From Porpolomopsis calyptriformis (lineage: Eukaryota > Basidiomycota > Agaricomycetes > Agaricales > Hygrophoraceae), in assembly GCA_951640195.1 (NCBI GenBank), contig OX621170.1, forward strand, positions 124,001 through 188,000: DNA of 64,000 nt, in the 5' to 3' direction. The position numbers and the translations under genes were made by a program. The notes under the pieces are model-generated. The model saw nothing but the letters and a program-made list of their open reading frames with translations. It had not been told where the DNA came from and searched no databases. Shown one piece after another: positions 1 to 64,000 of this stretch (the first letter of the stretch is position 1; each line of letters opens with the position of its first letter).

Positions 1-886
1 AAACTTGCCTTTATCTTTGCCTCGCTTCATTTTGATTTCCCAATTTCGAAGCCACAAAGGGTAGTTGAGGATCCAGACTTGGTCAGCTTTCCAATGGTTA
101 GAACACAGTTGAAGGATGGGGAATTCTCATTCCATTTGGTCTCAATAGTGTGTGAGGTATTGGATATCGACAACTTTGTAGCCCATCGGTGGATCTCCAG
201 AAGTAGCAAATAGGTTCCAAATGAGGTGAGCATGCGAGTAGAGGGTATGACGTGCTTCATGATTAATTGGAACGCCTTGTATATCTTCTAAGTAATCAGT
301 CAACTTGATCTTTGTATCGTCATCATTTAAACCTGTAAGTTGGTCTTCTCGGTGACTCCATGATCTCTTTGTCCACCATTGAACATTTGGATGGTCTGAT
401 TGATTGAGGACGGGAAGTGGTGGAGTTGGTGGAGTCGCAGGTAAGGTTGCTCGGAATAAAGCCTTCGACGTATTACTTGCTTTGATGGATAATTCAGATG
501 GATCACTAGAGGTATTAGCTTGTGCTACAACTTGTATAAGTTGCCGATACGACTCTCTGTAAAATCAGAATCAGAAATCAGATTATAGTAGGTAAATTTA
601 CGTGCTCTAAAGTCGAAAACTTTGCTTGGATGACTTCATTTTGCTTGGTGATAGAAGCAACACATTGAAGTAGCTTAGCATATGAAGGATTTTGAGAAGC
701 GACAAGATGTTCATGGGATGCTGTTGATAAAGCATGCAAATTTGACCTCAGCTCTAGAGGTGTCCAAGCTGGTTCAAGTGGGCTGGGTAGGTGACTTTGG
801 GATGGCGTAATTGAGAAATTTGAGTCAATCTGAGAGGGTGTGCTGGAAGTGTATGAGGTAAAGGGGAAAAAGGATGGAAACGACAT
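1..886 (-). pseudogene. Uncharacterised Agaricomycete protein, broken and running off the left edge
   Basis: Reading from about 886 leftwards, an Ser/Pro-rich N-terminus of about 100 residues is followed by an intron (donor GTAAAT near 595, acceptor before 556) and then a single frame down to base 1. That frame contains a proline-rich stretch (ATPPTPPLP), a WW pair, and near the edge a motif like CSNHWKADQVW. I know this motif from uncharacterised mushroom proteins, by memory only. Two in-frame TGA codons (minus strand, at 142-144 and 127-129) interrupt a stretch that otherwise reads through. Both fit CGA to TGA changes, since the family usually has Arg there. No function can be named. The gene may be cargo of a neighbouring DNA transposon, since it has the same orientation as the Plavaka transposase at 1016-4132. 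Confidence 0.5.
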
Positions 887-1015
887 GGAATGTGATATGA
901 TAGTCGTGAAATAATGATGTCACTTGTTTTGATTTAATTATAAATGGCTTTACACGCATCTAAGTCTATGTCTGCATTGTCTATTGATTAGTTTGAATGA
1001 GATACATGGAGTACC

Positions 1016-4000
1016 CTAATAATCATCTGAATCCAATGTCACTTGAGCATCAAGCTCAGCAACATCAAGTCCCAAATCTTCATGAACAAAAAAAGAGTCA
1101 GGATGAGACGTATGAGGGAAAGGCACCATCGAGACAACAGATCGAATATTTTTAACGTTGATAACAAGAAGGTTGTCATCTCTGCCATATCTGCAGACCC
1201 AGAGCGTATTCTGGGATTTGTTTTGAAGTTCGACATCAGGCATACTGAAGAGGTTGACCAGAGCTAGGATTTGGCGTATCCCATTTGCAGCGAAGGCAAA
1301 GTAAAACTTCACCTCTGCAAACCTCAAGATATTTCCGACTGTAAGCTACCACAGGAATATTGTTAGCAAGAAGATGAGTATGAGAATAAAGAATAAGATT
1401 ACTGTTACATTTCACGCTCTCCGTGGTGTCCTCTTCTGATTCTCTTCAACCCAAGATGATTGTGCAACTTGACCATTTGGCAAACGAAGGCATGCCCACT
1501 TAGTTACTGTGCCATCCCACCAGTGCGCGTGGTCTCCATCCAGTGTGTGCAAGTATGCACATATTGCCTTCCCTTCTAGTTCTTGTACCTTGCATGAAAT
1601 CGTATCTTTCTTTCGCAGAAGTACATACCCATCCCCTATATCAATAGCACCATGTGGAAACGTAGGGTTGTCATCTTCAAGATCGGGAATCATTGCTTTG
1701 AGGGCATTAACTTGAGATCGGAGGAGTCCACACTGAGCCAGGTTTGCATATGGATTTGAGGGTTGTCGAATTTCGAGACCAAGATTCCCAATTGTTCGTT
1801 CCATTACCCATTGTGCTAGTAGAGCTATTGGTCCAACACGAATCACTTCTGGTGCGAGATGAGTGAGAGCATGGACACTCTACCGAACAAAATGGAGTCG
1901 ATCGGCACGTTGTTGGCAATAAAGACACTCAAATTCAACAACAAACTCGAGGAGCGACTTATGGGCAATGAGTAGATCAGATTGGGTGATATTACGCTGG
2001 AGAATGAGCCAAACACCACGGACAAGCTTGCAGAAATGAATCCAATACTGTTCAGGTAGAACATCATAGAGAAGTCCAGGGCCAAGACCATAGATGTATA
2101 TCAGAAATTCTGACGCTTTGTACCCGCTGGAAATCTTTTCAGCTGGGTTATGTGGAGTATAGCCGTATGAGCCTGGAATATAAGATGCAGCATTAGCGAC
2201 TAGTTTGCCATGGTTTACCCATGCCATATGCTGCAACACCACCCAGTCCCATGTTGACTTGTTATCGGTACGATCACAGTCCATTGTTCCACGCCAGAGA
2301 CTAAGAAGAAGATCAGGGATATTCAATGCAGTAAGATGCATCGAATCCCCTGGGAAGCAACTTGGTAATGGAAGAATGCGTGAGAGTCCATCAAATATAC
2401 TGGGCTTTGTCAACCCTGTTTCACGACATCGACGAGCATACTGTGTCTGATTCGGAGCATTGATGAGATATTGCAGGTTTGCATGGTAATTGGTGTGAGA
2501 AGAAACTGGTAAGTTATTTACATCCACATCAGGATGATCGCATCCAGAAACCACGTAGTTTTGAGGTTTGAGGAGGGCGGGATAATAGTGAGTCCCTTGA
2601 GCACCAGGTTTATGATGTCCAGGTAGCCCACAAACGAAATGACAGCCATATTTACCATGGTGACCAACCCAGCCAATGAGATCAGCCATACCTACAGCAT
2701 CAGCGGTAACAAAAGCGAGGAAAATCCTGGAGCTTGCAAGCACGGTAGAAAATCCATCGTAGACAATGAGACCTTCTAATTGCAATGCAGATACGTAGTA
2801 GAGACTGGGGAATATGAATGAATTAGGATGTTTAGGGGGATTCGGACCAGGAATGAAAGACCCAGGTAGTACACGTTTCATCTTGTAGCGCTTATCGGGT
2901 GCTAGGTTGAGAACAACCCATATACTGATCCAACAGTCCGATTTCTTGTTCCGGTAGAGTTGCGCTCCATCGATTGAGAAAAGAACAACCGTATCACCTT
3001 GTTAGATCTGCCTGTTTCGCACTGCACCAAGAAAGTCGGTGCCAGCACAGACGTCATTGTAACAGGATATCCGACCACTTTCTTGGATCTCTTGTAGAAT
3101 ATCTTCAGTCTGTCTGTGGAGGTATCACATATGCTCAGCACTCTGTCCTTGGCTCCAGAGTGCTTGAAGCTGCGGTCCAAGGGGGAGAGTTGAGAACTGG
3201 TGGCGAGGGGTTTTTTTATTTATGCATATGGTATCTTCAACATCAGGGACAGTATGATAGCGAGGTTCTGAGCAGACTGGACATGAATTGAGATTGGCAT
3301 AAGGGCCGGTGTAGGCTAGACAGGTATTTATGCACATATCATGCATTAGCGGTATGATGCCTGTAAATTGCTTGATGCGTCGTTTGATTTGATTGTATGA
3401 GAGAATGTTGTCATTAGGGTGATGGCGGAGAATTGCTTTATGGACAGCATTAAAGGTAGCCTGCGATGAGTTACCACAAGCAAGGAAGATATCGAGAGAA
3501 AGACGGAAGTGAGGGTCAGACAAGAGGTCTGTCGGAGGGGCAGTGGGATTGCGAATGCGGTCAATATCCTCAGTCCCCAGGCCAGAATCTTCCAACCATG
3601 CTTGTTTGAGTAGTTTGATGTATTCGAGGGTGTTCTGGACATCTTCGATGAGTGAATTGGGAATGTTGGTCTCGAGCATAGAATCCCCAGGCCCTGGGAC
3701 ATCTTGCTGTTTGGTGGTGTCTGGTGTGTCCACCTGATGATCCTGAGAGTGGTCTGACAGGGACTGATTAGATTGGATAGGTTCACGGTTTGATTGAATA
3801 TCTTGAGATGCATTGAAAAGTGAGGTATCCATGTCGAACTAATCAGGGATGTCAGTATTGCTAGAGTACACAGATGGTAAAACAGATTCACTCACATCGT
3901 CATTGTCTTGATCATTGTGCTGAGATGGAGTCAGGCAATCGACACGAGGATGGTTGGCATTGCGGGATATGGGGGGTTGGTTCTGCACTGGGCGGTCGGC

Positions 4001-4132
4001 ACTTTTGGATGCAATGAAATCCATAAAATTGGCTGAGAGTCGGGTAGCACGATATCGGGCATGTGTGTGATAAGTTTTGACCGAGACATTCTTGCCACCT
4101 TTGCAAAGTGTAGGGCAGTTGCAGAAAGGCAT
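1016..4132 (-). pseudogene. Plavaka-type DNA transposase, inactivated
   Basis: The N-terminus carries a Cys-rich motif (CNCPTLCKGG), as in the zinc-binding start of Plavaka proteins. An intron at about 3895-3838 (GTGAGT to TTAG) joins it to the next exon. Then come a conserved block IPLMHDMCINTCLAYTGPYA with a CxxC (CPVC), the core motif FSIDGAQLY with a candidate catalytic Asp, GSFIPGPNPPKHPNSF, a GDSMHL motif, and a C-terminal domain ending in EDLGLDVAELD after an intron near 1412-1340. All of this is typical of Plavaka transposases, a fungal cut-and-paste family. Two in-frame stops (a TGA near 3125 after AEHM, probably CGA to TGA, and a TAA near 3005) show that this copy is dead. The element ends were not found. 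The gene lies just outside the left inverted repeat of the large element at 4313-23448. Confidence 0.8.
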
Positions 4133-4312
4133 ACCCTGCGAGGAGACAGGCGGACGTAACGTGCACAGCCACAAAGTCGCCAATGGGGCGATTGAATCGG
4201 TTGATTGAGAAGTATATTGAGAAGTATATACAATAATATATATTATACACAGTACTGAGCCGAACCCAGCCGATTTCAGTTGTCGAGCCTTTACCGCCAT
4301 ATCTGAGTCTAT

Positions 4313-4833
4313 CACTGGTGGCGGGGTCGAATTTTGTGACCATCAAAATAACCAGTTAAATCTTTGACTGCTTGTTGAAATTTAGCACCCTATTTGGACA
4401 CCTGGAAAATCACACATTTGTGTGGTAATAAAATAAAAGCGAAGCTAGACATTTTATTTAAGTATTATGGGTTGTCTAATTTGAGATTTCAAGTGCCATT
4501 TAACCTGTATCCATAATAAAGGAAAATGATACATTTAAAAATGATTTAGCCACCAATAATATCACCAACAAAAGGAGAAATGCGTACTGGTGCTAAATCT
4601 GAACCAAATTTCAAGTTCTCATTGTTTTTTGCAACCAATAAGATTGGCTATAAAATATAAGGTTTTACAGCTGGTTCAGAGACTGACAAAGTAACCAAGA
4701 AATGTTCAAGTTTAACAGAAATATTTTTATAGTCGAAAAATTTGTATGAAAAATTTTACATTTAACATCCAGCGTGCGCTGAGAGGCATGCTGGGCGCGC
4801 GATCAGCACTCACTAAGTGTGCACCAAGTGTGC
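4313..4833 (+). repeat. Left long terminal inverted repeat
   Basis: This 521-bp AT-rich sequence without an open frame matches the reverse complement of 22930-23448 along its whole length. I count about eight substitutions, all transitions and several at CpG sites, plus one 2-bp indel (GT near 4425). The outer tip is CACTGGTGGCGGGG. Just inside the inner end a short palindromic stretch reads GTGCACCAAGTGTGCAC. The pair is the main evidence for the large element. Confidence 0.85.
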
Positions 4834-4836
4834 ACC

Positions 4837-7800
4837 CTAGCCTAAAATAGTCCGATTAAGGGAGATTACCACCACCACATCTTGCCCATCCCAGACCACA
4901 GGTAACTTGGCAAAATGCGAGTCAACACAAGAGGCAGGATACACTTGCAGGGTTCCTAGCCTTGAGCTCCAAATTCGAGCTTGGAGGAATGGGTATGCCA
5001 GAAAAGGGTCCCTCAAATGAGTGTTGAAGGGTAAGTAGTGTCGAACAGCAACAAATATTTGGCATTCACCAGCAACCCTACATTGGACAATATGCTGGAT
5101 GCAACAGGGAGCTGGCATTTCAGCTGCACTTCTCTTGATGAGTGCGCAGCTGTTGCCTTCATGTTTTGAGCCAACAGAATACAGGATGCCCCCAATGCGG
5201 GTGTAGGGTAGGAATGTCCCTTCTGTTGGAGGGCTCTTTGTGAGGATCTTCAAAGCTTCTAACAATTCAGATGGGATGGCAGTGGTCGCGTCATCAAAGG
5301 TTTCATCATCACTAATGTCGTCATGTCCAGAAGCCGAGAATGAGGCCATGTCGTGGAACAGACTACCAGTCGCTGCAGGATTGATGAGTTTGTGGAACAC
5401 TGACCCACAGTGGCGTATCGCATCTGGACACCCCATTTACAGCATCATGTTTCGCAGATTGGCTGCTCGAGTGAAAGATTGTGCCATTGTTTCTTCAAGC
5501 TCACCCAGCTTACAGCTTGTTGCGCTACGTTGCAGCATACCAATAATGCGCTCGAATGGATACACCCACCAAGCGTGAACAGGACCATATCTGACTAAAT
5601 ACTCTGGCAAATGCAGAGCCATGTGATGGTTCGGGTGGAACTCATATGTCGGAAATAATCTCTTCACACCCTGGATGTACGCTGTCATATGTTGGAGGAA
5701 AAGTGTTGCATTGGTGCGGGAAGTTACTCGCGACGTGGCAATTGTGGTAGCAGATACAAGAAACATGGTGACATCAAGAATGTCCTTACATCTCATCGAT
5801 CTCTCATCCGCATCAGGTGATATTGCCCACAATCGCACCAACGATGCAGGAATGTAGGTTGACCCAACAACACGCCATTGATCAGCTTTCAATTTTCCAT
5901 GACTTGGGGAGCCCAAATCTGCAGGCACAGATGGAAACCAAGATGGAGTAACCATACTTTGGATATCATGCCAAATTTCTTCGATATCTCCCCTCGTTAG
6001 AACATGACCAGCTTCCGTGGATGTTGACGCCGCAATATCTCGGGTTTTAGGTTGTACTTCTCTCTGGAAATGAGGAAAGTGAGCAGTGGCCTTTGAACAA
6101 TCGTGGAAGAAATCAATAACTTACCCAGTCAAGTAAACTCTTGACTAAGGTCTTGATTGGCATTGAGCGCGAGGTTTCTTGGGTAATCCCAATGAGTTCA
6201 CAACAAACAAATTGCAAGCAACATTTCAGGCAGCATTCAAACCTCTTTACAACTGTCTGCCGGGAATTTCGGAGCTGGTCAGTAAGAGGAGCTTGGAGCC
6301 ACCTCTGTAAATTGCGAACGCATTTCACTTCTTTGCTTGTCATGGAGGCTGATGGATCTGGTAAATCAACTTTGAAAACGGGTGTTTCTGGATGTGATTT
6401 ATGGTCCAAGTCGATACCAAGGATCTGGGTCATATGTGTCTTGAGCAGACCTAGGAAAAGATTGTGCATGGGATCCACAATGATAAATTGTGCGGGGTCA
6501 AAATAGGGCAGTCGCAGGAGCTCAGACCAATGAAGGCCACTGAGGTCGAGATGAGATTGTGCAATCTGTTCTGTCTCAGCGTCTTTGAAAGCTTCTGCAA
6601 ATGCGCGGCATTCATCGTTGGTACGTCTCTTCCAGGATGAAAGGTCGGTGTTGCCATATCCTTCCTTATGCCGGCGACAATGACAGATAGAGCAAAAATG
6701 TTCATGTGACGTTGCAGCAAAGCATGCAGCCTTGCGAGCACCAGGAAGGTCGCATACTAGTGCAACGAGAGCACAAATGACCTTTCATCCAGTAGCAAAT
6801 TTATAGGTTCGAGAAAAATTAAAACCTTGCTCCCAAGAGTCACAGAGATCAGTGATAAGTGGACGTAGATAATGATTGATTTCATCGAGTTGTGGTTCTC
6901 GAGGACCAGGGATAATACCAGCCAGGTACATGTTCTCAGGCTTGTACCGTAGGTTGGGCGGGAGGTTCAGACACACGAGGGATATGAGACTGATCGAGTT
7001 CTTCTTGCCAGACTGTTTCATGGTATAAGGATTGAAGAAATCGACGCAAAGACTGAAAATGTAGTGACCTTCATCGCCACCATCCTTAAACAAGGGTACA
7101 TCCTCACCCCTCACAGGACCGCGAAAAGTGTGAAGGAGATCACCGTGAAAAATATCTGACATTACTCCATCCACGTTTTGATCATCCACACGTCTCCAAG
7201 TCTCATCCATGACATCCTCAATACCCAGTCGAGCCAGCAATCCCGAAACCCAATCCTTAAGGTCAAAGTAAACAAATGGTTTGATGGGTATGCGAACCCT
7301 TCCCTTCCTGGACGTTCTTATCTGAAGGAGCCGCTCCTTACAACATGGACCTTTGGCGCGCTTTTGGTAAGTACAACTCTCTGGCCAGAGTGCAATACGA
7401 TCACCATCGCGGTATGTTGGGGCATAGGTCTGGCTGCACTTTGGACAAACCGCATACACTATTGACCGTCCGTCCAGGTTGAACTTGTTGAGCCCAGCTC
7501 GGGAATTGGCGGGGAAGTCGTTGAGGAGTTTCTGTTGATTTGGGGAGAGTTTGGCTATGCCAGTTTGCTTGAATGCCAGTTCCAGGGCCCACTTTGTCAA
7601 GCCCAAAATAAAACTACAGCCTCGCCGCGGAACATGCAAGATAACCTGGCATGCTACTACCATGAAGAGAACGACTTGAACGATGGGGTCGGCATTTCTG
7701 AGTAGCGAGGAAAAATGATGGCCTATAAATGCGTATCAGTACTTGTGGATTCAGCTTTGATGACACTATACTTACTAGTGTCATAATAAATACCTCCACA

Positions 7801-8358
7801 TTTTGTGGGCCTTGGGAGGGATTTCCGTTCCTTGCGCGTTGTCTCGAGTGCTGCCTTGATTTCCTGAAGTTCTTCTTGAATGTTTTCTTTGAAAGCCTTC
7901 ACCGAAGGGTCGATGGCTTTGATGTGAGCGAGATTGGATTTGAAGATACGACATTGATCATGAATGTCACGAAGGGGGAATGTTTTGATGCTATCACTGG
8001 ACAGCGTTCATAGGGAATGGATTTTTCGAGAGGTTTCCTGCGATAAGGCTTTGACCTGTGTATCGATGGCTTCAAGTTCGGTAAACTGGCGGTCAACTCG
8101 TGCTTCTCAACGCGTCTGAGGTTTTGATGGCAACTGGCGTAGGCTGGGCAAGTCGGGATCGCTGGACACTTCATTGTTAAGGGTTAATCCCGATAGTAAA
8201 GTCCCGATGTCCTCAACATAGGTGTTGACGACATCCGAGGCTTTCTTCCTGGCTTTACGGGCAGCTTGGGCTTTGTTGCTGATAAGATGTGCCTTAAGCG
8301 TGCGAGCGTCGACGTCTTTGCCATTGCAATTATATGAAATACAATGGCAAGAGGGCAT
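4837..8358 (-). pseudogene. Tnp2-family (EnSpm/CACTA) transposase, inactivated
   Basis: The gene starts at 8358 with a Cys/His motif (CHCISYNCNGKDVDART...H), followed by a predicted coiled-coil (about 8100-7830). A typical intron (GTAAGTATAG to TTTATAG) leads to the conserved HHFSSLLRNADPIVQ block. Downstream are the Tnp2 landmarks KCSQTYAP, FYNPYTMKQSG-like FFNPYTMKQSG, IIPGPREP, SICHCRRHKEGY, ELLRLPYFDPAQFIIVDPMHNLFLG with the conserved Asp, and RYGPVHAWWVYPFERIIGML. These match cut-and-paste transposases that act at CACTA ends. At least three in-frame stops break it: a TGA after KIHSL near 8015, a TGA near 6782 before KVICALVA, and a TAA at 5437-5439. The C-terminus ends at 4837, 3 bp from the left inverted repeat. 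It is probably the former transposase of the large element. Exon limits other than those named are approximate. Confidence 0.85.
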
Positions 8359-8485
8359 CTTTGAAGCAGGAGCCTATATAATAGAAGCGGTGCGCGTTAA
8401 TATGAAGGGGTTCGTAGCGCGGCGATTGCAGTAATAGCGATGCACGTTAACACAATGCACAGTGAAGCTACACAGAGCATGTGAG

Positions 8486-9070
8486 GATCCGCGATGAACT
8501 CAGTAGATTGGACCAAGCGAGGGGAAGCGAGGAGCTGAGAGCGAGTGGACAACAAGGAGCTGAGTGTGAGGGGTGGCAAGGGCTCAAATGATCCGCGGTA
8601 AACCCAGCGGATTGAACCAGGGGCTGAGAGCGAGAGTGGAGGAAGTGAGGAAAGCGAGGAGCTGACTTGGATACAATCCGCGGTAAACCCAGCGGATTGA
8701 GAAGCGAGGGGTTCAGCGAGGGGCTGAAAATAAGGGTGGCAAGGACTGTTACGATCCACGGAAAACCCAGCGGATTGAACCCAGTGATGGAGCTGAGAAC
8801 AAGATCTGAAAGGGACCTAGATCCGCAGTACCCGAACGATCGAGTTAAGCGACAAGTTGAACGGGTAAGAATAGTAGAGTGAAGCGTACGTGGTAACCCA
8901 ACATATGTGGAACCGATCAAGCTAAGGGTGCGGCGCTGTATGGCACAATTGAACAGCGTGGGGAAACTCCAGCGTGAGAGAGATGCCATCCATGGTAGGC
9001 TGGGCTAGGGAGGCGCTATACCTGGTAACCCAAGGTACATGAGAAGCATCATACCTGGTAGCCCAAGGTA
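8486..9070 (+). repeat. Array of short inverted repeats with core GGTA-CCCA, upstream of the Tnp2 gene
   Basis: Units have complementary arms around a core of the form GGTARCCCA. Clear ones are at 8591-8612 and 8676-8697 (arms ATCCGC/GCGGAT, core GGTAAACCCA), 8754-8775 (one arm mismatch), 9019-9037 and 9052-9070 (arms TACCT/AGGTA, cores GGTAACCCA and GGTAGCCCA). Degenerate copies lie near 8486, 8821 and 8888. The arm sequence changes between sub-clusters but stays complementary. The array sits between the start of the Tnp2 gene (8358) and the opposite-orientation array at 9202-9512. Confidence 0.7.
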
Positions 9071-9201
9071 GACGACTAAGGAAAGCTGAAAATTCAAAGT
9101 CAGCGCTCTTCAAGTGCTTGAGTATTTGGCAATATTTGGCAATATTTGTTCCCCTGTGCCAAAAAGTTTCAAGTCCGAACTCTCAACTCTCACGCAAACC
9201 A

Positions 9202-9512
9202 CATCCATTGGGCTACCGTGGATGTCGATCTTCTCGACTCTCACCCAAGTACATCCACTGGGCTACCATGGATGTCGACCTCCTTGACTCTCACCCCCAA
9301 ACCACATCCACTGGGCTACCAGGGGTGTCAATCTTCTCGACTCTCACCCAAGTACATCCACTGGGCTACCGTGGATATCGACCTCCTTGACTCTCACCCC
9401 AAAACCACATCCACTGGGCTACCGTGGGTGTCGATCTCACTCCCACCCATTGGCTACCTTGGATATTGATCGCCGATCGATCACCGTTGGGCTGCTCGAC
9501 TCCATTGGGCTA
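9202..9512 (+). repeat. Array of short inverted repeats with core TGGGCTACC (opposite orientation)
   Basis: Units at 9202-9224, 9252-9274, 9305-9327 (degenerate), 9355-9377 and 9408-9430 have arms CATCCAC or CATCCAT, matching right arms GTGGATG or ATGGATG, and the core TGGGCTACC. A last unit near 9493-9512 has arms TCCAT/ATGGA and core TGGGCTAACC. Spacing is about 50 bp, with a recurring flank of the type TCGACTCTCACCC. The core is the reverse complement of the core in the array at 8486-9070. Confidence 0.75.
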
Positions 9513-9622
9513 ACCATGGATAAAGTCCTGCTAACTACTACACAATCCAGTTCCGTTGCGCTACCTACATTCACTGAACGACTTGTGTGGTATATTCTAC
9601 CTAACTCCAACCCTCCCTATCC

Positions 9623-11876
9623 CTAATCATCCCTTTCCATATCCATCATTTCCATTTCAGAGGCAGGATCAAGGTCCTCCTTTTCCCATGCGCTTAGCTT
9701 TCGAAACCAGTTTGGATCGTAGAAATTCTGCGGAAGCCCATGAATCGCTTCACCCGCGCTGTCATTATACGCAGGCCGCTTTCGCACTCGGGGAGATGTT
9801 CCGGCACGAGTGTCTCCATATGCGTTGGAGCCGTTGTAGTCCTTGTCTATCCGTCGCAAATATTTTTCCAAGTTCTTCGATCTCCATTCTTGTCTTTTAA
9901 CATGATAACATCATCTCCTGTCGTCTTTGTCGACCTCGCTTTCATCCGAGCTCATCCCACCAACGCCAAGTGTGTCAACCAGCTCGGACATGAAGTCCTA
10001 TCCCTCATTGCCTCCTTCCGCGTTGGTCAACGCTATCTCGCGTCTGGTGTTGAATAGCTACATTCACAGATTAATCAAGATGGATCACGGGTGTTTCCTC
10101 TACTCACATTCTTTCGCCGAGTTCTTCGCCTTGCCCTCCTATGAAACATTTGGGAGTTGGCCTTGAGCCGTGCCTCTACAGCCTCTTCATCCTCGTCGTC
10201 ACGAGCCTTGGACTGATTTATGAGCCGTCTAAGGCAATCTAGGCGGTTGTAAAACATCTCCTTGATTTCTGACATTGTTGCCTCGAGTAGGGGTGTCTCG
10301 TTCCTCACAACATCCAGGAAATACTTGAGAAAGTCACTGAAAAGTGACTGATTCCATTTAGACGTCGACCCCGCGCTCCAGTCTACCCTCATCGGTTTCA
10401 TTCGAGGACAGGGTCTGATGCCTTCCTCAAATGCCTCGACATCTTCCCGGGATGCTCCTGTGTTGTTTTTAATGTCAGCGTCGCGCCGAATTCCCAGACA
10501 CTCGTTCATCGTAGTCCATATCCGTTTCTATTACATCTCAGTTCAAAATAACAGTCGAGACATCATTGTTCTCACCAATAATTTGGTCCTGTCTGGAATG
10601 CGAGCACTTACTGTGCGCGCGTCTTTGAAACGTCCCCGCCGCTTCAGGTGTTTGGTGCTTGGCTTGGATGTTTTCTTTCCCTCCATCAGCTCCCGTATCT
10701 CATTTATCTTGTCCATCATCAGACGAAACATTTGGTTGACGCCGAGACTTCCCTCTCCGATTGGAGATGATGAGGAATGCTCAGATAACTCTTCCGGTTC
10801 GCGATTACTGGGTATTCGAGTTCGCATTTTCAAGGGAGGTCCACCGCCTCCCATTGGTTGAGAAATTTTTCGTTGCTTGCCAAGCGACAAACGTACTGGA
10901 GGTTGACGCTCTTCGTCATTGTCATCATCTTCATCGACTTCTAGCTTGCCTTCCGCCTCAGCTTCTGACTCGTCTTCAACTCCCATCTCGGCTTCAACTT
11001 GCAACTCGGCTTCAACTTGCAACTCATCTTCGACTTCCACCTCGTCCCCCTCTTCTGACTGTTTACATACCATTACGTCCACTCGCCCTTTACCCTTGTT
11101 AACTCGTTCCGCATCACCAGCTCGGCTCACCGCTTCGTCTTCCTCGTATGTATGTAGTGAGGGTGTTACTTCCCTCCATTCGTTGCACCCCATTTCGCTT
11201 TGTGGTGTGTTAACTTTCTTGAGTTTCGCAATCTTCTTACCTGCATAAGATTTATCTAGCATTTGCAGGAGAACCCTCACCTTCAATTTCAGCTGTTCAA
11301 TCTCTGCTGCACTCTCATCCTCTTTCCATAAAGTATCTCCCTTTACCTGGTTGAGTCTCTCCGTTAACAACCGCTGAGTGTTCTCCAAGCCACCAATCTA
11401 CTCCAGTGAGTAACCTCCACAACTACTAATGAGAGATTAAACTTACAGTTTGCTTTAATTGCTCTGCCTCCTTTGTCGTCTGGAATGATAGCCATTTGTA
11501 GTCTTGATTGAATTGCATGTACCTCCTTTGGTACCGCTCAGCCTGCAGTCTTGTCAATACCTGTACCATCGATGTGCTTAATGCTTACATTCATTTTGGA
11601 CCTTGCTTGTAGTCTAGAAATAGTGATCGGTTTGGGCTTTGTTCTGTTAACGATCCGAACTTTCGCTGGTTGTGGTGCAACTATATTAGGTGGGCTGTGG
11701 GCAGGCACCCTCGATGTCATCTCAGTCATCTCAGCCATTCCTGGGATGGGGGTAGACATTGGCGATGGTGCCTCAAGGTTGGGTGAGTTGGGTGGGTTGC
11801 TGCTATCCATCTTGTCGAAGGACGAAGCCTCATCTGCATCAGCCAGTGCTTGCATCTTGGTGTTGAGGAAATCCAT
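9623..11876 (-). pseudogene. Uncharacterised Agaricomycete coiled-coil protein (MSSDES motif family), broken
   Basis: A multi-exon gene can be followed leftwards from an ATG at 11876. Introns fit at 11588-11543 (GTAAGC to CTGCAG) and about 11436-11393 (GTAAGT to GAGTAG), and further ones lie near 10600-10535 and 10085-10040. The product has a Pro/Ser-rich start, a coiled-coil (KEAEQLKQ to LLQMLDKSY), a very acidic repeat tract (EVEDELQVEAELQVEAE...), a basic region (RRARRRTRRKN), then GGMSSDESE and a C-terminal GLPQNFYDPNW motif. I recall the last two from a large family of unknown function in mushrooms. Two in-frame stops (TAG before DFMSELVD near 10000 and TGA after VDKDDRR near 9910) mark it as decayed. 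It lies inside the large element and could be cargo. Confidence 0.55.
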
Positions 11877-12447
11877 TGCGAAAGTAGTGGGCGAAGTCTG
11901 TTGCCTGGTCCATTTATTTATTATGAGAACAATGGACTACCTTGTACAGTAATGTAGGCAATACATCCTTAGAAGCCTGATTTGTGCGATAATGGATTAA
12001 TAGAAAAGTGTGTCTTGCGCCAAGTGGCGGCATGGTGAAATGCTTGCTGTCTCCATGTGGCTTTGTGCTAATATCCGCAGTGCGTTCTAGAAACTCAGCA
12101 TGAGACCACGCTTGCTTTGTCAGCTTGTGGCTTTGTAGGACACAACACTGGAATTGTACAATGAAAAATTCGTAATTAAAGATAGAAATGTAGTAAGAAG
12201 TATGTTTAATTATGATTTTTCAAGGTTTGGGGGAAAAATTTGATGCACTCACTGAGTGTGTCAAAAGGAACGTAGGATGATTAATAATGAAGGGTGAGCG
12301 AATCAAATTTTTGAGCGCAATGAGTTAAACCGAGATGCAATGAGGTCAAAAAGGACTCGGAATAACCTACCATCACATAGTGACACCATGTCGAGTCAAT
12401 GAAGACCGACACCCAAACCAAACTAAGGATGGGAAACCAGGGATGTG
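11877..12447. other. Intergenic stretch without recognised feature
   Basis: This stretch lies between the start of the MSSDES-type gene (11876) and the 3' end of the DIRS-like recombinase (12448). No convincing coding frame, tRNA or repeat was seen. The boundary of the DIRS-like element presumably lies here but no terminal repeat could be recognised. Confidence 0.4.
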
Positions 12448-13304
12448 TTACAAGTTGTGTTTCTTTTGGTAAGATAACATCACCGATTGCAGTATGCTGT
12501 GACGATTGGAAGAGCCTGGAGAAGAGAGAAAGAGGGGTAGAATGGCATCTATCTGGTGCCAGTATTCTAGGAAGGCTCTCGAACACCATCGACCTTAAGT
12601 AGCAACGATATCTGGGGATATTCCAGATAATAGCAGATGTGTGGCACCGCCAATCCGAAAACCATGACCAGGTGCCTGAGTCAGTTTGGTGCCATGCCAG
12701 ATAGCATTGCAATAAGATAAGAACCAGTCTCGAGTTAGTGGAGACCAAGACCCAGAGGCAGTCTCAAAGGAGAATAAAGGAGCCAAGGGGGGGACATTAG
12801 AGTTGCTGGATAGGTGGTGTTCAAGTGCGATAATCGGACAAGTCGGATCAGAGCGGGAGGTAATGGAAATGAGAGCGCCATCCCGCTGTGTGGTCTTTGA
12901 CCATGGAATGTGAAGGGATGCGAAATGGGTGTTGTTGATATAAGAGAAGGATAAGGGAGCTGAGCGAGAGACATGCTTGCATGGATCCGCGGCATTCACA
13001 GAGGGGATCAAAAGTTCACCAAGATGATAACATGACCAAAAGGCAATGGAGGCAACTGCCCATACAGAGATGTCGAATGAGTTGGTAAGGTTCAGATTGG
13101 TATGGAGAGAGCATAAGTGCTCAAAAGTAATGGGGGGACACTTCAAGCGCTTGGAGGAGGGAGGTACCAGCTTGCAAGCACCTTTCTTAGCCTGAGTCAA
13201 TAAGTCACCTCTAGACCAAGGAGCACCATTGATAGTGTGCCAGACGTGAAGAGCGGCGAGCCAAGTATTGATGGTGGAGTCGGAGAAGTGACTGGCAGCG
13301 TGGG

Positions 13305-13443
13305 TGTTGCGATTGTGCCCTAATCACAGATCAGCTATATATACCGAGAACCACATACAATACCAGCTTGGTATTGTGACGCTTTTGGCTGAATGGTCTT
13401 AGGTCATAAGTCAGGTGACATAGTTCTCGGCGCTGCCTTAACA
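13305..13443 (+). repeat. 5' LTR of TRIM-like element
   Basis: 139 bp, tips TGTTG and TAACA, preceded by GTGGG. Nearly identical to 13849-13987. Confidence 0.85.
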
Positions 13444-13848
13444 TAATACCAAGCTAATCAATAAGGCCCAGGTTCGAATCCCCTTGGTGGCAATTACTAA
13501 GATGGGGGAATATGTAATGCTACCGTGAGATTCTGAGCACACATGTGGTTGTTTGCAGACTGGTCCACATGGACTGCTGGTAGTCTGTCGACGAGAGTAT
13601 GCACGTGCTAAGGGGTAATGCCACGAACCCGTAGACCCCTGTGTCAGCATCCCGTATCACTCAGGGATGTAAAAGAGACCGAGCGCCCCCTCACCAGCGC
13701 GCCAGGTGCAATTGGGTGCCATCTAGATGGCTATGAATCTGACACATCGGAATGGCTGGGACTGAAAGGTTGGGTGTTCTATATGGGGCTGATCCCCCGG
13801 TGATTCCTGGTTTGGCGAATCAGGATGCTTCGTGTGAAGTGAGGGCAA

Positions 13849-13987
13849 TGTTACGATTGCGCCCTAATCACGGATCAGCTATATATACTGAGAACCACAT
13901 ACAATACCAGCTTGGTATTGTGACGCTTTTGGCTGAATGGTCTTAGGTCATAAGTCAGGTGATGTAGTTCTTGGCACTGCCTTAACA
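13849..13987 (+). repeat. 3' LTR of TRIM-like element
   Basis: 139 bp, tips TGTTA and TAACA, followed by GTGGG. A GA-rich tract (GTGAAGTGAGGG) just upstream could be the polypurine primer. Confidence 0.85.
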
Positions 13988-14411
13988 GTGGGTGATGAAG
14001 ATAGCTAGTAGAGCTTCAGAGGTGGGTATGCGGTCAGATTCAGGAATATTGAGGTGGTCACAAAATTGTGTGAAACGAAGCAGACCAGATCCGTAGTTAC
14101 TTCTGGTGTTCATGTCTAGGGATAGAACTAGAACCTCAAACATTCTCTGTTGATCTGAAATGGGAAAGAGTGTGGAGAGCGAATCCTTGAATCTCTGAGA
14201 GTGAGGAGAGACCCAGAAAAGCAGACGATCACTGGCCAGTACATGTGGGCGGAGTGGGGAGGGGATGATCTTGTTATTCTTGTGTGGTCTCCGTGGAAGA
14301 CAGGGACAGGGGAGATCTCCTGCTGCCGGTGAGTGATGAGCTTCCAGCAGTACCACCAGTTTTGCGGCTTCCTTGTGAATGTCGACATTAGCTAGGAATT
14401 CAGCAAGAAAT

Positions 14412-15541
14412 TTATTGTCGCGCATGTTGAAAGAAACGAGAGATATGTGAGTGAAGAGAGAAGGAAGGTTCTAGTCTAGTGTCGGAAGAGGGGAGAAGAC
14501 CTCTCGAAATGGGATCAGCAAGATTGAGGGCAGACTCTACGTAAGTTAGGTCGATGGAGAGGTGACGGGAGTCTAATACTGCCTCTGTGCGAGCTATGGA
14601 TAAGTTCACTTCAAAATTGTGGGAACAACCCTTCAGAAAGGTGCCTATCACCCCCACATTGTCACTGTGAATGAGAAAAAGAGTGTGATGATGGCTGAGG
14701 GAGGTGATGGCAGAGATGGACAACTCTACTGCGACAGCTTCTAACCAACCTATGTCCCGACCTGGACCTTTCCAACCTTCCAGGGAGCGCCATGCATCCC
14801 AATGATGATCAATGATGATGCCCACCCCCCACTCAGTGGAGGCGTCGACGTATATGTTGATGTCGATTGGGGTGGAAGGGGGGGATAGGGTGCAGGTGAA
14901 GAGTGGGTCTTGAAGGGCCAATGACCACCAAGAAAGGTCGGTGAGGACAGAAGGTGGGGGCCAATGAGGAGCAAATTTGTTTGTGAAGGAGCAGAGCCAA
15001 TGAAAAAGATTTGACAGATGTGAGCAGCCTCAAAGATGGATGAATGATAAGTGAGAGAGAGAACTGCAGATCATTTTGACATCCTTCTTGAGAATGCAAT
15101 GGGTGTTGCACTTGTTCAAGAAATTAAGAAGGCGACTGAGATGTTTCAGTTGCTTCTTCTCCTCAATGGAGACCATCTTGCGGGAAAGGTCCCACATGAA
15201 GCCAAGATATGGAAAAGTGGAGAGAAAGTCTTGACCTTTCTCCTTGTGCCATGGAATGCCTAGAAGGGCTGTAACCTGTTTAACATGAGAGAGATCGTAG
15301 TTGTATTGGAGATCAGGGAATTCAGATGAGCGAAAGGAACTATTGAGAGAAGGAAGATGAAATATGGTGAAGTCGTCCACCCATTTGATAATGGGATGGA
15401 TACCCAAGCTGTAATAAATGTCGACCGTGGCATCAGCAACTTCACCTTGGAGACTATGTGCAGAAGTGGCACCGAATGGTACATTGTGATCGATATAGAA
15501 ATTGTCTCTGACACGGACGACGATGAAGCGCTTGTGATCAA
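14412..15541 (-). pseudogene. Reverse transcriptase/RNase H of DIRS-like element, 5'-truncated
   Basis: From 15541 the frame reads a partial RT palm with IDHNVPFGATSA and the catalytic KWVDDF motif (about 15395), followed by the thumb region FLSTFPYLGFMWD. After an in-frame TGA near 15030 (HL-stop-GCSHL, most likely CGA to TGA) it continues with an RNase H domain (IYVDASTEWGVG with the first Asp, HSDNVGVIGTF with another acidic site) and ends at 14412. The order and the motifs match the RT-RH polyprotein of DIRS-like elements. The 5' part of RT is missing. The 14-bp overlap with the recombinase start at 14425 suggests coupled expression. Confidence 0.7.
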
Positions 15542-15545
15542 GTAA

Positions 15546-16059
15546 GGACCTTTATCACTATTATCTGTATTTCAGTATTGTAAATATATTTGGATGAAAC
15601 TCTGAGGGTTGGGCTATCTAATACAGTACATTTGAGTCTGAAGACCTGATCCTCATCTGGAGAGGGTCAGGCTATTTTCTCATTTCCGCAGTGAGTATTG
15701 CTGGTTTTCAGACACAGCATTGTTGGCTTTCAGTGAATAATGTAGTGGATTTACTTCCCACAGTTATACTAGATTTTGCGCCGTTCTTTGACGGCAGTGA
15801 ACCTTGTTGCCGAAAGGGTGATTGAAATACAGGATTTATTCGTCAGCGATTATATAGAAACAGAACAATGGTGGAGAGATCCATTAGAAAGATTCAGACT
15901 CATGGGGGTCCCAGCGAGACGTGAAAGACTCCCATGAAAAAATGCACAGTCCATCATAATTGTCGGTTGTGAGTGACCTTGTTTGCACCAAGGTTATAAG
16001 CCATAACGTAGTGAGCGACTTGAGGCAGCTCCAGTCTGCTTCATACAATGTATAATAAA
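15546..16059. other. Intergenic stretch without recognised feature
   Basis: No coding frame, repeat or RNA gene was recognised between the truncated DIRS-like RT and the gene ending at 16060. Confidence 0.4.
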
Positions 16060-16799
16060 CTATTTATCCTCTTCTGATAGCCTCTGCCATTCCTTCCCCT
16101 TCCCCTTACCCCGAGATATTGTCTGTCCTGCAAGTGCAACCGCCAGTCGTCGGCAAGCGCGCTCAGATGTGCACTTCAACCACGCCTTCAGAAGATCAAT
16201 GACTGGCCAGCAGTCTTCATATCCTTGCAATTCTGGGAACCTGGTCTCAGCCTGAAGATGTTAGTGATGAACATATCGTCGAATAATGGCCCACTTACCT
16301 CCACACAGAGGAGATTGATGTCATCTTTGTTCTGAGATGAATAGGAGACGGAACTGTCAAGGATATTTTCTGCTTTCTTGTGCACGTAATTCTGTTCAGA
16401 GTTAGCACATTTGCATACCTTTATCTGATGAACCCTTACTTGTAATTTTGCAAACTGATCAGGTCTCCAGCCTGACTTCTCCAGCGCCTCGGAAAGCCTG
16501 TATCCACCGGAATGAGGACGGGAAACGGTTCCCTTAGGTTTCTTTATGAGCGGGGTCACTACATCCGAGTCATCGCCATATGAAGATGAAGACATTTCAT
16601 CGTCATCCATGGTGTCGTCATCGGTATCATCACCATCGGTGTTGCAATTAGCCTTGAAGAAATTGGGAGACGAATAAATTTGTCGGTTAATGTGGGAGAA
16701 CTCCTGGTGAGTTGTGAGAAGCGGCAGGGGTGGCAAAATTACAGGGTGGAATTCAATTCCAGTAGTAACGAGGGGAAGGTGTTTCTGCAGAAAATGCAT
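16060..16799 (-). CDS. Uncharacterised small Agaricomycete protein
   Basis: The frame from the ATG at 16799 runs through a strongly acidic stretch (DGDDTDDDTMDDDEMSSSS) and the motif RLSEALEKSGWRPDQF. Introns are apparent near 16440-16393 and 16300-16251, both with GTAAG-type donors and AG acceptors. Between them lies YVHKKAENILDSSVSYSSQ, and the last exon has FPELQGYEDCWPVIDLLKAWLK and ends at 16060 with a basic tail. I recall the YEDCWPV-type ending from a common family of unknown function in mushrooms. No stop was seen inside the inferred exons, so the gene may be functional. It lies within the large element and could be cargo. No domain or function can be assigned. Confidence 0.55.
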
Positions 16800-17145
16800 T
16801 GGGCTAATGAGGTGTGGGCATCCATCTCTGACAGGAATTTATTCGTGAAAGAGTTACGCTAGTAAGGCACTTGGATACAGCTGACCAAATAAGGAAAATA
16901 ACCTTAAAGGCGAGCTTTGGCGAGCTAGCACTGCGTCATCCAGGCTAGTGAAAAAATAGAGACCCTCAGGCACGATGGTGTTTATTCATCGAAGGGATCT
17001 AGGCACAATGGAAAATGGTGGCGTCGCAAGCAGCAAAAAAAAAGTGAACAATGGGGACCCATTGCGCTACATTGGCAGAGTTTTGTCGCAACAGGTAATG
17101 GGTAAAGGTACATAAATACGGGATTCCAATGAGGGGAGCTATAGA
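16800..17145. other. Divergent intergenic region
   Basis: Separates the start of the minus gene (16799) from the start of the WD40 gene (17146). It presumably carries both promoters, but no specific element was recognised. Confidence 0.4.
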
Positions 17146-18639
17146 ATGCCTTCCTCGAAGTTCGAGCTTTGCGTGAGACTCAAAGGCCACACCGACAGCA
17201 TCAACTGCGTCGCTTTTACCAGCGTAGGTGATATCGTGTCAAGCGGAGGTAAGCTTTGCCACATGGTTTTTGGCAAAGTCTAATCTTTTGACAGGAGACG
17301 ACCAGACAGTAAGGATATGGACCCTCGAAGATGGGTGTTGTCGCCAGATTCTGAGGGACCATGCATCCAGATGGGGGCAAATCACCACCATGCGCTGGGT
17401 CGCAGATGGGACTTTGCCCGAAATCATTATATTTGGCACTGGCCGAGGGCAGCTACTGGGATACCAGTCTAAGAAGCCATCGGTGTGTATATACAGCATA
17501 CCAGTTTGCTACCAAGCTCACCTGCACACAGGCTTCTCTCAAGGAACTATTCTCAATGTCAGTGTTTGACATTAGCGTGGAGTCGATCACTCACGATCCC
17601 GAAAACAAGAGGATCGCCGTCAGCAGCCATGATGGTTGCATCCATTTATTCTCATGGAATAAGAGTGGTAAGGGGATAATGAAAACATTTCTGAAACAGT
17701 CCTGACCAATCCTTTAGATGAACTCAAGTTGCTGTGGGCAAAGACGATACCAGAAACAACAATATTGAGAGGCGTACACTTCCTAAAAAAGTACACGACC
17801 CTCGCAGTGTTCGGACTTGAGAGTGGAGCGATGTGAGTATGTCTATGCACATCAAAACGAACTGAAGAAAAGATTGGATTAGCACGTACTTTGATATCGC
17901 AAGTGGTAAACAAAAGCGAACCTTGCATATGAAATCAGGAATGTAAGTGGTTTACATACAACATTGGGATGACAGGCTAATTGCATGTTTCAGAGGGAGC
18001 GTAGATCTAGCCGTGAATGGGAAGATGATTCTTATTGACAACCTGCGAGATGGCTTCGACGTGTATGAGCTCAACAGCCCATTCCCGGTGCAGTCATTCA
18101 GAGTTCGATCATCTAAATGCTACACCAAACAGGGAGTGTTTGCGGAATTCCTCAAGTTTGCTGTTTGCGGAAGCGATCACGGCACGGTCTATGTGTTCGA
18201 TGTTTCAACGTCGAAACTCGTCGAGACCCTCCACCATGGAGGCGCCAACACGCCCGTAAGAACCGTCGAGGTGAGGATTTCATAGCCAACCAGGAAACCT
18301 GTGATGGACTCGAGCAACAGACATTCCATGATCGAAAGCAAGGTTTGACTTTAATTGCGAGTGCGAGTCAGGGAAAGACCCCAGAGATTTGTTTGTGGGA
18401 ACGAGACACCCTGGTGAGCTGACTGAATGCATGACAAAGTCGATCTCTAACGGGAAAATCCTTAGGAGAATGACCATCGGCAGCTGGAAGATGTATCAAG
18501 GAACTGGGTGGCTATATGTGTCGCCACCATCTTGTTTGCAGGTTTGGCGATGTTTCTGAAGTGGGATATGGTGGTCGGTAAACATTCTGAGAGGTGGGCT
18601 CACGCGTTCGCATCTATTTTAGTAGCGTATGGATTGTAG
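17146..18639 (+). CDS. WD40-repeat protein with C-terminal membrane anchor
   Basis: Start ATG at 17146 (MPSSKFELCVRLKGHTDSIN), chosen because the first WD40 blade GHTDSINCVAF follows directly. Exon 1 ends at 17248, and the intron 17249-17294 (GTAAGC to ACAG) restores the frame into GGDDQTVRIWTLEDG, a clear WD blade end. Further blades include HDPENKRIAVSSHDGCIHLFSW, VDLAVNGKMILIDNLRDGFDVYEL and FAVCGSDHGTVYVFDVSTSKLVETL, with several short introns between them. The C-terminus has a hydrophobic segment (WVAICVATILFAGLAMFL) and ends at TAG 18637-18639. WD40 propellers are binding platforms. The terminal membrane segment suggests a tail-anchored protein, which I infer. No stop was seen in the inferred exons. 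It lies inside the large element and may be cargo. Its partner is unknown. Confidence 0.65.
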
Positions 18640-18663
18640 GAGGTGAGGGGAATCTGATAACAG

Positions 18664-19224
18664 CCATGGTAACCCTATGGAGCGTCTGCGGATGCTAGAT
18701 GAGTTAGAATCATTGCAGGGCATGAAATAAGAAGGCTTACAGTCGCGTGAAAGCTTGGGGTGAGCGTGTCCATGGTAGCCCGATGGATGCTGTCACCGCG
18801 CATGAAAGCTTCGGGTGAACGCGTCCATGGTAGCCCAATAGATGCTGTCACGAAATAAAAAGCTAGGGTGAGCGCGTCGATGGTAGCCCAATAGACGCTG
18901 TCACCGCGCATGAAAGCTTCGGGTGAACGCATCCACAGTAGCCAATAGATGATAAAGCTAGGGTGAGCGCATCCATGGTAGCCTGATAGACCTGACATCA
19001 TGTGAAGGCTTGTGGTGAACGCGTCCATCACCGCTAATGAAGTCAGAGGACATTATCCACGGTAGCCCAATGGATTGCGGAGACGAGGATCTTGAGCAAT
19101 GATAGAGATTATCCATGGTAGCCCAATGGATTGCTGAGATGGTATAAAGGCAGTGGCTGACTATCGGTCATCCATGGTAGCCCAATGGATGAGAGACTGC
19201 TCATCCGTAGTAGCCCAACGGATG
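18664..19224 (+). repeat. Second array of short inverted repeats, core GGTAGCCCA
   Basis: About a dozen units. Perfect or near-perfect ones are 18874-18898 (arms GCGTCGAT/ATAGACGC, one mismatch), 19111-19131 (ATCCAT/ATGGAT), 19169-19191 (CATCCAT/ATGGATG) and 19202-19224 (CATCCGT/ACGGATG, core AGTAGCCCA). Weaker ones lie near 18664, 18771, 18822, 18930, 18968 and 19053. The last two perfect units differ by a compensated pair (A-T to G-C), which shows pairing rather than primary sequence is kept. The array lies between the WD40 gene end and the opposite-orientation array. Confidence 0.8.
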
Positions 19225-19356
19225 GAAGTGAAGATGAAACTCAGACGAAACTCAGACTTGTGCAAATCTATAAAATAAAACCAAATCAAACCAAACAAAT
19301 AAGCCAAAGCAAACAAGCTTGATATTTCGTGAGCTTGCTCAACTTTGACCGCCATA

Positions 19357-20000
19357 CATACATTGGGCTACCATGTATGCTTACTTTGACCACCATACAT
19401 TGGGCTACCATGTATGCTTACCTTAATCAACTACAACATACATAGGGGTACCGTGTATGACTCGATTGTCCTTACTCAGTCCTTATCCACTTCAAGATTT
19501 ACAAGCCACAAAGTCAGCGCTCAAGTTCAAGTCCCAGCGCGCCGCTTGCTGGCCTCCTCGCCCTCCAGTCATTCTCACCGCGACTCAGTACGTTGGGCTA
19601 CCACGTACTCCGTCGCTTATCTATTCGTTTTCTATCTACTCGTTTAACTCTCGATATCACCTCTTGGTCTCTGGCTCCAAATACGGCAATTAATTGCAGG
19701 CCACGCGAACAAATAGATACAAATCTACCGAAAGCTATATATTGCGCGACTTCAACTTTTTCTTCCTTCAGATGATACCATCAGGTGAACTGAGATATCA
19801 CGCTTCCTCAAACCCTCTCTAATCCATTTGTCATTGGGTTATCTGAGACAAGTTAACATCCTACTCAAACATCTCGCATCCACTTGTCATTGGGTTACCC
19901 GAGACAAGTTAACAACTCATTGCCCCCTGCCTTGTCATTGGGATATCCAAGACAAGCCAACAACTCCACCGCACCTTGTCATCGGGATATCCGAGACAAG
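19357..20000 (+). repeat. Second array, opposite orientation, core TGGGCTACC
   Basis: Units: 19357-19379 and 19394-19416 (arms CATACAT/ATGTATG), about 19437 (CATACAT/GTGTATG), 19587-19609 (AGTACGT/ACGTACT), then 19828-19851, 19883-19908, 19931-19956 and 19975-20000 with arms TTGTC or CTTGTC paired to GACAA or GACAAG and cores such as TGGGTTACC or GGGATATCC. It ends about 95 bp before the start codon at 20095. The same order, core GGTAGCCCA then core TGGGCTACC then gene start, is found on the minus strand in front of the Tnp2 gene. Confidence 0.8.
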
Positions 20001-20094
20001 CCATCGCCTTTCACTCACTCGCTTGGATCTTCTATCCCGTTTCCTCAGCGTGTAGAACTTCGCCCTCCCGTTTTTACGTAGCTCACTGTCAATA

Positions 20095-22873
20095 ATGAAA
20101 TTTGAGACTCAAGGCCGAGTTATCATATTCGACAGCGAGACATTCTTCTCCCCCAATTCTTGCCGGGATGTCACCCTTCCATCCCCCCTCCCCCAGACCG
20201 ATGACCGGTTGAAGGATCCACTTGGACCTCGTCCCAAATGCAAGGACATCATGCGCCCTCGTTGGTTATCCCAGGAATTCGGTTACCTCACTTTCATTCC
20301 CCTCTTGCCTCACTACACTGGCGCTTTTCGCAATCTATTGATGATCCCTCCGATTGAGAAGAGAGGGGATGGGAGCTATGGGTTACCTCAAGCAATGATA
20401 GACTCTTGGTCCAATCTTGAGAACGTCTCTCTCAAGGTCTTGCAGGCCTTGCAGGCTACTGCCGCTGGGGGACTAGGGCATAAGGTTTTCCAGTTGGTTT
20501 TACCCCACGATTTTGGTTATTCCCGTAGCCATTCCTCAGCGCAGATCGCCCGTCGCCAAGCGAACATTTCTCGGGATTGGTTTGCCGTTCTTATGGGGGC
20601 ATTGACGTATATCTTCATGGCCTGGGATTTCAACCTGATGGGATACGAAGTGAGAGAGAGATTGCTAAACTTGGGACTCTCGGACGAGTGGGTCTCGCTC
20701 CTTCAAACCTCGGACATTTTCATTCGCAACATTGAGCGCGTCGGGTGCTTCCTCGTACTCAATGATCCCTCCTACGATTTTCCTGAGCTCGGTCTCCTCA
20801 ACTATTGCAATATTCCCCTGTGGTACCAATACACTGATCGCGAAAAGTCAATGCTGATCAAATCTCCCAGTTTCAGTCAAGTGTGGGGATCGACGGAAGA
20901 CCAGCTTGTGTCCCCAGTCATCATCAACAATGGTATCATTGTCGCCGAGTCTACCTCTGCAGTATGGGCCCCTAATCCCACTCTCTCTTCAATATGGGAT
21001 GTTCACTCTACCCCTGTTGATTGGACACAGCCGTCAGCTCTTCCCCCTCCCCAACCCACTTCGTCGAGGCCAAGACCTCACGGGGAACCACCATCCGGTC
21101 AGCGGCCGGGTGAGACCTGGCAGGAATTCTTCCTGAGGCGAGACAAGGCGAATGAGGAAATCAAGCGGAAGGAAACCCCATCGCAACGTCAGGCTCGTGA
21201 GTCCCGAGCAAAGAATCCAGGCCTTAATAAGGCTACATTCTGGCAATGGCTGAAGGATGATGAAGGAAAGTTGGTCCGCACTTGGGTAGAACGCGCTGAG
21301 GGTCAGGATTTATATTATCACTATAAGGGAAGATATACAAGATATGACCCTTTCCGCTGGGAATGGGATTTCTGTGAGCAAGTCGGCTTCCAATCTTTCA
21401 GTAGTATGGATGACGATCCCTCAGATTATAACAGTTCTGATAACAATGCAAGTTACTTCGGTGACTCAAACGACAATGGACTAGATAACAACCCCCCCCC
21501 ACACCACCTCCCGAGGATGAATTCCCCCAGCTCCCCGCGGTGTTTGCAATTCTTGACCTTCGGTACGGGTTTGTCGAGCCTCAAAGTCAAAGTGATCCGC
21601 ATATCCCCCCGAGAGCAGCTGATGGGTGGAAAGGGGCTATGATAGCCCTCGGTCACCAATCGACTCCATGCCCAGATAGTCCCCCCACCGATGCCGCGAT
21701 TGACTTTGTGAACCAACTTCTCCAGATGACACATAACGCGAAGGAGAATCGCACCCAAAAGACCCCTTTGGGCCCCTCAACCTCAGTCTGCGGAACGCAA
21801 AGAGAGAATGTTGAGCGTAGTCGTGCTAGACGCGCGACGCACCCCATCGCACCCTCTCTACCTCCGATTATACTGGACTATGCATCGAACCTCCCTGTTC
21901 ATTGGGATCTTCACCCACAGCACCTGCGTCGTCCAGCCATTATGGCAAACCTAGCTGGAAGTCGGCGTATTTCTGTCCCTTCCCGTCGTCCGAAAGTAAA
22001 TTTCGAAGAACATTTTTTGTCCCCGTCTGCCAGAGACGATGAATGGATGCTAGCGTTGACAACCCCCTCCGATTTGATTCATGTTTGCCGATTGCGCACG
22101 TCCACGTCGCGCGATACTGCATCCCGGCTCGTAGCCATTGGAATCCCCTTCCGCACTTTCATGCGCCTCAACATCGACTGGACTCCACTGAGGAGGATGG
22201 GCACTCGAGACCGTGTGTACATCCCATTGGAGATGGAGATACCTTTCCGCAATAGGAATTACGTCTTCACGAGAAGTGACTACAAGGTCTACGAGTGCCA
22301 TAGAGACATCCTCCTCAACCAACCGCATGCCCACACTCTTGCTCTCAAACTCGGCGGGATTGTCTGGCGGTTAGCCCGGGAAGTCTGCTCTGACGAGGAA
22401 GCTCTCTTGGGACCATCAAAGACGTTGAGGGTTTATGGCTTCGGTACAATCTTTAAGGACAGAGAAGATATCCTGTGCGAAGACTACCTCTCGGACAAAG
22501 AATTAGATCTTATTTGTGGACTACATTTAGTTTTGACAGGTACATTGACATACTGACTTAGAACTATCTCTGTCTCACCTATCTTACATTTGCAGGGAAT
22601 AAAGAGCAGATCAAAAAAATGTCATGGTGGCCGCTTCACAGCACATGGATGTCTGGGTCTGCAGGTTGGAATGTGGGATTTTGGACACCAGACAACAAAG
22701 TGTGGTTCCAGCGCTGTCTTCGCGACATTCACAGTGGGACAGCGCAGCCGCGCTCAGCTTTGGAGTAGCTCGCAGATGTCAAAGGGTATAAGCGTGCCTT
22801 GAACTTGAAACACTGTATCAATGCTGCCGCCGTACATACTGTTAATGAAGTAATAGGCTCCAATGTATCTTAG
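20095..22873 (+). pseudogene. Uncharacterised Agaricomycete protein (Trp-rich family), frameshifted
   Basis: The ATG at 20095 opens a long frame with RPRWLSQEFGYLTFIP, then GETWQEFFLRRDKANEEIKRKETPSQRQ and a YDPFRWEWDFCEQVGF motif. At a run of nine C (about 21492-21500) the frame must shift: the continuation, beginning near DEFPQLPAVFAILDLRYGF, is in another frame down to 22539, which one lost C would explain. An intron at 22540-22595 (GTACAT to TTGCAG) leads to MSWWPLHSTW and NVGFWTPDNKVWFQRCL. A TAG at 22766-22768 stands where the family usually has Trp, and the frame then runs on to 22873. I recall the family from many mushroom genomes, function unknown. The homopolymer shift could also be a sequencing error. 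The gene sits just inside the right terminal repeat of the large element. Confidence 0.6.
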
Positions 22874-22929
22874 CTTTCTCTTATCTTTCTCTTATCATAA
22901 TAGATTCTACGCAGACTTAGAAAAATAAG

Positions 22930-23448
22930 GCACACTTGGTGCACACTTAGTGAGCGCTGATCGCATGCCCAGCGTGCCTCTCAGCGCATGCTGGATGTTA
23001 AATGTAAAATTTTTCATACAAATTTTTCAACTATAAAAATATTTCTGTTAAACTTGAACATTTCTTGGTTACTTTGTCGGTCTCTGAACCAGCTGTAAAA
23101 CCTTATATTTTATAGCCAATCTTATTGGTTGCAAAAAACAATGAGAACTTGAAATTTGGTTCGGATTTAGCACCAGTACGCATTTCTCCTTTTGTTGGTG
23201 ATATTATTGGTGGCTAAATCATTTTTAAATGTATCATTTTCCTTTATTATGGATACAGGTTAAATGGCACTTGAAATCTCAAATTAGACAACCCATAATA
23301 CTTAAATAAAATGTCTAGCTTCGCTTTTATTTTATTACCACAAATGTGTGATTTTCCAGGTGTCCAAATAGGGTGCTAAATTTCAACAAGCAGTCAAAGA
23401 TTTAACTGGTTATTTTGATGGTCACAAAATTCGACCCCGCCACCAGTG
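22930..23448 (-). repeat. Right long terminal inverted repeat
   Basis: A 519-bp inverted copy of 4313-4833 (about 98% by eye). The outer tip ends in GCCACCAGTG and is followed by TAT, as on the left side. It lies 82 bp upstream of the NLR start codon. Confidence 0.85.
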
Positions 23449-23530
23449 TATGTCAGTCTATGTCAGCCGACGGACTTTTCACTGGGTTTCATCCATCGAT
23501 AGTACCAATCTACCACCTACTTCCACAAGC

Positions 23531-26181
23531 ATGACGACGTCTATAGTGAGCTCGAAAGTCAACATCGCTGGTAGAGATCAGACGATCGTTTACTACAACG
23601 TTGATCCGGGTAAGCTGTCGAATCGGTTTCAAAGTGTGTTTACTGATGCGCCCATGATAAGATCAAGAACGTCGCAATATCACAGAATGGCTCTCAGCAC
23701 TCAACTTCTCCGCAACCCAGAACGATTTTTTTGACAGGAGCGAAAAGGGTACTGGAAAATGGTTGCTCAAATCCGGAACATTTCAGAACTGGCGGGATGG
23801 GATATCACAGGCGTTATGGTGTCCTGGAAATCGTAAGAGTCCATCTGCATCGATCTCGTCGATCTCATTAGTTGAACAGCCGGCGCTGGGAAGACTTTTC
23901 TTGCGTAATAGTATTATCTGAACCGCTCATCGATCAAGGCTGACAGTTATTTGTTAGATCCATCGTTGTAAACCACCTGCAGACGTTCTTCAAGGATCGT
24001 AATGTCGGAATCGCGTGCATCTATTGCAATTATAAGGAACAGACGATGCAGACTGCCAAGAACCTTATCGCAAGTCTACTTAGGCAACTGGTGCAAAACA
24101 GACCAGCGATATCTGACCATATCAAAGCGTTCCATGGATGTCATCAAAATCAAAGCACCTTCCCCACGTTGCATGAGGTTACCACTGCTTTGGAGACTGA
24201 AATCAAGACGTACAACAAGGTATTCATTATCGTCGATGGCTTGGACGAATGCTCTGAAGGTGACGAATCCCGGGCGGACCTTCTGACCACCCTTCGATCC
24301 TTGACTGGACCTGTCAACATTATGGTCACCTCCCGACCCCTAGCTTCGATCGAACAACATTTTCACGAAGCGTTGCGTATCGATATTCACGCGACTGATG
24401 AGGACGTGACCACGTTCATTCAAACCCAACTCGTCAAGTACCCTCATCTGAATAAACTCCAAGAGACTATCATAACGAAGATTGTTGAGAATGCGAAAGG
24501 CATGTAAGTATCTCCAATGTTACGTCTAATGTTTTGTCTCATTCTCCGACAAGGTTTTTAGTGGCATGCCTGCACATGAATATGCTGGCGCAACAGAAGA
24601 CCATCAAAGGAGTCAAGAAAGCTCTCGATCAATTACCAAGTGACATGAACGCTATTTATGATCAAGCTATGGATCGAATCGAGGCACAATCGGAGGACGA
24701 TAGAGAACTAGGAAAACGGGTTCTTTCATGGATCACTTATGCCCGTTGGCCTCTGACTGTCGAAGAGCTGCAGCATGCTTTTGCTGTTTCACCTGATATG
24801 ACTGAGATGGACTCTGATGATTTCGTCTTCGACACGCAACTGACTTCGGTGTGCGCTGGATTAGTTGTCATTGATGGTCAACAGACTATTCGGCTTGCTC
24901 GTGAGTGGATCACACATTGCTTGAATAACATATTTAGTGCGTTATACAGATTATACAACTCAACAGTATTTTGAAAATCAACGTGAATCCCGATTTCCGA
25001 ATGCTGAGGCTGATATTGCGGCGACATGCCTCAGATACCTTTCGCTTGATGTGTTTGTGCATGGCTACTGCGAGAGCCAGGTCGAGTTCGAATCCCTTTT
25101 CACAAACAATCTGTTCCTTAATTATGCTGCCAAGAACTGGGGTCATCATGCACGTCCACACCAAGAGATTCTCAGAGACTTGATCATTGATTTTCTTCGG
25201 GATGATTCAAAATTCGCATCCCCCAGCCTGGTTATCATGCTGCCTCAATCATCTTGGCGCTGGCATTTAGAATGGCTTCCAAAGAATTTATCTGGAGTCC
25301 ATTTAGCTGCTTTCTTCAACTTGGACCAGATTCTCCGTTATCAGCTTGAAAATGGTGCAGATCCGAATTTAATGGATAGCTATGATCAAACACCCCTCTG
25401 TTTGGCAGCTACCAAGGGATGCCAGGATGCCGTGATGATTTTGGTTGCATGTGATGATGTTGACGCCGATTCGATGGATGTATGGACTCGAACACCACTT
25501 TCACATGCGTCTGAGGCAGGACATGAGGGTGTTGTGAAGTTGCTCATTGCGCGTGGTGTTGACGCCGATTCGAAGGACTCATGGGGTCGAACACCACTTG
25601 CATACGCTGCTAAGCGAGGACATGAGGGTGTTGTGGGGTTGCTCATTGTGCATGTTGATGCCGATTTGAAGGATTCGGATGGTCTAACCCCACTTTCATA
25701 TGCGGCTTGTCACGGGCAAGAGGGTGTGGTGAGGTTGCTCATTGCGGGTGGTGTTGACGCCGATTCGAAGGACTCACGGGCTCGAACACCACTTTCACAT
25801 GCGGCCCGGGAGGGACATGAGGATGTCGTGAAGTTGCTTATTGCGCGTGGTGTTGACACCAATTCGAAGGACTCATTTGGTCGAACTCCACTTTCGTTTG
25901 CAACTGAGAAAGGACATGAGGGTGTCGTGAAGTTGCTCATTGCGTGTGGTGTTGACGCCGATTCGAAGGACTCCTGGGATCAAACTCCACTTTCATACGC
26001 GGCTGAGAAAGGACGGGAGGGTATCGTGAAGTTGCTTATTGCGTGTGGTGTTGATGCCGATTCGAAGGACTCATTTGGTGACACTCCACTTTCGTTTGCA
26101 ACTGAGGGTGGGCACAAGGGCATTGTCAAGCTGCTGACCGAGAGAATAAGGATCGACACAGAAACCTCTATCCCTCAATGA
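23531..26181 (+). CDS. NACHT-ankyrin NLR protein
   Basis: Six exons fit without a stop: 23531-23609, 23662-23832, 23880-23904, 23958-24503, 24554-24900 and 24950-26181, giving 799 residues. A short N-terminal part contains WLSALNFSATQNDF. The NACHT NTPase follows, with P-loop PGAGKT at about 84-89 and Walker B FIIVDGLDEC at about 181-190, then a winged-helix-like region (VLSWITYARWPLTVEELQHAF) and a HYTTQQYFE motif near 390. From about residue 507 there are about nine ankyrin repeats, the last seven very similar (RTPLSYAAxxGHEGVVKLLIA). Such fungal NLRs sense non-self or injury and often trigger cell death on activation by nucleotide-driven assembly. The role here is inferred from family. Near-identical repeats point to recent shuffling. 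A large transposon sits 83 bp upstream of the ATG and may affect expression. Confidence 0.85.
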
Positions 26182-26852
26182 ATGTGTAGAAGGTACCACA
26201 GCAAAGAGACTCCATGCCGACTTCGCCATTACCCTCATACTGTCAACTATCTCGTCTGTCCAATCATTGTTTCATTTTTGAAGCCAATCTCACTGCTTTC
26301 TACACTCCAACGTGGTTCAGGTTGTCGCACCCTGTCGCTTTCCTCACACATACACCCTCACTGTTTCGCCCACCTCGCCTGCCTTCCCAAGAGTTGGGTT
26401 ACTTGGCGGTCATGCATTTTCCTTCTTTGTCGACCCTCAGATTCATTGCTCTGACATTCCCACTCTTGGGTATCTCTATGTCATCTTCTAATGCAAGTTT
26501 TATATGAACTTAGTCACCCGTTTGGACTCTCCCATCGCTGAAAGCAATGCTTTCGAGATCGCATATTTCTGCTCCCGACCGTCTCAGTGGCAAAAGGCTA
26601 ACAACATGGTCGTAAGGATCTCCAACTAAGGCTACAAATTCACATAAGGACCGAGGACAAGACTTCGCTCATCATGGAAGGTGTGGAAAGTCATTGGCAT
26701 TATGCTTCATTGGCATTATGCTGATCGGCCAACGTTATTACAGTCACAGTCATGTATTTTGCAGAGCCATGTGGGTTAACACAGCATAATATTACCGTAA
26801 AAGTACGAGTGAACGACGATCGTACTTTGGAATATATCCTAACTCCTACTCA
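26182..26852. other. Intergenic region between NLR and ERV41-like gene
   Basis: No coding frame was recognised between these convergent genes. An isolated inverted repeat at 26387-26406 (arms CCAAG/CTTGG around a core containing TTGGGTTA) resembles the hairpin units of the large element. Confidence 0.4.
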
Positions 26853-28852
26853 TCAATCATCTTTTGGACTGGAAGCAGGTTTCGGTGAAGTCGACAGTGG
26901 TGGTGGTGTACGTGGGAACCCACTCAGATTCGGATCCGGCGTGGGCGGAAAATGATTATATGCAGGCGTCCCAGGGAGTGGCGAAGCAGGAGAAAACGGT
27001 GCGTACGGTGACCCAGTCGTCGCACCGGTCGGTATACTTGTCCCCAAGCTAGGAGAAAGGAGTGTATCGGAAGTTTGTACCAACGGGAGCGGGGTAGGCC
27101 CATACGCGTATTGGGAGATTCCAAGTCCAACAGTGGGCACGCCGGGTGGCCGAGGCGATGCTGGCGGTGCCAATCCTAATGAAGATCCGGGTGAGTTGTG
27201 ATATGGCACCTGCTGTGCCGGCGATGGGGAGAGCCTATCCGTCGCGGGCAAGCTCGCGTAACTGATACCTGGTGAAGATGAAGGTGCCCTGGCAGCTCCA
27301 GCTCCAGCTCCAGCTCCAACACCTTCCATGACCCACCCAGCACCTTGCCTGACCATTCGTGGACTGGACCGGGCGCGAAGACCGCTCCCGCCCCATTTCT
27401 GGCGCAGTCCGATCTTTGCTCCGGACGCTTCTGCGGCGACAATACCCATGTCTTTGTCCGCACCAGAGACAACTTCGACTGCACGGATCGTAAACCGAAT
27501 GGCATAGCCTGTACAAACAAAGACTCCGCCTATGACTCCAACGCACCTGGACATATGGCAAATCATGAGTGATGATAGAGGGAAGGACCAGTGGCGGTAC
27601 TACCTGATGATTAGCTGGATGAACGTGGTGGTTCTCTGATGGATCGTTAAACTAAGGGGATCGAGATCAAACTTGAAGAAAATGCCAGGTGTATTCTGCC
27701 CATGCTCGAACGTGCGAGTGTAGTGTGTTACACTGTACTGGTTGGTGCGGAGAGGGGCAGAACGAGGGGCTATGTAAGTCGTAGGCACCACATGCAGGAA
27801 ATAATGGTATGCAACGAATGCTAATAAGGATCAATTGAGTTCAATAGAGTGATTGGATCGGTGTGGACACTCACGATCCTGGGCAATTTCAAATGAATAG
27901 TCAAGTGGCTGGGTGATATCTGGAAAGTAAGGACCAAACGAGAATTCTGTGATGGCATGGGAAAGATTCATTACTGTAAGTGGCGTCAGCTAGAACCTTG
28001 CGCTCGTCCGTCCAACTCACTGTTATGATCCGCATGTTCTAGACCCGCATATCCGTGGCCTCCGGTAGTAATATGCAGGTTGGCTACGCACAACAGAGTT
28101 GTCAGATCGTGCCTCTTTGATAGGAAGAGTAGGGAACGTACCAGTCACCTTTTTAACCACCAAGGACCCAGATATTCGGCATGCCCGTCCATGAGGTCGA
28201 TGTCTATATCTGAGACGAAACATGCTTCCTGTCCATTGCGTGAAGGTAGAGAAGAGACCGCGGGAGCGACGAGATTGGGCGACGACTTGGCTGGCGGAGA
28301 GCGCAGCGGAATGGGCTCTGATGGAGGCGTATGTAAAACTTCAGAGGGATGAGACCATTGCACATACTGGAGCGCTTTTGCCTGGCCTATATCAAAGAAT
28401 GCCTACTAGATAAGGATGAGCGTCCGTGGAATTCGGGAAAGGGTGCTCACTCCGTCCCGATGGAGTCCCTCACTGAGGTACAGTCTGTCTCCGAGGGCAT
28501 CTCGCAGGTCCACACTCAAGTCTATAGCCAGGTTAGTCCCTTGAGGGGATATAGCGACCACCTACTCACATTTGCATGGCATGTTAACGACCATGTCCAC
28601 ATTTAATTCCAGTGAGCTCGAAATTCGCTCGTTGTCCACGCTAAACTCATAGTCTGGCCAGCCAAAAAGGTATTCTCCGACATCGTTAAAGGTAAGCAAT
28701 ATACAGAGCAACAAGACGGAGATGGTGAGAAACCCGCGAGAATCTGAACGTGTTTTGTATGTTGATGGAAGTTTAGGGAAAGCATCGAACTGAGCGAGAG
28801 GTGCTGGTACGGCGGCGTCGAGTCTGTCGAGAAGGGAAGGTTCCTGGTCCAT
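26853..28852 (-). CDS. ERV41-like ER-Golgi (COPII) vesicle membrane protein
   Basis: Exon 1 (28852 to about 28573) encodes FDAFPKLPSTYKTRSDSRGFLTISVLLLCILLTFNDVGEYLFG, a cytosolic start and first membrane span. An intron ending in CTATAG leads to YLSVDLRDALGDRLYLSEG. Later exons carry ACRISGSLVVKKVT, then ANLHIT followed by GHGYAGLEHADH, both hallmarks of the Erv41/Erv46/ERGIC family. FEHGQNTPGIFFKFDLDPLSL and a second span (CVGVIGGVFVCTGYAIRF) follow. The C-terminus is a long Pro/Ser/Gly-rich tail ending at 26853. Family members cycle between ER and Golgi and act as cargo receptors with Erv46. The exon between about 28400 and 28200 could not be resolved with certainty. A 5'-truncated inverted copy lies at 32922-34454. 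Only 64 bp separate this start from the upstream SDHC stop. Confidence 0.8.
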
Positions 28853-28916
28853 GACTGAAAGTGTTCAACGTGGCACAGGATCAAGTTGTATGCTAATCAC
28901 GTATCCCAGGCTTAAT

Positions 28917-29457
28917 TTACATCAACACCAATGCAACAGTCGACAGTGCCGTAGCACCTAATACCACATATCCAGCCCTATACGCCCCTTGCACTGTCAA
29001 AACTGGCGACAAAACTCAACACTTGACACTTTGAAGGAAAGAAAAAAACCTACATCTCCCCATATCCCAACTCAAGTGTCTCAGACCATTGAGCGAGTGG
29101 AATGCAAATGGCGCAGCCAGAAGGACTTTCCCTGCATACTTGGCAGAGTCTGGCAGACCGCTGACTACTTCGATTATAGTTGCGCTGTCAAACGTGCCGG
29201 GAGCAACCAAGTAGGCGAGAGAAAATCCATAGAGGACTTTGCAAATATCGAATCGAAACTTAGTCAACTGGCGTCAAGGACTCGAAGAGAACGTACGGGC
29301 ACTCAATGCAGAACCAGTGAGGCGATTGGCGATAGAGCTGAGCCATGTCAGCTGAGGTTGGTAGATTGTGAAATGGGGACTTGACGGCCGTCTTAAACGT
29401 TGCTTATTGAGAATTTCTGCCGACGCTGAAGGTGGAAACGATTCGGTTTGAATAAGA
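28917..29457 (-). CDS. Succinate dehydrogenase cytochrome b560 subunit (SDHC-like)
   Basis: Translating leftwards, an exon from about 29457 contains [23 protein letters not shown] and a TGSAL stretch. An intron (GTGCCC to GCAAAG) leads to [28 protein letters not shown] and [18 protein letters not shown], which holds the His ligand region typical of SDHC. A second intron (GTAGGT to TGACAG) leads to [17 protein letters not shown] and the stop at 28917. The order [19 protein letters not shown] and three hydrophobic segments fits the membrane anchor of mitochondrial complex II, which binds heme and ubiquinone with SDHD. The mitochondrial presequence exon must lie further upstream (29460-29700) and could not be fixed. 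No defects were seen in the mature part. The gene is divergent from the flavocytochrome gene at 29710. Confidence 0.8.
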
Positions 29458-29709
29458 CTAGATTTCGTGATTCAGTGCCATGCAAAGACTGAGTTCATGT
29501 CCATGATTTACCGTTTATAAATTGCTGTTCGTAGCCACGCTTGGTTTCTTCCCGCTGTATTGGTCGATGAACATCAGACCTTGTTGAGGTGCATAAAAGA
29601 CCAACCGAGTGAACGCGAGAATACACCGTTTCTGAGCGACGGTCCCAAGCCAAGAGTGCGGGCAGATAACATCGCGAGCAAAAGCAGATCAACTCCGACG
29701 ACAAAAATA

Positions 29710-31950
29710 ATGAATTTATGGACTCTCAAACAGGTTGCCGAACACAACACCGCCAGGTTTGCTCGACCAGAACATCTTCTAGATAGTACTGACACGTCCC
29801 CCAGTTCGTGCTGGATAATCGTAAATAAAAAGGTGTACGATGTCACCGAATTTCTACCAGTGCGCATCTCAACAAGCCAACATTCATTTTCTGACAGTAT
29901 CACCTCGCAGAATCACCCTGGCGGCGCCCAGGTCATACTGAAATATGCGGGTCTCGATGCGACACCTGCATATGAACTCGTGCATCCACCCAACATCATT
30001 GACGAGAATCTACCGCTCGAGAAACACCTAGGATCCCTCGATCCAAGTGTATTGAGTAGCGAGAAGGCAACCAAAAGAAAAACCGAGGAAGAAATTAGGT
30101 CAGAGAATGCTCATAGGGAGAAGCCACCTCTCAATCGGATCGTAAGTCTCAGGGACATCGAGGTGAGGGCTATTTCCTACCTTGTAAAGGCAACTGAGAT
30201 GACGCTTTTTGTTATTTTAGGATGTGGCAAGGAAAGTTCTTCCATACAATGTCTGGGTGTATTACGCATCAGCAGCAGACGATGAAATCAGTGTGTCATT
30301 TCATCAAACACTCCCCATTCTCAACTCACACCGATTTATTTCCAGCCCAGAGAGAAAACACCAGAGCTTTCTCCCGCTTCTTTTTTCACCCGCGTGTCTT
30401 GCGATCCGTATCCCGCTGTGATCCCTCGACCACTATCCTCGGCTTTAAATCCTCCATACCAGTCTTCGTCAGCAGTTCAGCCCTCGCCAAGCTTGGACAC
30501 CCCCTTGGTTTGCCCTCTTTGCCCTTTGTCATACTGACGTGCTCATCACCTACCCTTGCACAGGTGAAGTGAATATCACCCGAGGCATAGCCGCGTCTTC
30601 ACTAATCCAAATCGTCTCATCCAACGCCTCCCTCTCCTACGCATCTATAATCTCTTCTGCCGCACGCTCACAGACACTGTTCTTCCAGCTCTACAAAAAT
30701 TCGAACGATGAACTGGCGGAGAAACGTGTACGAGAGGTGGAGGCACTGGGGTACAAGGCGATTTGGTTGACTGTGGATGCAATCGTGGCTGGGAATAGAG
30801 AGCGAGATATAAAGGCATCTTGGGATGCTGAAGATAAAGAGAAGGAGGATTTGCAATCGCGAACACCATTGAGGAACATCGAGAAGATAGAGGAACCGGA
30901 TATGACTGGGACCGCTGGTGCGTTCGTGAAGAATGATGACAAGGACATGACATGGAGGAAGGTCTGTCACTGCTTTTTCTTTTCTAGGTTGCTCTGGCTG
31001 AGCTTTCCTCTTGGCAAGACTATTCCTTGGTTGCGAAGGATCACGAAGTTGCCTATTGTAGTTAAAGGTCTGTTGGACATCGTATTCAACCTCACCGTTA
31101 CTACAAAATTGACTGGCTCACGTTTTGCAGGTATCCAGAGCGTTGCGGTCGGTTTTATTTCCACGGTTCTGTGTGTGTGCTGACGTGAGCGACCTTCAGG
31201 ACGCGATTTTAGCTGCTGAGGCAGGCGTCGATGGTATTCTACTTTCCAACCACGGAGGTAGATGATAATGCTCCCTATCATATAAACAGCAGACTTACCC
31301 AAATTCTCGTCTCACCGCCAGGCCGCCAGTTAGACTAGTGTGTCTCGACCTTGCTCTTGAATTCTCGATTCTAATATTCATACGAACAGTTCCATGCCCC
31401 CTCTTGAAATCCTATACAAACTACGACAGCAGCGTCCAGATATCTTCGGCAAGATAGAAGGTGAGTGAGTCTTCTACGCGCCATTCACACACCATCACGC
31501 TTGCTGACATCAGAGGGGAAATGACAGTTTACATTGACGGTGGAATATACCGAGGAACTGGTACGAATCAAAGCGCAGTGCATGTGCCTTGCAATTTGGG
31601 CTTGGATCTGACGTGAACGCTCATTCAGATATTCTCAAGGCGCTCTGTCTCGGGGCAAGAGCAGTCGGCCTTGGCCGGATATTTCTCTACGCTCAAAGTG
31701 TTCGTGACTCCCTTCTTCGTTATTCAATAAAGGTGACATCTTGATATAGGCATACGGCGAGGCTGGCGTGACGAAGATCGTGCGGATACTGGAAAAAGAG
31801 ATCGTTAACGGGATGCGACTTCTTGGCGCGAGCAATGTGAGCGAGTTAGTCCCCGAACTGGTGTGTATTTCCCCACATTTTTTGTTTGCTGCTCTGAACT
31901 GACAAACTTGAAAGGTTGAGCGTGTGGATTGGCGGCCAGCAAAGTTGTGA
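29710..31950 (+). CDS. Flavocytochrome b2-type FMN-dependent alpha-hydroxyacid (L-lactate) dehydrogenase
   Basis: The ATG at 29710 gives MNLWTLKQVAEHN and a cytochrome b5-like heme domain (WIIVNKKVYDVTEFLP, then NHPGGAQVILKYAG with the HPGG heme motif; a second His follows in ELVHPP). A linker leads to the FMN barrel: LPYNVWVYYASAADDE, FFFHPRVLRSVSRCD, PVFVSSSALAKLGHP, LFFQLYKN, AIWLTVDA, TKLPIVVKG, GVDGILLSNHGG joined to RQLDY across an intron, then VYIDGGIYRGTD, ARAVGLGRIFLYAQ and a final exon ending RVDWRPAKL at 31950. At least eight short introns are needed and all junctions checked kept the frame. These enzymes oxidise L-lactate or related hydroxyacids, passing electrons from FMN to heme. 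A mitochondrial leader is not evident, so location is uncertain. Confidence 0.8.
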
Positions 31951-32210
31951 TTGGAAAAATAGGTGGCGGGGGATTACGCGGTGCGCCAGTATCATGAATT
32001 CAAAAGAGAGGTCTCAATGGAATTTATTATAAAGTCTATCTGCTGTTCCTTTGTCCCTCTCCAACACAACTCTGTTTGAGGATAATCTGCTTGTGGATCT
32101 ATCAGTTGTTCAACACTGTCGATCATGGATGGCACAATTTTCATTCCACAACTGCATCACTACATACTAGCTATGAACGAAACGTGGGAAGGGATCAGGA
32201 TCAACCACTG

Positions 32211-32925
32211 CTATAAGGGTAGCTGGTGCAAGTCTTGGTTCTGCGGTTGTGGGCAGATCAACATCAGATTATGCGGGATGACGCGTACAAAGCGCCAGTT
32301 TGACATCGGGGGGAGGTAAGAATGTTGACTAAAAAAGTGGAGCCTCGGTTTAGTGTCGTGCTTGAAACTGATTGTGGATTGGAAGATGAAGAGAAAGCCA
32401 GCGTGTAAGATGAACGAGTCAAGCGCCGCTTGACTCATTCATCTTGCACGCTGGCTTTCTGGCGCTCGACAAGTGCTGCATGGTTGTTGGCTTCCGGTAT
32501 GTAAAATACATCAGGTTCAATGGTTGATGGCCCATCGTCCGTGAATTCCCCAGTTCGTGATGGAGTGATGTCAATCTTGAGACTGCACTGCAAAGCCTGC
32601 CGACGAAGTGCTTCAAGTGCTGGATTATCTAGAAGTACGTGGCTTGAGTGCCACTGGGGCTTCTTCCTATTCGCTGGGGCCGGGTTCAGCTTCACCATCG
32701 GAATGAGTTCAAGGATGATCTTCTCTTGAAAGTGGTACTGAACCATCCCCTCGAACAAAAGGCCAGCCAACGCCCTTGGCCTAGTATCCCTGGCAAAGTA
32801 CGTGGATAGGCTCAGCCTTTCAGCTGGTTCAAGTTTCCGGAATCGATTCGCGAGCCTGCCACGTAACACCAAATAAAGAATCTCGTATACAACAAAACCA
32901 AAACCGTAATTACCAAGCAAGGTTT
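32211..32925 (-). pseudogene. Fragment of an RHS/Crinkler-like restriction-endonuclease-fold protein
   Basis: The frame from about 32925 leftwards contains PRALAGLLFEGMVQYHFQ, WHSSHVLLDNPALEALRRQ and IEPDVFYIPEANNHAAL. After a short foldback insertion (32392-32460) it resumes with LDSFILHAGFLFIFQSTISFKH, then NWRFVRVIPHNLMLICPQPQ. I recognise this as the C-terminal part of mushroom proteins related to Crinkler/RHS nucleases, where the PDVFY and FQ-T-KH pieces belong to a PD-(D/E)xK-like fold. The N-terminus is missing because the sequence changes at about 32922 into the inverted ERV41 copy. With no start, and a stop created by the foldback, it is a remnant. Confidence 0.55.
32392..32460. repeat. 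Foldback inverted duplication, 34-nt arms, 1-nt spacer
   Basis: 32392-32425 and 32427-32460 are reverse complements with two mismatches. The right arm belongs to the nuclease gene frame. The left arm is an inverted copy placed inside the gene and adds a stop. Confidence 0.9.
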
Positions 32926-34454
32926 CCCCTCGAGGAACTAACCTGGCTATAGACTTGAGTGTGGACCTGCGAGATGCCCTCGGAGACAGACTGTACCTCA
33001 GTGACGGACTCCATCGGGACGGAGTGAGCACCCTTTCTCGAATTCCACGGACACTCATCCTTATCTAGTAGGCATTCTTTGATATAGGCCAGGCAAAAGC
33101 GCTCCAGTATGTGCAATGGTCTCATCCCTCTGAAGTTTTACATACGCCTCCATCAGAGCCCATTCCGCTGCGCTCTCCGCCAGCCAAGTCGTCGCCCAAT
33201 CTCGTCGTTCCCGCGGTCTCTTCTCTACCTTCACGCAATGGACAGGAAGCATGTTTCGTCTCAGATATAGACATCGACCTCATGGACGGGCATGCCGAAT
33301 ATCTGGGTCCTTGGTGGTTAAAAAGGTGACTGGTATGTTCCCTACACTTCCTATCAAAGAGGCACGATCTGACAACTTTGTTGTGTGTAGCCAACCTGCA
33401 TATTACTATCGGAGGCCACGGATATACCGGTCTAGAACATGCGGATCATAGTAGTGAGTTGGACGGACGAGCGCAAGGTTCTAGCTGACACCACATATAG
33501 TAATGAATCTTTCCCATGCCATCACAGAGTTCTCGTTTGGTCCTCACCCTCCAGATATTACCCAGCCACTTGACTATTCATTTGAAATTGCCCAGGATCG
33601 TGAGTGCCCGCCCATCCAATCACTCTATTGAACTCAATTGATCCTTATTAGCATTCGTTGCATGCCATTATTTCCTGCATGTGGTGCCTCGTTCTGCCCC
33701 TCTCCGCACCAACCAGTACAGTGTAACACACTACACCCGCACGTTCGAGCATGGGCAGAATACACCTGGCATTTTCTTCAAGTTTGATCTCGATCCCCTC
33801 AGTTTAACGATCCATCAGAGAACCACCACGTTCATCCAGCTAATCATCAGGTAGTACCGCCACTGGTCCTTCCCTCTATCATCACTCATGATTTGCCATA
33901 TGTCCAGGTGCGTTGGAGTCATAGGCGGAGTCTTTGTTTGTACAGGCTATGCCATTCGGTTTACGATCCGTGCAGTCGAAGTTGTCTCTGGTGCGGACAA
34001 AGACATGGGTATTGTTGCTGCAGAAGCGTCCGGAGCGAAGATCGGACTCCGCCAGAAATGGGGCGGGAGCGGTCTGCGCGCCCGGCACGAATGGAAGGTG
34101 TTGGAGCTGGGGCTGGAGCTGCCAGGGCGCGTTCATCCTCACCAGGTATCAGTTTCGCGAACTTGCCCGCAACGGACAGGCTCTCCCCATCGCCGGCGCA
34201 GCAGGTGCCATATCACAACTCACCTGGGTCTTCATTAGGATTGGCACCGCCAGCATCGCCTTGGCCACCCGGCGTGCCCACCGTTGGACTTGGAATCTCC
34301 CAATACACGTACGGGCCTACCCCGCTCCCGTTGGTACAACATTCTGATACACTGCTTTCTCCTAGCTTGGGGACAAGTATACCGACTGGTGCGACGACTG
34401 GGTCACCGTACGCACCGTTTTCTCCTGCTTCGCCTCTCCCTGGGACGCCTGCAT
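32922..34454 (+). pseudogene. Inverted, 5'-truncated copy of the ERV41-like gene
   Basis: This stretch matches the reverse complement of about 26960-28556 at high identity. It starts inside intron 1 of the source gene (at TCCCCTC) and so lacks the first exon and membrane span. It includes the ACRISGSLVVKKVT and CVGVIGGVFVCTGYAIRF exons, and has lost about 60 bp in the Pro/Gly-rich tail (near 34085). It stops at CCTGCAT, where a copia-like LTR begins. Without promoter, start codon or 3' end it cannot make a full protein. The copies point away from each other and flank the SDHC and flavocytochrome genes. Confidence 0.85.
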
Positions 34455-34568
34455 TGTTGGAAGTCGCGCAATCCGTAGTGTACAATTTGTATTAGTAATC
34501 ATCATGGTATCATCAACGAGTCGTCCACCACCACGTCGGCAGCCAGGGTAGCTCGTCAAATCTCAACA
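34455..34568 (+). repeat. Candidate copia-like LTR with half-tRNA primer site
   Basis: A 114-bp segment starts TGTTG and ends CAACA (perfect 5-bp inverted tips). It begins exactly where homology to the ERV41 gene stops. The next bases, GGTTATGAGCCC (34569-34580), are complementary to the anticodon stem-loop of initiator tRNA-Met, the primer used by copia, Ty5 and Tca5-type elements. A matching 3' LTR was not found. Confidence 0.5.
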
Positions 34569-37500
34569 GGTTATGAGCCCTGGTCGCGCGGAACCCGAGC
34601 ACGCTACCTGTCTGCCAAGATGACGAAAAGAAGATAGCCTATCAAGCAGGCACGAACTTTTTTGTAGGGCCGAAACAAGACCCAGCCCCAGACGACTGAG
34701 GGCACGGCGACCTCTTAATTGAGGTACGCACCACCGTTCACCACTCTCCGACCAATCCAGATGGGACCCAACCTCGAAATCGAACCGCGAAGAGCGAGAG
34801 CCGCAAGGAGCGAGCCATGAAGAACCGCTATAGGAATCCACGATAAGACATCAACTAGCGATGCACTCGGATTAGGGGGATACGTGCAATACAACGTCGA
34901 GAGGACGTTAAGCGGAACGATACCGCAGAAGGCACCACCCAAGATAAGACCGCGGAATAGATAAACTGAAGGAGAAACCCACGTCAGGGAGATACAGACG
35001 AGAACCCCAGACCGGACTAGCACACCAGCGACTGGATACTCTAAAGGACACCTGCCCAGCTACCAGCACCCAACCCCTCGAGCGAACTGCCAAGCAAACC
35101 CTTCCATGCTGCCCGGGGAGATGAAGAATGACGAGTAGGAGGATGTTAACTCCGGTATCGAGAGAGCTATCGACAGCCCTCTACCGAACCCTCCGAAGTA
35201 TACCAAGACCAACCGCTCGAACAGAATATAGCCTCAATAGTGACCATCAATGTACTACGTCCGTCTACCACTGCTTACTGAGAAGCACCGAAAGGGACAG
35301 CCGACAACCGGATCGACTGTTGCCCCTCGAGCCAGCCAGCACCGAAAACAAGCTGCCAACTAGAGTAAGACGGAACCACCCACTAGTGCCGAGAACAAGA
35401 CACCAACTAGTACGAGAACTAGAAGCAATCATGTAAGCCGCTGGAAGCGCATCGCCTTAAGCCCAAGCTGTGAGCCAGAGACAAGAGCCTGAACCAGGCA
35501 ACGAGCGAACATCCGTAACGATGGAAAACTAAGTTCTGTCCGAAATGACACTAAAACTACGACATGTCCACTACGTACCAGGACACCCATATTGAAGGAG
35601 CGAATATATATGGCGACATGAACATCGATGATATATGAATACCGACAACAACCCTTTACCGACCAAGCTGCCAAAGTCAATGACTAAGACAATCGCTAGA
35701 ACAGCCCAGACAGCGCATCCAACACCAAGAGCTGTCAGAGGACCAAGAGGCCGAGGAAAAGGAAAGAGAAGAGTATACGCCAAACCCACGGGATATGAGA
35801 GTCACGCCGCCGACTCCACTTGCCCATATTGCCAACAACGATGAACCAGAAAGATATGGCGAACGTCGAAATGACTATAAACTAAGGTACAACGCGAGGG
35901 ACCGTCATTAAAGAAACCCGGAAGGTTGTGCTGACAACCAGAAGTACGATGGAGAGGGACCGTCCATAAAGAACCCCAGAAGGTTGTACCGACAACCAGA
36001 GCCTTATGACGGAGAGGGGCCATCCATAAACCAACCCGGAAGGTTGCACCGACAACCAGAGCCTTGCGATGGAGAGGGGCCATCAGTAAACAAACCCGGA
36101 AGGTTACTGCGCCAACCTGAATGTCTGTAACGACACTAAACTATCGCGCTATCGATATGAAGCTAAACAGCAACATCTATACCTGGAAATGAAAGATAAC
36201 GACTACCTGAGTCCTCTGTCTAATTGCTACTGGCACAGAGACTGAACCCGCTAACCCCAAAGCCAAAAACCAGCAAAAACCGCAACCGAAGCCTAAGAGG
36301 CAACACTGGCTGAACTCAAGCCATCGTAACCAAAGCCCTCTGGAACAAGGATCTCCAGCTAAGAGACGAGGAAAAGGAAAGCGGAGAATATATCAGCTCC
36401 CAGAATACCAGATGAAAAGCTACGAACGATGATGAACATCCTGATGCTGAAACCCTGATTACGTGCCAGCAAGAACCACATCCCAGACCCCAACGGAAAG
36501 CTGCAATAGGAACACGAGAAGGCACAGTGATACAAGCTGCCGAAGATATATGCCAAGCCTAATGCGCAAGAAGTACGACCCAGCCAATGCACCCAAAGAT
36601 GTCAACCACGCCCTGCCGAAGGGAATACACAACCTGACCACCCACCAACCAGACCCGAGGAAGTGACAACGGAGTTATCCCAACACAGTCACTGACCACC
36701 AGCTGCCACCACCATCTACACGGAAGACTAGCCACTATGTGTGCGCACCCGAAAATCCTGTATATTGATATGCATGGTGCAAGGGGGTGAAATGAGTTTA
36801 TGCCCCACGCAATGCTGATGCACAGAAGAGGCGCAACAGAGTAAGCTGCCTCACACACGATGTACATGGAAGTACCGCTGGCGTCGCGGGAAAGAGTACC
36901 GCTCCGAGAGCGGGAAACCCCATGGATGAAGAACCCAAGCTGACGATAGAAGGATAACACCTCATGTACCCTACCACCAATACGCCAGCCCAAGGAACTA
37001 GAGCAAGTGTAAAAAAGAAAAGGGATATGAAAAAGAAGGCAAAGGAGGACTGAATGCCGACCCATTGACACCAGCTCCAAAGGGAAATGCGATATCAATA
37101 CCCACCCAAGACAGAGCTAGCACCACACTATGCGTGCACATCCATCCATCCATTCCCCACCTACCCACATTGCCATTAATCACTCTACCTGTCACCCAGA
37201 CGACTGCGTGAATGCACGCACACATGGATTGAAGTCACACAACTCTGGAAGAAGAAGCTGAAATGACTTACACGCTACATGGCCACTGTTAAATCACTGA
37301 GACGTACCACCGAAAGGCCGACAAGGACCAAACCTAAGCGGCAAGTGATCAACCTCCCAATCCCGCCTAAGCTAAGTATGCAGCTACCACATGCACAACT
37401 GAAGAAGCTATCCTGCACCATACCATCCCTCCAGAACCCCGACACCTTATCCCAATCCCTCGCAAACAGACACCACCAGATGATAACGCATCTGCAACAA

Positions 37501-38012
37501 TGTAAAACTAGGCTACGTCCGCAATGACATTAAACTACAATAGCATCTACCGATTCGACAAATGCTGTTACTGCCCGCCATTCACCCAATGGACAATGCC
37601 CCACACCGAAACCCACAGCAATGGAAGACCCACCACTGTCGCTTTCACCACCATATGTGAAGAAACCTTGAGCGCCATCGCGAGCGCAGGGAATCCACGA
37701 TCAGCTGACAAAACCTAGCTGCGCAAACCCTGTACATGCGCGCTAAAGGACCAAGAACTCGAAAACATACAAATCCCCAATCATACCATCACCATGCCGC
37801 TACAAGACTATGAATGCAACACCCACCCATACCAGATGAAGATCCTGCTTATGCGTTGTCAAGGACACCACAAATGTTAAGGCTGCAATGGATACCGGAC
37901 TGCAGTGAGCGAATGCTCCTGGTTGACAGGCTGTTGTGAGCTGGCTAGACACGTCATACGCTGAGACGATGACCTCTGAGCTACCAGAGAGAACGCCAAC
38001 TGATGCAGAGAC
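34569..38012. other. Non-coding or decayed interior, possibly of the copia-like element
   Basis: About 3.4 kb of CA-rich plus strand between the candidate copia-like LTR and the 5' LTR of chromovirus A1. No gag, protease, integrase or RT motif was found in any frame, and the open frames look like chance. Two separate stretches (near 35744 and 36354) share a sequence encoding GRGKGKRR, which hints at an old internal duplication. A large non-autonomous LTR element is one possible reading. Confidence 0.35.
35880..36115 (+). repeat. Tandem repeat, about 4 copies of a ~62-bp unit
   Basis: Units share the blocks GGGACCGTC or GGGGCCATC, AAACCCGGAAGGTTG and CCGACAACCAGA. Copies start near 35890, 35951, 36013 and 36075. 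They lie in the otherwise unassigned 34.6-38.0 kb region. Confidence 0.75.
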
Positions 38013-38412
38013 TGTCACGGTTGTAATTTTCTTTCCTTCTCTTTATCTTATCGTATGCAAACCTATCTCTTATCTTGGGATTCCCCCCACTTATTAACGG
38101 GATTCCCCATTGCCTTTCTCCGGGATTCCCCATTACTTTACCTATATGCGGATACACTTCATTTCCGTTATGTTTCAACCCCTTTATGATTTGTCATTGA
38201 TCACAATGACTCATTCTTATCTCTACCTCATGTTATGTCGCACTGACTCACACAGATAAGTAGTCAGTATATAAAGAGTACTTTTGTACATATCAGACCT
38301 TAAGTCTGATTCCTCGTTAGCCTACTCATAACAAGGACTTGGAACCATCCTTTATATCTCTTGGGACAGAACACCTGAAGTAAAACGCGTTCCGAACAAC
38401 CGGTTTATAACA
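38013..38412 (+). repeat. 5' LTR of A1 (family A)
   Basis: 400 bp, TGTCACGG to TTTATAACA. U3 contains three GGGATTCCCC-like palindromes (about 38081, 38099, 38121). TATATAAA lies at 38268-38275, and the presumed RNA start with AAGTCTGATTC at 38302-38312. Confidence 0.9.
38268..38312 (+). promoter_or_regulatory. LTR core promoter and primer segment of A1
   Basis: TATATAAA at 38268-38275 is followed 34 nt later by AAGTCTGATTC (38302-38312). This is complementary to the 11 bases at 38414-38424 just after the LTR. Element B has the same spacing. Confidence 0.7.
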
Positions 38413-38413
38413 A

Positions 38414-38424
38414 GAATCAGACTT
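38414..38424 (+). promoter_or_regulatory. Self-complementary primer binding site of A1
   Basis: GAATCAGACTT, 1 nt after the LTR, pairs with AAGTCTGATTC at the presumed 5' end of the element RNA. This is the arrangement of Tf1/sushi-type self-primed elements. No tRNA primer match was seen. Confidence 0.75.
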
Positions 38425-38512
38425 CCTTCTGGTTCTCTCCCACTTGCTTATCCAAACATCCTCATCACTGTGATCATCGACATCACCTCTTTGTCTCTTA
38501 CCCACTTCCATC

Positions 38513-40003
38513 CTGGCTTCTACCGACAACTCAGACGTTGAAGAACAATACGAAGATCCTCTCTCAAGATCGACTTTTTCAGCTACAATTCGAGATCAAG
38601 AACCATCCTTTTCTTCAGTTCTTGAAGAAACGTTAGCTACTCCCACTCCTGCTCCTGCTCCTCTAGGACCACGGACTCGATCGAGAACAAGAGGACTCTT
38701 CTCTTCATCTTCGGCCCCAACAACAAGACCAGTTCATCAACGAACTGCTACCCCACCAGGACGATATGGTTCTCTCTACTCCCAACTTTCCTCTGCGACA
38801 CCTACACCAACACCAACAGCTCCAACAACCCCACAACAGCCGACATCTACCAATATGTCAGGAACGTCCACCAATGCCCCCACCAACCCCCCTACCATTG
38901 ACATTGTGACCTTGGTGGCTACTGTTCGCCAACTTGAACAAACCATCACCCAACAACAACAGTTAATCACCCAGCTCCAGCAACAACAACCTCAACCTCC
39001 TCCACCACACCAACAGCCTCCTTTGCCTCAACAACCTGCTCCCCCCTCCATCAAGATTGCCAAACCCGATGAATACGACGGGTCTGCAGCCAAATGTCTT
39101 AACTTCATCCAAGCTTGTCGTCTAGTTCTTGACGACAGTCAATGGTCCGACAGACAGAAAATCACTTATGTCTTGTCGTTTATGAAGATCGGTGTCGCCC
39201 AATTATGGGCTCGACAGCAGACTCAAGAATTCAAACGTGCTCAATGGGTTGGAGCCAATTACGAGGATTTTATGGAAGAGCTCGAGGAATGCTTTGGAGA
39301 TGTTGATGCGAGAGCGACAGTGCAGGTCAAAATTCAAAAGGTAACCCAAGGACTTTCTACTGTGGACAATTATAACGTACGATTCGGAGCTCTCGTGGAT
39401 GAAACTGGATTCAATGACGATGCGCTCAAAGTTTTCTACCGGAATGGCCTCAATCCCGGAATTCTCGAAAAAATCTATGCCCTTGATCCCATCCCTGCCA
39501 CCCTCAACGCTTGGAAGCGAAAAGCTTCCGTCTTCGATTGACAACATCTCGAACTTGCACTTGAGTGTCGTGCTGCTCCCCGGAGTAACTACTATACTCC
39601 CAGGGAGACCGTGGCTCGAACGACGACCCGAACTCCCTCCTCTGCTCCTGTCAAACAGGAGACAACTTCCTTATCATCAATATCGCACGTTCCGCGAGGC
39701 AACTGCTATCGCTGTGGAGAGCCAGGTCATTGGGTGAACAAGTGTCCAAATTCCTCTCTCGCCTCTTCTTCGACAGCACGCCCATCGAGTAGTACCCCTG
39801 CCGGACAACGACGAGGAAGACCAACCACAGGGCGAGGTCGAGGACGAAACATTCGAGGTATCGAGACGGAACGAGTCGACGAGGTGGTTTCCCCAGCTAC
39901 TACGGAGGAAACTATTTGAGTGGTGGACAACTGCGGGATCGATTGCTGGCTGAAAGAGAGAAAAGCTCAGCTCGTCAAGGAACTGAAAGAACAGGGTTTT
40001 TAG
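38513..40003 (+). pseudogene. A1 gag, two in-frame stops
   Basis: The frame is open from 38474. The first in-frame ATG is at 38855 (MSGTSTNAPTN), but the preceding codons already resemble the A2 protein. Gag has a Gln/Pro-rich stretch (QQQQLITQLQQQQPQPPP), the capsid-like region ECFGDVDARATVQVKIQ, and a CCHC zinc knuckle CYRCGEPGHWVNKC near 39708. Two TGA codons (39539-39541 and 39917-39919) stand where A2 has CGA. The normal gag end is TAG 40001-40003, directly after the frameshift heptamer. Gag would form the particle and bind element RNA. Confidence 0.85.
39994..40000 (+). promoter_or_regulatory. -1 ribosomal frameshift heptamer GGGTTTT in A1
   Basis: Read in the gag frame as G GGT TTT followed by the stop TAG. 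The pol frame is -1 relative to gag. The same heptamer and position occur in B and A2. Confidence 0.75.
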
Positions 40004-42450
40004 GGAGTCCGAACGCTTTGCCTACCGTTACGGACGTATCTACTCAAGAATGTACCACCACTCCATGCAATCTATTTCGAATTCTTGGTACTCTTGAAGA
40101 AGGCAATCTCGGACTCATTTTGGACGTTTGGATTGAAGCTACCGACACTGGTCGACGTGTTCCGGCCACTGCTCTGGTTGATAGTGGAGCCTCTGGAAAT
40201 TTTGTGGACGAATCCTTCGCAACTCGCCACAACTTTGCTCTAACACGATTGGAAACCCCAATCCCCGTACGGAATGCCGATGGATCTGAAAACCGAGGTG
40301 GACCCATCGAGAACGATATTGATATTTGGTTAGAGGCTCCTGGAGGATACAATGAACGGATCCAATTGGAAGTGACCGATCTCGGATCTAAGATGGATAT
40401 TATCCTCGGCTTCCCATGGCTCAAAAAGCACAACCCCAACATCGATTGGAAAGAGGCAACACTGGCTCTGGATAGCAAAGATTTCCCTCTTCCGCGATGG
40501 ATAGTGAAAGATGCGGAGTCACCGGGGATGGGATCGGTCACGCTGGCCATGAATCGACGCGTATCGAAGTCGGATGAATCCTGAGCCAGCACGGTGGAAG
40601 AAGATATGCGAAAGTTTGTACCGGAGGTATACTGGAAAGACTATTCTAGTGTCTTTGCCAAAGAATCCTTCGACCGCCTTCCACCGCATTCGGAATTCGA
40701 CCACGCCATAGAACTGGATGAAACCTTCAAGCCAGTCAAAGGCGCGAAATATGCAATGTCCCCTCTTGAGATGGATCACTTACACAAGTTCATCGACGAA
40801 AACTTATCTACTGGATGAATACGAACTTCCAAGTCGAGACAAGTCTCTCCGTTCTTCTTTGGAAAGAAAGCCGAAGAAGTGAATGCTAAAGGTAAGAATG
40901 CTGGCTTACGCCCTATCGAGGATTATCGCTACCTCAATGAACACACAGTCCCTGACCATTACCCCCTCCCCCTCCTCCATCAAATACTTCAACGACCTAA
41001 ACTCTTAACAGCGTCTCTGTTCATGGTCATGGATATCCGATGGGGATTCAACAACGTCAGGATCAAAGAAGGCGACGAATGGAAAGCTGCTTTCATTACT
41101 GAAGCAGGCGCCTTCGAACCCACCATCATGTTCTTCGGATTGCAGAACTCACCAGCCACCTTTCAATGGATGATCGACACAAGATTCAAAGAAGTCCTAG
41201 ACTCTGGAAATGTTTTCATTTATATCGATGACGTGCTTGTTTGTGGAGATGATTTACAGGAATTACGACACTGGACCTTCAGAACTCTAGATATCATGAA
41301 GAAATATGGACTCTCATGTAAACCCATCAAGTGCCAGTTCGAGAAGGAAGAAGTCATTTATCTCGGAATCGTCCTATCCAAAGGACGAATCACCACCAAT
41401 CTGAAGAAGGTCGACGCTATCATGTCTTGGCCTGTTCCAAAACGGTGAAACAACTCCAATCCTTCTTGGGCAGTGCGAACTTTTGGCAAAGATATATCAA
41501 GAGTTTCTCCAAAGTCGCTACCCCTCTCTATAAACTCTTGCACAATGAAACTGTGTGGGAATGGACTCCTCGGAGACAAGAAGCCTTCGACAACATCAAA
41601 TCCCTTTTGACGAATGCGCCCATTCTTCATATTCCTGATCGCGATCTCCCTTATTGTCTGGAAACCGACGCCTCTATTATTGGAATCGCAGGAATACTCT
41701 CACAACTTCATGACAGACACTGGAAACCTGTTGGCTATCATTCAAGGTCTACCTCCCCTGCCGAAAAGAACTACCCAACCCACGATCTAGAGCTCCTGGC
41801 GATCATTGACTCTTTCAAACAATGGCGCCACCTCCTTGAGGGAGTGAGACACGACATTCTCATTAGGACAGACAGTTTGGCTTTACGATATTTCTCCAAA
41901 AATCTTCGCTTGTCGAATCGCCAGACTCGTTGGTCTGAATATCTGTCCAGATTTGGGTTCAGAATTGAATACGTTCCAGGTAGGAAGAACAAAGCCGATG
42001 GGTTGTCCAGGCACCCAGATTATTTGCCCGGCGTCGAAGCCGACGTGGAGAACGAAGTTCTAATAGCGTGCGACTGATGGGTAAATTCAATCGTCAAATT
42101 GTCAAATTCAAGTCTTCTCTCTGGATTACGCTTCAAAATCCCACTCCCACAGAAGATCCAAGATAAACTCGAGGATGCCTCACTCACTTGGACCCAAGCT
42201 GATGGGCTTGTACGCGATGTTGAAGGTCGGATAGTGGTGCCGGAGGAAGTATCTCTGCGCACAGACATTATATGACTGTCCCACGCCTACCCCCACGCTG
42301 GCCACCCTGGCATTGAGAAGACGAAGGAACTCGTCCTTCGTAACTTTATTTGGGATGGTGCCTTACAAGACATCACCAACTACGTTCGATCCTGCCCCGC
42401 TTGTCAACAAAACAAGAACTTCCCCTCGAAGCCGTCAGGACTACTCCAAC
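40000..42450 (+). pseudogene. A1 pol, first part (protease, RT, RNase H, start of integrase)
   Basis: In the -1 frame after gag come an aspartic protease (LVDSGASGNFVD near 40180), RT with the catalytic YIDD (FIYIDDVLVCGDD near 41225), RNase H (CLETDASIIGIAGILSQ) and the zinc-binding HHCC start of integrase, up to the insertion site of B. Defects are TGA at 40582 and 40816 (CGA in A2), a one-base deletion near 41440 (shared with A3), and TGA at 42075 and 42273. A1 therefore cannot make Pol. The remaining integrase continues at 49299. Confidence 0.85.
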
Positions 42451-42851
42451 TGTCACAGACGTAAATTTTCATTTCCTCTCTATGATCAGTCATTACTGCT
42501 TAGTCAGACAGGTCTTATCTCTACTTGGGATTCCCCAGGGATTCCCCACAATTCCGTATCTTTTCATATATCCGAGATAGGACATATTTCATTTCCGACA
42601 ATCATGTTTCATCTCTTCACATGCTCCGAGTCCTTTATCATGCTTATCTTTACTCGTCGCATGTATTCCTCATGTTTACACTGACTCATCCGCAGTAGCG
42701 TAGTCAGTATATAAACTCCTAGTTAGTCGTACTCAGACTTTAAGTCTGATTCCTCGTTAGCAACCCAATAACTAGGACTTGAGACATTATCATCGTCTTG
42801 GGACAGAGCTCTCCGAAGTAAAACCATCTCATCGACAACCAGTTTATAACA
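42451..42851 (+). repeat. 5' LTR of B
   Basis: 401 bp, TGTCACAG to TTTATAACA. Two adjacent GGGATTCCCC palindromes near 42518-42540, TATATAAA at 42708-42715, AAGTCTGATTC at 42742-42752. The primer site GAATCAGACTT follows at 42853-42863. Confidence 0.95.
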
Positions 42852-42852
42852 A

Positions 42853-42863
42853 GAATCAGACTT
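42853..42863 (+). promoter_or_regulatory. Self-complementary primer binding site of B
   Basis: GAATCAGACTT, complementary to 42742-42752 inside the LTR, 34 nt downstream of TATATAAA. Identical arrangement to A1 although the LTRs have diverged strongly. Confidence 0.75.
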
Positions 42864-42892
42864 CCTTCTTGCTCTCTCCCCTACTTGATCCA

Positions 42893-44421
42893 CCCTTGCT
42901 TTAACACTGGACGACGACGACGAGGACCTTTACGATCCCTCTGAGCAGAACAATCCTCTTTCTCAATCACTCTACTCACAGACTCGAATCTTCCCAGACC
43001 CGAATGAGGAAGCTAGTCAAGCTTCTCCTTTACCAAGTATCACACAAGCTCTAGGAAGAACTCGAAGCGAAACAACTCGCTTACTCGCCGCCACCCAGTC
43101 ACAACGTCCCATCACTCCCCCTACTGTTAGGTATCAACCCTTCCCGTTCCAACAACCGACTCGACCTTCTTCACCCTTAACAACACCTTCACCTTCACCA
43201 TCACCAGATCCAATGGGTTCTCGCGCTAACCCCCCTGTTCCTAACCTTAACGAAATCCTCGCAGTTATGAACGACTTGCGGAGGGAGATGGCCAACCTTC
43301 AGGCCTCGAATGCGAACCAAGCGGCAGAGATCCAAGATCTCCATCAACAACTTGCCGCTCAAGCTCAGGTTCAGCCCCCACCGGGACCTCAGCCTCAACC
43401 TCCTGCCGCTCCTCCCACCATCGAGATAAAGATGGCCAAGCCAGACGAGTTTACTGGTCGACAACAAGATGTCGACAAATTTATTAACAGCTGTGAATTA
43501 TATTTCATGGGAAAACCGTACCGCGATGAACACAAAATCCCCTTTGCCCTTTCCTTCATGAAGGGCATGATGGCTCAAACTTGGTCTGAAAAAGAGACTA
43601 ACGACATGAGGACTGTCAACTGGACAGGCCCGACAGCTACCTGGGCCGCCTTCGTAACTCGATTCCGATCAATGTTCGAAGGAATCGACAGACAGTCCCG
43701 TACTCGCAACGACATCAAGAGTCTCCGTCAAGGAAAAAGGAAGATTGAAGATTATAACCTGCGCTTCGGCGCCTTACAGGTCGATACCGGTTTCAACGAT
43801 GCCGCCCTCATCGATCTTTACCAAACTGGACTCGATTCCGAGTTCATTGAATACGTTTACCGACTCCCCGCCGTCCCTACCACACTTCAAGAGTGGAAGG
43901 ACGCCACGACACGCTATCAACATCAAAAGGACATTCTCGCCTCACAGAAACAGTCCTCTACGTCCCGACCCCAATACTCTAACCCCTTTCCTGCACGAGG
44001 ATCGTATGTGGCTGCAACGACGACCCGCTAAACGACAGCAGCCCCCACCATCAAAAGAGAGGAGCCTTCCTCTTCTGCCAATACGATCCCATATGGAAAT
44101 TGTTACTCCTGCAGCCAACCTGGCCACTTCGCGAACGCCTGCCCCAACCATGTTGCCGGTGATGCGAAGAATTTACCCGATACCTCTTCCTCACGCCGAG
44201 GAGGATACTTTCAAGGTAGAGGAGGTTACAGAGGATGAGGACGAGGACGAGGCAGAGACATATGTGTCATTGCCACTGAGCCCCACGTGGAGAACGTCAG
44301 CTCGCCCGCTACACTGGCAGCGAGCGAGACTCCATCGGATATGGCAAAATCTGGTATATGCAATTAGTCGGATGATCGGAAGAAGAGGTTAGCAGCGGAC
44401 TTGAAGGCCCAGGGTTTTTGA
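42893..44421 (+). pseudogene. B gag, several stops
   Basis: The frame is open from about 42893, and the first in-frame ATG is at 43213 (MGSRANPPVPNLNEIL). There is a coiled-coil-like start (LRREMANLQASNANQAAEIQ), then capsid region IEIKMAKPDEFTG and DNYNLRFGAL-like EDYNLRFGALQVDTGFND, and the zinc knuckle CYSCSQPGHFANAC near 44105. A TAA at 44029 and further stops near 44236 and 44364 (one fits CGA to TGA) break it. The normal end is TGA 44419-44421 after the frameshift heptamer. Confidence 0.8.
44412..44418 (+). promoter_or_regulatory. -1 ribosomal frameshift heptamer GGGTTTT in B
   Basis: Reads CAG GGT TTT TGA in the gag frame. Shifting back one base at TTT gives TTG AAA GGT, the first codons of the long pol frame that opens exactly at 44418. 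Confidence 0.8.
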
Positions 44422-47400
44422 AAGGTTCGAACGATGCGCTCAACGTTGCGGACCATACCACTCGATGTACCATTGCTCCTTGCAATTTATTTCGAACTCT
44501 CGGTACTATCGAAAAGGGCGACTCAGGACTTACGATGGATGTTTGGATCAAAGCTTCAGACAGTGGCCGACGTGTCCCCGCCACGTGTCTCATTGATAGC
44601 GGAGCTTCTGGAAACTTTATGGACAAGAATTTCGCAACTCGTCACGAATTTACTCTTCAGGATTTGGAAACCCCAATCCCCATACGGAATGCTGATGGGT
44701 TAGAGAACCGAGGAGGCCCGATCGTTTTTGACACAGATGTCTGGATAGAAGCTCCAGGTGGACACACTGAAAGGATCCGTTTGGAAGTGACCGACCTCAG
44801 ATCAAAGTTTGATATTATCCTCAGCTACCCATGGCTCAGAGCTCAAAACCCTAGTATCGATTGGGAGAAGTCAACACTGGCTCTCGGAGGCAAAGAGACT
44901 TCTCGTTGGTATTGTAGCGGCGAAGCAGAGCCCTCTGTGGTAGAATCGGTCTCACTGGCGATAACAAGTATTTCAAAATCGGACGAGTCTAGAGCCAGCA
45001 CGGTGGAGGAAGATATGCGAAAGTTTGTACCGGAGGTCTATTGGAAAGACTATGCTAGTGTCTTTGCCAAGGAGTCCTTCGATTGCCTTCCACCTCATTC
45101 TGAATTTGATCACGTCATTGATCTCAAAGATAACTTTGTACCCCAGAATGACAAGACTTATCCGATGTCCCCTCGAGAGATGGACTTCCTAGAGAAGTTT
45201 TTGGAAGAAAACGTGGCCACTGGACGAATATTCAAAGGTACCTCACCTCAAGCCACTCCCTTCTTCCTGAGCAAGAAAGCTGAAGAAATCAACGCGAAAG
45301 GACAAGACGCTGGATATAGATCGATCGAAGACTACCGTTACCTGAACCACTTTACCATTCCTGACCGATATCCTCTACCACTTCTCCATCAAATCATTCA
45401 GCAACCCAAATTATGATCTGCTGCACTATTCACAGTCGTGGATATCCGATGGGGATTTAACAACGTTCGAATCAAAGAAGGTGACGAATGGAAAGCCACC
45501 TTCAATACGGTCAAGGGACTCTATGTTCCGAGAGTGATGTTCTTTGGTCTACGGAATTCTCCAGCTACGTTCCAACGGATGATCGACACGCGATTTGCTG
45601 AAGTGTTGAAATCAGGTTGTGTTTTTATCTATATCGATGACGTTCTCATCTGCGGAGATGATCTAGAAGAATTGCGTTACTGGACATTCAAAACTCTTGA
45701 CATCATGAAGAAGAACAAACTCTCCTGTAAACCCGTCAAATGTCAATTCGAGAGAGAAGAGGTGATCTATCTAGGGATGACCTTAACGAAAGGTCATATT
45801 GGAACTAATCCCAAGAAGGTCAAAGCCATAGCCGAGTGGCCCAAACCTCGAACCGTTAAACAACTCCAATCCTTTCTCAGAAGCGCGAATTTCTGGAGAA
45901 AATATATCAAGGACTTCTCAAAGATCGCCCAACCACTCAACCAATTACTCCGCAAAGATACTATATGGGAATGGACCTCCAAACGACAACACGCCTTTGA
46001 TCAGTTGAAACACTCCCTCACAAATGCCCCTGTCCTCGAAGTACCGGATCAAGACCTGCCATACTGCCTGGAGACTGACGCCTCTGGTTTTGCTTTAGGA
46101 GGAATACTGTCTCAACTACATGAAAACGAATGGAAACCCGTAGGCTTTCATTCAAGATCTTTAACCCCTGCTGAAAAGAAATATCCAACTCACGACGCTG
46201 AGCTTCTAGCGATAATAGACTGTCTTAAAGCATGGCAACATCTTTTGGAAGGTTCGCGACACGACCTTCTGATTTGTACCGACAGCCTCGCCCTCAAGTA
46301 TTTCAGTACTGCTCGCGTATTGTTTGGACGACATGCTCGTTGGTCAGAAATCCTATCGAGATACGAGTATAAAATCGAGTACATCCCAGGGAGAAAGAAC
46401 AAGGCCGATGGGTTATCCAGGCGCCCGGATTATTTCGACGAGGGTAAAGGCGAGGTGGAAGACGAGATTTTAATCGCAGATGAACATTGGATCAATTCGA
46501 TCGTCAAACTTTCAGAACCAGACTTTTTCGCAAGATTACGCTTCAAGCTACCAATACCGAACAAGATCTCACAGAAAATCGAGGATGCCTCACTGTTTTG
46601 GGACCAAGCCGATGGGTTGGTTCGCGATGTTGAAGGTCGAATTGTGGTGCCGGAGGAAGTATCTTTGCGCACAGACATAATACGACTGTCCCACGCCTAC
46701 CCCCACGCTGGACACCCTGGCATTGAGAAGACGAAGGAGCTGGTGCTCCGAAACTTTGTTTGGGATGGCGTCTCTCAAGACGTTATCAACTACGTACGAT
46801 CCTGTCCTGCTTGCCAACAAAACAAGAATTATCCTTCGAAGCCGACAGGACTCCTACAACCTATACCCCCCGCTACTGAACCATGGACTGAGATAACCAT
46901 CGATCTCATTGTTCAACTACCTGACTCGCTTGGATACGACGCCGTGATGGTAGTCGTCGATCGTTTCACAAAACGAGCCCACTTTATTCCGACGACTTCC
47001 AATCTCTCATCAGAAGGCGCTGCCCGACTTTTCCGTGATCATATCTGGAAACACCATGGATGGCCAAGGAAGATTATTTCCGATCGTGGAGTTCAGTTTG
47101 CATCAAAATTCACTGAAGCCCTCAATAAACTCCTAGGAACCATTTCTGGACTGTCTACTGCTTATCATCCCGAGACCGATGGTCAGACCGAACGAATGAA
47201 TCAAGAACTCGAAGTCTACCTACGGTTCTATACCAATTTCATGCAAGACGACTGGTCCGAATGGCTGGCTTCTGCCGAATTCGCTTACAATAATTGACAA
47301 CACTCCTCCACATCACAATCACCCTTCTATTTAGAATATGGCCATCACCCTCATTTACCGATCACAATCGAATCCCCGAGTAATGTCCCCGCAGCAAACA

Positions 47401-47954
47401 CCTTTCACGAATGTCTCACGCGTGCTCAGAAGAGTGCTGGCGAATCACTTTCACACGCCGCAGAATCAATGAAGAAATATGCCGACCGAAAACGGAAACT
47501 CTCTCCCTCCTTCAAAATCGGAGATTTGGTTTGGTTGGACACCAAGAACATCAAGACGACTCAACCTGCCAAGAAATTGGATAACCGAAGAACTGGACCA
47601 TTCAAGATCCTGAAACAAGTATCGGATCTTGCGTATCTTATCGATATCCCCGGAACTTGGAAACTCCACCCAGTTTTTCACATATCACTCCTGAGACCAA
47701 ATGTCGAAGATAAGTCGCTCCACCCTGATATTACTGATACATCTCGACCTCCACCAGATCTGATCAAGAACGAAGAAGAATACGAAGTTGAATCTATTCT
47801 TCAACACTCCGGAGCTCAACGTCGACGAAAGTATTTAGTCAAATGGAAAGGTTATCCGATCGAAGAAGCTACTTGGGAAGAACGATCAAATGTCTTACGA
47901 CACGCCAAGGAAATTGTGAAGACTTACGAAGACTCAATTCAAACGGCGACTTGA
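44418..47954 (+). pseudogene. B pol (protease, RT, RNase H, integrase, chromodomain), two stops
   Basis: Domains in order: protease LIDSGASGNFMD (about 44590), RT with FIYIDDVLICGDD (about 45628), RNase H LETDASGFALGGILSQ, integrase HHCC (HPGIEKTKE and CPACQQNK), catalytic core with ITIDLIVQLP, ISDRGVQF and a YHPETDGQTE block supplying D, D and E, and a C-terminal chromodomain (YEVESILQHSG then KYLVKWKGYPIEEATWEE). The chromodomain marks a chromovirus and directs integration to certain chromatin. TGA at 45414-45416 and 47295-47297 interrupt an otherwise open frame. The second stands where A1 and A2 have CGA. Confidence 0.9.
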
Positions 47955-48125
47955 ATTGTTTGTCATCATTCCAGCTGTCTATTTCTGAATTCTATTTTTA
48001 GATCGAGTTGGCATTTATAAAAACTCAGAATCGTTGATATGATTCCATCCAGTCATTCCCCACCTTCGACGAACTTGCCCAATACTGTTATTCCCAATGC
48101 CAACACTGTTGAATCATCGTTCATA

Positions 48126-48863
48126 ATGCCTGCCACTCGATCTCCCTCTCCCCAAGTCGCCATCCGACGTGCTGGACGAATTCCCTCGTCCGCCATCGTC
48201 CGTTCCCCTACCCCCGGTCCCTCCACCTCTTCTTCCTCCACTCGACAATTGCGCCGACAAGCTCGCGCACGTGCAGAAGATTTCTTCAAAGAGTACCCTA
48301 CGCAGACCCCTCCTCCCGAAGATCCTGCCGTCACCATCTCGCGTCTCACAGTCCACAGCAACAGCATTAGCAACTGGAACCGAGAACTTCAACAAGAACG
48401 CGAGGTTTTGAAAGCCGAACTCAAAGCGTCGGAGAGGAGCGCCCTGTATTGGAAGAACCGCTGGGACGAAAGTGAGCTCAAAGTCTGGGAGCTCCAACGA
48501 CAGAAGAAGCGAACATGGGTCGATTACTATGACGTCACCACCCGCGCCATCATCGTCAAGCTCGTAGAGGAGAGTCGTCGAGCTGAACGACTTTCTCGAG
48601 AAGATTTTCTTCGAGCTCAACAAGATCTCGCGACGACGGAGACCATAATCAACTACGGTGCGTCAGTCGAGTACCCCATCAACCTCAACTTGGAATACCC
48701 AGACGACGATGACGTCAAGACAGTCCGAGCCCCTTCCCCCATCGAAGCGGCTTCGGAAGCTATCCCCATCGCTTCCCTCTCAGTGGTCATCGAGGCCCCC
48801 ACTGGTGAGGAAATCCAGACTCAGGCCTCAGAGGACGAAACGACTGACACCGCCCAAGTTTGA
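48126..48863 (+). CDS. B third ORF, conserved coiled-coil protein of unknown function
   Basis: 245 codons, intact. The start at 48126 (MPATRSPSPQVAIRR) was chosen because conservation with A1, A2 and A3 begins there, though an ATG at 48039 is in frame. A basic Ser/Pro/Arg-rich start is followed by PPPEDPAVTISRLTVHSNSI, then a long charged helical part (NWNRELQQEREVLKAELKASER to WELQRQKKRTWVDYYDVTTRA) typical of a coiled coil, and an acidic tail (EYPDDDDVKTV...EDETTDTAQV). No signal peptide or membrane span. It lies 171 bp after pol and ends 34 bp before the 3' LTR, the place of env in retroviruses. I do not know a named family. Preservation while gag and pol are broken suggests a recent origin or a useful product. 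Confidence 0.75.
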   Translation: MPATRSPSPQVAIRRAGRIPSSAIVRSPTPGPSTSSSSTRQLRRQARARAEDFFKEYPTQTPPPEDPAVTISRLTVHSNSISNWNRELQQEREVLKAELKASERSALYWKNRWDESELKVWELQRQKKRTWVDYYDVTTRAIIVKLVEESRRAERLSREDFLRAQQDLATTETIINYGASVEYPINLNLEYPDDDDVKTVRAPSPIEAASEAIPIASLSVVIEAPTGEEIQTQASEDETTDTAQV

Positions 48864-48897
48864 AATTCGGGTCGAATTTCCTGAAAAACGAGGTGTA

Positions 48898-49298
48898 TGT
48901 CACGGACGTAAATTTTCATTTCCTCTCTATGATCAGTCATTACTGCTTAGTCAGACAGGTCTTATCTCTACTTGGGATTCCCCAGGGATTCCCCACAATT
49001 CCGTATCTTTTCATATATCCGAGATAGGACATATTTCATTTCCGACAATCATGTTTCATCTCTTCACATGCTCCGAGTCCTTTATCATGCTTATCTTTAC
49101 TCGTCGCATGTATTCCTCATGTTTACACTGACTCATCCGCAGTAGCGTAGTCAGTATATAAACTCCTAGTTAGTCGTACTCAGACTTTAAGTCTGATTCC
49201 TCGTTAGCAACCCAATAACTAGGACTTGAGACATTATCATCGTCTTGGGACAGAGCTCTCCGAAGTAAAACCATCTCATCGACAACCAGTTTATAACA
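48898..49298 (+). repeat. 3' LTR of B
   Basis: 401 bp, TGTCACGG to TTTATAACA, apparently identical to 42451-42851 apart from one base. Followed by CCAAC. Confidence 0.95.
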
Positions 49299-50397
49299 CC
49301 AACCCATACCCCCCTCTATGGAGCCATGGAAGGAAATTACCATCGATCTCATTGTCGAACTCCCCAAGTCACAAGGCTATGATGCTGTAATGGTTGTTGT
49401 CGATCATTTCACTAAACGTGCTCATTTCATTCCGACAACTTCCAACCTTTCGTCAGAAGGTGCTGTGAAACTCTTTCGGAATCATGTCTGGAAACATCAT
49501 GGATGGCCCCAAAAAGTCATATGCGATCGTGGAGTACAATTTGCATCCAAATTCACAGAAGCCCTCAATAACTCCTTAGGAATCATCTCTGGCCTCTCCA
49601 CTGCGTATCATCCTCAAACAGATGGTCAAACGGAACGTACTAATCAAGAACTCGAAGTTTACCTGCGTTTCTATACCAACTTTATGCAGGATGACTGGTC
49701 AGAATGGCTCGCTTCTGCGGAATTCGCCTACAACAATCGACAACACTCTGCTACTTCACAATCACCATTCTATATGGAATACGGACGTCATCCTCACCTT
49801 CCCACAGTTATTCCGGATCAAAGCAATGTGCCCGCAGCAAATACCTTTCACGAATGCCTTACACGCGCACAGCAAAATGCTGAGTGATCCTTATCAAAGA
49901 CAACGGAATCAATGAAGAAATACGCCGATCGTAAACAGAAACCTTCACCCTCCTATGAAGAAGGAGATTTAGTCTGGTTGGACACCAAGAATATCAAGAC
50001 AACACGGCCCTCAAAGAAACTCGACAATCGATGGACCGGACCATTCAAGGTCTTGAAGAAGATATTGGACCTTGCTTATCTGATCGACATTCCCGGAACA
50101 TGGAAACTACACCCAGTCTTTCACGTTTTACTCCTGAGACCTAACGTCGGAAATGAATTACTCCACCCTAATGTTATCGACACATCACGGCCTCCCCCTG
50201 ATCTGATCGAAAACGAAGAAGAATACAAGGTCAAATCTATACTACAACATTCTGGAGCTAAACGATGCCGAAAATATTGGGTCAAATGGAAGGGCTATCC
50301 AATCGAAGAAGCCACTTGGGAAGATCGATTGAACATTTTATGACACGCCAAGGAAATTGTGAAGACGTACAAAGACTCAATTCAAACGGTGACTTGA
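49299..50397 (+). pseudogene. A1 pol, second part (integrase core and chromodomain)
   Basis: It resumes directly after element B with PWKEITIDLIVELPKS and has integrase residues in ITIDLIV, ICDRGVQF and YHPQTDGQTE. It ends with the chromodomain (YKVKSILQHSG, KYWVKWKGYPIEEATWED). Stops: TGA at 49885-49887 and TGA at 50341-50343 (NIL-stop-HAK). The latter is shared with A3. The normal end is about 50397. Confidence 0.85.
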
Positions 50398-50565
50398 TTC
50401 TATTCATTCGTTTGTCATCATCCCGTCTGCCAAGAATTGACCTCTATTTTTAGAACCATTCCTTATAAACTGTCGGATGTCTCTACTTTCCTACATGACT
50501 CAAATTGCGCACCTCTTAACAACAACTCAAAAACCACTGAGCCAAAACGTCGTAATAACTTTGCC

Positions 50566-51216
50566 ATGCCCGCTACACGATCCACACGATCCCCCTCCCC
50601 TCAAGTCGCCATCCGGCGTTCTGGACGAATCCCTTCATCCACCATCCGCTCCCCTACTCCTGGTCCCTCCACCTCTGCTTCCTCCCCTCGACAATTACAT
50701 CGACAGGCTCGCGCACGCGCAGAAGATTTCTTTACTATTCAAACCCCTCCCCCCGAAGACCCTGCCGTCACCATCTCCCGCCTCACAGTTCACAGCAACA
50801 GCGTTAGCAACTGGAATCATGAACTTCGTCAAGAACGCGAGGTTTTGCAAGCTGAGCTCAAAGCGTCAGAGAAAAGTGCCTTGTTTTGGAAGAATCGTTG
50901 GGACCAGAGTGAGTTGAAGGTTTGGGAGCTCCAACGTCAGAAGAGACGGACGTGGGTTGATTGTTATGACGTCACTACCCGTGCCATCATTGCCAAACTC
51001 ATAGAAGAGAGTCACCAAAGCGAACAACTTTCCAGAGATGATTTCCTCCGAGCCCAGCGCGATCTCGCAATGACAGAAACGTTAATCGAATACGGAAAAT
51101 CGGTCGAACACCCCATCAACGTCGACCTAGAGTACCCGATCGACGATGATGACGTCGCGACAATCCGAGCCCCCTCCCCCATTGAAGCGACTCCGGAAGC
51201 TGAACTCATCACTTCC
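50566..51216 (+). pseudogene. A1 third ORF, split by element A2
   Basis: The start at 50566 gives MPATRSTRSPSPQVAIRRSGRI, and the frame runs to 51216. There A2 is inserted (TSD CTTCC), and the last codons lie at 58112-58203. Compared with A2 and A3, several Arg are His or Gln here (for example RQLHRQ, EESHQSEQ), as G to A changes would give. Same coiled-coil architecture as in B. Confidence 0.85.
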
Positions 51217-51616
51217 TGTTATAAACCAGTTGTTCGGAACGCGTTTTACTTCGGGTGTTCTGTCCCAAGAGATATAGAGGATAGTTCCAAGTCCTTGTTA
51301 TGAGTAGGCTAACGAGGAATCAGACTTAAGGTCTGATACGTACAGAAGTACTCTTTATATACTGACTACTTATCTGTGTGAGTCAGTGCGACATAACATG
51401 CGGTAGAGATAAGGATGAGTCATCGTGATCGATGACGAATCATAAAGGGGTTGAAACATAACGGAAATGAAGTGTGTCCGCATATAGGTAAAGTAAAGGG
51501 GAATCCCTGGGGAAGGTAATGGGGAATCCCGATAACAGATGGGGGGAATCCCAAGATAAGAGATAGGTTTGCATACAATAAGATAAAGAAAAAGAAGGAA
51601 AATTACGACCGTGACA
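51217..51616 (-). repeat. 3' LTR of A2
   Basis: 400 bp, minus strand, TGTCACGG to TTTATAACA. Contains three GGGATTCCC-type palindromes. Confidence 0.95.
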
Positions 51617-51651
51617 TACACCTCGGCTTTTAAGGAAATTCGTCCCGAATT

Positions 51652-52392
51652 TCAAACTTGGGCGGTGTCGGCCGTTTCGTCTTCGTAGGCCTGAGTCGGG
51701 ATTTCCTCGGTGGCGGGGGCCTCGACAGCCACCGAGGGGGAAGCGGCGTGTTCGGCTTCCGGAGTCGCTTCAACGGGGGAGGGGGCTCGGACTGTCGCGA
51801 CATCGTCGTCGTCGTCGATTGGGTACTCGAGGTCGACATTGATGGGGTATTCGACTGTTTTTCCGTACTCGATTAACGTCTCTGTTGTTGCGAGATCGCG
51901 CTGGGCTTGGAGAAAGTCGTCTCTAGAAAGACGTTCGCTCCGACGACTTTCCTTGACGAGTTTAACAATGATGGCACGGGTGGTGACGTCGTAGCAATCG
52001 ACCCATGTTCGTTTCTTTTGGCGTTGGAGCTCCCAGACTTTCAACTCACTTTGGTCCCAACGGTTCTTCCAAAATAATGCGCTTTTCTCTGATGCTTTGA
52101 GCTCGGCCTGTAGAACTTCGCGTTCTTGACGAAGTTCGCGGTTCCAGTTACTGACGCTGTTACTGTGAACCGTGAGGCGGGAGATGGTGACGGCGGGGTC
52201 TTCGGGGGGAGGAGTGTGAATGGTGAAGAAATCTTCCACGCGTGCGCGACCTTGTCGACATAGCTGTCGGGCAGAGGAAGCAGAGGTGGAGGGGCCAGGA
52301 GTGGGGGAGCAAATGGCAGATGAGGGGATCCGTCCAGAACGTCTGATGGCGACTTGAGGGGAGGGGGATCGTGTAGACCGTGTAGCGGGCAT
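51652..52392 (-). CDS. A2 third ORF, coiled-coil protein of unknown function
   Basis: 246 codons from the ATG at 52392 (MPATRSTRSPSPQVAIRR), intact. It has the same layout as the B protein: basic Ser/Arg/Pro start, PPPEDPAVTISRLTVHSNSVSNWNRELRQEREVL, a long coiled-coil part to WELQRQKKRTWVDCYDVTTRA, and an acidic tail ending ADTAQV. It ends 35 bp before the LTR and begins about 170 bp after the pol stop. There is no ATG between pol and this one that would give a longer conserved protein. Similarity to B runs over the whole length although the LTRs of the two families are very different, so the protein was kept through the split of the families. Function unknown. Confidence 0.8.
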   Translation of the reverse strand: MPATRSTRSPSPQVAIRRSGRIPSSAICSPTPGPSTSASSARQLCRQGRARVEDFFTIHTPPPEDPAVTISRLTVHSNSVSNWNRELRQEREVLQAELKASEKSALFWKNRWDQSELKVWELQRQKKRTWVDCYDVTTRAIIVKLVKESRRSERLSRDDFLQAQRDLATTETLIEYGKTVEYPINVDLEYPIDDDDDVATVRAPSPVEATPEAEHAASPSVAVEAPATEEIPTQAYEDETADTAQV

Positions 52393-52560
52393 GGTAGAGT
52401 TGTTATGGTGTTTTTGGCTAAGTGGTCTTGAGTCGTTGTTGAGGGGCGCGTAATTTGAATCTTGAAGGGAAGTGGAGACGTCCGGCAGTTTATAAGGAGT
52501 GGTTCTAAAAATAGAGGTCAATTCTTGGCAGATGAGATGATGACAAACGAATGAATAGAA

Positions 52561-55500
52561 TCAAGTCGCCGTTTGAATTGAGTCTTCATACGTCTTCACA
52601 ATTTCCTTGGCGTGTCGTAAAATGTTCGATCGATCTTCCCAAGTGGCTTCTTCGATCGGATAGCCTTTCCATTTGACCAAATATTTTCGGCGTCGTTTAG
52701 CTCCGGAATGTTGCAGTATGGATTCGACCTCGTATTCTTCTTCGTTTTTGATCAGATCAGGGGGAGGTCGTGATGTGTCGATGACATCAGGGTGGAGTGA
52801 TTCATTTCCGACGTTTGGTCTCAGGAGTGAAACGTGAAAGACTGGGTGTAGTCTCCATGTTCCGGGAATGTCGATCAGATAAGCAAGATCCGATATCTTC
52901 TTCAGGATCTTGAATGGTCCGGTCCGTCGGTTGTCGAGCTTCTTCGAGGGTCGTGTCGTCTTGATGTTCTTGGTGTCCAACCAGACCAGATCTCCTTCTT
53001 CATAGGAGGGTGAAGGTTTCCGTTTGCGATCGGCGTATTTCTTCATTGACTCCGTTGTCTTTGATAAGGATCGTTCGGCGTTTTGCTGTGCACGTGTAAG
53101 ACGTTCGTGGAAGGTATTTGCTGCGGGCACGTTACTTTGATCCGGAATGACTGTGGGAAGGTGAGGATGATGTCCGTATTCCATATAGAATGGTGATTGT
53201 GAAGTGGCAGAGTGTTGTCGATTATTGTAGGCGAATTCCGCAGAAGCAAGCCATTCCGACCAGTCGTCCTGCATGAAGTTGGTATAGAAACGCAAGTAAA
53301 CTTCGAGTTCTTGGTTGGTGCGTTCCGTTTGACCATCTGTTTGAGGATGATACGCAGTGGAGAGACCGGAGATGATTCCTAAAGAGTTATTGAGGGCTTC
53401 TGTGAATTTGGACGCAAATTGCACTCCATGATCGGATATAACCTTTTGGGGCCATCCATGATGTTTCCAGATGTGATTCCGAAAGAGTTTCGCAGCACCT
53501 TCTGATGAAAGATTGGAAGTTGTCGGAATGAAATGAGCATGTTTAGTGAAACGATCGACAACAACCATTACAGCATCGTAGCCTTGTGACTTGGGGAGTT
53601 CGACGATGAGATCGACGGTAATTTCCTTCCATGGTTCCATAGAGGGGGGTATGGGTTGGAGTAGTCCTGACGGCTTCGAGGGGAAGTTCTTGTTTTGCTG
53701 ACAAGCGGGGCAGGATCGAATGTAGTTGGTGATGTCTTGTAAGGCACCATCCCAAATAAAGTTACGAAGGACGAGTTCCTTTGTCTTCTCAATGCCAGGG
53801 TGGCCAGCGTGGGGGTAGGCGTGGGACAGTCGTATAATATCTGTGCGCAAAGATACTTCCTCCGGCACTACTATCTGACCTTCAACATCGCGTACAAGCC
53901 CATCAGCTTGGGTCCAAGCGAGTGAGGCATCCTCGAGTTTATCTTGGATCTTCTGTGGGAGTGGGATTTTGAAGCGTAATCTAGAAAGAAAACTTGAATT
54001 CGACAACTTGACAATTGAATTTACCCATCAGTCGCGTGCTATCAGAACTTCGTTCTCCACGTCGGCTTCGACGCCAGGCAAGTAATTTGGGCGTCTGGAC
54101 AGGCCGTCGGCCTTGTTCTTCCTCCCTGGAACGTATTCAATCTTGAACCCGAATCTGGACAGATACTCAGACCAACGAGTTTGGCGATTCGACAGGCGAA
54201 GATTCTTTGAAAAATATCGTAAGGCCAAACTGTCCGTTCTGATAAGAATATCGTGTCTCGCTCCTTCGAGGAGGTGGCGCCATTGTTTAAAGGAGTCAAT
54301 GATCGCCAGGAGTTCCAGATCGTGAGTAGGGTAGTTCTTTTCGGCAGGAGAGGTAGATCTTGAGTGATAACCGACAGGTTTCCAATGTCCGTCATGAAGC
54401 TGAGAGAGTATTCCCGCGATTCCAATGATAGAGGCATCGGTTTCTAAGCAATAAGGGAGATCGCGATCAGGAATATGAAGGACGGGCGCGTTCATTAAAA
54501 GGGACTTGATGTTGTCGAAGGCTTCTTGTCTCCGAGGAGTCCATTCCCACACAGTTTCATTGTGCAAGAGTTCATAGAGAGGGGTAGCGATTCTGGAGAA
54601 ATCTTTGATATATCTCCGCCAAAAGTTTGCACTGCCCAAGAAGGATTGGAGTTGTTTCACCGTTTCCGGAATAGGCCAAGACATGATAGCGTCGACTTTC
54701 TTCGGGTTGGTGGTGATTCGTCCTTTGGATAAGACGACTCCGAGATAAATGACTTCTTCCTTCTCGAACTGGCATTTGACGGGTTTACATGAAAGTCCGT
54801 GTTTCTTCATGATATCTAGAGTCTTGAAGGTCCAGCGTCGCAATTCTTGTAAATCGTCTCCACAAACAAGCACGTCATCGATATAGATGAAAACATTTCC
54901 AGAGTCCAGGACTTCTTTGAACCTTGTGTCGATCATCCGTTGAAAGGTGGCTGGTGAGTTCCGCAAACCAAAGAACATAACGGTGGGTTCGAAGGCGCCT
55001 GCTTCAGTGATAAAAGCAGCTTTCCATTCGTCGCCTTCCTTGATCCTGACGTTGTTGAATCCCCATCGGATATCCATGACCGTGAATAGAGAAGCAGTTA
55101 GAAGTTTAGGTTGTTGGAGTATTTGGTGAAGAAGAGGAAGGGGATAATGATCAGGAACCGTGTGTTCGTTGAGGTAGCGATAATCCTCGATAGGGCGTAA
55201 GCCAGCGTTCTTACCTTTAGCGTTCACTTCTTCGGCTTTCTTTCCAAAGAAGAACGGAGAGACTTGTTTCGATTTGGAAATTCGTATTCGTCCAGTAGAC
55301 AGGTTTTCGTCGATGAACTTGTGTAAGTGATCCATCTCAAGAGGGGACATTGCGTATTTCGCGCCTTTGACTGGCTTGAAGGTTTCATCCAGCTCTATGG
55401 CGTGGTCGAATTCCGAATGCGGTGGAAGGCGGTCGAAGGATTCTTTGGCAAAGACACTAGAATAGTCTTTCCAGTATACCTCCGGTACAAACTTTCGCAT

Positions 55501-56104
55501 ATCTTCTTCCACCGTGCTGGCTCGGGATTCATCCGACTTCGATACACGTCGATTCATGGCCAGCGTGACCGATTCCATTCCCAGTGACTCTGCATCTTTC
55601 GCTATCCATCCCGGAAGAGGGAAATCTTTGCTATCCAGAGCCAGTGTTGCCTCTTTCCAATCGATGTTGGGGTTGTGCTTTTTGAGCCACGGGAAGCCGA
55701 GGATAATATCTGTCTTAGATCCGAGATCGGTCACTTCCAATCGGATCCGTTCATTGTGTCCTCCAGGAGCCTCTAACCAAATATCAATATCGTTCTCGAT
55801 GGGTCCACCTCAGTTTTCAGATCCATTGGCATTCCGTACGGGGATTGGGGTTTCCAATCGTGTTAGAGTAAAATTGTGGCGAGTTGCGAAGGATTCGTCC
55901 ACGAAATTTCCAGAGGCTCCACTATCAACCAGAGCAGTGGCCGGGACACGTCGACCAGTGTCGGTAGCTTCAATCCAAACGTCCAAAATGAGTCCGAGAT
56001 TGCCTTCTTCAAGAGTACCAAGAATTCGAAATAGATTGCATGGAGGTGGTACATTCTTGAGTAGATACATCCGTAACGGTAGGCGAAGTGTTCGGACTCT
56101 TTAA
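52561..56104 (-). pseudogene. A2 pol (protease to chromodomain), two TGA stops
   Basis: The -1 frame starts at the heptamer 56104-56110. Protease ALVDSGASGNFVD near 55930. TGA at 55810-55812 (CGA in A1). RT and RNase H in an open 570-codon frame (55740-54028) with FIYIDDVLVCGDD. TGA at 54028-54030 (CGA in A3). Integrase and chromodomain in a 481-codon frame (54006-52561) with HPGIEKTKE, CPACQQNK, ITVDLIVELP, ISDHGVQF, YHPQTDGQTE and KYLVKWKGYPIEEATWED. Only two codons separate this copy from an open pol, so it is the best-preserved family A pol here. Confidence 0.9.
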
Positions 56105-57546
56105 AAACCCTGTTCTTTCAGTTCCTTGACAGGCTGAGCTTTTCTTTCCTTCGGCCAGCGATCGATCCCGCAGTTGTCCACCACTCGAATAGTTTCCTCC
56201 ACAGTAGCCGGGGAAACCACCTCGTCGGCACGTTCCGTCTCGATTCCTCGAATATTTCGTCCTCGACCTCCCCCTGTAGTTGGTCTCCCTCGTCGTTGTC
56301 CGGCAGGGGCACTACTCGATGGACGCGCTGCCGAAGAAGAGGCGAGAGGGGAATTTGGACACTTGTTCGCCCAATGACCTGATTCTCCGCAGCGATAGCA
56401 GTTGCCTCGCGGAACGTGCGATATTGATGATGAGGAAGGTGTCTCCTGTTTGATAGGAGCAGAGGAGGGAGTTCGAGTTGCCGTTCGAGCCACGGTCTCT
56501 CTGGGAGCGTAGTAGTTGCTCCGGGGAGCGGCACGACGTTCAAGTGCAAGCTCGAGACGTTGTCGGTCGAAAATGGAAGCTTTTCGCTTCCAAACATTAA
56601 AAGTGACAGAAATAAGATCAAAAGAATAAATCTTTTCAAAAATTCCGGGATTGAGGCCGTTCCGGTAGAAAACTTTGAGGGCGTCATCGTTGAATCCTGT
56701 TTCGTCCGCGAGAGCTCCGAATCGTACATTATAATTGTCCACAGTGGAAAGTCCTTGAGTTACCTTTTGAATTTTGACTTGCACTGTCGCTCTCGCATCA
56801 ACGTCTCCAAAACACTCCTCAAGCTCTTCCATGAAATCTTTGTAATCGGCTCCGATCCACTGAGCACACTTGAACTCTTGGGTCTGTTGTCGAGCCCATG
56901 ATTGGGTGACACCAATCTTCATAAACGACAGGACATAAGTAATCTTCTGTCTGTCGGACCACTGGCTGTTGTCAAGGACTAGACGACAAGCTTGGATGAA
57001 GTTGAGACATTTGGCGGCAGACCCGTTGTATTCATCGGGTTTGGCGATTTTGATGGAGGGGGGAGCAGGTTGTTGAGGTAGAAGAGGTTGCTGGGGTTGC
57101 TGGGGTTGTGGAGGAGGTTGGGGTTGTTGTTGTTGCTGGAGCTGAGTGATCAGCTGTTGTTGTTGGGTGATGGTTTGTTCGAGTTGGCGAACAGTGGCCA
57201 CCAAGGTCGCAATATCAATGGTAGGAATATTGGTAGGGGCGTTGGCAGACGTTCCTGACATGTCAGTAGATGTCGGCTGTTGTGGAGTTACTGGAGCTGT
57301 TGGTGTTGGTGTTGGTGTCGCAGAAGAGAGTTGGGAGTAAAGGGAACCATATCGTCCTGGTGGAGTAGCAGTCCGTTGATGAACTGGTCTAGTTGTTGGT
57401 ACTGAAGACGAAGTGAAGAGTCCTCTTGTTCTTGATCGAGTCCGTGGTCCTAGAGAGGTAGGAGCAGGGGTAGGGGTAGCTATCGTTTCTTCAAGGACTG
57501 AAGAAAAGGATGGTTCTTGATCTCGAACTGTAGCTGAGAAAGTCAA
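56101..57546 (-). CDS. A2 gag, open
   Basis: 481 open codons, and the first ATG in frame is at 57261 (MSGTSANAPTN). Upstream codons from 57546 and beyond are conserved with A1 (SSVLEET, GPRTRSRTRGLF, PVHQRTATPPGRYGSLYSQL), so translation may begin before that ATG. Gln/Pro-rich region, capsid-like ECFGDVDARATVQVKIQ, zinc knuckle CYRCGESGHWANKC near 56390 and a basic RGRPTTGGGRGRNIRG tail. It ends TAA 56101-56103 right after the frameshift heptamer. Gag builds the particle. Confidence 0.85.
   Translation of the reverse strand: MTFSATVRDQEPSFSSVLEETIATPTPAPTSLGPRTRSRTRGLFTSSSVPTTRPVHQRTATPPGRYGSLYSQLSSATPTPTPTAPVTPQQPTSTDMSGTSANAPTNIPTIDIATLVATVRQLEQTITQQQQLITQLQQQQQPQPPPQPQQPQQPLLPQQPAPPSIKIAKPDEYNGSAAKCLNFIQACRLVLDNSQWSDRQKITYVLSFMKIGVTQSWARQQTQEFKCAQWIGADYKDFMEELEECFGDVDARATVQVKIQKVTQGLSTVDNYNVRFGALADETGFNDDALKVFYRNGLNPGIFEKIYSFDLISVTFNVWKRKASIFDRQRLELALERRAAPRSNYYAPRETVARTATRTPSSAPIKQETPSSSSISHVPRGNCYRCGESGHWANKCPNSPLASSSAARPSSSAPAGQRRGRPTTGGGRGRNIRGIETERADEVVSPATVEETIRVVDNCGIDRWPKERKAQPVKELKEQGF
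56104..56110 (-). promoter_or_regulatory. -1 ribosomal frameshift heptamer GGGTTTT in A2
   Basis: Minus strand CAG GGT TTT TAA at the gag end. Identical position to A1 and B. Confidence 0.75.
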
Positions 57547-57700
57547 TCTTGAAAGGGGGTCTTCGTAGTGTTCTTCAACGTCTGAGTTATCGGTAGAAGC
57601 CAGGATGGAAGTTGGTAAGGGGTAAAGAGGTGATGTCGATGATCACAGTGATGGGGAGGGGATAAGCAAGTGGGAGAGAACCAGAAGGAAGTCTGATTCT

Positions 57701-58111
57701 TGTTATAAACCGGTTGTTCGGAACGCGTTTTACTTCGGGTGTTCTGTCCCAAGAGATATAGAGGATAGTTCCAAGTCCTTGTTATGAGTAGGCTAACGAG
57801 GGATCAGACTTAAGGTCTGATACGTACAGAAGTACTCTTTATATACTGACTACTTATCTGTGTGAGTCAGTGTGACATAACATGTGGTAGAGATAAGGAT
57901 GAGTCATCGTGATCAATGACGAATCATAAAGGGGTTGAAACATAACGGAAATGAAGTGTGTCCGCATATAGGTAAAGTAAAGGGGAATCCCTGGGGAATC
58001 CCTGGGGAAGGTAATGGGGAATCCCGATAACAGATGGGGGGAATCCCAAGATAAGAGATAGGTTTGCATACGATAAGATAAAGAAAAAGAAGGAAAATTA
58101 CGACCGTGACA
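57701..58111 (-). repeat. 5' LTR of A2
   Basis: 411 bp, minus strand. It has one more GGGATTCCC-type palindrome than the 3' LTR through an 11-bp tandem duplication near 57990. The primer site lies at about 57690-57700. Confidence 0.95.
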
Positions 58112-58454
58112 CTTCCCCCTCAGTGGCCGTCGAGGCCCCCGCCACCGAGGAAATCCCAACTCAGGCCTCGGAAGACGAAACGACCGACACTGCCCAAGTT
58201 TGAAATTCGGGACGAATTTCCTTAGAAGCCGAGGTGTATGTCATGGTCATAATTTTCTTTCCTTCTCTTTATCTTATCGTATGCAAACCTATCTCTTATC
58301 TTGGGATTCCCCCCACTTATTACCGGGATTCCCCATTGCCTTTCTCCGGGATTCCCCATTACTTTACCTATATGTGGATACACTTCATTTCCGTTATGTT
58401 TCAACCCCTTTATGATTCGTCATCGATCACAATGACTCATTCTTATCTCTACCT
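58112..58454 (+). pseudogene. End of A1: last codons of third ORF and broken 3' LTR
   Basis: After A2, the A1 third ORF resumes (SVAVEAPATEEIPTQASEDET) to its stop at 58201-58203. The 3' LTR starts at 58239 but breaks off after CTCTACCT at about 58454. There the sequence jumps into the third ORF of another family A copy, with the shared word TGTTATG at the joint. Confidence 0.85.
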
Positions 58455-59231
58455 TGTTATGACGTCACTACCCGTGCCATCATCGCCAAACTCGTAGAAG
58501 AGAGTCACCGAAGCGAACGACTTTCCAGAGATGATTTCCTCTGAGCCCAGCGCGATCTTGCAATGACAGAAACGTTAATCAAATATGGAAAATCGGTTGA
58601 ACACCCCATCAACGTTGACCTAGAGTACCCGATCGACGACGACGACGTCGCAACAATCCGAGCCCCCTCCCCCGTTGAAGCGACTCCGGAAGCCGAACTC
58701 ATCGCTTCCCCCTCAGTGGCCATCGAGGCCCCCGCCACCGAGGAAATCCCGACTCAGGCCTCGGAAGATGAAACGACCAACACTGCCCAAGTTTGAAATT
58801 CGGGACGAATTTCCTTAGAAGCCGAGGTGTATGTCACAGTCGTAATTTTCTTTCCTTCTCTTTATCTTATCGTATGCAAACCTATCTCTTATCTTGGGAT
58901 TCCCCCCACTTATTACCGGGATTCCCCATTGCCTTTCTCCGGGATTCCCCATTACTTTACCTATATGCGGATACACTTCATTTCCGTTATGTTTCAACCC
59001 CTTTATGATTCGTCATCGATCACAATGACTCATTCTTATCTCTACCTCATGTTATGTCACACTGACTCACACAGATAAGTAGTCAGTATATAAAGAGTAC
59101 TTTTGTACATATTAGACCTTAAGTCTGATTCCTCGTTAGCCTACTCATAACAAGGACTTGGAACCATCCTTTATATCTCTTGGGACAGAACACCCGAAGT
59201 AAAATGCGTTCCGAACAACCGGTTTATAACA
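58455..59231 (+). mobile_element. Family A fragment: end of third ORF and full LTR, mirror image of the A3 end
   Basis: Contains the last ~115 codons of the third ORF (with TGA near 58542) and an LTR at 58832-59231. It is almost identical to the reverse complement of 59274-60050 and forms the left arm of a large palindrome. Confidence 0.85.
58832..59231 (+). repeat. Family A LTR (left arm of palindrome)
   Basis: 400 bp, TGTCACAG to TTTATAACA, followed by GATCG. Nearly identical to the A3 LTR at 59274-59673. Confidence 0.9.
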
Positions 59232-59273
59232 GATCGTACCTATCGTTTGGGTTCATCTCGGGTTTGGAGTCTC
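59232..59273. other. Spacer between two mirror-image LTRs
   Basis: Forty-two bases of non-LTR sequence at the centre of the palindrome. It starts GATCG and ends GTCTC, and may be the original flank of A3. Confidence 0.7.
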
Positions 59274-59673
59274 TGTTATAAACCGGTTGTTCGGAACGCG
59301 TTTTACTTCAGGTGTTCTGTCCCAAGAGATATAAAGGATGGTTCCAAGTCCTTGTTATGAGTAGGCTAATGAGGAATCAGACTTAAGGTCTAATATGTAC
59401 AAAAGTACTCTTTATATACTGACTACTTATCTGTGTGAGTCAGTGTGACATAACATGAGGTAGAGATAAGAATGAGTCATTGTGATCGATGACGAATCAT
59501 AAAGGGGTTGAAACATAACGGAAATGAAGTGTATCCGCATATAGGTAAAGTAATGGGGAATCCCGGAGAAAGGCAATGGGGAATCCCGGTAATAAGTGGG
59601 GGGAATCCCAAGATAAGAGATAGGTTTGCATACGATAAGATAAAGAGAAGGAAAGAAAATTACGACTGTGACA
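59274..59673 (-). repeat. 3' LTR of A3
   Basis: 400 bp, minus strand, same tips and motifs as the other family A LTRs. Confidence 0.9.
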
Positions 59674-59708
59674 TACACCTCGGCTTCTAAGGAAATTCGT
59701 CCCGAATT

Positions 59709-60446
59709 TCAAACTTGGGCAGTGTTGGTCGTTTCATCTTCCGAGGCCTGAGTCGGGATTTCCTCGGTGGCGGGGGCCTCGATGGCCACTGAGGGGGAAG
59801 CGATGAGTTCAGCTTCCGGAGTCGCTTCAACGGGGGAGGGGGCTCGGATTGTTGCGACGTCGTCGTCGTCGATCGGGTACTCTAGGTCAACGTTGATGGG
59901 GTGTTCGACCGATTTTCCGTATTTGATTAACGTTTCTGTCATTGCGAGATCGCGCTGGGCTCGGAGGAAATCATCTCTGGAAAGTCGTTCGCTTCGGCGA
60001 CTCTCTTCTACGAGTTTGGCGATGATGGCGCGGGTAGTGACATCATAACAATCAACCCACGTCCATCTCTTCTGACGTTGGAGCTCCCAAACCTTCAACT
60101 CACTCTGGTCCCAACGATTCTTCCAAGACAAGGCGCTTTTCTCCGACGCTTTGAGCTCAGCTTGCAAAACCTCGCGTTCTTGACGAAGTTCACGATTCCA
60201 GTTGCTAACGCTGTTGCTGTGAACTGTGAGGCGGGAGATGGTGACGGCAGGGTCTTCGGGGGGAGGGGTTTGAATAGTAAAGAAATCTTCTGCGCGTGCG
60301 CGAGCCTGTCGACGTAATTGTCGAGGGGAGGAAGCAGAGGTGGAGGGACCAGGAGTAGGGGAGCGGATGGCGGACGAAGGGATTCGTCCAGAACGCCGGA
60401 TGGCGACTTGAGGGGAGGGGGATCGTGTGGATCGTGTAGCAGGCAT
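59709..60446 (-). CDS. A3 third ORF, coiled-coil protein of unknown function
   Basis: 245 codons from the ATG at 60446 (MPATRSTRSPSPQVAIRR), intact although the pol of the same copy has many stops. Same regions as in A2: PPPEDPAVTISRLTVHSNSVSNW, a coiled-coil part ending WELQRQKRWTWVDCYDVTTRA, SERLSRDDFLRAQRDLAMTET, and an acidic tail with DLEYPIDDDD ending TNTAQV. No membrane span or signal peptide. Function unknown. The C-terminal half is also present in mirror image at 58455-58796. Confidence 0.75.
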   Translation of the reverse strand: MPATRSTRSPSPQVAIRRSGRIPSSAIRSPTPGPSTSASSPRQLRRQARARAEDFFTIQTPPPEDPAVTISRLTVHSNSVSNWNRELRQEREVLQAELKASEKSALSWKNRWDQSELKVWELQRQKRWTWVDCYDVTTRAIIAKLVEESRRSERLSRDDFLRAQRDLAMTETLIKYGKSVEHPINVDLEYPIDDDDVATIRAPSPVEATPEAELIASPSVAIEAPATEEIPTQASEDETTNTAQV

Positions 60447-60614
60447 GGCAAAGTTATTACGACGTTTTGGCTCAGTGGTTTTTGAGTTGTTGTTAAGAGG
60501 TGCGCAATTTGAGTCGTGTAGGAAAGTAGAGACGTCCGACAGTTTATAAGGAATGGTTCTAAAAATAGAGGTCAATTCTTGGCAGACGGGATGATGACAA
60601 ACGAATGAATAGAA

Positions 60615-63600
60615 TCAAGTCACCGTTTGAATTGAGTCTTTGTACATCTTCACAATTTCCTTGGCGTGTCATAAAATGTTCAATCGATCTTCCCAAGTGG
60701 CTTCTTCGATTGGATAGCCCTTCCATTTGACCCAATATTTTCGGCGTCGTTTAGCTCCAGAATGTTGTAGTATAGATTCGACCTTGTATTCTTCTTCGTT
60801 TTCGATCAGATCAGGGGGAGGCCGTGATGTGTCGATAACATTAGGGTGGAGTAATTCATTTCCGACGTTAGGTCTCAGGAGTGAAACGTGAAAGACTGGG
60901 TGTAGTTTCCATGTTCCGGGAATGTCGATCAGATAAGCAAGGTCCAATATCTTCTTCAAGACCTTGAATGGTCCGGTCCGTCGATTGTCGAGTTTCTTTG
61001 AGGGCTGTGTTGTCTTGATATTCTTGGTGTCCAACCAGACTAAATCTCCTTCTTCGTAGGAGGGTGAAGGTTTCTGTTTACGATCGGCGTATTTCTTCAT
61101 TGATTCCGTTGTCTTTGATAAGGATCGCTTGGCATTTTGCTGTGCATGTGTAAGGCATTCGTGAAAGGTATTTGCTACGGGCACATTGCTTTGATCCGGA
61201 ATAACTGTGGGAAGGTGAGGATGACGTCCGTATTCCATATAGAATGGTGATTGTGAAGTAGCAGAGTGTTGTCGATTGTTGTAGGCAAATTCCGCAGAAG
61301 CGAGCTATTCTGACCAGTCATCCTGCATAAAGTTGGTATAGAAACGCAGGTAAACTTCGAGTTCTTGATTAGTACGTTCCATTTGACCATCTGTTTGAGG
61401 ATGATACGCAGTGGAGAGGCCGGAGATGATTCCTAAGGAGTTATTGAGGGCTTCTGTGAATTTGGACGCAAATTGTACTCCACGATTGGATATGACTTTT
61501 TGGGGCCATCCATGATGTTTCCAGACGTGATTCCGAAAGAGTTTCACAGCACCTTCTGACGAAAGGTTGGAAGTTGTCAGAATGAAATGAGCACGTTTAG
61601 TGAAACAATCGACAACAACCATTACAGCATCATAGCCTTGTGACTTGGGGAGTTCGACAATGAGATCGATGGTAATTTCCTTCCATGGCTCCATAGAGGG
61701 GGGTATGGGTTGGAGTAGTCCTGACGGCTTCGAGGGGAAGTTCTTGTTTTGCTGACAAGCGGGGCAGGATCGAACGTAGTTGGTGATGTCTTGTAAGGCA
61801 CCATCCCAAATAAAGTTACGAAGGACGAGTTCCTTCGTCTTCTCAATGCCAGGGTGGCCAGCGTGGGGGTAGGCGTGGGACAGTCATATAATGTCTGTGC
61901 GCAGAGATACTTCCTCCGGCACCACTATCCGACCTTCAACATCGCATACAAGCCCATCAGCTTGGGTCTAAGTGAGTGAGGCATCCTCGAGTTTATCTTG
62001 GATCTTCTGTGGGAGTGGGATTTTGAAGCGTAATCCAGAGAGAAGACTTGAATTTGACAATTTGACGATTGAATTTACCCATCGGTCGCGCGCTATTAGA
62101 ACTTCGTTCTCCACGTCGGCTTCGACGCTGGGCAAATAATCTGGGCGCCTGGACAACCCATCGGCTTTGTTCTTCCTACCTGGAACGTATTCAATTCTGA
62201 ACCCAAATCTGGACAGATATTCAGACCAACGAGTCTGGCGATTCGACAAGCGAAGATTTTTGGAGAAATATCGTAAAGCCAAACTGTCTGTCCTAATGAG
62301 AATGTCGTGTCTCGCTCCCTCAAGGAGGTGGCACCATTGTTTGAAAGAGTCAATGATCGCCAGGAGCTCTAGATCGTGGGTTGGGTAGTTCTTTTCGGCA
62401 GGGGAGGTAGACCTTGAATGATAGCCAACAGGTTTCCAGTGTCCGTCATGAAGTTGTGAGAGTATTCCTGCGATTCCAATAATAGAGGTGTCGGTTTCCA
62501 GACAATAAGGGAGATCGCGATCAGGAATATGAAGAACGGGCGCATTCGTCAAAAGGGATTTGATGTTGTCGAAGGCTTCTTGTCTCCGAGGAGTCCATTC
62601 CCACACAGTTTCATTGTGCAAGAGTTTATAGAGAGGGGTAGCGACTTTGGAGAAACTCTTGATATATCTTCGCCAAAGGTTCACACTGCCCAAGAAGGAT
62701 TGGAGTTGTTTCACCGTTTTGGAACAGGCCAAGACATGATAGCGTCGACCTTCTTCGGATTGGTGGTGATTCGTCCTTTGGATAGGACGATTCCGAGATA
62801 AATGACTTCTTCCTTCTCGAACTAGCACTTGATGGGTTTACACGAGAGTCCGTATTTCTTCATGATATCTAGAGTTCTGAAGGTCCAGTGTCGTAATTCC
62901 TGTAAATCATCTCCACAAACAAGCACGTCATCAATATAAATGAAAACATTTCCAGAGTCTAGGACTTCTTTGAATCTTGTGTCGATCATCCGTTGAAAGG
63001 TGGCTGGTGAGTTCCGCAATCCGAAGAACATGACGGTGGGTTCGAAGGCGCCTGCTTCAGTAATAAAAGCAGCTTTCCATTCGTCGCCTTCTTTGATCCT
63101 GACGTTGTTGAATCCCCATCGGATATCCATGACCGTGAACAGAGACACTGTTAAGAGTTTAGGTCGTTGAAGTATTTGATGGAGGAGGGGGAGGGGGTAA
63201 TGGTCAGGGACTGTGTGTTTATTGAGGTAGCGATAATCCTCGATAGGGCGTAAGCCAGCATTCTTACCTTTAGCATTCACTTCTTTGGCTTTCTTTCCAA
63301 AGAAGAATGGAGAGACTTGTCTCGACTTGGAAGTTCGTATTCGTCCAGTAGATAAGTTTTCGTCGATGAACTTGTGTAAGTGATCCATCTCAAGAGGGGA
63401 CATTGCATATTTCGCGCCTTTGACTGGCTTGAAGGTTTCATCCAGTTCTATGGCGTGGTTGAATTCCGAATGCGGTGGAAGGCGGTCGAAGGATTCTTTG
63501 GCAAAGACTCTAGAATAGTCTTTCCAGTATACCTCCAGTACAAACTTTCGCATATCTTCTTCCACCGTGCTGGCTCGGGATTCATCTGACTTCGATATGC

Positions 63601-64000
63601 GTCGATTCATGGCCAGCGTGACCGATCCCATCCCCGGTGACTCCGCATCTTTCACTATCCATCGCGGAAGAGGGAAATCTTTGCTATCCAGAGCCAGTGT
63701 TGCCTCTTTCCAATCGATGTTGGGGTTGTGCTTTTTGAGCCACGGGAAGCCGAGGATAATATCCGTCTTAGATCCGAGATTGGTCACTTCCAATCGGATC
63801 CGTTCATTGTATCCTCCAGGAGCCTCTAACCAAATATCAATATCGTTCTCGATGGGTCCACCTCAGTTTTCAGATCCATCGGCATTCCGTACGGGGATTG
63901 GGGTTTCCAATCGTGTTAGAGCAAAGTTGTGGCGAGTTGCGAAGGATTCGTCCACAAAATTTCCAGAGGCTCCACTATCAACCAGAGCAGTGGCCGGAAC
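60615..64000 (-). pseudogene. A3 pol, partial at the window edge, many stops
   Basis: Protease (VDSGASGNFVD) lies at the right edge, then a TGA near 63862 (also in A2), RT with FIYIDDVLVCGDD, a TAG near 62825 (CAG in A1), a one-base deletion near 62716 (as in A1), RNase H with CLETDTSIIGIAG, a TAG near 61968, a TGA near 61888 (as in A1), an integrase core with a TAG near 61305, and a chromodomain with a TGA near 60669 (as in A1). The copy is inactive. Gag lies beyond the window. Confidence 0.85.

Follow-up and report, generated by a model that had tools for sequence, protein, structure and literature searches.

Two blocks of palindromic units with family-specific centres and paired, variable arms in a CACTA-type (Tnp2/Plavaka) transposon of Porpolomopsis calyptriformis

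Subterminal repeat arrays have been described for plant CACTA transposons (En/Spm, Tgm), in which an element-specific motif is repeated in direct and inverted orientation, is capable of forming stem-loops and diverges between subfamilies (PMC2613891, sections cited here). The motifs in En/Spm are bound by TNPA, and the soybean element Tgmt* has 14 such stem-loops, all with a 7-bp stem motif; its repeats extend no further than 159 bp and 732 bp from the terminal repeats (PMC2613891, same sections). Plant subterminal and satellite repeats are also spoken of in the corresponding part of PMC8978399. Fungal Plavaka and EnSpm DNA transposon families were reconstructed in PMC12730594; in its main text hairpin, subterminal and tandem repeat occur 0 times and palindrom once, on an unrelated matter. 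Among the titles and abstract beginnings of openly licensed papers, none was found to describe arrays of this kind for fungal transposons.

The window analysed here (64,000 nucleotides of contig OX621170.1, positions 124,001 to 188,000) contains a CACTA-type (Tnp2/Plavaka) transposon of 19.1 kb at 4313-23448, which hosts both palindrome arrays described below. Its limits were set by homology to a related copy (C14), which in the edge comparison extends to window positions 4309 and 23448, by terminal inverted repeats of 521 bp (98.1% identical; left repeat 4313-4833, plus strand; right repeat 22930-23448, minus strand, its limit also taken from the C14 homology) and by a 3-bp TAT target duplication at 4310-4312 and 23449-23451, seen at this one insertion. 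The termini read CACTGG..CCAGTG, with the CACT start of CACTA/EnSpm inverted repeats, and the transposase matches Tnp2 (PF02992, 44.2 bits; cut-off 28.6) and Plavaka (PF18759, 28.6 bits; cut-off 26.3), so that ends, 3-bp duplication and transposase place the element in the same superfamily as the plant elements. Plavaka lineages A and B were considered and set aside, as they have TGT..ACA or CATCA..TGATG ends (PMC12730594, in the part cited) and the present element has CACTG..CAGTG. The arrays differ from the plant type of subterminal repeat in two respects: they lie 4.2 kb and 3.4 kb inside the ends, and the centre of the unit is constant instead of the stem arm, the arms being variable. No 9-mer was found three times in the left terminal repeat, and on neither side did the terminal repeat or the outermost 1.5 kb contain such a 9-mer.

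The order of the four-gene element is terminal repeat, transposase, array, gene2, WD40-like gene, array, ORF2, terminal repeat. The transposase gene (4840-8358, minus strand) was recognised by Pfam matches in its pieces, among which DUF4218 scores slightly under its cut-off, and its start codon at 8358 was placed by comparison with the C14 copy. Gene2 (9626-11936, minus strand) and the WD40-like gene (17116-18560, approximate limits, plus strand) were recognised by homologs in related elements, those of the latter in L060, L062, L064, L065 and L067; their 3′ ends face arrays C and D, respectively, and the Pfam WD40 score is 20.1 bits, under the cut-off of 27. ORF2 (20095-22553, plus strand) consists of two overlapping reading-frame pieces, for neither of which Pfam gave a family; its protein relatives are P0001-P0003, with 16 further genome match rows, some of them two pieces of one gene, and the predicted structure of P0001 (mean pLDDT 33.5, 4-row alignment) was uninformative. 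The insert at about 12284-15551 we take, by eye, to be a retroelement; Pfam gave no family for the three pieces tried. The arrays occupy both intergenic spaces upstream of the outer genes and end 128 bp from the transposase start codon (8486 to 8358) and 92 bp from that of ORF2 (20003 to 20095).

The palindromic units fall into two blocks, at 8486-9525 and at 18658-20003, which are separated by genes and other repeats. The first-pass annotation of this DNA had treated 8486-20000 as one array region with more than 25 units sharing a core; the units are real and number about 30, with a TTGGGYTACC-like centre, but they do not form one array. Exact TGGGCTACC was found 15 times in the window, 14 of them inside the arrays, against 0.23 expected per whole window. 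With up to two substitutions allowed, an arm score of at least 5 was reached at 20 of 32 array sites and at none of the 120 sites in the rest of the window (2.2% of random positions). A covariance model, a check that had been suggested for these units, was built from 20 of them and run on the window; it gave 26 places at E ≤ 10, all within the arrays, 20 being training units by construction and six new. Four CTTGTC units at 19825-20003 come on top of these 26, giving the total of about 30. A genome-wide TGGGCTACC family was rejected (156 sites versus 171 for the reversed pattern); one of 30 sites extracted from contigs C1-C3 (L019) reached an arm score of 5, which is chance level.

Six sub-clusters were distinguished. 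On the transposase side, array A (8486-8910, minus strand) has arms ATCCGC/GCGGAT around TGGGTTTACC or TGGGTTACC, with one further unit at 8882-8910; two additional degenerate units were noticed by eye. Array B (9014-9075, minus strand) consists of two units with arms TACCT/AGGTA, and array C of the inner block (9199-9525, plus strand) has arms CATCCAY/RTGGATG. On the ORF2 side, array D of the inner block (18658-19227, minus strand) combines arms CATCCAT/ATGGATG, GCGTC/GACGC and CATCCGT/ACGGATG; array E (19354-19612, plus strand) has CATACAT/ATGTATG and AGTACGT/ACGTACT; and array F (19825-20003, plus strand) holds the four CTTGTC/GACAAG units missed by the covariance model R1. In sub-clusters C, D, E and F, part of the sequence is tandemly repeated, at 37-56 bp (50 bp in C, 55 bp in D), and C and D have an exact 21-bp stretch in common, in inverted orientation.

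The arms vary among sub-clusters, as reported earlier, and match inside each unit. When arms were swapped between sub-clusters, the observed pairing was reached in none of 20 000 trials; inside sub-clusters, swapped arms paired about equally well as own arms, and the covariation lies between sub-clusters, without a clear signal within them. Standard pairs made up 91.7% of the pair cells over the 20 units versus 80.8% after shuffling (0/500 as high), and the covariation score was 0.377 versus 0.193. The earlier statement that a change in one arm is invariably matched in the other goes too far, since 15 of 180 cells were unpaired. The compensated pair CATCCAT/ATGGATG versus CATCCGT/ACGGATG at 19169 and 19202 is present, and columns 7/23 carry C-G in 13 of 20 units and A-T in seven, a double transversion between sub-clusters.

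Nine of ten related elements examined in the same genome also have palindromes of this kind, in the corresponding intergenic spaces and with three further centre types; in L074 an array was absent at the expected place. The transposases of the related families are 32-49% identical to that of the window, and arrays A-C are retained at the same place in the C14 copy, from which the window differs at 3/102 core, 17/164 arm and 119/560 spacer sites. Family centres, picked by eye after the sequences were read, are near-palindromic in families 3 and 4 and partly asymmetric in families 1 and 2. From a stem list that required a minimal stem score, own arms paired at 5.69 versus 4.37 of 7 positions for swapped arms in 29 distinct units of family 1 and at 7.08 versus 3.97 of 9 in 25 units of family 3 (0/20 000 permutations each). 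Family 3 also gave 6.75 versus 3.91 (permuted) over 14 separate arm clusters (0/20 000); covariation was weaker in the short arms (3-4 bp) of family 2 (31/20 000 permutations), and family 4 carries little weight, because each side holds two units and the two sides are inverted copies of each other, 96.8% identical over 348 bp. The earlier proposal that complementarity is kept is therefore supported both across sub-clusters and in related families. Without the stem-score requirement, pairing fades past 8, 4, 10 and 9 positions in families 1, 2, 3 and 4, respectively, and with these differing pairing lengths the total unit length remains similar (about 24-28 bp). Shape, not letters, appears to be retained across related elements.

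In a generic palindrome scan with symmetric centre, a clear excess was seen in family 3 only (18 matches in 7.1 kb versus 70 in 190 kb of control), family 1 giving four in 4.0 kb, family 4 five in 5.2 kb and family 2 two in 17.3 kb; we attribute the low yield, by conjecture, to the centres being asymmetric in families 1 and 2.

Among close copies, 50 stem-pair comparisons showed a change, which was one-sided in 47 and two-sided in three; pairs unpaired in both copies were dropped, and the six pairings made among four copies of family 2 overlap. The three two-sided changes, all G-C to A-T, are too few to demonstrate compensation. They would fit decayed minisatellites, in which every sub-cluster would be the tandem repetition of a single ancestral palindrome and symmetric CpG transitions would mimic compensation, as would the tandem arrays and the lack of clear covariation within sub-clusters. 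We consider this explanation highly improbable: the double transversions at columns 7/23 and the 14 arm clusters of family 3 speak against it, and spacing, orientation and placement recur among diverged elements.

The same close copies bear on local fold-back copying, by which template switching at short inverted repeats would copy arm onto arm and yield pairing without function. Such homogenisation, with compensatory-looking changes, is a known process (PMC8794818, PMC8604942, in the parts cited), and the hairpins of PMC8794818 resemble the present units in that complementary arms change together; free variation of the arms and similar mispairs on both strands would also agree with it. Here, however, recent changes are mostly one-sided, and the one-step form of the process is disfavoured for that reason (47 versus 3 comparisons, no support). 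Moreover, pairing fades at a family-specific distance with similar unit length across families, the asymmetric centre part recurs among the units listed for families 1 and 2, and centre orientation is ordered rather than scrambled on 15 of 16 sides. As an explanation of the pairing, fold-back copying is unlikely, although it may have been a source of new arms.

A constant loop on a variable paired stem is the usual pattern of RNA, and the units lie close to start codons and are directed away from a single point between inner and outer block: inner units point away from the outer gene and outer units towards it, on 15 of 16 sides. If the units acted within transcripts (non-coding RNA or 5′ leaders), with recognition of the loop and a stem that needs only to pair, G.U tolerance on one strand would be expected. 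Over 80 distinct stems from the list with minimal stem score, G.T and A.C mispairs numbered 30 and 36 in centre orientation and 31 and 35 in gene-sense orientation; family 1 alone leans towards G.T (16 versus 9, gene-sense, p 0.23). Given this overall lack of strand bias, together with the near-palindromic centres of families 3 and 4, the RNA hairpin family once suggested is not supported and is considered very unlikely. Rfam at gathering scores gave no matches within 8300-20200.

The most likely explanation, to which we assign a probability of about one half as a whole, is that the arrays act in cis as internal repeats of the four-gene transposon: element-specific DNA dyads and candidate targets of an element protein that co-control both outer genes. 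We favour the reading that makes them putative protein targets belonging with the Tnp2 element, because the arrays form part of that transposon. Each unit would be a DNA dyad of 24-28 bp whose centre marks the element family; an element-encoded protein, possibly the transposase N-terminus or the ORF2 product, would bind the dyads as DNA upstream of both outer genes, jointly controlling transposase and ORF2, and could also let the two element halves come together. Family 2 fits this explanation less well, with its short arms, its weaker covariation and arms that diverge more than spacers between close copies, and so does L074 with its missing array. An ordinary dimer site alone does not demand arm co-variation, and the symmetric DNA may be read either as a pair of half-sites or in the form of an extruded hairpin.

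A more specific form is put forward tentatively: near-fixed-length dyads would mark the two regulatory regions, pairing and not arm sequence would be selected, a co-diverging element protein would read extruded hairpins or symmetric DNA, the centre would serve as family identity tag, and the mirrored arrays would let the central gene pair flip. Promoters of the N4 virion RNA polymerase are short DNA hairpins near start sites that are read as structure; the likeness is in working only, N4 being a phage system with single hairpins and another polymerase. CACTA repeat arrays are already known as constant-motif binding sites, and conservation is inverted here: the centre is fixed per family, arms are free yet paired, and unit length is similar across families with diverged transposases, so that shape is separated from letters within a DNA element. 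With copies of different age present in one genome, selection can be tested directly against copying, and the change of centre suggests a way for related transposons to avoid cross-control.

The least probable reading considered is that the mirrored arrays mainly serve as recombination sites for inversion of the central two-gene segment. The inverted 21-bp stretch of C and D and the inverted sides of family 4 would suit it, as would the differing side of gene2, which lies on the transposase side in C8, C14, C9:289k, C1:3820k, C6, C1:3159k, C4 and C1:1152k (a list that leaves out one match, C1:2631k) and on the ORF2 side, with the WD40-like gene opposite, in C3 and C12 (weak matches, E 0.001-0.002). 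Two or three inversions in the history of the group, however, need no dedicated system; ordinary inverted-repeat recombination would be enough. The C3 gene2 match was also obtained by tblastn (E 4e-7), and family 4 agrees with gene2 and the WD40-like gene being on opposite sides.

Six sub-clusters of palindromic units, each unit with a constant centre and paired variable arms, were located in the CACTA-type (Tnp2/Plavaka) transposon: A (8486-8910, -), B (9014-9075, -), C (9199-9525, +), D (18658-19227, -), E (19354-19612, +) and F (19825-20003, +). Exact TGGGCTACC was present in 15 copies in the window, 14 of them inside the arrays, against an expectation of 0.23. A covariance model, R1, was built from 20 window units and used to scan the window (E <= 10); all 26 matches, including the 20 training units, lay in the arrays. 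Together with four F units missed by R1, about 30 units were counted, in agreement with the more than 25 units with a common core reported in the first-pass annotation. Of ten units folded as single strands, nine gave the expected stable energies, between -5.4 and -12.6 kcal/mol; one was weaker (-3.3 kcal/mol) because its stretch was cut off-centre.

Standard pairs were found in 165 of 180 pair cells (91.7 %) in the 20 units, with a shuffled mean of 80.8 % and 0/500 shuffles as high. Cells with two-sided changes numbered 18 (5.6 shuffled), and the covariation score was 0.377 (0.193 shuffled); the number of pairs showing any two-sided change in these units was unremarkable (5 vs 3.4 shuffled, 69/500 as high). 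Permutation of the right arms among nine sub-cluster groups gave an observed score of 5.55 of 7 and a permuted mean of 3.58 (0/20000), with unit 8892 placed one base off and its own score thereby lowered. Within sub-clusters own and swapped arms scored alike (own minus swapped 0, -0.2, +0.17, +0.33 and 0), as tandem copies would. The co-variation of arms noted earlier thus lies between sub-clusters.

A relative of window 9578-12099 (83 % identity) was found on contig C14, where arrays C, B and A sit between gene2 and a transposase; R1 gave 14 matches on 110 kb of fetched stretches, 13 of them in this copy. The element's limits emerged from the window-C14 comparison, in which homology extends to 4309 and 23448 and both ends match the same C14 end in opposite orientations. 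The terminal repeats (521-bp alignment, 98.1 % identity) start with CACTGG and are both flanked by TAT. Between them lie the transposase (-), A-B-C, gene2 (-), a repeat-rich insert, a WD40-like gene (+), D-E-F and ORF2 (+). The left gene pieces matched Transposase_21 and Plavaka above the Pfam cut-off and DUF4218 slightly below it; ORF2 had no Pfam match and three distant protein relatives. Degraded, multi-copy retroelement-like frames (65-68 % identity) occupy 12284-15551 (-); three pieces of this insert were without Pfam match. Direct repeats of 139 bp (13305-13443 and 13849-13987, 94 % identity) bracket a segment that recurs elsewhere in the genome at 94-97 %, and together with it are probably a recent insertion within the element.

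Across the 33.5-Mb genome the centre showed no enrichment, with 156 sites against 171 for the reversed control, and one of 30 centre sites cut out on contigs C1-C3 reached an arm score of 5. Array D as a DNA query against the genome matched only itself. A different repeat, AGAGTCGACAGC-TGGGCTACC-ATGGA without paired arms, was seen at six of the 30 sites (L003, L013-L017).

Including the window, eight transposase/ORF2 homolog pairs face outwards, their members separated by about 8.6-12.3 kb; the C12 distance is about 26 kb. Intergenic spaces were inspected in ten further elements, on both sides in seven (C9:286-298k, C1:3811-3822k, C6, C1:3157-3168k, C3, C4 and C9:1181-1191k) and on the transposase side in three (C14, C12 and C9:881k); other, mostly partial transposase matches (C9:1382k, C1:1154k, C1:3150k, C10, C11 and C2) were left out. 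Palindromes with a recurring centre were present in nine of the ten; the related transposase copy at C9:881k (L074, C9:879900-881000) had no array at the expected position. By centre, the elements fell into family 1 (window, C14; TTGGGYTACC), family 2 (C9:286k, C1:3811k, C6, C1:3157k; TTTTGG-N-CCAGA), family 3 (C3, C4, C12; GTTC(N)AAC and variants) and family 4 (C9:1181k; GTGTTAACAC), the last with two units per side only, in array regions (L065:1265-1612 and L066:260-607) that are inverted copies, 96.8 % identical over 348 bp. Wherever their position could be made out, gene2-like and WD40-like homologs lay inward of the arrays. The families have a plan in common and not a sequence, since R1 gave a single weak match in the first ten stretches from related elements. 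A relative of the WD40-like region (G000:C4:897874-903302, 76-79 % to window 15997-18026) had no array match in L049-L051.

Own arms outscored swapped arms in family 1 (29 distinct units; 5.69 vs 4.37 of 7, 0/20000 permutations), family 3 (25; 7.08 vs 3.97 of 9, 0/20000) and family 2 (14; 3.21 vs 2.55 of 4, 31/20000), in unit lists for which a stem score >= 3 was demanded, a bias towards pairing. When arms were clustered before permuting, family 3 kept 14 clusters (0/20000); families 1 and 2 collapsed to two clusters and one, for which the test is uninformative. With no stem-score filter, pairing reached 8, 4, 10 and 9 positions out from the centre before fading in families 1-4 (35, 39, 17 and 3 distinct units), so the unit size is about 24-28 bp however centre and arms share it. 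Position 4 of family 2 was just 49 % paired (35 % with swapped arms), and minor bumps occurred farther out, at position 12 in family 1 and position 9 in family 2.

When the arrays are read in the direction of the outer gene, the inner units of families 1-3 are antisense and the outer ones sense on 15 of 16 sides, a count limited to units matching the centre patterns; the family 3 orientation hangs on one or two bases of a near-palindromic centre. The exception, the C3 ORF2 side, had one additional match at its inner end. From the end of the outer block to the start codon the distance was about 30-190 bp (window, both sides; L047; L061). Relative to the outer genes, the gene2-WD40-like pair was found either way round: eight places had gene2 towards the transposase, and C3 and C12 had it towards ORF2 (weak matches, E 0.001-0.002); a match at C1:2631k is in neither count, and the family 4 pair is arranged like C3. 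The mirrored arrays would be natural substrates for inversions of the central pair.

A transcript stem tolerates G.U and not A.C. Mispairs in 80 distinct stems were 31 G.T and 35 A.C in gene sense, and 30 and 36 in centre sense; therefore neither strand is favoured across the families. In family 1 taken by itself, gene-sense mispairs tended towards G.T (16 to 9, p 0.23). Changed stem pairs between close copies were one-sided in 47 comparisons and two-sided in three, the copies overlapping, so that events are non-independent, and pairs unpaired in both copies being dropped; one-step arm copying is therefore not the usual origin of arm changes. Three two-sided changes are too few to demonstrate compensation. 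Window and C14 differed at 3/102 core, 17/164 arm and 119/560 spacer sites. Two family 2 comparisons gave 6/720 and 15/768 core, 15/336 and 20/408 arm, and 87/2754 and 74/3180 spacer sites; family 2 arms are not conserved, since they differ more than the spacers. Transposase stops were found in many copies, which may be in plain decay. The units were concluded to act most likely as DNA dyads with a family-specific centre. Candidate readers would be the transposase N terminus and the ORF2 product; a C.C pattern was present at the predicted N-terminal transposase starts of the loci read, these starts having been chosen for it.

Soybean Tgmt* and maize En/Spm carry arrays of repeats able to form stem-loops or bound by TNPA-type proteins, the arrays lying near the element ends and Tgmt* stems carrying a constant motif (PMC2613891). 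The window element has the CACTA features tested (ends, target duplication, transposase); its arrays differ from the plant subterminal arrays in position and in the constant stem motif. They are classed here as a variation on CACTA element repeat arrays, outside the plant type; among the titles and abstract openings surveyed, none described such arrays.

Immediately to the left of the element lies another, separate piece of a Tnp2-like transposase (1883-3838, -), with a weak PF02992 match under the cut-off (E 0.00066). To the right lie NPHP3_N/NACHT and ankyrin-repeat reading frames (23944-26178, +), and several reading frames in 38474-63862 resemble, by eye, nested copies of Ty3-type retroelements that run in both directions.
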